This document shows, piece by piece, positions 1 through 64,000 of a stretch of 64,000 nt of DNA. Both the position numbers and the translations under genes were made by a program. How positions within the stretch are numbered: position 1 is the stretch's first letter; every line of letters begins with the position of its first letter. This DNA is from Liolophura sinensis (taxonomy: Eukaryota > Mollusca > Polyplacophora > Chitonida > Chitonidae), in contig NC_088295.1 of NCBI RefSeq assembly GCF_032854445.1, positions 6,390,501-6,454,500 on the forward strand, read 5' to 3'. Below the pieces are notes generated by a model. It was not told the origin of the DNA. It ran no database searches and saw only the letters and a list, made by a program, of their open reading frames with translations.

Positions 1-295
1 TTGAACATCCCATTTTGTGAATGGGTCTCCTGATGGATGCACGGAGCTCAAATCCCATGGAGTTACGTCCCCTGAAATGAATGCTGCAATCGAGATACAT
101 ATATTGGAAAGTTTAACAGGTTACTGCGGGTAATTACTTAAATGAAACTACCTCAGTATTAAGTTACACATACAACCCAAGCAAAATGTACAGATTTGAA
201 TTTCCGAGACTGTTTATCTTCTGTTAACATAAGCAACAAATCAGTGGTTATGTCGGGATCAGACCACTGGGGACCCCGTATGACAAATTCCGTGT

Positions 296-1590
296 AGTTC
301 ATCCTTCTATCACACGACCTCGTATAACACAGTCTGACTTGTGTATCTAATCTTGCCATCACACGACCTCGTATAACACATTCTGACTTGTGTATCTCAC
401 CTTGCCATCACACGATCCTTTATAACACATACTGACTTGTGTATCTCATCTTGCCATCATACGACCCTGTATAACACATTCTGACTTGTGTATCTCATCT
501 TGCCATCACAAGACCCCGTATCACACGTTCTGACCTGTTTTTCTCATCTTGCCATCACACGACCCCGTATAACACATTCTGGCTTGTGCATCTCATATTG
601 CCGTCACACGACCCCGTTTAACAATTTTTGGTTTGTGTATCTCATCTTGCCAATACACAACTCCGTTTAACAAATTCTTTCATATACTTGGTATTATATC
701 TCTGGTCTTCACACATTGCAATAACTATTCTAATGTCTCATGATCTACCCATTTGCCGTGATGCCTTAACACTTTCTTTGAAACGTGTACATGTGTGTCT
801 CCAAACTTGCCTCATTGCCTTGAACACTTCGGTAGAATATTCGTCGATTTGTGTCTGGCCTTGTTGCCATGCCATAACAAAATCTGTGTTACATTCAGGA
901 ACAGTAACTACCCATACCGGTACATTCCACTGAAATGACCCACTGATAGCTTGAATTGTTAGTTGGAGCACTTTACTTATACTTCTGTGTATCTGGCCTT
1001 GCCGTCATGCCCGGTAATAATATCGTTGTTATATGTCTCGTTGTGACATTGACGCGATCACGTCGTATCAAATTCATTTACATGTCTCGCAGCTGCCGCG
1101 ATATCGTAGAAATCTGTTTTTGGTATGTCTCAGACCTTGTTCTGTGCCGTAGCAACTTCTTTGGTGTGTCTTAGACCTTGCTCTGTGCCGTAGCAACTTC
1201 TTTGGTATGTCTCAGACCATGCTCTATGCCGTATAGGGGCCTACTTCTTTGGTGTGTCTCAGACCTTGCTCTCTACCGTAGCAACTTCTCTGGTATGTCT
1301 CAGACCATGCCCTATGCCGTATACTTCTTTGGTATGTCTCAGACCTTGCTCTCTGCCGTAGCAACTTCTTTGGTATGTTTCAGACATTGCTCTGCGACGT
1401 AACAACTTCGTTGCCATGACTCAGACCTTGCTCTATGCCGTAGCAACTTTTTTGGTATGTCTCAGACCTTGTCCTGTGTCGTAGCAATTCCGTCGCTATG
1501 CTTCAGACCTTGATCTGTGTCGTAGCAACTTTTTTGATATGTCTCTAAACATGCTGCACTACCGTTAACAAATCCTGCATGTGTCAAAAA
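296..1590. repeat. Diverged tandem array, 49-nt block then 41-nt block
   Basis: Eight copies of a 49-nt unit start near 312, 361, 410, 459, 508, 557, 606 and 655, with a core resembling CACACGACCCCGTATAACAC followed by a TGTGTATCTCATCTTGCC-like segment. Copies between about 700 and 1100 are badly diverged. From about 1120 to 1545 a related unit of about 41 nt (GGTATGTCTCAGACCTTGCT then GCCGTAGCAACTTC) is regular again. I read this as one old array with two locally homogenised sections. ORFs in it run through the repeat and do not resemble a protein family. Confidence 0.8.
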
Positions 1591-3540
1591 ATTCATACAA
1601 ATTGCGTAGATGGGCTCTTAAAACAGATCACAAGGTAAACAACTGTCTGCAATCAGTCATTCCATCAAGTGTATCGCCAAAAACATTGTGAAATGAAAAT
1701 TTGCACAAGGTGCTTTGTGGGGACACAAAAGACAGCATCAATTAAATATTTTATGTACATGTACAACAGAGAAGTACATCTAACATACATCCCAGAGTAC
1801 AAAACGGCTTGCCTGTGATGATAATCTGCGGGCTATGCCTTTGGTACAAACGGTTTGCTTGTGCTTATTAATGGATAGTCTGTGGACCATGCCTTTGGTT
1901 TGATACCGACACAAATGATCTTTCCGATTTAGTATCTAATGACGGTTGTTTGTTGGCAAAACCGTTATGACTTAAATTCCTCCTGGTGCGATTACTTTCG
2001 CAGACTAAACAACTAAATAAATCATGCACTGAGACTAGCATTAAAGAGATGCGAGCTATTTATCACGTAGAATTAAATCACTGAACATTAAATTAAACGG
2101 ATAGAGAATTTTACAGAAACGAGATTCAAGGGAAGTAATTCAAGAGGCACAATCATTACTTCTTTTTTGGGGTTGTTGAAACGACTGAGTCGGGTTGTTC
2201 CCATACGACTTTAAAATTGAAAATATTTGCTTTTATAGAGGGATTTAGACTGACAGTTCACTGGCTTGAAATAATTGTTTCATTTATTTATTTATTTATT
2301 TAATGTAATATTCAGTAATTAATCCTCTGTTCGGTGGTAGTCGCTGTTTCAGCTTCTGGTACTTGTGACACTGCTTATGCACAGACAAGTGGATCCCAAA
2401 GCCTGTATACTGTATGATTTATGCATGGAACTTCATCCAACCAAAGGTTTTTTCCACTGCGTAAATTACACACAGCGGTGTGGGTTCATTCAATGGTGCT
2501 TTTTGTAATATATTTTAAATTTTCTTCTTCCCAAACATAATAAACAGCCTACTATACACGGACAGACAGACCTGTCGCAGAAGTAATTGTATTTTAATTT
2601 TATTTGATTTCACTGCTACGGCGTAGTCAAAAATGTTCCACAGTATTATTATGGGAGGAAAATGACTTCACCCGCGACCTTCCATAACAGATCTTCCCAC
2701 GTACCACAGGAGAAGCCAGCGTGATTTAATTGCAGGTCTATAAGTGTGTAACAGGTTGCTTATGGTATTACATATATTATATTTATAAACCACACCTGAA
2801 ACGGACGGGATTTAGGGTAATATATTACTTTGGCCATCTTATGAAAGGATAACTGAGCCATTGTTAATCTTATGACAATATGACAGTTCTGTAAAACTGT
2901 AAAGCATAAAAAAATAGATGCGCGTGTAGGGAAATGTATTTAGTGCATTTGTACCATGGTCTTATATTTCCCAAAAAAACTGCCTAATTTACTTTCCCTA
3001 CACCTGTTGTTTCCGCGGTAGTGGGTCTCCTTTTGGGAGAAAAAGACAGTAAAGAAGAAATAAGCCATAATCCATACATGGCCTACATCTAATTTTGCGA
3101 AGAGTAGCACAACAGTGACTTAGAGTATATACTACCAGTACGGTAGCGGTACTGGTCTAACTATTTGTGGGGCCACTATCATTGTTTTGTACCATTTTAT
3201 GGCGTGCAGATCACCTGTGGGAATTACACGTACGTTCATTGGTGCATATTCTTTCCAAGGCTCGATAAGGTAAAGCTATAGGTCTACCCATGCAGTCGAT
3301 CTGGTCTCGTCCAGCTATAAGCTGGGCGTCTGTGTACTGAGAGAAAAACCTTGAGTATATGACGGTAAAAGAAATGAAATAAATATATAAACAAAGAAAG
3401 GAATTAAGAAAAAGCAACACAACAATGACAAAACCATTACGTATATGTTGTGGTGTTTCTGACGTGTATAGGTCTACATGTAGGCCTAGAGTAGCATGTA
3501 CATGTACAGACAACTGAGGCATAGGGCCTATATCACTCAT
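1591..3540. other. Unassigned intergenic DNA
   Basis: No gene, RNA or mobile element is recognised here. A short (ATTT)n run lies at 2279-2303. Small ORFs are of chance length and have no recognisable motif. Confidence 0.5.
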
Positions 3541-3547
3541 CTACGCC

Positions 3548-3615
3548 CGCAAGTGTACGACGGCGGCCAGCATTATGGTGGGAGGAAACCGGCCAGTCCG
3601 GGGAAACCCAGGACC
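3548..3615 (-). mobile_element. SINE fragment (family A)
   Basis: The reverse complement reads as the central part of the main SINE family in this window: TTTCCCC, then CCTCCCACCATAATGCTGG, then CCGCCGTCGTA. Both ends are missing. It is identified by comparison with the full copies near 38575 and 56309. Confidence 0.65.
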
Positions 3616-3619
3616 AGAA

Positions 3620-5405
3620 TGGCAGTAATTGTTCCTGACACCGTAATAAGGCCGACACATCTGGGGCTGTTTCACGCTGTAACTGTTGATGACAGTTCCC
3701 CCACTTCGTAACTATGCTGACGATATAATTCTGAAATTTGGGAATTTATAATGGAATTGAAACATCACCAATGGATTATGTTCACATTCAGTTTTGAAAG
3801 CTTACATTTGGTGACAATAATAATACCTCTACGGCGGCGTCAGGGGCGGGCTGGGGTAGTGTGGAAGGATGCAGATAGTTTTGCACCACATGCCCCCTGG
3901 CACCTTTTTAATTTCTTTCCGGCGCCAGTGCTGATTATGCCATACGCTTACAACTTAGAATCTATACCCTTTCCGGTATCTAAAAATAAATGTTGTTAGA
4001 TGTAGGTCACGGTATAAATTCGCCAAACAGATACAAGATTCATTAAGCAAGCCTACTTGCCACATGCTATAGTTTGTCGGGATCTCATAACCACCGCTAA
4101 AAGGTACATCAGCTTTTATCCCAACACGGATTCTGTGACATGTAGCTTCGACAATGTCTTACGCTTTAATCTGAACACACTTCATCATGCTTTGTCGCCT
4201 CGCATTGATGACATCCAAAGTTATACAAGACTGGAATACAAGGGACCAAAACACCGTGCCTTCTTCTGGCTGAGAAAAAAAATGCGGAAGTATGAACATC
4301 GATGAATACATCTTTGATGTACAACCTACCAAAACCTCATTGGGTCACTCTCACAAAATTGAAAGTAAGTAATAGGCTGACCATTCGCTAGAAATTGAAA
4401 GTGATCGGTAAATTAGACAGCCATGGCGAAGAGATCTTCGACTTTGCCAGTACTGTAATACATCTGATAACTCTGTATTCCTGAAATGAACACAACTTTG
4501 TGTTGCAACTTGAAATAAACAACTTTATCAGAAATTGTACGCTGTTCATAGCCATCAATGTGGGCTACATGTAGATTGTTTATATAATATGTCCTTGCAA
4601 CTTGCAAATTTGTACGCACGTGGTCTACGTGCGGATTAAATATCAGTTTAATGGAATTCACAGTTCTCGAGAAAAAGCCATCTAGTCGCTTTTTGTCGAT
4701 TGCAATATGGTTGCAAAAATAGTTCACTCATCTATACATCAGCCTATTGAATCTTCTTATGTCTCCAGGGTTTTCTAAAAAGGTAGGCCTATACCACTGC
4801 TTCGGTTTCGATGACGTGATTTCTGGGCCGCATAAGTGATCACTCTTTGCCTTGGGGAATCTAATTGTGTTTCTTCCACATCTCTTTTTTTTTTATAAAA
4901 AAATCCATATCAATGTGCATTTATAGTGACATTTTATTTCAATTATAGGCCTACTAGTCTATGTAAACTACAGTAATTAGATTCATGCAGTCTTGCAAGA
5001 AACGCCCATGTTAAGTAGATGGGGATATTCGAACTGTTTTGAAAACTTCTCTTTCCAATTGCATTAAAACTACATGTCACGGCGAAAATATTATTGCAGA
5101 TTCGTAATCGTGACGTCAACGTATATTGGGCCTATACAACGCTTTATTTATCATATGAATATATAATCTATATATTATGTAAATTTATTTTGGTTAAAAG
5201 AAAATTTACATTGCGTCCTATTGCCATATTTCCAAATCTCAGACGAATTTTACACCTGCACGATTTTCATGTCGGTAGATTAATTCGTCCAGTATTAGCA
5301 TTTTTTAAAAGTGTTTTCATTAAAATCCAACATGGCAGCCAAGTCACGTGACAGAATCAGCTCAAAATGATAAATTGGGTTTAACTAACCTTATGGCTAT
5401 AATAA
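3620..5405. other. Unassigned intergenic DNA
   Basis: Two open stretches here (about 4057-4305 on + and 4413-4727 on -) are the longest, but I recognise no family. The first has no ATG at its start. A CATGGC motif next to a perfect TCACGTGA E-box lies at 5331-5351, which could be an unrelated regulatory site. Confidence 0.4.
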
Positions 5406-5409
5406 AAAC

Positions 5410-5561
5410 GGCCCACTTTCACCAAATATCGTTTGTTTTAAAATGACATCGCCGAAGTTTTGATGTAAATGACATCGCCGTATGGAACCATAACCTAGAC
5501 AACGTCCGGTACGAATAACGTTACGAGGAATGTGACTAGCATGGTTTTGTGAAAGTGGCCC
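5410..5561. mobile_element. Possible small MITE
   Basis: The ends are imperfect inverted repeats of about 17 nt (GGCCCACTTTCACCAAA on the left, TTTTGTGAAAGTGGCCC on the right) enclosing about 150 nt. An internal direct repeat, AAATGACATCGCCG, occurs twice. No clear target-site duplication is seen, so this is tentative. Confidence 0.35.
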
Positions 5562-5810
5562 CAATGTACCATAAAAGATGTAGGACAATTACGTGAACTA
5601 TCGAACCGGGAACTGGCAGCTAACTTCACACCCTTGGTACCCTAAAAAGGCCTATACTAAAGATTTGGGAATTTCTGGCTTAGTTAGAAACATAACACAG
5701 TTTTGTCGAGAATAATTATCCTTACAATAACAACAGGGTCTTGAAGCCGAAAGGCTTAACCCCTAATAAATAAATAAATGAATAAGCATGCCCGCACACC
5801 CAATATAAAT

Positions 5811-5840
5811 GTATGTATGTATGTATGTATGTATATATAT
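5811..5840. repeat. Microsatellite (ATGT)n/(AT)n
   Basis: A run of ATGT repeats ends in a short TATATAT tract. Confidence 0.85.
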
Positions 5841-6240
5841 TGGGGGAGGTGATAGTATACAACAGTTGTCTTTGAGTACATTCGTGAAAACAGGTCTTGT
5901 ATTTAACACTGATGATGACAGTTACAAAAACCCGTACATGTAATAGCTTTTGGCAACAGGTTTTTTTTTAACCGCCCCCTAGAATTTCAAATATGCGGGA
6001 GTGTTTGAAGAGTTATGTCCCTTTGCCGACTCAAGTCCTCTAAAAACATAATATTAAATGTACCTTGACAAATTATAACTCGAATAATATGTCGATGCAT
6101 TGTCAGTATAAGATCAGGAAGTGATCGGTGTATTCAAGCGTAAAATTTACGAAAGAGAATCGATCAAATTCCGTAACAGCAAGTGAGAATTCTGTTAAGT
6201 TAGTTTGAACTGGGCGCACGAATCGGAAGGCCTACTTTCT

Positions 6241-6260
6241 CCGCCATCTTGTTTTCCGGT
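6241..6260 (+). promoter_or_regulatory. Probable nudE core promoter: YY1-like and ETS-like motifs
   Basis: CCGCCATCTTG at 6241-6251 is the YY1-type motif often found at or just downstream of the start site of metazoan housekeeping genes. TTTTCCGGTT, an ETS-like core, follows within a few bases. The motifs lie about 540 nt upstream of the nudE ATG. The interval contains several upstream ATGs and a plausible acceptor (CACTACACTACAG ending 6741), so a 5' UTR intron is possible. The function is inferred from motifs only. Confidence 0.4.
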
Positions 6261-6789
6261 TGAGTCGATGTGTCAGACGAAAGGAGGCTTTAACATCCGC
6301 ATCCAAGTTCTCTCGGCATAGGAGATGGATTGACTAAATTAACTGCATAGTTATGTGGCTGAACACCAAATAAGACAATAAGAACAACTCATCGTGTCAC
6401 TGAGAGTTACGATTGTGAGCTATCACTGAGTTAATCGGTGAGAACGGTCGTGAGAGACCAGCCGTGGGCTTGGCGGATCGAGTTGACCACTACACTACAG
6501 TCCTAAGACTAATGTCAAAATGTGAGCTTTCGAGTATGGGATTTACCTGATGTGTGGTGCGATTACGTGATTCGTGCATCAGCTAGAGTTTCGTTGTCCA
6601 TTTGATGAAAATGTCTAATTGGTTTTTACGTTGTATACGCCCGGTGTCTGCTGGTTCGATAAGTGGACAACTTTTGTACAGATCAACCCCGCAGTAACAG
6701 ACGTCACATGATTTAGTACTGTTGTTTTCACTACACTACAGTTATTGAGTAATTACAAGCTAAATATTGACGATTTATTTTACATCACC

Positions 6790-24984
<18,195 letters not shown>

Positions 24985-25560
24985 TTACTGGAGGATTCAC
25001 CGGACTATCCAGCCAGGGGAGATAACTTTGCCAGTCAAACTGTATAAAATAGTCAGATGTGAGCAATTCAGTGAACCGCTCTTTATTTACTGCCACTGTG
25101 GCTATCCTGTGTAATAATATTGTGCCTGCTTGGTGGACAACAATCTTTTGGGTAATCCTCATACACAATCAGTTCGGTGGCATTGGTCAGTTTTGGTCGT
25201 AGCTCAGTGGGAGGTGTGGAATCAACCGGCTTTCCTGCGGAATAGCGGTACAGAGCCCTTCTCTGTCCACATCATCCGCATGGGATTACACTCTGCTTCA
25301 TTACACAACACTTGCTTGACCAACAAGGGCCTCGTCTACCTGACAATATTCCTGATTCCTCGACTGTATAGTGTATGACATGAACTTTCGACTTCAAAAC
25401 TGTCCAGAGAGGTGTGAGCTGAGACATGAGACCTGAGCTGTGCACCTCCTCAGAAGCCAGTGAACTGATGGATGGAAGAGTGATCTATGGAAATATGGAC
25501 CTACTGGTGATGTGGGAAATGACAGATATGCCCTTTCTCATGGTGGATGAAGTCTAACCT
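24985..25560 (+). other. Probable nudE 3' UTR and downstream DNA
   Basis: Sequence after the stop has no SINE and no array until 25561. I see no canonical AATAAA in it, so the polyadenylation site is not placed. Confidence 0.4.
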
Positions 25561-27035
25561 GATGTACATCAGTGTCACTGTGGTCTGTGTGATTCACGTC
25601 ACTGTGGTCTGTGCGATTCACATCTGTGTGGGTGTGGTGTGCGTGATTCACATCAGTGTCAATGTGGTCTGAGTGATTCACATCAGTGTCATAATGGTCT
25701 GCGTGATTCACATCAGTGTCATAGTGGTCTACGTGATTCACATCAGTGTCATAATGGTCTGCGTGATTCACATCAGTGTCACTGTGGTCTGTGATTCACG
25801 TCAGTGTGGTCTGAGTGATTCACATCAGTCTCAGTGTGGTCTGAGTGATTCACATCAGTGTCATAGTGGTCTGCGTGATTCACATTAGTCCCAGTGTGGT
25901 CTGCGTGATTCACATCAGTGTCAGTGTGGACTGCGTGATTCACATCAGTGTCAGTGTGGTCTGCGTGATTCACATCAGTGTCATGATGGTCTGTGTGATT
26001 CACATCAGTGTCAGTGTGGTCTGTGTGATTCATATCAGTGTCATAATGGTCTGCGTGATTCACATCAGTGTCACTGTGGTCTGTGTGATTCACATCAGTG
26101 TCATAATGGTCTGTGTGATTCACATCAGTGTCATAATGGTCTGTGTGATTCACATCAGTGTCACTGTGGCTTGGGTGATTCACATCAGTGTCACTGTAGC
26201 ATGGGTGATTCACATTAGTGTCAGTGTGGTCTGAGTGATTCATATCAGTGTCACTGTGGCTTGGGTGATTCACATCAGTGTCACTGTGGCATGGGTGGTT
26301 CACATTAGTGTCAGTGTGGTCTGCGTGATTCACATCAGTGTCATAGTGGTCTGCGTGATTCACATCAGTGTCAGTGTGGTCTGTGTGATTCATATCAGTG
26401 TCATAATGGTCTGCGTGATTCACATCAGTGTCATAATGGTCTGAGTGATTCACATCAGTGTCATAATGGTCTGTGTGATTCACATCAGTGTCACTGTGAC
26501 TTGGGTGATTCACATCAGTGTCAGTGTGGTCTGTGTGATTCACATCAGTGCCAGTGTGGTCTGAGTGATTCATATCAGTGTCACTGTGGTATTTGTGATT
26601 CACATCAGTGTCACTGTTGTCTGAGTGATTCATATCAGTGTCACTGTGACTTGGGTGATTCACATCAGTGTCACTGTTGTCTGGGTGATTCATATCAGTG
26701 TCTGTGGTTTGTGTGATTCACATCAGTGTCACTGTGGCTTGGGTGATTCACATCAGTGTCACTGTTGTCTGTGTGATTCATGTCAGTGTCACTGTGGTAT
26801 TTGTGATTCACATCAGTGTCACTGTGGCTGGGGTGATTCACATAAGTGTCACTGTTTGTGTGATTCATATCAGTGTCAATGTGGCTTGGGTCATTCACAT
26901 CAGTGTCACTGTGGTCTGCGTGATTCACATCAGTCTCAGTGTGGTCTGCGTGATTCATATCAATGTCACTGTGGCTTGGGTGATTCACGTCTGTGTCACT
27001 GTGGTTTGTGTGATTCACATCAGTGGCACTGTTCA
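25561..27035. repeat. 30-nt minisatellite of about 49 copies
   Basis: The unit is GTGATTCACATCAGTGTC followed by a variable ACTGTGG/ATAATGG/AGTGTGG segment and TCTGNGT or TTGGGT. Because 30 is divisible by three, long ORFs run through it on both strands. The minus frame gives a DTDVNHxDHx decapeptide repeat (304 residues at 25779-26693). Small deletions near 25791 and 26701 shift the frame, so I treat it as non-coding satellite. Confidence 0.95.
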
Positions 27036-29998
27036 TGTACATTACAAAATGAACAGCTTGGGACTTGTTAACTTCTGTGTTCAGTATTCCAATACTAGTT
27101 AACTGCAGTTAACTGCTGCGCTGGCAGTAGTGCCCCACTGAATTACTTCCCTTGCAGTTGGTCTGCACAGTTTTGGAGTGTTGCTGTTGTTAACTGGTAC
27201 TTCTGAAAATCATTAATGGCGAGTTTCAAAAAATAAATGGCATAAGCTGTTACATACCTTCAAGACATAGATGAGCTTGTTTGTGTGTAAAGAAAAAATA
27301 ATGAATTCAGCTGACATTTTGTCTCCTTGCTGGGAGAAGGATAACTATGGAAATCCTATACTTTTCACACAGCTTCCTCAAAGTTGAACCACTTTGGCGA
27401 CATTCAAAGTCCAATTCACAGAAAAGTACTGAAAAGATTTCAGTTTTGTAAACGGACTTGGAAATCAGTTGCTTGCTACTTTTAATAAGAAACAACAGAC
27501 ACTTAGAGTGAACTTTGCGGAAAGGGTAAATCCTACTGCCAGGAGGTGAAAAACCTCATTGAAGATCTCTACACATTTACATGACTTGTAGGCATGTTGC
27601 AGTTTTTCAACATCCGTCAGTCTGGAAAATTGTTGTTACTGGTCCAACATGTGGCTTTACTAGGGTGAAATCCCACTTCTCAGATTCATGAATCAAAACT
27701 AAACTTGTATTACATCATAGCTTCTACCCTGGACAAGGGAGGTTATTCAGTGGAAGGCTGTTGCAGCTTTTCTTCTTCTTATTGTTATTTAGTGAGTCAG
27801 ACTCATTTGTAAGTTTGTCTGACATGAATTATTAGTTGCATGTAGACTTGAAGCCGAGGGCACCGAAGACCAAAGATTAAGTAATTATGAAACATAGGCC
27901 TGTGTTTACAGCACACTCTCTGTTCTACCTCTCCATCACATACATATACTACTGCACTTACGGTTTTGGCACAGTGTTGATGAACTGGTTTGCATTTTGT
28001 TGGTTGGATTTTATAGATGGGGAAACTGTTGTGAGCTTGCTGTGACTCGCTGTACAATAATAATTACATGAACACAATATGAGCATCTAGCCCATGCTCT
28101 GTATTTACCTTGCATACGTGCATACAGTTGCAGTGTTATGTGGTCCTGCCCAAGATTGACAGGTACTGGTAAGGTGCACATGTCATTTTTGTACCTGAGC
28201 ATTACTGCCCTTCATGTAACAATGTTTAAACGCACACCTGTACTCTACTTACATCTACATGTTTCAGGGTTGGGAAATTTGGTTGAATGTGTTAATATAT
28301 GTACATGTACAATGGCCAGCAAAGAAACAAGGTAGGCTACTGCCTTTTCAAGTCATACTTATACTTATCCACATTCACAGGTATACAACATGACACATTA
28401 TACAACATGTACTTATGTGATGCTGATCATGAACTAATTAGGCATAACAATGAGATACAAATGAGTACATCTTGTTAGCCATTTTTCAAGTACCAATCCA
28501 CAGGATTCACGCTTGGCAATAAAGACAAAATAATTGCAGCCAGGATGGGTCTCCAAACAGTGGAAATCATAAGTTTTTAGCCTTCTGAATGAAAACAACA
28601 TAAGCTCATGAAGGTAAAATGGTATAAGCATCATTTTTATGACAGATTATCTTGAGCTTGCACACTACAGATCAGTTTTAACTTTTGGATTCATGTATTT
28701 AAGTTTACCATGTCCAATAAGTTGCCTCTGGTGAATGTATCTGCACAGCAAGTAGTGAGTTTGGCAAGTTTATGGCTGTATTAGTTTCCCTGGTATCATC
28801 TGCAGTCTTAGCAGGGCATGCAAAAATTTGTGATTGTTAGTAGTAGTCTTTGCGACAGTTTTTCTTTGAAAGCAGTAAGGCTTTATGTCACATTTTTGTT
28901 TCAAAGATCTACTTGTGCAGTCCTTACTGATTTGATTTTTTTTTTTTAATCTTGACTTGGGATTTGTTGTTGATTAAAGATTTTTATTAATTTTGAGTTC
29001 ATGGCTAGCTAGTAGAATTGTAAAAATTTATGTATATATTGGTATGGAAGTACATGTATATTTATACTGGACTCAAAACTTTTTTTTAAATCCTGGTGTA
29101 CATGTATAAAATTGTGAAAGCTCAATTTATTTGGATGCCCACTAAAACTCACTGTTCAGATGGGCATTTTGTGTGCCAGTTAACCAGGTTTTCACAGAGC
29201 AGATAACTGAGCAGTTTGGTTCCAGCTTCTGGTGAGCTCAGATAGTGGTGTCTGTCAGATATGAAGGTAGGCCTACATGTGTTACACTTTTTGTGAAATA
29301 TTCATGTACTGAAACACCTGCATCATGCCTCTGATACACAAGCAAATAATTTCACCCAGGGGTTATTTTTCTTTAAAGTACATTGATTTATGTGTTGTGA
29401 CTGCCAGTTCCATATTTCTGATGAATCAATGAATTTCTATTTTTGAAAGCTTTGATCGATGGTTGAGAATGGATGGTGCTTCCAAAGTCAGCCAACTGGT
29501 CAATAGAGTTCTGCTAAACTGAAATAAAAGAGAGCTTCTAGAGACCCTGGTGTACCATACTATGCATATTGTGATGTTGTCAATCAGCCGACTGGATAAA
29601 CAAAACAAACCAAGGGGACAAGTTTCTACTTCTAACATTCAAACTTTTTTTCTTAGGGGCCCCATTCATGATATGAATTCTAAAGATGGTACATGTCCAT
29701 TGGCATGATGTACTCTGTGCTCCATGTATTGCCAATGTTTGGTATGTTGCCTGTTATCAAAGGTGATCATTCATACTACTGTGTGTAATTTGACATACAT
29801 ATATGCCCTTTGTCCCTTGTTTCTAGACTTGCTACATCACAGTAAACCTTGTTGGAAAGACCCGAAATGGTGGTGTTTGTATGTTCATTCATGGTCTGTC
29901 TGTGTTTGTCTGTCGTCAGGATATTCTGTATTTGACATGAAGTTTAGTATTTATCAAGTTACATATCTTGCTCAGTTGCGTATGTGGGAAATTCGTCC
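27036..29998. other. Unassigned intergenic DNA
   Basis: AT-rich, with several ACATGTA palindromes and short homopolymers. No gene, RNA or full element is recognised. Confidence 0.5.
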
Positions 29999-29999
29999 A

Positions 30000-30146
30000 T
30001 CAGCCTGCGGATGGTACTGGTTCCCCTCCAGGCTGAGGTCAATTTCCTCACACCATAACACCCACTACCATCATATTTAAGTCGAGAATTTTCGAGGAAG
30101 GTGTAAAATCCCATTTAAATAAATGAATAAATAAATAAAACTTGCT
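30000..30146 (+). mobile_element. SINE fragment (family A), diverged
   Basis: CAGCCTGCGGATGGTACTGG, CCTCACACCATAACACCCAC, GGTGTAAAATCCCATTTAAA and an (AAAT)n tail follow the order of the full-length family-A copies. Confidence 0.65.
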
Positions 30147-30280
30147 TGTTTCACGCTGAATGATTCATTCACCTTATAATACCACTGAAGGCAAGTTTTT
30201 TTTTGTACAATTTGATTATCATAAAAACTTAAAGGCCACCATCAAGTGTATCATTTGAATGTGATCAGAAAGTGTATTTC

Positions 30281-30366
30281 CTCCCACCATAATGTTGGCT
30301 GCTGTCGTACAAGTGAAATATTCTTGATTACGGCGTAAAACACCAATGAAATAAATGAATAAATCT
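30281..30366 (+). mobile_element. SINE 3' fragment (family A)
   Basis: CCTCCCACCATAATGTTGGC, TACAAGTGAAATATTCTTGA, ACGGCGTAAAACACCAATGA and an AAAT tail. The 5' half is absent. Confidence 0.75.
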
Positions 30367-30893
30367 GAAGCACACTTTTAATTCCATTCATGCCACACTG
30401 AAGGCATCAGTGGACTTTGGGCGAGTTTCTTACTTCCATAAACCACACCCCAATCATAACTGTCTAATGAAAAAGTCAGCAATGCTGCTTGCATGCAGTT
30501 TGTGTTTATCTCATTGCATTGCTTAGAATGGTGGAAATAGATGCCTTCCCAGGTTGGACAGTTGTAGATCAGCCTGAAAGGGCGTCAAATAATGCGGTCA
30601 GACAGGATTTCTCACGTTGTAGGAGATTTTGGACAAGTAAAAGGGAAGTTGGTTGCACTTGAATTGCTTGAGCTTAATTCGATGAAAGGGATGAAATTAA
30701 GTGTTAAATACCAACAGAGAATACGAAAGGGTTTACGGCTGAAGTGTAGATCGAAAGTACGATGAGCTCCTAGATGATCTCGGGGTCAACTGAGAACTAG
30801 TCATTTTCTGCGATTTCGAAGCAACGCTATTTCTGATTGGTTCACTAGCTAACACCGGGAAAATTAGACTAAATTCTTTGTCTTTTTTTCCAG

Positions 30894-30972
30894 GGCCAAA
30901 AAGAGAACAGATAAAGATTCCCTAAACCAAAGGGAAGAGTTCGGGGGCAGTTCTTCATATTTCTACACATAG
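30894..30972 (+). CDS. Orphan exon-like ORF, possible alternative nudE last exon
   Basis: A strong acceptor (TTTGTCTTTTTTTCCAG, ending 30893) is followed by one base and then AKKRTDKDSLNQREEFGGSS ending SYFYT and TAG at 30970. The single leading base gives the same phase as nudE exon 9, so it could splice to exon 8 as an alternative C-terminus. Vertebrate nudE genes do have alternative C-termini. The peptide matches none that I recognise, it lies 5.9 kb past the normal last exon, and a 25-codon ORF could be chance. Confidence 0.25.
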
Positions 30973-31177
30973 TTGGCCTAGCCAGTGAAATCGTGTTGTT
31001 TCATATATCAGGTTTGGATTAGCTGCCCGGCTGAGTCGGGAAAATGATTTCCTCTGCATTCGCAGATTCTTTATAGGCCTATATACCTACGTGAATTATT
31101 TGTGCAATTTATGTTGAAGAGATACAACTGGGCACACTACAGGAAAGAAACTTTTCTTCTGTGGCCAAAGTGTTTAG

Positions 31178-31410
31178 CGTGCCTGCGTGGCACAATGACC
31201 TAGGAGCCTCACCAATGTGGTCGCCGTAAGTTCAGGTCCAGCCTTATGCTGGCTTCCTCCCTGGCTGTACGTGAGAGGGTGTGTCAACAGCCTGTGGAAA
31301 GCCGTGGTTTTCCTCCGGGTTCTGTCATAATGCTGGCTGCCGTTGTGTAAGTGAAATATTCTTGAGTGCGGCGTAAAACACCAGTCAAAAAACATAAATA
31401 AGAAATAAGG
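31178..31410 (+). mobile_element. SINE (family A), nearly full length
   Basis: Reads GCGTGCCTGCGTGGCACAAT, GACCTAGGAGCCTCACCAAT, AAGTTCAGGTCCAGC (box-B-like), CTGGCTTCCTCCCTGGCTG, GCTGGCTGCCGTTGTGTAAG, TGAAATATTCTTGAGTGCGG, then CGTAAAACACCAGTC and a modified tail (AAACATAAATAAG). Part of its tail is duplicated at 32690 on the far side of the next array. Confidence 0.85.
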
Positions 31411-31459
31411 AACTTAGCTGTCGCATCAATTAATCAACACAGGAGCTTAAAAAATTGTG

Positions 31460-32680
31460 TACATTGATATACCGGTAATCCTCGTTAAACAAATAAAGTA
31501 TTACATTACAATCATGGGGGTAGAATGGCCACCATGGTGTTATATGGGTGATCGTGTACATTGATGTGCCGGTAAACACGGAGGTAGAATAACCATCGTG
31601 GTGTTATATTGGGTAATCGTGTACATTGATGTGCCGGTAAACACGGAGGTAGAATAACCACCGTGGTGTTATATTGGTAATGGTGTACACTGATGTGCCG
31701 GTAAACACGGAGGTAGAATAACCACAGTGGTGTTATATTGGATAATCGTGTACACTGATGTGCCGGTAAACACGGAGGTAGAATAACCCCCGTGGTGTCA
31801 TATGGGTAATCGTGTACATTGATGTGCCGGTAAACACGGAGGTAGAATAACCATCGTGGTGTTATATTGGGTAATCGTGTACATTGATGTGCCGGTAAAC
31901 ACGGAGGTAAAATAACCACCATGGTGTTATATTGGTAATCGTGTACACTGATGTGCCGGTAAACACGGAGGTAGAATAACTACCGTGGTGTTATATTGGG
32001 TAATCGTGTACACTGATGTGCCGGTAAACACGGAGGTAGAATACCCCCCGCGGTGTCATATGGGTAATCGTGTACATTGATATGCCGGTAAACACGGAGG
32101 TAGAATAACCACCATGGTGTTATATGGGTGATCGTGTACATTGATGTGCCGGTAATCACGGAGGTAGAATAACCACCGTGGTGTTATATTAGGTAATCGT
32201 GTACACTGATGTGCCGGTAAACACGGAGGTAGAATACCCCCGGCGGTGTCATATGGGTAATCGTGTACACTGATGTGCCGGTAAACACGGAGGTAGAATA
32301 ACCACCGTGGTGTTATATTGGGCAATCGTATACACTGATGTGCCGGTAAACACGGAGGTAGAATAACCACCGTGGTGTTATATTGGGTAATCGTGTACAT
32401 TGATGTGCCGGTAATCACGGAGGTAGAATAACCACCGTGGTGTTATATTGGGTAATCGTGTACACTGATGTGCCGGTAAACACGGAGGTAGAATACCCCT
32501 TGTGGTGTCATATGGGTAATCGTGTACATTGATGTGCCGGTAAACACGGAGGTAGAATAACCACCATGGTGTTAAATTGGTAATCGTGTACATTGATGTG
32601 CCGGTAAACACGGAGGTAGAATAACCACCGTGGTGTTATATTGGTAATCGTGTACATTGATGTGCCGGTAACCATGCATA
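31460..32680. repeat. 62-65-nt minisatellite of about 18 copies
   Basis: The unit contains GTGTACATTGATGTGCCGGT, AAACACGGAGGTAGAATAAC and CACCGTGGTGTTATATTGG. Variants differ at a few sites (ACATTGAT/ACACTGAT, AAACAC/AATCAC). Minus-strand ORFs through it are by-products of the repeat. Confidence 0.95.
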
Positions 32681-32830
32681 AGTGAAATTTTCTTCAGTGC
32701 GGCGTAAAACACCAATCACACCAATAAATAAGAAATAAGAAACTTAGCTGTCGCATGAATTAATCAACACAGGAGCTTAAAAAAACTGTGTACATTGATA
32801 TACCGGTAATCATGGAGGTAAAATAACCCC
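32681..32830 (+). repeat. Duplicate of the left flank (SINE tail plus adjacent DNA)
   Basis: Repeats the sequence at about 31340-31500: AAGTGAAATTTTCTTCAGTG, CGGCGTAAAACACCAATCAC, GAAACTTAGCTGTCGCATGA, TTAATCAACACAGGAGCTTA and GTGTACATTGATATACCGG. The array is thus enclosed by direct repeats of about 140 nt. Confidence 0.9.
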
Positions 32831-34550
32831 CGTGTTATTATTTGTGAGTAATCAAGTACACTACCTGTGTACCATGCGAGAGATAAGACTGACCGACCAA
32901 TAACGTATCATTAAAATGAAGGACAAACTTCGTGTCTCTGACAAGGCCCCTATCTGGTTTCTAAGAAAGTAAAATTAAAATCTCTTTTCTGCATAAGTGT
33001 TTCGTTGCGAATGTCATTCCCTAAAGTGATACATACATGTAGGCCCATACGTAGTTCGTTTTGCTTGGAATGAATCACGAATGCATGGCGTTGAAGAAAT
33101 TTTCTAGTCTAAAATGCTTAATGTTGCGCTGATAGTCTAGAGAATGTATATCATGATATTCACTTCAATTTTTTTGTTTCCAGACTTCTGAAAAGGGCAG
33201 CTCTTTTCTTAGGTATTTCTTAGGTAAATTAGGTATAAAAAATGATGTTTTCTCAAATAAAGCTTAATTCCAAGAAGTTTGAATGGCTTACATGCTTGCA
33301 TAATACACGGTGAACTTATACCCCATGGGAAGTGTTACATCTAAACCGAAGAATATGAGCTTAAAATGTCAGCGATTCTGAACTTTTTTTTATCAGCATA
33401 ACTTAAAGAGTTTTATGACATTAGTTTTGATACAAGGGCATACTCAACTTTGCGTTAATCACATAGGCTAATTTATTTCTTTTGAGTTTGGTTCAAAACG
33501 CGAAAAAAATGATAAACTTTAAAAATTACTTATGTGGCATCTGAAACTTCTTTTTGCTCTATATGCTTGAGGCTTTGTTACAAACCAAGAGTAAGTCATG
33601 GTGGAGCTTTATATTGGCTTTTAATATACAATAAGGTCTCATAAGGCGAAGCCAATGAACAATTCTCTCCATGCATGGTGGCAAAAATATTGCCACTGTT
33701 ACAACTTATCCCTGCTGTAAACTGACCAGGTCGACTAGCGCTTTATACCGGTGAATTTGCGTCCTTTTCACTAAAAATTTGCGTTCCTTATGAACAATTT
33801 TACTTTTTCGCAAAAAGTTTATGCAACATCTTTGAGAGAAAACGAAACATTCTGTTGCACAAAAGAATTACAAGGACGTTACATGAGAAAAAACTACATT
33901 AATATGAATGAAGATTTTTTTTTATTCATCGTAACGGTAACATCTAATGAAAAGCTCTTCTAAAAAACAACCGGTCCTTTCGATTAATATTTATTTATTG
34001 ACCTGATTTAACACCATACTCAACAATATTTCATTTATGCCATGGCGGTCAGTTTTGTGGGTGGCGAAAAAGGAGGGTCCGGTGTAAATCATCGACTTTT
34101 TGAAGGTTACTAGCTCACTTGGCCTACTCACAACTTTCCATATTGTGAAATACAGCCTGGATGGCCGTACGAACGTAAGACTGCACAAACTGTCACGCTA
34201 GTGTTGTTGATGGCTTACTGTCACCACTAACAGTGAGAATGAGGGCATTTATAAATTCTCTGACCAAGGCCGGGTTTGAACACGCGCCTCGTGTGTCTCA
34301 GGGACAGACAGGCACACATACTGAAAGCGCCTGGAACCTGTTTAAGATACCATGGCCCGTCACATCTCAAATTAACATACCCGCACCCACAGACCTACAT
34401 ACAAAGGCTAACTGTATCTCGGTTTAACTTCGCAGCTCTTCGTGATTTTAAAAATAATATAGGCCTAATTATATATACATGTACATGTGTGGTGATGCAT
34501 GGAATCGCCACTGGTCTAAACCAGTACAACATATCGACACAGTACTGAAG
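32831..34550. other. Unassigned intergenic DNA
   Basis: AT-rich, with no recognised gene or complete element. Confidence 0.5.
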
Positions 34551-34672
34551 TGGGTTCTGTCCTCCCCCACACTTCCCACCGTAATGCTGGCCGCCGTCGT
34601 ATAAGTGAAATAGTCTTGAATGCCGGTACGGCGTAAAACACCAATGAAATAAATACATAAATAAAAATTTCC
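34551..34672 (+). mobile_element. SINE 3' fragment (family A)
   Basis: CTTCCCACCGTAATGCTGGC, CGCCGTCGTATAAGTGAAAT, GGTACGGCGTAAAACACCAA and an AAAT tail. It lies about 90 nt upstream of the POLD2 promoter motif. Confidence 0.8.
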
Positions 34673-34760
34673 CTTTTGCCGTATGTTGATCTGTTTCTAT
34701 CATTGTAGTTATCCGTAGCATATGCACCTCCACAGAAAAAAGAGCTACAATGTTGTCAAA

Positions 34761-34773
34761 TATGGCGGGAAAG
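34761..34773 (+). promoter_or_regulatory. E2F-like / YY1-like site upstream of POLD2
   Basis: TATGGCGGGAAAG combines an E2F core (GGCGGGAAA) with an ATGGCGG YY1-like element, 112 nt before the POLD2 ATG. E2F control of S-phase replication genes is well known, so position and gene function agree. Occupancy is inferred. Confidence 0.5.
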
Positions 34774-34884
34774 TTAGCACTGGCACGGCAGTAGCAGCGT
34801 TATTTCTGTCGTAATAATAGTTACTCGACTAGCGAGGGCATATTGTTATTGTTTTAGTTGTGTTTTAAATACGCAATAGTTGTC

Positions 34885-35119
34885 ATGTTGTACGGCCCTG
34901 ATCCGAAGTCGGAGAAGGTGGGAAATCTCCTTTCTTCGAGTCATTCCGCGGGAGGTGATCAACAACAGACGTTTACTCGACGTGAGACGAATTATGCCAA
35001 CAACTCAGAACGTTTTTACATCAAGGAGAAATCATTTGGAAGACAATATGCACACATATATGCCGAAAGGCTTATGACAGTTCGACCTGAACTGGAGAAA
35101 ACTGCCAAGAAAAAGTGGG
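34885..35119 (+). CDS. POLD2: POLD2 exon 1
   Basis: Encodes residues 1-78, from [20 protein letters not shown] to KTAKKKW, with the conserved [16 protein letters not shown] near-cognate upstream TTG at 34858 is in frame but has no support as a start. Donor GTATGT, phase 1. Confidence 0.93.
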
Positions 35120-38100
35120 GTATGTAAATATGTGCAGGAGTAAACCACAGATCGTCGTTTAGGTCCAACAGGCCTGGCCATACTACTATGTGTGTATAGT
35201 CCCGAAAGTCTTGACGAAGTCTTGACGCTGAGGGTGTTAATTCCGATAGTACTCGTTTCAGAATAGATTTATCATAGTAGCGATCCGAAAACAGACCTGG
35301 TCACGCTCGTGTTGCCTCATACACAAAATGGCGAAATCTTATGGCGAGTGTGAAATGAGAGTTCTGTAAAACTGGTGTCCCCTTGTGTTCGTTTATGGAG
35401 CCAATGAGAGATACATTCTAGGGAGTTCAGCGTGGGAGGGCTCATACATGTTCGAAAGTTGGGGTTAGAACCCTGGCGGAGCATTTTCTAACCCCAATTT
35501 CAGGTATATGCACCCTCCACGCTGAACTCTGTAGAACGTATCTCTCATAGACTCTCAAACATGAGGGGACACCAGTTTTACAGTCTTTTATTTTATATGG
35601 CAAATTTCTGAGGGTACCCTTCCATCATTGTTTGTGTTTATGCAATTGCAGACATAATTGTAATATTTACTATTATTACTATTGGTGCCGAGACTCCAAC
35701 ACCGCTAAGCCAGTATGAGAAAAGGAGTTGTAGTCTTTCGGAACTACTTTCGAGGCTAATGTTTGTACTGTAAGTATATAGTAAGGCAAGGTTGGAAGCA
35801 GTTTCACCAGTTTAGAAATAAAACATTTCTCTGCTAGCTTTGCACTCTTCTGCACTTTGTGGTGTTATGTGAGTCTCACGCTGCCAATAGTCGGTCAGAA
35901 ATATCCGCAATGTGGGCATAATCAACCAAAATGTTGTACTCAGGAATATGTCACTTATACGACGGCGGCCAGCATTCTGGTGGGAGGAAAATGGGCAGAG
36001 CACGCGGGATACCTACAAACATCCGCAGGTTGCTGGAAGACCTTCCCATGTACGGCCGCAGAGAAAGTCAGCATGAGCTAAACTCATAGCAATTGCATTG
36101 GTGGGATGCTCCTGGGTCATTGCACCTTGCCGGCATGCTAACCCCCTTGGCCACAGGGGTCTTCCTTCATGAAATTTTACTTGTACATGTATATCTGATC
36201 TTAAATTACAGGAAAGGATGTTCCAATAAAGAAGTTGTTTGAGTTGGGAATAGGAGAAAAATGTGTTATAATTGGCACTCTTTTTAAACATATGGACCTA
36301 AAGCCCAGTATCCTGAAGGAAATCAGTGAAGAGGTAGGGTTTGTTACAAATAAATCAGTAAAGAGGTAGAACTTGTTATGATGTAATACAACATGACACA
36401 TACATGTATCACATTGTCAAGAAGTGTATGTGTCATTTTGTATTACATCCTCGTGAAAGAGGTACATATACAGGCTGCAATCTCAAGTTGTCTAAAATCT
36501 CTACGAACTAGAAGCACACATTACAAGTAATGTTGCTAATTTTTGTACGTTTGTTAATAGTCTATGTGAAACCCAAGAAACACACATTGATGCAATAGGT
36601 TTGTGGAATTGCCAACTGTTAGACTTAGCAAAAAGCATGTACATGGTCTTTGTGTAGCACTTACACCCTCCCAAACAAAGCATAATTCTTGAATAGCATT
36701 AAACATCAATCAAATAAATGAGTAAGTAAGTTAATGATTAAACATTGATTTGCTGCTTGCTTTTCTCAGCACAACCTCATGCCTCAGCCGATCAGAGCTA
36801 AGTTTATAGCCGATTCTGACAAGCTGATTTTAGAGGATGACCTGCAGAGGATTATTTTGAAGGAGGGCTTTGATATCCAGTCCTCAGTCACAGGTATACA
36901 TACTGGTATTCAGTGAGAAATCTAGCTATATACTGATATACAAAGGTGCGCGCTAGGAACAAGTCACAACAAGTTGTGTTGGCAAAATTTTAGGTAATTA
37001 CTGTACATGTATGTATGTTAAGGTATTCAATGGGAAATCAGTTACAGCTGCATGAATCTACTCAGGTATTTAATGAGAAATCAGTCACAACTACATGTAT
37101 GTGCAAAGGTATTTAGTGAGAAATCAGTCACAGCTACATGAATCTGAACAGGCATTTGGTGAGAAATCGATCACAGGTACATGAATCTGCAAAGCTTTTT
37201 AGCGAGAAATCTTTCATAGCTACATGAATCTACTCAGGCATTTAGTAAGAAATCAGTCACAGCTACATGTATGTGCAAAGGCATGTAGTGAGAAATCAGT
37301 CACAGCTACATGAATCTGCACAGGCATTTGGTGAGAAATCAATCACGGCTACATGAATCTGCACAGCTTTTTAGCGAGAAATTTTTCACAGATTCATGAG
37401 TCTGCCCAGGTATTTAGTGAGAGATCAGTCACAGCTACACGTATGTGCACAGGTATTTAGTGAGAAATCATGAAGTGATCAATTATTATTCTGTCTTGTT
37501 TTAGGTGTGATTGTTGCTGTGTATGGGTATGAGCCAGACCATGACAGAGGAAAGTTTTATGTGAAAGATTACTGTTTTAAGGAGTTACCCGCTCAAGTGC
37601 CACGCCCTATTCTAGAGGAAGATAAGTAAGCAAGCAAGGGCTAGGGGCACATTCACCCAGACATCTGCCATTGATCTGTGTACATTGTTGTACAATTCAT
37701 GTATATGACATTAAACTATTACATTATTAGCAGGTGTGTATTGCAGATACATGGCATTGACTTATATTAACCCTGAACAGGAGCCCATAACAGTGTATGT
37801 TGTATGTGTTTCTGGCGTTCAAATCCTATTCGTAATAAAGTACTAAAAAATATGAGCTGAAACACTGAAAACAATGTCTTCCATGAAAATATATATATTA
37901 TTTTTTTAAAAACTGCGATAAAACATGACAGTCAGGACTATAATATTTATCTTAAAGTTTTTTTATGTTTTTTTGATGTAAAATGAGGTATAATATCTTT
38001 TAGTATTTTCAGACAAAATTGTTTAGAAGAAAATAATATTTATTCTTTCTCTTTGAGTATCTTTTTTTTTAAAGAACATTTGTGTAAAGAAATAGTTCTT

Positions 38101-41100
38101 ATAGAGTTCTGATTCCTAACTTTATAGGTGACATTGTGGCCATGCTATAAAGAAATTTATAAAATACAACTCAAAAGGGAACTGGCCCTGATAGCACAGT
38201 AGAGTGTCTGCTTCAGGAGCGGTAGATCCAGGGTCAATCCTGGGTTGAGTCACACCTAAGACCTTAAAAGAGGAAGTTGTAATTTTCTTGCTTGGTGTTC
38301 GGGGATAGGGGACTGGTTGACCTGTATCAGTATATTGGTTCAGGCGGGGCGGCTTACTTGCCTTCAGTAAAGCGTCTCTGTGAAGCAGCACTAGATAAAA
38401 GAGCGGTGGAAACCTGTCTTGCAACAAGGAGGCACATTACATGCACTCTTCATTCCTTCAATGTCATATGACTGAAAAATTGTTGAGCACGACGTTAAAC
38501 CCCAAGCACCCGCATACCCAACTCAAAAGGGTTCCATGTCCTACATTTTTACATCTGGTCTCGCATGGCATTAGTGGGGGCCTCTGTGGCTCAGTCGGTT
38601 AGCGTGCTAGCACAGCGTAATGACCCAGAAGCCTCTCACCAATGCGCTTGCTGTGAGTTCAAGTCCAGCTCATGCTGGCTTCCTCTCCAGCCATACGTGG
38701 GATTGTCTGCCAGCAACCTGCGGATGGTCGTGGGTTTCCCCCGGGCTCTACCAGGTTTCCACCCACCATAATGCTGGCCGCTGTGGTATAAGTGAAATAT
38801 TCTTGAGTACGGCGTAAAACACCAATCAAATCAATAAATAAATAAATAACACATGGCAGTAATACCTGGTCTGTAGTCACATGGCATTAATATCTGGTCT
38901 GTGGTAACATGGCATTAATATCTGGTCTGTATTATAGTCACATGGCATTGATATCTGGTCTGGTATAGTCACATGTCAATGATATTTGGTCTGGTATAGT
39001 CACATGCCTTTGATATCTGTTCTAGTATAGTCACATGGCATTAATATCTGGTCTGTGGTCATATGGCATTAATATCTGGTCTGTATTATAGTCACATGGC
39101 ATTGATATTTGGTGTGGTATAGTCACATGCCTTTGATATCTGGTCTGGTATAGTCACATCGCATTAATGTCTGGTCTGTAGTCACATGGTCTGTTACAGT
39201 CACATGGCATTGGTACATGGCATTGGTATCTGGTCTGTTACAGTCACATGGCATTGGTATCTGGTCTGTATTGTACATGTAGGTACATAACACTGGTATC
39301 TAATAAATATCATATGTACATAGCACTGGTCTGGTCTGGTCTGGTCTGTATTCTAGGTACATGTACCAGTACATAGTGCTAATATCTCCTATGTATTGTA
39401 GATACATATTAAACACTGGTATCTTGTCTGTACTGTAGGTATGTGGCGCTGATATATGCTGTAGGTACATATTGAACACCATTATCTTGTCTGTATTGTA
39501 GGTACATAGCACTGATGTACGCTCTGTATTATAGATAAATATTAAGCACTGGTATCTTGTCTGTAATGTATGTACATAGCGCCGATATTTGTTCTGTATT
39601 GTAGGTATGTCGCACTATCAAGTCTGATGTAGTTGCATGGCACTGATATCCGGTCTGGTATAGTCACATGGCACTGGTATATGGTCTGGTATAGTCACAT
39701 GGGATTGGTATCTGGTCTATGTCAGTCACATGGCTTTGATATCTGGTGTATTACAGTCACATGGCATTGGTATCTGGTCTATATTGTACATGTCGATATA
39801 TAACACTGGTATCTAATAGATATTGTAGGCACGTAGCACTGATATCTGCTCTGTATTGTATATACATATTAAACACTGGTATCTTGCCTGTATTGTATGT
39901 ACATAGTACTGATATTTGTCTTGTATTGTAGGTACGTAGCGCTGATATCAGGCCTCGGCTTGGGAGGCAGACAGGAGAACCTGTTACCCTTACAGCTGAT
40001 GGTTGACCTCCTGACTGGGCAGCTGGGAGATGAGGGGCAGCAGGAGGCTACAGCTAATGTGTGCCGCATCATCATCGCTGGCAACTCTCTTAGCGAAGCT
40101 ACGCAGGACAAGGGAAGCATTCATCAGGTACTCTACTGTGCAACATAGCTAGGCACCTGGCCTCGGGATCACAAAGCTGTTTTAGACTTATTAATATGTG
40201 ATGTTATTTCTAAGCTGTAATTCAAGATTAAATGCTAATTTTCATTTGTCCGTGAAGGCGGTAAACTGTTGTGAAGATAAGACTATATGTAAGTCTGACT
40301 TAGGTTTACGACAGCTTTCTTATTATGTGTTTTGGGCTAGTGTGGAAGGTCTTTGATATGTGTGGACTTGTGATCACTGACAGCTGCTGACTCAACAGTT
40401 GCTTGAAGTTGAACATGTTTTACTTTTCTACGACCTGTAGCATCCAGTTATACATAGAAGGCCAGTCAGAATTTGCTCTCTTGGCCTTCAGATGATCATG
40501 CATCCTGAAGGACTTTTTAAAATTTAAATGTGATACTTATTGTCAGCCTTGTTGACATGTCAGCAGTGTTAAAGGTTTACCGTTATGGACTTGTAAGACT
40601 TGCTCGTATGAGTTTGTTCAACTTTCATTTTGAGGAGAAAATACATGTATTTAATGCTGTTTATGTTATATGGTGCATTCATTTTCTGTGCAGGCTAAGT
40701 ATCTTGCAAAGAAAAGCACAGCAAGTACTGTCAGTGCAGTGAAGAACTTCGATGAGCTTCTGGCTCAGTTAGCTGTAAGTATGACTGGTTAATGTTCTGA
40801 CTCACTTAGCTGTAAATAGGATTGGTTAATATTCTTACTCAGTTATCTGTAAGTATGACAGGGTAATATTCTGACTCAGTTAGCTTTAAGTTGACTGGTT
40901 AATGTTCTGGCTCAGTTAGCTATAAATATGACTGGTTAATATTCTGGCTCAGTTAGCTTTAAGTTGACTGGTTAATGTTCTGGCTCAGTTAGCTGTACAT
41001 GTATGACTGGTTAATATTCTGACTCAGCTTTGAGTTGACTGGTTAATGTTCTGGCTCAGTTAGCTGTACATGTGTGGCTGGTTAATGTTCTAGCTCAGTT

Positions 41101-44100
41101 AGCTTTAAGTTGACTGGTTAATGTTCTGGCTCAGTTAGCTGTACATGTATGACTGGTTAATATTCTGACTCAGTTAGCTTTAAGTTGACTGGTTAATGTT
41201 CTGACTCAGTTAGCTGTACATGTATGACTGGTTGATATTCTGACTCAGCTTTAAGTTGACTGGTTAATGTTCTGGCTCAGTTAGCTGTGCATGTATGACT
41301 GGTTAATGTTCTGGCTCAGTTAGCTGTACATGTATGACTGGTTAACACTGCGAACTTATTGTCCAGTTTGCTCTAAATATTTATTGTTGACTGCTGAAAT
41401 ATGGGAATCCTTATTTGATCACCTTTAGGCAGGCTATAATAATTATGTAAATTGATTAATTATTCTTGAATAAACCTGCTGGTTTACGTGTAGGTCGATG
41501 TAACTAATGTGTACAATATTCATTTTAGTATTTCATTATAATTGCAAACGTCTTTAATGTAGAAGAATATCTACCCGTCCGATGTTTACCTATGAAAGAT
41601 GTATATGCAAATGTGAATGTGATTGTTTCAGTCCTGTGTCCATGTTGACGTCATGCCAGGGGAGTTTGACCCGGCTAACTACATCTTACCACAGCAGCCC
41701 CTCCACAAGTGTATGTTCCCCCAGGCAGGGGCTTATCAGAGCCTCCACTCTGTCACTAACCCTTATGACTGCAGCATAGCTGGTGTCAGGTGAGAGTCCA
41801 GCGTCCTGAGTCTTTATCTTTACACTTACTGCAGAAGAGTGGTAAAGTTTCTGAAGAGCCTCAAGGATATATAGGAAGTTGTGATGTGTCATTGTAAGGC
41901 CTGTATGACCTTTTTGAAAGGGCATTTTTACATACCTAACTTTAGGTGAAATGCAGTATTATATTTTAGATCTGGAGTTTTAAAAAAACATCTGGGCAGT
42001 GAAGAAATGAGCATGTGATTTGACATAATGTTCTGATTCATTTATACATGAGCGTATTTGGTAGCAGTTTAGCAGGAGTAGTCTCCCTTAGTCTACTGTA
42101 AGGCATCACTAATCAGATGTCAGTGATCATGTAAGTGTCAGTGGCCATGCTACTGCTTGAGAGTTGAGTTGAACTTAGTGATTTAATCTGATTTTATCTA
42201 CATGTATATAGTATCAGATAAAGCTACCTCGTATTCTTCACATCCAGTAACTCCCCATTCTGTCATGTTTGTACATGTACTTCATTATGTATCCTCCATT
42301 TTGCCCAATCCCTCTGACATGGCAGGTTTCTGGGGTCATCTGGACAACCAGTTCATGACATTTACAAGTACAGCAGCATGGAAGATGGGATGGACATTCT
42401 GGAGAAGACGCTCACCTGGGGTCACATCGCCCCGACAGCCCCTGACACTCTCGGTCAGTCATGTGTGCAGGTCACCCAGAAGATACCACTGTCATACATT
42501 CATGTACAATTCAACCCAGCACTCTCGGTTAGGCACGTGTATAGGTCACCCTTTAGAGATATCCATCACACTTTGTCACACAATTGTGTACACATGTACT
42601 CTGTCATTCACCTGTCTTGCTCACCCAGTAGAGATATCCGTCACACTCCATCACACAGTCATGTGCACTTCAGCCCGGCACACTCGGTCAGTCACCTGTG
42701 TAGCTCACCCAGTAGGGACACCCGTTACACTCTGTCACACAGTCATGTACACTTCACCACAGCACACTTGGTCAGTCACCTGTGTAGCTCACCCAGTAGG
42801 GACACCCGTTACACTCTGTCACACAGTCATGTACACTTCACCCCAGCACACTTGGTCAGTCACCTGTGTAGCTCACCCAGTAGGGACACCCGTTACACTC
42901 TGTCACACAGTCATGTACACTTCACCCCAGCACACTTGGTCAGTCACCTGTGTAGCTCACCCAGTAGGGACACCCGTTACACTCTGTCACACAGTCATGT
43001 ACACTTCACCCCAGCACACTTGGTCAGTCACCTGTGTAGCTCACCCAGTAGGGACACCCGTTACACTCTGTCACACAGTCATGTACACTTCACCCCAGCA
43101 CACTTGGTCAGTCACCTGTGTAGCTCACCCAGTAGGGACACCCGTTACACTCTGTCACACAGTCATGTACACTTCACCCCAGCACACTTGGTCAGTCACC
43201 TGTGTAGCTCACCCAGTAGGGACACCCGTTACACTCTGTCACACAGTCATGTACACTTCACCCCAGCACATTTGGTCAGTCACATGTGTAGCTCACCCAG
43301 AAGAGGCCCCCATCACACAATCATGTACACTTCACACCGGCACACTCAGTCAGTTACCTGTGTAGCTCCTCCAGAAGAGGCCCCATCACACAATTATGTA
43401 CACTTCACCCAGCACATTTGGTCAGTCACCTGTCTAGCTCACCCAGAAGAGGCCCCCATCACACAATCATGTACACTTCACCCCAACACACTTGGTCAGT
43501 CACCTGTCTAGCTCACCCAGAAGAGGCCCCCATCACACAATCATGTACACTTCACCCCAACACACTTGGTCAGTCACTTGTCTAGCTCACCCAGAAGAGG
43601 CCCCCATCACACAATCATGTACACTTCACCCAGAACCAGACCCCTTTCACACATATATCAAAGCCTCATTTTGAGTTGCATTTAATAAAAAAAATTTTAT
43701 GCACAGCCACAAGGTCACTCTCAAAGTTTGAGATCAGAACCTTTTATCATTTTTTCCAGATATTGCACGGGTAAGAAGAAAACATTTTAATGGTTTTCTG
43801 CATGCTTGACAAAACAAAAATTTGTAATTGTGCCGCACTCTTGAGTACTTCACCTATTTGATTGGGGACAGAATTATTGTGGGAGGAAACTGGGGAGAAC
43901 CCAGAGGAAAGCCACAACTATAAGTCTGATGTAGGCTTGTGTTGTGAATGGATAGAAATTATACATGAACAGAAGTAGGCGCTTTATGGGCACTTGGATT
44001 GTTAATAAACTGAAATATGTGTTTGTATGGGTGCTTGATTTATGAACCGATAATATTAGATGTCTGATGTGTGCATGGCTTGTGGTGAATATAGAACAGT

Positions 44101-44961
44101 TGTCTCATACTGTGTGCTGAAATTGTTGGTGAATATAGAATAGCTTTCTCATACTGTGTGCTGAAGTTGTTGGTGAATATAGAACAGTTGTCTCACACTG
44201 TGTGCTGAAATTGTTGGTGAATATAGAATAGTTTTCTCATATTGTGTGCTAAAGTTGTTGGTGAATATAGAACAGTTGTCTCATACTGTGTGCTGAAATT
44301 GTTGGTGAATATAGAACAGTTGTCTCATACTGTGTGCTGAAGTTGTTGGTGAATATAGAATAGCTGTCTCATACTGTGTGCTGAAGTTGTTACTGAATAT
44401 AGAATAGCTGTCTCATACTGTGTGCTAAAGTTGTTAGTGAATATAGAACAGTTGTCTCATACTGTGTGCTGAAGTTGTTGGTGAATATAGAATTGTTTTC
44501 TCATACTGTGTGCTGAAGTTGTTGGTGAATATAGAATAGCTTTCTCATACTGTGTGCTGAAGTTGTTGGTGAATATAGAATAGCTTTCTCATAGTGTGTG
44601 TTGAAATTCTTGGTGAATATAGAATAGTTTTCTCATACTGTGTGCTGAAGTTGTTGGTGAATATAGAACAGTTGTCTCACACTGTGTGCTGAAATTGTTG
44701 GTGAATATAGAATAGTTTTCTCATATTGTGTGCTAAAGTTGTTGGTGAATATAGAACAGTTGTCTCACACTGTGTGCTGAAATTGTTGGTGAATATAGAA
44801 TAGTTTTCTCATACTGTGTGCTGAAGTTGTTGGTGAATATCAGACAATTTCCTTTGCAGGTTGTTATCCGTACTATAATGATGACCCATTTATTCTGAAC
44901 CACTGTCCTCATGTCTACTTTGCGGGAAATCAGGACGAGTTCAAAACCAAGCTCTATTCAG
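34885..44961 (+). CDS. POLD2: DNA polymerase delta subunit 2 (POLD2), nine exons seen, 3' end missing
   Basis: This is the structural B-subunit of replicative polymerase delta; it bridges the catalytic POLD1 and the POLD3 arm in the nucleus. Exons are 34885-35119, 36212-36333, 36770-36893, 37505-37625, 39932-40127, 40694-40774, 41632-41789, 42326-42453 and 44860-44961, all GT-AG with matching phases, giving 422 codons. Residues 40-165 form the OB fold ([47 protein letters not shown]). Residues 200 onward form the inactive phosphoesterase domain ([77 protein letters not shown]). Human POLD2 has 469 residues, so about 45 C-terminal residues are absent. Exon 9 ends at donor GTAGGT and no continuation is found by 64000. 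The start is the first ATG after the E2F-like site. Confidence 0.95.
35364..35583. mobile_element. Inverted-repeat element, MITE-like
   Basis: Left end CTGTAAAACTGGTGTCCCCT is matched by right end GGGGACACCAGTTTTACAG. Inner arms also pair (AGAGATACATTCTAGGGAG with AGAACGTATCTCTC; GTTCAGCGTGGGAGGG with CCCTCCACGCTGAAC; TTGGGGTTAGAA with TTCTAACCCCAA). The whole 220 nt can fold on itself. No coding capacity. Confidence 0.8.
35947..36165 (-). mobile_element. SINE (family A), inverted
   Basis: The reverse complement gives the SINE order: GACCCCTGTGGCCAAG head, GTTAGCATGCCGG, AATGACCCAGGAGCATCCCA, CATGCTGACTTTCTC, AACCTGCGGATG, CACCAGAATGCTGGCCGCCG, TATAAGTGACATATTC. The (AAAT) tail is lost. It ends about 45 nt before POLD2 exon 2. 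Confidence 0.8.
36212..36333 (+). CDS. POLD2: POLD2 exon 2
   Basis: Encodes [20 protein letters not shown], then [20 protein letters not shown], matching human [36 protein letters not shown]. Donor GTAGGG, phase 0. Confidence 0.96.
36680..36733 (+). mobile_element. SINE tail remnant
   Basis: TTCTTGAATAGCATTAAACA and TCAATCAAATAAATGAGTAA resemble the family-A 3' end. It is short and diverged. Confidence 0.4.
36770..36893 (+). CDS. POLD2: POLD2 exon 3
   Basis: Encodes [20 protein letters not shown] then [14 protein letters not shown] and on to SSVT, matching human [30 protein letters not shown]. The last ten coding bases, TCAGTCACAG, are the start of the tandem unit in the next intron. Donor GTATAC, phase 1. 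Confidence 0.96.
36884..37470 (+). repeat. 43-nt minisatellite seeded at the exon 3 donor
   Basis: About ten copies of TCAGTCACAGCTACATG(A/T)AT...GGCATTTAGTGAGAAA follow exon 3. The exon-intron junction itself (TCAGTCACAG|GTATACAT...CAGTGAGAAATC) is a diverged first copy. The regular array starts near 37020. Confidence 0.85.
37505..37625 (+). CDS. POLD2: POLD2 exon 4
   Basis: Encodes [20 protein letters not shown], then [20 protein letters not shown], matching human [26 protein letters not shown]. Acceptor TTTTAG, donor GTAAGC, phase 2. Confidence 0.96.
38180..38518 (+). mobile_element. SINE family B, complete, with 13-nt target-site duplication
   Basis: A tRNA-like head (GGCCCTGATAGCACAGTAGA as box A region, GGGTCAATCC as box B) is followed by a body unrelated to family A and a 3' end TTGTTGAGCACGACGTTAAA then CCCC. 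Both sides carry CAACTCAAAAGGG (38167-38179 and 38519-38531), an exact TSD. This shows a discrete retrotransposition into intron 4. Confidence 0.85.
38575..38852 (+). mobile_element. SINE (family A), full length
   Basis: The best copy of the family here. Head GGCCTCTGTGGCTCAGTCGG (box A), TAGCGTGCTAGCACAGCGTA, GACCCAGAAGCCTCTCACCA, GAGTTCAAGTCCAGC (box B), CAGCAACCTGCGGATGGTCG, CACCATAATGCTGGCCGC, TAAGTGAAATATTCTTGAGT, ACGGCGTAAAACACCAATCA and (AAAT)n. It sits inside the first unit of the following tandem array: CATGGCATTA before it, CATGGCAGTA after it. Confidence 0.92.
38853..39931 (+). repeat. 33-nt / about 70-nt minisatellite seeded at the exon 5 acceptor
   Basis: Units such as TCACATGGCATTAATATCTG-GTCTGTATTATAG (about 33 nt) and a composite of about 70 nt (GTACATAGCACTGATATCTG ... 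TATTGTAG) fill the 3' end of intron 4. The true junction TATTGTAG|GTACGTAGCGCTGATATC is one more copy. A first unit (ATCTGGTCTCGCATGGCATT at 38552) lies left of the SINE. Confidence 0.9.
39932..40127 (+). CDS. POLD2: POLD2 exon 5
   Basis: Encodes [20 protein letters not shown], the [12 protein letters not shown] block and [15 protein letters not shown], matching human [21 protein letters not shown] and VILAGNLLSHSTQ. The first 20 or so bases are shared with the upstream array. Donor GTACTC, phase 0. Confidence 0.97.
40128..40693 (+). other. POLD2 intron 5
   Basis: 566 nt without repeats or other features. Acceptor TTTTCTGTGCAG. Confidence 0.7.
40694..40774 (+). CDS. POLD2: POLD2 exon 6
   Basis: An 81-nt exon encoding [20 protein letters not shown] and ELLAQLA, matching human [27 protein letters not shown]. 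The last 18 bases are the start of the downstream tandem unit. Donor GTAAGT, phase 0. Confidence 0.96.
40757..41350 (+). repeat. 34-38-nt minisatellite seeded at the exon 6 donor
   Basis: Units run TTCTGGCTCAGTTAGCT then GTAAGTATGACTGGTTAATG, with variants GTACATGTATGACTGG and TTAAGTTGACTGG that alternate into a pair of about 75 nt. The first copy is the exon 6 end and its donor. A second intact GTAAGT is at 40849. Confidence 0.95.
41632..41789 (+). CDS. POLD2: POLD2 exon 7
   Basis: Encodes [20 protein letters not shown], then [20 protein letters not shown] and [12 protein letters not shown], matching human [26 protein letters not shown]. Acceptor ATTGTTTCAG, donor GTGAGA, phase 2. Confidence 0.97.
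42326..42453 (+). CDS. POLD2: POLD2 exon 8
   Basis: Encodes [20 protein letters not shown] and [19 protein letters not shown], matching human [43 protein letters not shown]. Donor GTCAGT, phase 1. The reading frame continues open into the following array as far as 43511. Confidence 0.97.
42444..43650 (+). repeat. 84-nt minisatellite seeded at the exon 8 donor
   Basis: The junction ACTCTCG|GTCAGTCATGTGTGC and GGTCACCCAGAAG is the first, diverged copy. From about 42770 to 43300 seven near-identical 84-nt units follow, containing TTGGTCAGTCACCTGTGTAG, CTCACCCAGTAGGGACACCC and CAGTCATGTACACTTCACCC. Shorter variants with CCAGAAGAGGCCCCCATCAC run to 43650. Since 84 is divisible by three, two frames stay open for more than 1 kb. 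Confidence 0.95.
43835..43915 (-). mobile_element. SINE fragment (family A), inverted
   Basis: The reverse complement holds GGTTCTCCCCAGTTTCCTCC, CACAATAATTCTG and CCAATCAAATAGGTG with rearranged tail motifs. A degraded relic. Confidence 0.45.
44082..44845 (+). repeat. 44-nt minisatellite adjoining the exon 9 acceptor
   Basis: About 17 copies of GAATATAGAACAGTTGTCTC, ATACTGTGTGCTGAAGTTGT and TGGT. The last copy runs into the exon 9 acceptor region (GGTGAATATCAGACAATTTC then CTTTGCAG|GTTGTTATCC), which itself looks like a diverged copy. Confidence 0.93.
44860..44961 (+). CDS. POLD2: POLD2 exon 9 (last one recognised)
   Basis: Encodes [20 protein letters not shown] and [13 protein letters not shown], matching human [30 protein letters not shown]. 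Donor GTAGGT, phase 1, so at least one more exon must follow. Confidence 0.95.
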
Positions 44962-45117
44962 GTAGGTGACAAGTCTTACTAGTAATCTGTTGGTTTTCTA
45001 CATCTGTCAGGTTTTGATTGGTCAGCTTACTTGTTTACTCTGTCCATTCCACATGTACGTGTATTCACTCACTTTATGCAAACCATCAGCCAGTAGTATG
45101 CCTGCATACAGGAGTAG

Positions 45118-45945
45118 CAAACATATCATATACATGAGCAAAAAGCATGTCATATACATGAGCAAAAAGCATGTCATATACATGAATAAAAGCATACACA
45201 TGAGCATAAAGCATGTCATATACATGGGCATAAAGCATGTCATATACATGGGCATAAAGCATGTCATATACATGGGCATAAAGCATATACATGAGCATAA
45301 AAGCATGTCATACTTGAGCAAAAAGCATGTCATATACATGAACATAAAACATATCATACATGGGCAAAAAGCATGTCATATACCTGAGCAAAATTCATGT
45401 CATACATGAGCATAAAGCATATACGAGAGTATAAAGCATATACATGAGCATAAAGCAAGACATACTTGAGCAAAAAGCATGTCATATACATGTGCAAAAG
45501 CATGTCATATACATGGGCAAAAGCATGTCATATACCTGAGCAAAATTCATGTCATATACATGAGCATAAAGCAAAATTCATGTCATAGACATGAGCATAA
45601 AGCAAGTCATACTTGAGCAAAAAGCATGTCATATACATGGGAAAAAGCATGTCATATACATGGGCAAAAAGCATGTCCTATACATGAGCAAAATTCATGT
45701 CATATACATGAGCATAAAGCATGTCATACATGAGCATAAAGCAAGTCATACTTGAGCAAAAAGCATGTCATATACATGAGTGTAAAGCATGTCATATACA
45801 TGACATAAGCAAAAAAACATGTCATATACATGAAAATAAAGCATGTCATATACATGAACATAAAGCATGTCATATACAAGAGCACAAAATATGACATAGA
45901 TGAGCTAAAAGCATGTCGTATACATGAGCAAAAAGACATGTATTT
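45118..45945. repeat. 24-nt minisatellite
   Basis: Units of CATGAGCATAAAGCATGTCA and TATA with variants (AGCAAAAAGC, GGGCATAAAGC, shortened CATACTTGAGC). About 30 copies, with heavy indels in the second half. Confidence 0.93.
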
Positions 45946-46230
45946 TTACACATTTCTGCACAAAGAACAGGCACGCCGGGCAATGCAACACTGCATTGCG
46001 CTTCTGTGTAAACATGCAGGTTTGTTAGCAGCTGCATGTCCAGATTCAAGCAATTGTTGCGTTGAATGTCATATAGAGCTACATTAAAAATCAATACCAA
46101 AGGCAAAAATTTCCAATTTTATTGTTCAAATTAGTCTGATGTATCTCTGATGTATGTTGACTTGGTTTATTTGAAAAAAAAAATTTCATGTTTTTTCATT
46201 GTTTGGTTGTATTTCTTCTCTTCTTTTTAT

Positions 46231-46276
46231 TGGGGGGTGGGGGTGGGTAGGGGGAGCGGGTGAGGAGGTAATGGTG
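46231..46276 (+). other. G-rich tract
   Basis: Several runs of 3-6 G separated by one to a few bases (GGGGGGTGGGGGTGGGTAGG then GGGAGCGGG). It satisfies the usual G-quadruplex pattern on the + strand. Confidence 0.7.
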
Positions 46277-47140
46277 GAATGGTGGTGGTAGGTCACCAAG
46301 GGTAGAGGCTTAGAGGCTGTACATTTTATTTTCTAATTATTCTCATAATTAGAGGCTCTTAAGTGATTGTCGTTGTAACCTGTGGCTTTTGGCACACAAC
46401 TCTGCATAGTAGTCTCCCCTGGTTTACTTGCCCTTTACCTGGTCTGTCCAGTGAGCAGATTTTGATGAGTTGAGGTTTTCTTACCGGTGTGTTTGACAGA
46501 CCTTCACAAGGACACAAAATGCTTGTTGTTTATAAACCTTGAGGAAGTGATGCATCTGTGGTCTAATGTGAGTCACTCTGTCTGAAGGTTGTTACTATTG
46601 TAAATACCTGGTCCCAGTTGTTTGGAAGCTGTATTTTGTATTTAAGATTTTAGCCAAATTCAGGAGCCAGTTGAATTGTTTAAAATTGGAGTTTTAAGGC
46701 AACAGATTCAAGTCCTATTTAACATACTGTTACGCAATTATTTTTAGGATAAGTACAAAATTGAAGACTTGGGTTAAAGTTAAATCTGGTGTTAGGTCTT
46801 TAAACAGTTTTGAACAACTGGGCACTGGTAAACATACACATTGTGTACTAACAGTATAAGGATTGAATTTTATGGTTTGTATCGTGGCTTTTAAACATGG
46901 TGTGTAAAAGTTTTTTTTTGTTTCTGTTTTTTGCCACAAGCGCAGTTTTGTGTAAATGACATAATGTACCTTTATATGTAGCTGTCCATGTGCCTGCGAT
47001 GGATTCCGCTCACACTTCTACTCTACAAACCAGGACATGTATAACCAAACATTGTGGTTCTAATTGACAATACAACCATAGACATCTACAATCTGAGTAT
47101 TGTTTGATGAAAGCTTCAGATAGCAGACCAATTTTTCTGT
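46277..47140. other. Unassigned DNA
   Basis: No recognised feature. A short ORF around 46980-47065 after a TATATGTAG acceptor-like site was considered and rejected as the POLD2 last exon. Confidence 0.45.
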
Positions 47141-47149
47141 ACACTTAAC

Positions 47150-48165
47150 TTTTCTGTACAAGAAACTCTATTCAAGTGCATCCATGAAGTGCACTTCTTG
47201 CCAGCAACACATAACTATATGAAACTCTGTTCAGGTGCCTCTGGGAAGTGCAGTTGTAGTCAGCTACACAAAAGTATATGAAACTGTATGCACATGTATC
47301 CAGAAGGTGCAGTTATAGTCAGCTACACAAAAGTATATGAAACTGTATGCACATGTATCCAGAAAGTGCAGTTGTAGTCAGCTACACAAAAGTATATGAA
47401 ACTGTATGCACATGTATCCAGAAAGTGCAGTTGTAGTCAGCTACACAAAAGTATATGAAACTGTATGCACATGTATCCAGAAAGTGCAGTTGTAGTCAGC
47501 TACACAAAAGTATATGAAACTGTATGTACATGTATCCAGAAAGTGCAGTTGTAGTCAGCTACACAAAAGTATATGAAACTGTATGCACATGTATCCAGAA
47601 AGTGCAGTTGTAGTCAGCTACACAAAACTATATGAAACTGTATGTACATGTATCCAGAAAGTGCAGTTGTAGTCAGCTACACAAAAGTATATGAAACTGT
47701 ATGTACATGTATCCAGAAAGTCCAGTTGTAGGCAGCTACACAAAAGTATATGAAACTGTATGCACATGTATCCAGAAAGTCCAGTTGTAGTCAGCTACAC
47801 AAAAGTATATGAAACTGTATGCACATGTATCCAGAAAGTGCAGTTGTAGTCAGCTACACAAAAGTATATGAAACTGTATGCACATGTATCCAGAAAGTGC
47901 AGTTGTAGTCAGCTACACAAAAGTATATGAAACTGTATGCACATGTATCCAGAAAGTGCAGTTGTAGTCAGCTACACAAAAGTATATGAAACTGTATGCA
48001 CATGTATCCAGAAAGTGCAGTTGTAGTCAGCTACACAAAAGTATATGAAACTGTATGCACATGTATCCAGAAAGTGCAGTTGTAGTCAGCTACACAAAAG
48101 TATATGAAACTGTATGCACATGTATCCAGAAAGTGCAGTTGTAGTCAGCTACACATAACTATGCG
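47150..48165. repeat. 59-nt minisatellite, about 16 near-identical copies
   Basis: The unit is AGTATATGAAACTGTATGCA, CATGTATCCAGAAAGTGCAG and TTGTAGTCAGCTACACAAA. Central copies are almost invariant (GCACATG/GTACATG, GTGCAG/GTCCAG). The first two units are diverged and contain AACTCTATTCA and AACTCTGTTCAGGTGCC. Confidence 0.96.
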
Positions 48166-48295
48166 AAACTCTATTTAACTGTGTCTGAAAGTTGTTGAGT
48201 GAAGGCTGTACTTAGCCTATATACAATAGTTGTTTTAAAGTGAAGCTTTTGTTGAAAGCTTCTCTGAATAGACAGAAAAGGGGGCGTGCATGACT

Positions 48296-48490
48296 GAGGG
48301 AGGTTGGCATGCAGGCACAGCGCAATGATCCAGGGACCTGTCACCAATGCGGTTGCTGTGATTTGAAGTCCAGCTCATGCTGGTTTCCTTCCCAGCTGTA
48401 AGTGGAAAGGTCTGCCAGCAACCTGCAGATGGTTGTGGGTTTCCTTCACCACAATGCTGGTTGCCGTCATATAAGGGAATATTTTAATAG
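48296..48490 (+). mobile_element. SINE (family A), nearly full length
   Basis: GGCATGCAGGCACAGCGCAA, GATCCAGGGACCTGTCACCA, GAAGTCCAGCTCATGCTGG, CAGCAACCTGCAGATGGTTG, CACCACAATGCTGGTTGCCG, then a truncated 3' end without the AAAT tail. Confidence 0.8.
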
Positions 48491-50125
48491 GGGAGATATC
48501 AAGTAGGTTAATCTTATCAAAACAAAGAAAAACAGTTTGTTTCCTGATATGTAATATATATGCATTATTGGCTGGGTGGAGGTGAATGCGTGATATGTGT
48601 TTGTATATCTGAGTAACCCAGTAAACAGGCAGATGTTGAGGTCTTTGATTTCTACTTCTAAGTGAAGTCCATTTGCAGAGCGTAAGGCTAAGTGCTTTGC
48701 ACCAACTTTCCTTTTTGCCTTTATGTCCTGTCTAGTAATGCAATGCCCCTTTGCTGAGAGCTTTGTCTCACAGTTCAGTATTGACATGCATTTATGACTT
48801 TCAGCTTCCTCAGTCTATTGAAGAATCTGATAACTAATATGACTAGGCTGGATTGCCAAGGCTATCCCCTGGGAATTGGAGAGACAGCATGAAGGAGATT
48901 GAGTGAGCTCCTCTGTTAGACCAGCCACAAGTTAGGATGGCCGTATATTTGTCACTTTTTATGCTTGTCACTCAAACATACCCCACTCCATGGCTGTCGG
49001 TATCCAGAACTGTCAGATCACTACAGCGGTTTGGAATCAAGTGTCTGAATTGTGCTGGAGACATGATGAGCTCTGGGCGAATATGACTTCGTCAGTTCTC
49101 ATCTGTCAAATCAGATTTTCTCCATTGTCTATTTAACAGATTCCAGCCTGTTGTATTATAAATACGTTTGTGAGAGTGACAATCTGCTGTGGTAAGGAAA
49201 TAGCTTTGTTCCTTTGATGTCAGACAGTAAAAAGCTGCACGGCCTTGCTTAGTTCATGCTTAGCCAGTGGCAGGTTTGATGGTGTGTTTATTGTGTTGGC
49301 ATTGTCAAGTAAAGCTGTATTTATCTGACTATTAATGTGAGTGGGTGCGAAGAGGCTCACCTGAGTGACTGACTTCTGTTTTATCCATGTGTTTTCAGGT
49401 GCTAATTACAGTTTGATTGGTTCATTAGTATTGTAATATTGATAGAACTGTGTATTGTCTGAGAGCTGTCAGGTGAAGTGGAGCTGTATAATCCAGCCTC
49501 CAGGCTCACAGCGGTTTGACGCTGTCTCTACGGCTTCTCTACTCCTTTTCTTAGAAGCATATTTATAACTAAGTTCACTTTGTTCTCAATATTGGCAAGT
49601 TTATTTATAGTTCTTGAGATCTGCGGCTACAAGATGGGCTAGTGATGTTGTTATCATGGACTGGATCAACACCGTACAGGGCAGACTGGTGGGTGGGGGA
49701 TAGTGAAAACAGCCTACATAAGGACTGGAGCCATTGATTGCCAGTGACGCCACATGGCCAGCAAGGCAATCGACCAATTCTAAGTCATTTGCGTGATCAC
49801 ATTAACTTTGTGCTGGCCATTTCTTGGTGGGCTGTTGAGGCCGTAATGATCGTGTGAAAGTCAATCCCATTTGGCTTTTTATTTCCTAATCTTATGGAGG
49901 AGAGCGTATTGATCACAACTTTGATGTTTCTCTTATTGATTCTGCTTGCCTTTTTGTAGAGAATGGCAAGAAAAGATTTCCTGACGTAATGAGACTTGAG
50001 GCTGTCAGGCATTCAAGAGAGGATGTCTCAACTCTGAAACACTAATCTTATCCCCTCATGTCTCCTGACCTTCACACCCACACTTGACCTTTACACTAAC
50101 CAATACCAAGACATTTATATATGTT
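48491..50125. other. Unassigned DNA
   Basis: Relatively balanced base composition but no recognised exon, RNA or element. Confidence 0.45.
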
Positions 50126-50129
50126 CTTA

Positions 50130-51420
50130 ACCACTCAGTGCTAAACTACCCTACCCTTTGATGGTCATCCATATGCTTGCACAGTAAGTTAAATCTGCTT
50201 TGTAACCCTTGGATAGCCAACCATAATGGGTGTTTTATTTGGTCTACCCTGAAATAACCACCCACACATGGTGGGTTAACTGTCCTACCCGTAGATAACC
50301 ACCCACACACAGAGTTGTTTAACTCTCCTACCCTTAGATAACTACCCACACACAGTGGTTAAACTGCCCTACCCTTAGATAACCACCCACACACAGTGGT
50401 TAAACTGTCCTACCCATAGATAACCACCCACACACAGAGTGGTTCAACTGCCCTACCTGTAGATAACCACCCACACACAGTTGTTAACCTGTCCTACTCT
50501 TAGGTAACCACCCACATATAGTGGTTAAACTGCCCTACCCTTAAATAACCACCCACACGCAGTGGTTTAACTCCTACCCGTAGATAACTGCCCACACACA
50601 GTTGTTAAACTGTCCTACCCTTAGATAACCACCCACCCATAAAAGTTGTTTAACCCATACACAGTGAGTGAACTCTCCTACCCCTGGATAACCACCCACA
50701 CATACACAGTGGTTTAACTCTCCTACCCGTAAATAACCACCCACACATACACAGTGGTTTAACTGTCCTACTCATAGATAACCGCCCACACACAGTGATT
50801 TAACTGTTCTACCCATAGATAACCACCCACCCACACACAGTGGTTTAACTCTCCTACCTGTAGATAACCACCCACCCACACACAGTGGTTTAACTCTCCT
50901 ACCCGTAGATAACCACCCACCCACACACAGAGGTTTAACTGTCCTACCTGTAGATAACTGCCCACACACAGTGGTTTAACTGTTCTACCCACAGATAACC
51001 ACCCACACACACACAGTGGTTTAACTCTCCTACCTGTAGATAACCACCCACCCACACACAGAGGTTTAACTGTCCTACCTGTAGATAACTGCCCACACAC
51101 AGTGGTTTAACTGTTCTACCCACAGATAACCACCCACACACACACAGTGGTTTAACTCTCCTACCTGTAGATAACCACCCACCCACACACAGAGGTTTAA
51201 CTGTCCTACCTGTAGATAACTGCCCACACACAGTGGTTTAACTGTTCTACCCACAGATAACCACCCACACACACACAGAGGTTTAACTGTCCTACCTGTA
51301 GATAACCACCCACATACAATGTTACACTGACTTTTCCTGTGATGACCAATTTCATCCACATGCAGGGTTCTAAGATCTTACTCTTAAGATAACCACCCAC
51401 ATCTACAAGTGTTTTTTGTG
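50130..51420. repeat. About 40-nt minisatellite with a 131-nt higher-order unit
   Basis: The basic unit is GATAACCACCCACACACAGT plus GGTTTAACTGTCCTACCCGTA. Between about 50940 and 51290 three basic units form a 131-nt higher-order repeat: the landmark TTCTACCCACAG recurs at 50983, 51114 and 51245. Minus-strand ORFs (CGWLSTGRTVKPLCVG-like) are repeat by-products. Confidence 0.93.
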
Positions 51421-52184
51421 TTTCACAAGGACTTCACTGAAAGGTTTTATATCATTTAGATTATAGCTTGTCTTGTTGTATAGTTTAATCTTTAAACTAT
51501 TAAAAAAAATTTTTGCTGCACCAGGACCATGCCATCAATTATCTCATTTGAGAATATTTCAGATCACTGATGAGGGACTAATAAAAAATACAAAATATGC
51601 CTCATAACTGAAATGTACCTTTCATAAAGTTCCTTAAAAGTTTTGGAGCAAAATTGGACTTCCAAAATCGCATAAGCCTGTCAGACGGTAGATCTCGAGC
51701 TAATTGTAGACACGTTAGTCCGTGAACTGATGCGTGAAGTTGAGTTATTGTTAACTGTGTCTTGTCTCTGCAACTGACAGTCTATGATGAAAGAGAAAGG
51801 CAATTGCCACCCAAACTCTACAGCTGCTCTGTTTTTTTTATTACCCCAGCATTTTGAGTGAAGCCTGTAGCAGGTATGCAATATGGAAGATAAGAATACA
51901 TGGCCATTAGTTGGATGTCACATGGGACTTGTTCAGTCCATGACAGTTCTCTTTTATTTGAAATGATTGATCTTGTATTTGCTTTTCTCAGTACATCGGA
52001 AATTTGTGTGGAACGTGTTAACGGTTACATTAATCATAATCCATTTTTCCCTTCCAGACTTAGTCCATTAATGCCTGTGAATTGTTAAGTAAGAGCATTG
52101 TCGATAGAGAAGTGTGCAGAAGGGCAGAGGAGTAGAATGAAATGTTCACACCAATAGAAAGCTTCAAGCCTGGTCAGAAAAAAG

Positions 52185-52400
52185 AGGATTGAGGTGGAGA
52201 GGAAATGAGTGGGTGGGGTGGAGAGGAAACATGGGTGGTTGGAGAGCAAAAATGTGGGTGGGATGGAGATGAAATGGGTGACTGCTCAGTGGGGTGGAGA
52301 GGAAACGTATGAGTAGGGTGGAATGGACTGAGGGAAAATGTGGGTGATGTGGAGAGGAAACATCAGGGCAAGAGGTGGGTCCTTGACAGTTTGGAGAGGC
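52185..52400. repeat. Purine-rich imperfect tandem repeat
   Basis: GTGGGTGGGGTGGAGAGGAA-type units of about 30 nt recur with variable spacing. The + strand is strongly purine-biased. Confidence 0.7.
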
Positions 52401-52479
52401 GGGCAAGGTGTAAATTCCAGCAGTATTGTGTAAGCCACTTATTCATTATAATGCATATTATTTCTCTGATCTACAAACA

Positions 52480-53345
52480 CAGTACCTTGTGTTACTGATA
52501 ACACTTTGCCATCATAGTTCTTTGTTTTACTGATGACACTTTGCCATCCCTGTACCTTGTACTGATGACACTTCGCCATCATAGTTCTTTGTTTTAGTCA
52601 AGAGATGTTGAAATCACATTTCTTTGTTTTACTGATGACACTTTGCCATCATAGTTCTTTGTTTTACTGATGAGACTTTGCCATCAAAGTTTTTTGTTTT
52701 ACTGATGAGACTCTGCCATCACAGTTCTTTGTTTTAGTGAAGAGACGTTGAAATCAGTTCTTTGTTTTACTGATGACACTTTGCCATCACTCTACCTTGT
52801 ACTGATGACATTTTGTCTTCACTGTACCTTGTTGTACGGATGACACTTTGCCATCACTGTGTCATCATGTTACCTTGTTATACTGATGACACTTTGCCAT
52901 CACTGTACCTTGTACTGATGACACTTTGCCATCACTACCTTGTACTGATGATACCTTGCCATCACAGTATCATGTTGTACTGAAGAGACTTATCACAGCA
53001 CCTTGTACTGATGATACTCTATCACAGTACCTTGTTGTACTGATGACACTTATGCTATCACAGTACCTTGTTGTGTTGATGACACTCTATCACACTACCT
53101 TGTTGTACTGATGACACATGCTATCACAGTACCTTGCTGTACTGATGACACTTTATCACAGTACTTTGTTGTACTGAATACACTAACTCTACCATTGTAC
53201 CTTGTTGTACTGATGACACTCTATGCTATCACAGTACATTTTTGTACTGATGACACTTGTGCTATCACAGTACCTTGTTGTACTGATGACACTTATGCTG
53301 TCACATTACCTTGTTGTACTGTACCGATGATACCTTTTGCCTTTT
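52480..53345. repeat. About 35-nt minisatellite
   Basis: Units of TACTGATGACACTTTGCCAT plus CACAGTACCTTGTTG, with an earlier subfamily carrying CATAGTTCTTTGTTTTAC. Much length variation. Confidence 0.9.
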
Positions 53346-54540
53346 ACTGATGTCACCTGCCCTAACTCTACGTCTGTATTTGATCGTGACTGGATAAATG
53401 ACCTTGTTCAGACCTGATTTATCACTACTGGCCCGTTTAGCTATGTTGTGGGGCGGGGGCAGGCTGGACTCAGGTGGGAGAACACCTCTCATGTCATCTC
53501 CTTTATGGAACTCTTCAGTCTAAAGCTGCCGTCGGTGGAATAACATCATCTCTAGCTATATAGATAACCAGACATGCACACTGTCAAATGGAGCACTCTT
53601 GTGTCATTTATTTTGCAGAAAACTCATATTGATTGTATGCTAATCCATTGTATGAGTATAAATGGCTTGAAATATGGTAGATGTATGTGATAGGACCTGT
53701 AATATAAGCTAGTATCTGCAGCAGGTAACACATGCCGTAAGTAAGACTTGATGTAGCAGGTGATGTATGGCAGTATGAAGTATTAGCTGAGATAGAGTGG
53801 AACGGGGCCACAGCTGGCAGGCCAATAATACCTATAGATATTAACCCAGTGTAAGTGTGGGAGATTGTTTAGGCGGGGGGAGGGGGAGGGGCGAGGATTG
53901 GGCTTCCAGACAGGTGAATTTTACTGATTCATGAATTAAATGAAACTGCTGTGGATTAATGCTTGCTGTGAAACTCTGGGGAATATTGATTTGGCCTTGT
54001 AATATTCAAGTTTAAACTAGTTGTTAAAAGGTTTGTTTGTTCAGTGACACACTTTCTGTTAACCGCACAGTCCTTGTTGCCAGTTTACAGCGGTGATTCT
54101 GAATTTACGATAAGAAAAAATATATATCATAAATGTGTCATTTGGAAAAAATGTTGAAGTATTCTGTAAGTGTAAAAATTATTCTTAAAAGAATAAGACA
54201 TTCACTTGTTGCACAGGTTGGCATCAGTAATCTTACGTAAATATTTTTGAAGTCAGCTCTATTACATTTGTCTTCAGTGGACAAAAAATTTTTTGAAATT
54301 ATATATGTGAAAGCAGCAATGCCTTGGTTCAAGCCTGTATTTCTGGCCTATGCGACCTCTCATTCAGTTAATGGAATGGTGTCTTTATGTATTGTGATAG
54401 AACAAATTAATTTGAAAGGATACATTCTTCCAAGCCATCAATACAATGTATGTGCACTGTGTAGCATGTTAAATCTGTAGTAAATCGGCCTTAGGACAAT
54501 TCGTGAGAAAAGGCAAGTTCTGTTTTTTCTAATTCAGTTC
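53346..54540. other. Unassigned DNA with a G-rich tract
   Basis: No gene recognised. A GGCGGGGGGAGGGGGAGGGG run at 53871-53890 and GGGGCGGGGG near 53450 are G-quadruplex candidates. Confidence 0.5.
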
Positions 54541-54544
54541 AATG

Positions 54545-55185
54545 CTTTTCAGCTTGCTTCCAATACACGTGTAACTCTTTTCACTCTGCAATTTCCAGCA
54601 TGTTTACAGTACGTGTAGCTCATTTCACTCAGCAATTTACAGCATGCTTACAGTATACGTGCCGCTCATTTCACTCAACAATTTCCAGCATGCTTACAGT
54701 ACATGTGTAGCTCATTTCACTCAGCAATTTCCAACATGCTTACAGTACACGTGCCGCTCATTTCACTCAACAATTTCCAGCATGCTTACAGTACATGTGT
54801 AGCTCATTTCACTCAGCAGTTTTCAGCATGCTAACAGTACACGTGCCGCTCATTTCACTCAACAATTTCCAGCATGCTTACAGTACATGTGTAGCTCATT
54901 TCACTCAGCAGTTTCCAGCATGCTTACTGTACAGGTGTAGCTCATTTCACTGAGCAATTTCCAGCATGCTTCCAGTACACGTGTCGCTCATTTCACTCAG
55001 CAATTTCCAGCATGCTTACAGTACATGTGTAGCTCATTTCACTCAGCAATTTTCAGCATGTTTACAACACTTGTGTAACTCTTTTCACTCAGCAATTTCC
55101 AGCATGTTTGCAGTACATGTGTAACTTTTCACTCAGCAAATTCCAGCATGCTTACAGTACATGTGTAACTTTTCACTCTTTTCAG
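54545..55185. repeat. 46-nt minisatellite
   Basis: Units of GTACATGTGTAGCTCATTTC, ACTCAGCAATTTCCAGCATG and CTTACA. In the first half two variants alternate (ACATGTGTAGCTC and ACACGTGCCGCTC), making a 92-nt pair. Confidence 0.94.
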
Positions 55186-55924
55186 CTTTTAAGTTTTCTG
55201 TCATTTGACATGCAAACATTAAATGGGTTAAATGTGCTTTTTTGCACTTTGATCCTAATTTGGGACAAAAGTGAACATAAAACCATGATCAGGACGTCAA
55301 GTTATGTCAGGTAACATGTTTAGAAACTTCAGTTTTTTTTTGTTTTTACCTGAGATCACTTATGCTGTATCAGCTAAAACCTAATTTGCTCACACATTGC
55401 ACTCTTTTTGTTCCCAGAAATGCCCCATGAAACACTTTATAGGGGCACTAAATGGGGTTTTGAAGAAAATGGTCTCATGATTGACTGAAATTATTACTCG
55501 CCAAAGCTCATCTGGAGGCCTACTATGTACATAAGTGTCATGCGTTTCTGCCATGCCGGTGTAGCTGCAGAAGATTTCAGTTTTGAAGAGTGCACGAAAG
55601 TGTGATTTTTTTGGCACGTCCAGTTATGTAAAATTTGTCTCCTTGCCTTAGGATGATATTAGGCCTTATAATTAAGACTGCGTCTCTAGTTTCTATTTGA
55701 AAGGACAAAAACCACACTTCCAGTTCTGCAAAAACTGCATATCCGGAATCAGGGTGCAAAACTGCATCAGATAGGACGGTTTTACTGTAATATTTTCAAC
55801 AGTCTAGAAATTATTGAGTAAAAAAAAGTTTTTGGTCACATGACATTTTTTGGTCACATGACATTTTTTGGATTTTTAGCTTGCTTGTACAAAGTACACG
55901 TGTAGCGTATGTCATACCCTGGGC

Positions 55925-56900
55925 GTCAGCATCCAATAATAAAGAAGGCAGTATTAAACGAAATGCGAGGGGTGGTGAGTACTGCAGATATTGAGCTCAG
56001 GGTTTGCAGACATGTAGGGCACAGTAACGAGAGGGGGATATGCCATCGTTGATTGGACGTGTGGATATTAAGTAACATCAGTTACATAATTCCTGTCTGA
56101 GTGTATCATGTATAAAAAGCAATGTTAAACAAAATGTTGGAGATGGTTTCTCAAATAGTTCTGCGTGTATTGAGCTTAGGGTTTGCACACATGTAGAGCA
56201 TGATAGCATGAGGGTATGCTCCATCGTTGATTAAATGTGTGCATATTAATTATCGTAAATGACTGAATTCCTGTATTGTGTATTAGAATCACTGTTAAAG
56301 CAAATGTTGGTTAGCGCGCTAGCGCAGCGTAATGATCCAGGAGCCTCTCACCAATGCGGTTACTGTGAGTTCAAGTCCAGTTCATGCTGGCTTCCTCTCC
56401 GGCTGTAAGTGGGAAGGTCTGTCAGCAACCTGTGGATGGTCGTGGGTTTCCCGCGGGCTGTGCCCGGTTTCCACCCACCATAATGCTGGCCGCCGTTTTA
56501 TAAGTGAAATATTCTTGAGTACGGCGTTAAACACCAATCAAATAAATAAATAAATAAATAAACCAAATGTTAGGGATGGTATCTCAAAAAGTTCTGCATT
56601 TATTAAACCCAGGGTTTGTTCATGTAGATAACGAGTGGGATATTTCCATTGTTGATTCGTTGTGTACATATTAAATACTGTAAATTACTGAATTCCTGTC
56701 TTGGTGTATTGTGTATTAGAATCAAAAATGTTAGGGGGTGGTATCTCAGAAAGTACAAAATGTATTGACCTGAAGTTTTGCATACACATATAGCACAATG
56801 ATGCAAGGGAAATGTTCCATCATTGATGCTCTGTGTGTATGTTTAAATACTGTAAATCACCAAATTTATGATTTCAGTTCTTTATGCATTGAGATGAAGT
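55925..56900. repeat. About 190-nt tandem repeat, four diverged copies, split by a SINE
   Basis: Each copy contains an AAATGTTGG/AAATGTTAGGG start, TCTCAAAAAGTTCTGC, TATTGAGCTTAGGGTTTGCA, a CCATCGTTGATT block and TGAATTCCTGTCTTGGTGTA. Copies begin near 55950, 56135, 56565 and 56730. The family-A SINE at 56309 separates copies two and three. Confidence 0.85.
56309..56563 (+). mobile_element. SINE (family A) with 8-nt target-site duplication
   Basis: GGTTAGCGCGCTAGCGCAGC, GATCCAGGAGCCTCTCACCA, GAGTTCAAGTCCAGTTCATG, CAGCAACCTGTGGATGGTCG, CACCATAATGCTGGCCGCCG, TAAGTGAAATATTCTTGAGT, ACGGCGTTAAACACCAATCA, (AAAT)n. CAAATGTT occurs on both sides (56301-56308, 56564-56571). The 5' tRNA-like end is cut by about 20 nt. 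Confidence 0.92.
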
Positions 56901-57950
56901 TATGCATTCATTTGTCTCATAAACGCGAGCTCTTTGGTAGCCTTGTTACCAATTCTAACTACAAAATGGCGAGCTTGCACTTTTTAGTAGGGACCACAGG
57001 CTGACTGGTGTATCATAGGAGTGCTGGTTATACATAGAAAACCATTTATTATCTATACACCATGCATAAGGTTTAAGGAAAGCCTAACAGTGCCTTTGTG
57101 TCAGCATTGCCCTCATGTTTTCGATCGTCAATATTTCTACATGTATATTTGATGAGCCCACAGTTGCCATCACATAGGATTTTGTTTTTCTGTATAAGTT
57201 TTTCAAAATAATCTTTTCACTTGACTTTTTGATTGGGATGACGAATCACCACTGACATGAGCTACTCATATGTTGCGTCTATCAACACCTGTCCCCTATT
57301 TCTTTTTGTCAACTTCAGATCTTCATATGGAGCGATATCATCAACCAGAAAAGTTTTGCTGGTTTGGCAAAAACAAAAGAAACATAATTTTCCACTTGTC
57401 CATCATGATTGCATTTCGAGTTTAATGGCTCCCCAAGCATACATAAGCTTAGAGTTATCTCCCATATTCTGTTTGCGAATGTTAGGCTTGTCAACATGAA
57501 GTGGCAAGTACCCTCTGCATAGTTTTTTAAACTTTCCTTCGAATTAGGCATTTTTTCAGGTGTAAATTACATCGTTCGGCCCAACCTGGAACACTGAATA
57601 ACAAAATTTCCAGTTTTGGACGTTTGTAGCAACCAGAATTGTACTGAAAATTCAAATCATCTCTTTTCTTATTTTCTATTGAAAAGGACTGAATTGGATG
57701 TATTGGATAAAAATTGTCATGTTTTCAGTAAAAAAGATACAATGCACATGTAACCATTATGAATTGTTGTCATTTTTATAGGCACTGCTTTACATATACA
57801 TGTAGGCTAGTCATATTGTGGAATTGCGATTTTATCTGTCCATACAGCTTCCACTGATGGCGTAACATGGGTATTGTGCCATGGAGACTAGCTAGGGTAG
57901 TTGCATACATCTAGGTAGTGGACTTTTAACATTGTTGGAGGGAATTTCCC
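56901..57950. other. Unassigned DNA
   Basis: No gene or element recognised. Confidence 0.45.
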
Positions 57951-58170
57951 TCTAGTCCAGTGGTAGAAGCGTGGACTTGTAACCCAGAGATGGCTGGTTC
58001 AAATCCCCGGCTGGTTCAAATCCCCCAGCTGGTACCACTGTCACACTTGGCACTGCGAGCAGGGTTGCTGGGGTGGCTTATAAAACAGCTGTGATGCTTT
58101 CCTGAGCTTTGTGTGTGTTGAACTATCCTTTCCTGGGTAGTCACAAGGGTGTGCCTAGGACAACACGGTG
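57945..58170 (+). mobile_element. tRNA-Thr-like retroelement head (third SINE type) or tRNA pseudogene
   Basis: TCTAGTCCAGTGGTAGA (box A), an anticodon-loop-like CTTGTAA (TGT, Thr) and GGTTCAAATCC (box B at 57996-58006) are in tRNA order and spacing. The box-B segment is duplicated (GGCTGGTTCAAATCCCC twice). The acceptor stem does not pair well, so this is not a functional tRNA. A non-tRNA body follows to about 58170 without a clear end. Confidence 0.55.
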
Positions 58171-59140
58171 ATATGTAATGCAGTACTACAGCTTAATGGG
58201 AAAGTAGACAATATGTGATATTTATTATATCATAACGGTAACAAAGTTCTTCATTACAGCATTAAACAAAGCAAAACTAAATGTGGAAACTGATTGATTT
58301 GAAAGTTAGCCCTTTTATTATAACAAGGATCCTTTGTACATTAATTCAGTCAGAATAGCTTGATAACTGTCAAGGTTGTCTTGACCTTGATTCTTTGCCT
58401 AAGCTTGGGATGGATTGTGGAAGTACATTGCATAAAGCAGATTCCCTACCACCATCGCTCTGCTCCATTTTTTCTCTACCAACACATCTCTTTTTTAGAT
58501 GAGTGATAAGTGGATTATTACTTATGAGGCAAAGTAAGACGTAAATAATCCTAGGGCAATTGTGACCAGTTTAACACAGGCAATGTTTTCTACTTCATTT
58601 ACTGTACACATATAGGTGACATTTTCAATTTTGCCTAATATCAGATTGACATTAAACTGTTTGACCTCCAGAGATGGGGTTAATGACCTACAGTGTACAT
58701 TGTTTGCTGGCATTAAACACTGGATGGAAGCATCCAGAGAAGTACAGGGATTTGTGTACACACTCGTGGCTAATCATCTCTGAAGATCTTATCTAAAGTA
58801 ATTGACAAACATGCTACATCTTACACAGGAGTTCCAGTTTAGCAGCCCCATTATAAAGATTGACGGATAGAAGTTTCTGTCGTGTACCTGGTGGAACTCT
58901 GGGTTCAGCCCCATGATGGATCATGCCATCATACACTCTACACCCAGCTGGCGATCTTTCTATTTTCTTATTTGGTTCTCAGAATAAGACCACTTTCATG
59001 TACATCAGAAAAGTGTCATCATATAAACAGATATCAATTTATACACTGATAATTCCTGAACAACAAGTACATTAAGACTGTTAGGTCTTCAGTATTACAG
59101 TGTATGTTCTTATGGAGCAGTACTCCAAATACATGGCCCT
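58171..59140. other. Unassigned DNA
   Basis: Nothing recognised. Confidence 0.45.
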
Positions 59141-59143
59141 TCA

Positions 59144-59212
59144 GACTAATTACTGTACGTACTGCAGACTAATTACTGGATGTACTGCAGACTAATTACT
59201 GTACGTACTGCA
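59144..59212. repeat. 23-nt tandem repeat, three copies
   Basis: GACTAATTACTGTACGTACT plus GCA three times; the middle copy has GGATGTACT. Confidence 0.9.
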
Positions 59213-59504
59213 GACAGATAGGTGAACCTTGGTGATCAGACCTTGAAAATATAAGTAAACTGTGCCAAGCAAACATGCACAGAGTGAATTATACAGTCAG
59301 TCAGACTTGGTGATTTTAGGTGAGCTTTATCACTAGTGCAACTTGATTCAGAAGTCAGTTTAAGCTGAAGATAAGATTGTTTAGAATTATGGTAAGTTAG
59401 TTGACAACTCAGCAAGACTATGCCTGCCAACTTTCTAAATGATTGGTGAGTTGTGTGGTGTAGCTTTGCTCTGTGATTTGTGATGGAATGGTTTATCTGT
59501 TTGA

Positions 59505-59560
59505 AGGGAGGGCCATGCTAGAGCATTGGAATGAACCAGGAGCCTCTCTCCAGTTCGGTC
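59505..59560 (+). mobile_element. SINE 5' fragment (family A)
   Basis: GGGCCATGCTAGAGCATTGG and AATGAACCAGGAGCCTCTCT, then CCAGTTCGGT, resemble the family-A 5' half. Confidence 0.45.
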
Positions 59561-59829
59561 TAGTGGCTACCATAATGGGTGATCTGCAGGGGATTGGTTG
59601 ATGTGATGTATGGGAATATTTTTGTATTATACTGAAGCCTACTATACACTTCACCAATAGGTAGCATTCATCTTCCAGGTGGAGTATGCCAGTCAGCTTT
59701 CATTCTTCATCAATACACTTCCTACATGACCTCCACCATGGTCGATTTTCATGGCAGTCTCTTTGGGTGATTTTAATTACAGGAAGCCATTAAAGTGAGG
59801 GTGTCAAGGCTGTGTTTAGGTTCAGGTTA

Positions 59830-60057
59830 TACAGGGTGTCCCAGAAGTCCGCCGCACCATCCAGGTGAAGTTGAATGCTTGAGCTAGAGAGCAGTGTGTT
59901 GCCCCATATCTTCCAATTCAACTCTTTCTTGGTCTGTTACTTTATTAGCCCATAATTAACACTGAAAGAGAGAGAAAAAATTAAAATCAGTATTAAATCT
60001 GAAACATAGAAAAAAAATGAAAATCAGGATGGTGCACGACTTCTGGGACACCCTGTA
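59830..60057. mobile_element. MITE with 29-nt terminal inverted repeats and TA duplication
   Basis: Left end TACAGGGTGTCCCAGAAGTC, then CGCCGCACCATCC. Right end GGATGGTGCACGACTTCTGG, then GACACCCTGTA. The element proper (CAGGG...CCCTG) is flanked by TA, as expected for Tc1/mariner-type transposition. The 224-nt interior has no transposase, so it would be non-autonomous. Confidence 0.85.
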
Positions 60058-61770
60058 CATGGCTCTTGGATGTCTTCCAGAGCCTGTTCTCTGATGCCAG
60101 TTGATGTTTTGTGTAATGAATTGTGTGTTATTGAGTATAGAGCTGACTCGTCTCTGTTCATGCACAACAACAGGTCTGTTCTGAGAATGGATGATATCAG
60201 CATTATAGTAATTCGTACCTGTTGTGTTATGGCTCTGACAAATCTCAGATAGAGGAAATAACTGAAAACCTGCCACTTTTAAAATTGAAACTGAAATTTA
60301 AAGCTATTATAAAATCTCTTAAAACAACTTGTTTTATGGTAACAGGTTTTAAGGCTTTATCAGTGTACTTTAATGGAGTCATAGATCAGTAGCCACCAGT
60401 AATACTGCTATGTTACTGGATATTCATTTGTATACGCAGGAGATAGTTTATGTGATTTTTTGGCTGTTAATGTGAAGGTCATTACATTTGTTTACAGAGA
60501 AATCCGCTTACATTGCAAATGTCAGTAAATGTCAGCAAACAAATCAAAAATGTGTGATAAAGTGGGCAAGACCTTAAACTTACCCTGACAAGTTATCTGT
60601 GGTTCAGATATAGATGTAAATATCATTAAAGACCTTCGTATACATTTGGCATGTTGAGCAGCTTGTTGTCGGTGAGAACAAGTCAAAGATGGGTGACTCC
60701 TAACCATGAGTTGCAGGCTCTGAGCAAGACTAAGAGTGTCAATCCATAGATTCCCTCTCTCACACTCTTTGTTGGGGTCTTGGCAATAACAAGTGGTTGA
60801 TTTTACCTATAGGGCTGTTTGTTCAGTCTTTAGTTTGTTGATAATTTGGACAGAGAGTGATGTTTTTATTCAGTGTTACATTGCATGTTCCCTTTGATTT
60901 GAGAAAATTATTGACACCAAACTTTTAATGGATCATGAAAATTTGTGCTAATATGTCTTCGTCTTCTGTCCTCCCTAACCAGACTGTGTCCAAAATATTT
61001 ATTTTATGTATTAAAAGTGGTTGTTTACTCTAACTGTTTGACCTAAATGCCAGTCAGTCACTATTGATAGTTCTCAGTCAACACATCAGTCATTCTACTT
61101 CATTCTTTCTCCGTGATTAAGTTTCTGTAGTTGAGTTTTTGGTGAGATTTTTTATCAGGGTAATTTTGATGTGGGTGCCATCTGTTTATGGAAATTAGGT
61201 TTGAAGATAATTGTGCTGAGGTTGAGGTTTCTATATGCTGCTCTGTAACTGCTGCTGACACGTAATGAGCACCTGTCAACCCTATCAACACATCTCCCCA
61301 TTCAGCCTGACTCTGCCTACCCTGATCAACTCACTTTATGGATTTCCACCCTAAATATTTAAATAAATTAGAATGAAATTGCAGTGCGGGTGTAGATGTG
61401 ATATGCAGAAATGTCAAAGTGTTACAACACTGCCATCTACAGTGGCATATTCAGGCAGTAAACCAGATACACTGGTAATGACATTATTTGGCTTCTTGCC
61501 AAACTCACCATTGTAAGAGATTCATGTAAGATGTTGGATAAATCTGTTTGTTCAACAGTTGTGTACATTGCTCTTGAAAAAACCTCCTTTTGTGGGATGT
61601 CTGGGTTGACAAGATTGTGAACAAATCGAAAAATTGCCAATGACGACAAGTTGCAGGGAATTAATTTGTAAATGCAAACCCAACATGCAAGACATCATCA
61701 AACAGTATATGTTTATCAGATTTTAAATAAATCTGTTTAACAATTGTTAACTGTCCTTGAAAAACACATA
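60058..61770. other. Unassigned DNA
   Basis: No gene recognised. From about 61440 very diverged relatives of the 34-nt repeat (ATTGCCAATGACGACAAG) may begin. Confidence 0.45.
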
Positions 61771-64000
61771 TTTGCGGGTTCTCTGCGATGACGGGATTGT
61801 GAATACAGAAAAGTTGCCTATGAAGGCAGGGGATTGGGAACATGGAAGGGTTTCCAGTGGCAGGGGACTGGGAATATGGAAGCTTCGAATGGCAAGGGAT
61901 TAAACACATGGAAGAGCTTCCAATGGGCATGGGATTGAGAACATGGAAGAGCTTCCAGTGGCAGGGGATTGAAAACATGGAAGAGCTTCCAATGGCAAGG
62001 GATTGAAAACATGGAAGAGCTTCCAATGGCAAGGGATTGAAAACATGGAAGAGCTTCCAGTGGCAGGGGATTGAGAACATGGAAGAGCTTCCAATGGCAG
62101 GGGATTGAGAACATGGAAGAGCTTCCAGTGGCAAGGGATTGAGAACATAGAAGAGCTTCCAGTGGCAAGGGATTAAAAACATGGAAGAGCTTCCGATGGG
62201 CAGGGGATTGAGAACATGGAAGAGCTTCCAATGGCAAGGGATTGAAAACATGGAAGAGCTTCCAATGACAGGAAATTGAAAACATGGAAGAGCTTCCAAA
62301 GGCAAGGGATTGAAAACATGGAAGAGCTCCCAAAGGCAAGGGATTAAAAACATGGAAGATCTTCTGATAGGCAGGGGATTGAGAACATGGAAGAGCTTCC
62401 AATGGCAGGGGATTGAGAACATGGAAGAGCTTCCAATGGCAGGAGATTGAAAACATGGAAGAGCTTCCAAAGGCAAGGGATTGAAAACATGGAAGAGCTT
62501 CCAATGGCAATGGATTAAAAACATGGAAGAGCTTCCGATAGGCAGGGGATTGAGAACATGGAAGAGCTTCCAATGGCAGGGGATTGAGAACATGGAAGAG
62601 CTTCCGATGGCAGGGGATTGAGAACATGGAAGAGCTTCCAATGGCAGGGGATTGAGAACATGGAAGAGCTTCCAATGGCAGGGGATTGAAAACATGGAAG
62701 AGCTTCCAATGGCAGGGGATTGAGAACATAGAAGAGCTTCCAATGGCAAGGGATTGAAAACATGGAAGAGCTTCCAATGGCAAGGGATTGAAAACATGGA
62801 AGAGCTTCCAATGGCAGGGGATTGAGAACATAGAAGGGCTTCCACTGGCAGGGGATTGAGAACATGGAAGAGCTTCCAGTGGCAGGGGACTGAGAACATG
62901 GAAGAGCTTCCAATGGCAGGGGATTGAAAACATGGAAGAGCTTCCAATGGCAGGGGATTGAGAACATGGAAGAGCTTCCAGTGGCAGTGGATTGAGAACA
63001 TAGAAGAGCTTCCAGTGGCAGGGGATTGTAGAAGCAAAAGCATTCACACAGAACTTCCTGAAATAGTACATGTTTGTAAGATATTATTTACAGTGCCCTT
63101 GTGCACATGGAAAAGTTACAGATGACAAGGGATTGGAAACATGAATACTCACCAGTGACATTCAGCTGTAAACACAAGCTGCCAATGACAGGACGTTGTG
63201 AGCTAGCAAGAGTTATGATTGAACTCGCATGATTTTGGACTTAGATACAGCTGTAAGTAATTGAGAGTCTCAGAGGTTTGTGAACATGAAAGAGTTGCCA
63301 TTGTTAGGGGAATGTGAAAATAAAAGAGTTGCCATTGTAAGGGGAATGTGGAAATAAAAGAGTTGCCATTGTTAGGGGATTGTGAAAATAAAAGAGTTGC
63401 CATTGTAAGGGGAATGTGGAAATAAAAGAGTTGCCATTGTTAGGGGATTGTGAAAATAAAAGAGTTGACATTGTTAGGGGATTGTGAAAATAAAAGAGTT
63501 GCCAGTGTTAGGGGATTGTGAAAATAAAAGAGTTGACATTGTTAGGGGATTGTGAAAATAAAAGAGTTGCCATTGTTAGGGGATTGTGAAAATAAAAGAG
63601 TTGACATTGTTGGGGTTGTGCATGACAGGGGATTGTAAATAGTGAATATTTGTGAATGACAGGGGATTGTAAACTTTGAATAGTTGTGAATGGTATGGGA
63701 TGGTAAACATTGAATAGTTGTGAATGGTAGGGGATTGTAAACATTGAATAGTTGTGAATGGTAGGGGATGGTGAACATTGAATAGTTGTGAATGGTAGGG
63801 GATTGTAAACATTGCATATTTGTGAATGACAGGGGATTGTAAACTTTGAATAGTTGTGAATGGTAGGGGATGGTAAACATTGAATAGTTGTGAATGGTAG
63901 GGGATGGTGAACATTGAATAGTTGTGAATGGTAGGGGGTTGTAAACATTGAATAGTTGTAAATGGTAGGGGATGGTAAACATTGAATAGTTGTGAATGGT
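61770..64000. repeat. 34-nt satellite in three subfamily blocks, runs off the window
   Basis: Block 1 (61800-63035): GGAAGAGCTTCCAATGGCAG plus GGGATTGAGAACAT, about 36 copies. Block 2 (63278-63610): AGTTGCCATTGTTAGGGGAT plus TGTGAAAATAAAAG. Block 3 (63610-64000): GTGAATGGTAGGGGATTGTA plus AACATTGAATAGTT. All three have period 34 and share an AGGGGATTG core. Long minus-strand ORFs (up to 460 codons) in all frames result from 3 x 34 = 102 nt periodicity without stops and are not considered genes. Confidence 0.95.

Follow-up and report, generated by a model that had tools for sequence, protein, structure and literature searches.

Mirage-like minisatellites copied across exon-intron borders in POLD2 and other genes of the chiton Liolophura sinensis, and their frequency relative to random placement

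Several introns of the POLD2 gene of the chiton Liolophura sinensis carry tandem arrays whose repeat unit includes the neighbouring splice junction, and the question raised by this locus is whether some process amplifies exon-intron borders, as an earlier note on this DNA had proposed, or whether minisatellites born at random positions overlap the borders often enough on their own. The window analysed is a stretch of 64,000 nucleotides (NC_088295.1, positions 6,390,501 to 6,454,500, forward strand) on contig C1 of a genome of 609 Mb in 632 contigs; the assembly was first published as Liolophura japonica and the species was later corrected to L. sinensis (PMC12441733). Coordinates below are those of the window.

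The exon borders of POLD2 were obtained by spliced alignment with the human POLD2 protein; the aligned span was 34969-44963, and the start at 34885 and the end of exon 9 were called by eye. The alignment gives eight GT-AG introns and a frame unbroken from exon 1 to exon 9, which suggests that the authentic splice sites are the ones used in this gene:

POLD2 exons 1-9, plus strand, spliced alignment: 34885-35119, 36212-36333, 36770-36893, 37505-37625, 39932-40127, 40694-40774, 41632-41789, 42326-42453, 44860-44961

The last four of the 12 predicted introns were a spurious alignment tail past exon 9 and were discarded before the counts. Downstream of exon 9, as far as the end of the window (44962-64000), the terminal coding exon or exons could not be located, and an exon 7 probe detected no second copy or allele in the single assembly. 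More large arrays are present in the intron after exon 9 (TRF), none of which reaches the exon 9 donor.

Each junction was represented by a probe extending at most 24 bases into the exon and 16 into the intron, which was searched for in its own intron with at least five exonic bases required in the match. The null consisted of 400 random equal-length stretches from the introns of other genes in a first run (p-value floor 1/401), and of 1000 random stretches plus the own intron reversed in a second run (floor 1/1001). Searched in the true introns, four of the 16 POLD2 junctions scored 18 or more, namely the donors of exons 2, 6 and 8 and the acceptor of exon 5; with each intron reversed, none of the 16 did. 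The exon 5 acceptor (score 24), the exon 6 donor (29) and the exon 8 donor (18) were each above all 400 random stretches, as was the exon 2 donor (19), which has a single tandem copy 32 bp downstream. For the exon 3 donor the score was 13 when gaps were limited (p = 0.02); with free gaps it rose to 44, versus a shuffle maximum of 31. Copies were found, in all, at five of the 16 junctions tested; these, and the array before exon 9, are listed here:

36322..36377, plus strand: exon 2 donor with a single copy in tandem (alignment, score 19)
36884..37470, plus strand: exon 3 donor with an array of 43-bp units that fills intron 3 (TRF 37021-37470; gapped alignment 44 versus 31)
38850..39949, plus strand: arrays with 31-63 bp units, terminating in the exon 5 acceptor (TRF 38850-39279, 39397-39780, 39821-39949; score 24)
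40758..41345, plus strand: array with units of about 37 bp (paired as 75-bp units), beginning in the end of exon 6 (TRF; score 29)
42444..43631, plus strand: exon 8 donor and 84-bp array (TRF 42603-43631; score 18)
44083..44840, plus strand: intron minisatellite of ordinary type (44-bp units) upstream of exon 9, which did not arise from the exon 9 acceptor (TRF; junction p = 0.95)

These five junctions are not quite the five named in the earlier note, which had described units containing the exon end plus the splice dinucleotide at the exon 3, 6 and 8 donors, at the exon 5 acceptor and, probably, at the exon 9 acceptor, and had not claimed the exon 2 donor. Its coordinates are correct (TRF, copies inspected), its first four junctions stand, units of this composition recur in other genes, and the units at different POLD2 junctions appear to be mutually unrelated, as it had also stated. 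The exon 9 acceptor does not stand: it scored 8 (p = 0.95 versus the 400 random stretches), and where it aligns best with the adjacent array, the alignment includes intron bases only and ends before the junction. The array unit includes 18 coding bases at the exon 5 acceptor and 17 at the exon 6 donor; the motif CTCG/GTCAGT (the slash marks the border) repeats every 84 bp in the array after the exon 8 donor; and the units of the exon 3 donor array retain the exon end with CT in place of GT, the GT being kept in none of the four copies scored.

The same search was applied to conserved housekeeping genes of the same genome: chaperonin (CCT) and adaptin/COPI genes (first batch), and MCM genes (second batch). 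Models were obtained for 21 of the 25 fetched loci, the other four giving no usable template match (C11 27.80 Mb, C3 6.08 Mb, C6 81.17 Mb, C6 6.73 Mb); four Pfam match sites were omitted as long single frames (C5 5.57 Mb, C6 7.94 Mb, C6 10.74 Mb, C1 79.68 Mb). Before the counts, 23 of the 251 predicted introns (15/178 in the first batch, 8/73 in the MCM genes) were removed because their flanking exons were short or their splice scores weak, leaving 228 introns and 456 junctions in 21 genes. Scores of 18 or more were found at 10 of these 456 junctions, distributed in seven of the 21 genes and some of them with a single copy only, versus 0/456 with reversed introns; by batch, the counts were 9/326 and 1/130 (MCM). 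All 400 random stretches of the first run were outscored by 13 of 326 junctions, versus 0.8 expected. The pattern of junction copies is real and extends beyond POLD2. Examples are a COPB acceptor with 13 matches (spacing mostly 79 bp), an AP3D acceptor matched 26 times (the listed spacings being 47-49 bp), and six copies of a CCT5 exon end (spacing 88-111 bp). The CCT5 border array (minus strand) has a 109-bp unit with 97 exonic bases, so that a long part of this exon end recurs in several copies, the GT retained. Counting POLD2, donors (10) outnumbered acceptors (4) at this score, a difference that was not significant (p = 0.18). The rate in POLD2 (4/16) exceeds that of the sample (10/456; Fisher p = 0.0007, POLD2 having been chosen for the pattern), and this gene stands out because arrays occupy 42% of the sequence of its introns 1-8 versus 12% of the intron sequence in the 21 genes. 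Array load also differs between the sampled genes: the 65 introns of the MCM genes hold 8 arrays, the 163 of the first batch 41.

Repeats of this kind have been described in amphioxus. According to the available parts of two reports (PMC3087553, PMC3902484), amphioxus mirages, a term from Canestro et al. 2002 as cited there, are minisatellite-like duplications in tandem that straddle an exon-intron border, whether at the donor or the acceptor end, and many of them carry AG/GT signals; they occur in Adh3, in the globins BflGb6 and BflGb9 and in TnC, with similar repeats in PGBD5; unit length is 10-72 bp for Adh3 and 150-160 bp for the globins; and they show length instability together with, as far as reported, regular splicing. 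Available passages of the first report (PMC3087553) also propose border minisatellites as a general cephalochordate phenomenon and as raw material for new introns. The chiton arrays share with them units that span the border, the presence at both donors and acceptors, and similar unit sizes; they differ in that the host is a mollusc rather than a cephalochordate, and in that, for the chiton, the frequency has been set against the number expected from placement. Going by the one genome sequence from which the chiton case is known, its border arrays qualify as mirages by anatomy. In a model reportedly due to Rogers, introns are gained through tandem genomic duplications carrying splice signals; the chiton duplications likewise carry splice signals, but their copies lie inside existing introns, whereas the model has the duplication create a new one. 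Ordinary minisatellites in the introns of this genome resemble the border arrays in unit size and divergence, and 40 of the 49 sampled arrays span no junction (TRF count); what sets the border arrays apart is a founding unit that contains exonic bases. No report of such repeats in a mollusc or chiton was recognised from titles and abstracts in the open-licence literature, and the available parts of two papers, one on gastropod hemocyanin introns (PMC7931591) and one on a chiton genome (PMC12005716), do not mention them. This is a known kind of repeat, in a phylum for which the open-licence literature yielded no earlier report. Eight mollusc-type hemocyanin domains were also observed in tandem on contig C8 of the present assembly, which speaks against amphioxus, the animal in which mirages are known, as the origin of this DNA; no match to the GFP family was obtained, a weak negative because no positive control gave a signal.

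The explanation that we consider probable is that the border arrays are mirages produced by random minisatellite birth and tolerated when the extra copies land in the intron. Tandem duplications would be frequent and roughly random in position, and those altering the mRNA would be eliminated; in the sample, no array lay mostly inside exons (0 in 32,688 exon bp versus 11.3 expected at the intron density, P = 1.3e-5). A founding unit that by chance straddled a border would leave one intact exon edge and place the surplus copies within the intron, and could thus persist, after which the array would presumably expand, diverge and homogenise as other intron minisatellites do.

The number of spanning arrays to be expected from such births was computed. 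A unit with exon bases must have been founded across the border, because arrays do not consume their flanks; under uniform founding, the probability that a unit of length u spans a border is approximately 2(u-5)/(Lc+u-1), where Lc is the collapsed intron length. Since introns are short after collapsing and unit lengths range from tens of bases up to about 110 bp, an appreciable fraction of the arrays should overlap a border even without targeting. The TRF-only count (u of at least 15, score of at least 50, at least five exonic bases), a criterion fixed before the MCM genes were taken in but after the results of the first batch had been seen, gave nine junction-spanning arrays out of 49 versus 6.0 expected (p = 0.12; 228 introns, 21 genes, POLD2 excluded), that is, 8/41 versus 5.3 in the first batch and 1/8 versus 0.74 in the second. 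Adding alignment evidence raised the count to 10/49, versus 6.0 (p = 0.055) or, with the larger repeat unit, versus 7.6 (p = 0.20), the expected counts varying with the unit length chosen. An alternative estimate predicts 6.6 spanned junctions among the 456, versus 10 observed. A Kolmogorov-Smirnov (KS) test of array positions (p = 0.01) was set aside, because spanning arrays cluster at both intron ends by construction and the uniform law is therefore the wrong null. The earlier note had suggested comparing the overlap of array units and splice junctions with shuffled positions over the whole genome; the present counts are a small version of that comparison, and their outcome depends on the criterion, from p = 0.12 in the TRF-only count, through 0.055 or 0.20 with alignment evidence, to the lower values of the first batch given below.

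The earlier note itself favoured a process that amplifies exon-intron borders. A mutational preference for such borders, arising for instance from breaks, R-loops or slippage at AG/GT, we regard as unlikely. Random birth has the following points against it, most of which also speak for a border preference: observed numbers exceed expected ones both in the first batch and after pooling of the batches; under an early criterion, the first batch alone gave nine spanning arrays versus 4.9-5.6 (p between 0.034 and 0.082 across the ten threshold choices); POLD2 alone, evaluated post hoc, is an outlier with four of five arrays spanning versus 1.0 expected (p = 0.0014); and the sample plus POLD2 gave 15 spanning pieces out of 56, the POLD2 intron 4 array being entered as two spanning pieces (p = 0.001 or 0.02, depending on the unit length). 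Against this, POLD2 was picked for showing the pattern, the count with the pre-fixed criterion did not establish an excess in the independent sample, and the second batch was close to expectation. A process that amplifies borders is thus not established. Random repeats in short introns could yield most of the pattern, making a border-targeted process unneeded; a mild preference for borders, with spanning arrays some 1.5 to 2 times as frequent as expected, is possible. A broader reading, in which borders would be mild (about 1.5 to 2-fold) hot spots of array birth, junction copying would recurrently lengthen introns, separately in molluscs and in amphioxus, and the spliceosome would ignore at least a dozen intact decoys per intron, seems to us equally doubtful.

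The fate of the splice dinucleotides bears on whether selection keeps the border copies as spare splice sites that aid or regulate splicing. In 148 copies from 15 junctions (five of them from POLD2), GT or AG was retained in 106, and many copies are near the authentic site, as spare sites would be; many decoy splice sites therefore appear to be tolerated, as far as the genome sequence tells. The dinucleotides are, nevertheless, not better conserved than adjacent positions (identity 0.81 versus 0.83 in the same 148 copies, p = 0.92), and they are lost in the scored copies of some arrays, such as that of the POLD2 exon 3 donor, which makes selection for spare sites very improbable. The same comparison showed no preferential loss of the dinucleotides. 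The splice-site copies are neither protected nor purged, as far as visible here. Random birth anticipates this result: if the border copies are neutral, as they seem to be, their dinucleotides should be no less conserved than their neighbours.

Chance resemblance or an assembly artefact can hardly account for the arrays: chance fits the claim for the POLD2 exon 9 acceptor, but elsewhere scores reached 40 versus random maxima of about 11-16 among the junctions listed, the copies are not identical to each other, and PacBio HiFi reads underlie the assembly, according to the available part of its description (PMC11068029).

With random birth as the preferred explanation, mirages occupy about 2% of the sampled mollusc junctions (10/456), not far above the prediction of random placement, which suggests that they are a by-product of genomes rich in minisatellites and with short introns. 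Introns with at least a dozen near-identical donor or acceptor sites in tandem would also be natural tests of splice-site choice.

Two further kinds of repeat were observed in the 64-kb window, in which ARAGORN predicted no tRNA. Resembling segments at about 38574-38830, 48290-48490 and 56300-56500 look, by eye, like tRNA-derived SINEs. One 29-bp unit forms two arrays in opposite orientation about 2 kb apart (17743-17969 and 20037-20155; TRF), indicating that this minisatellite unit moved or was inverted.
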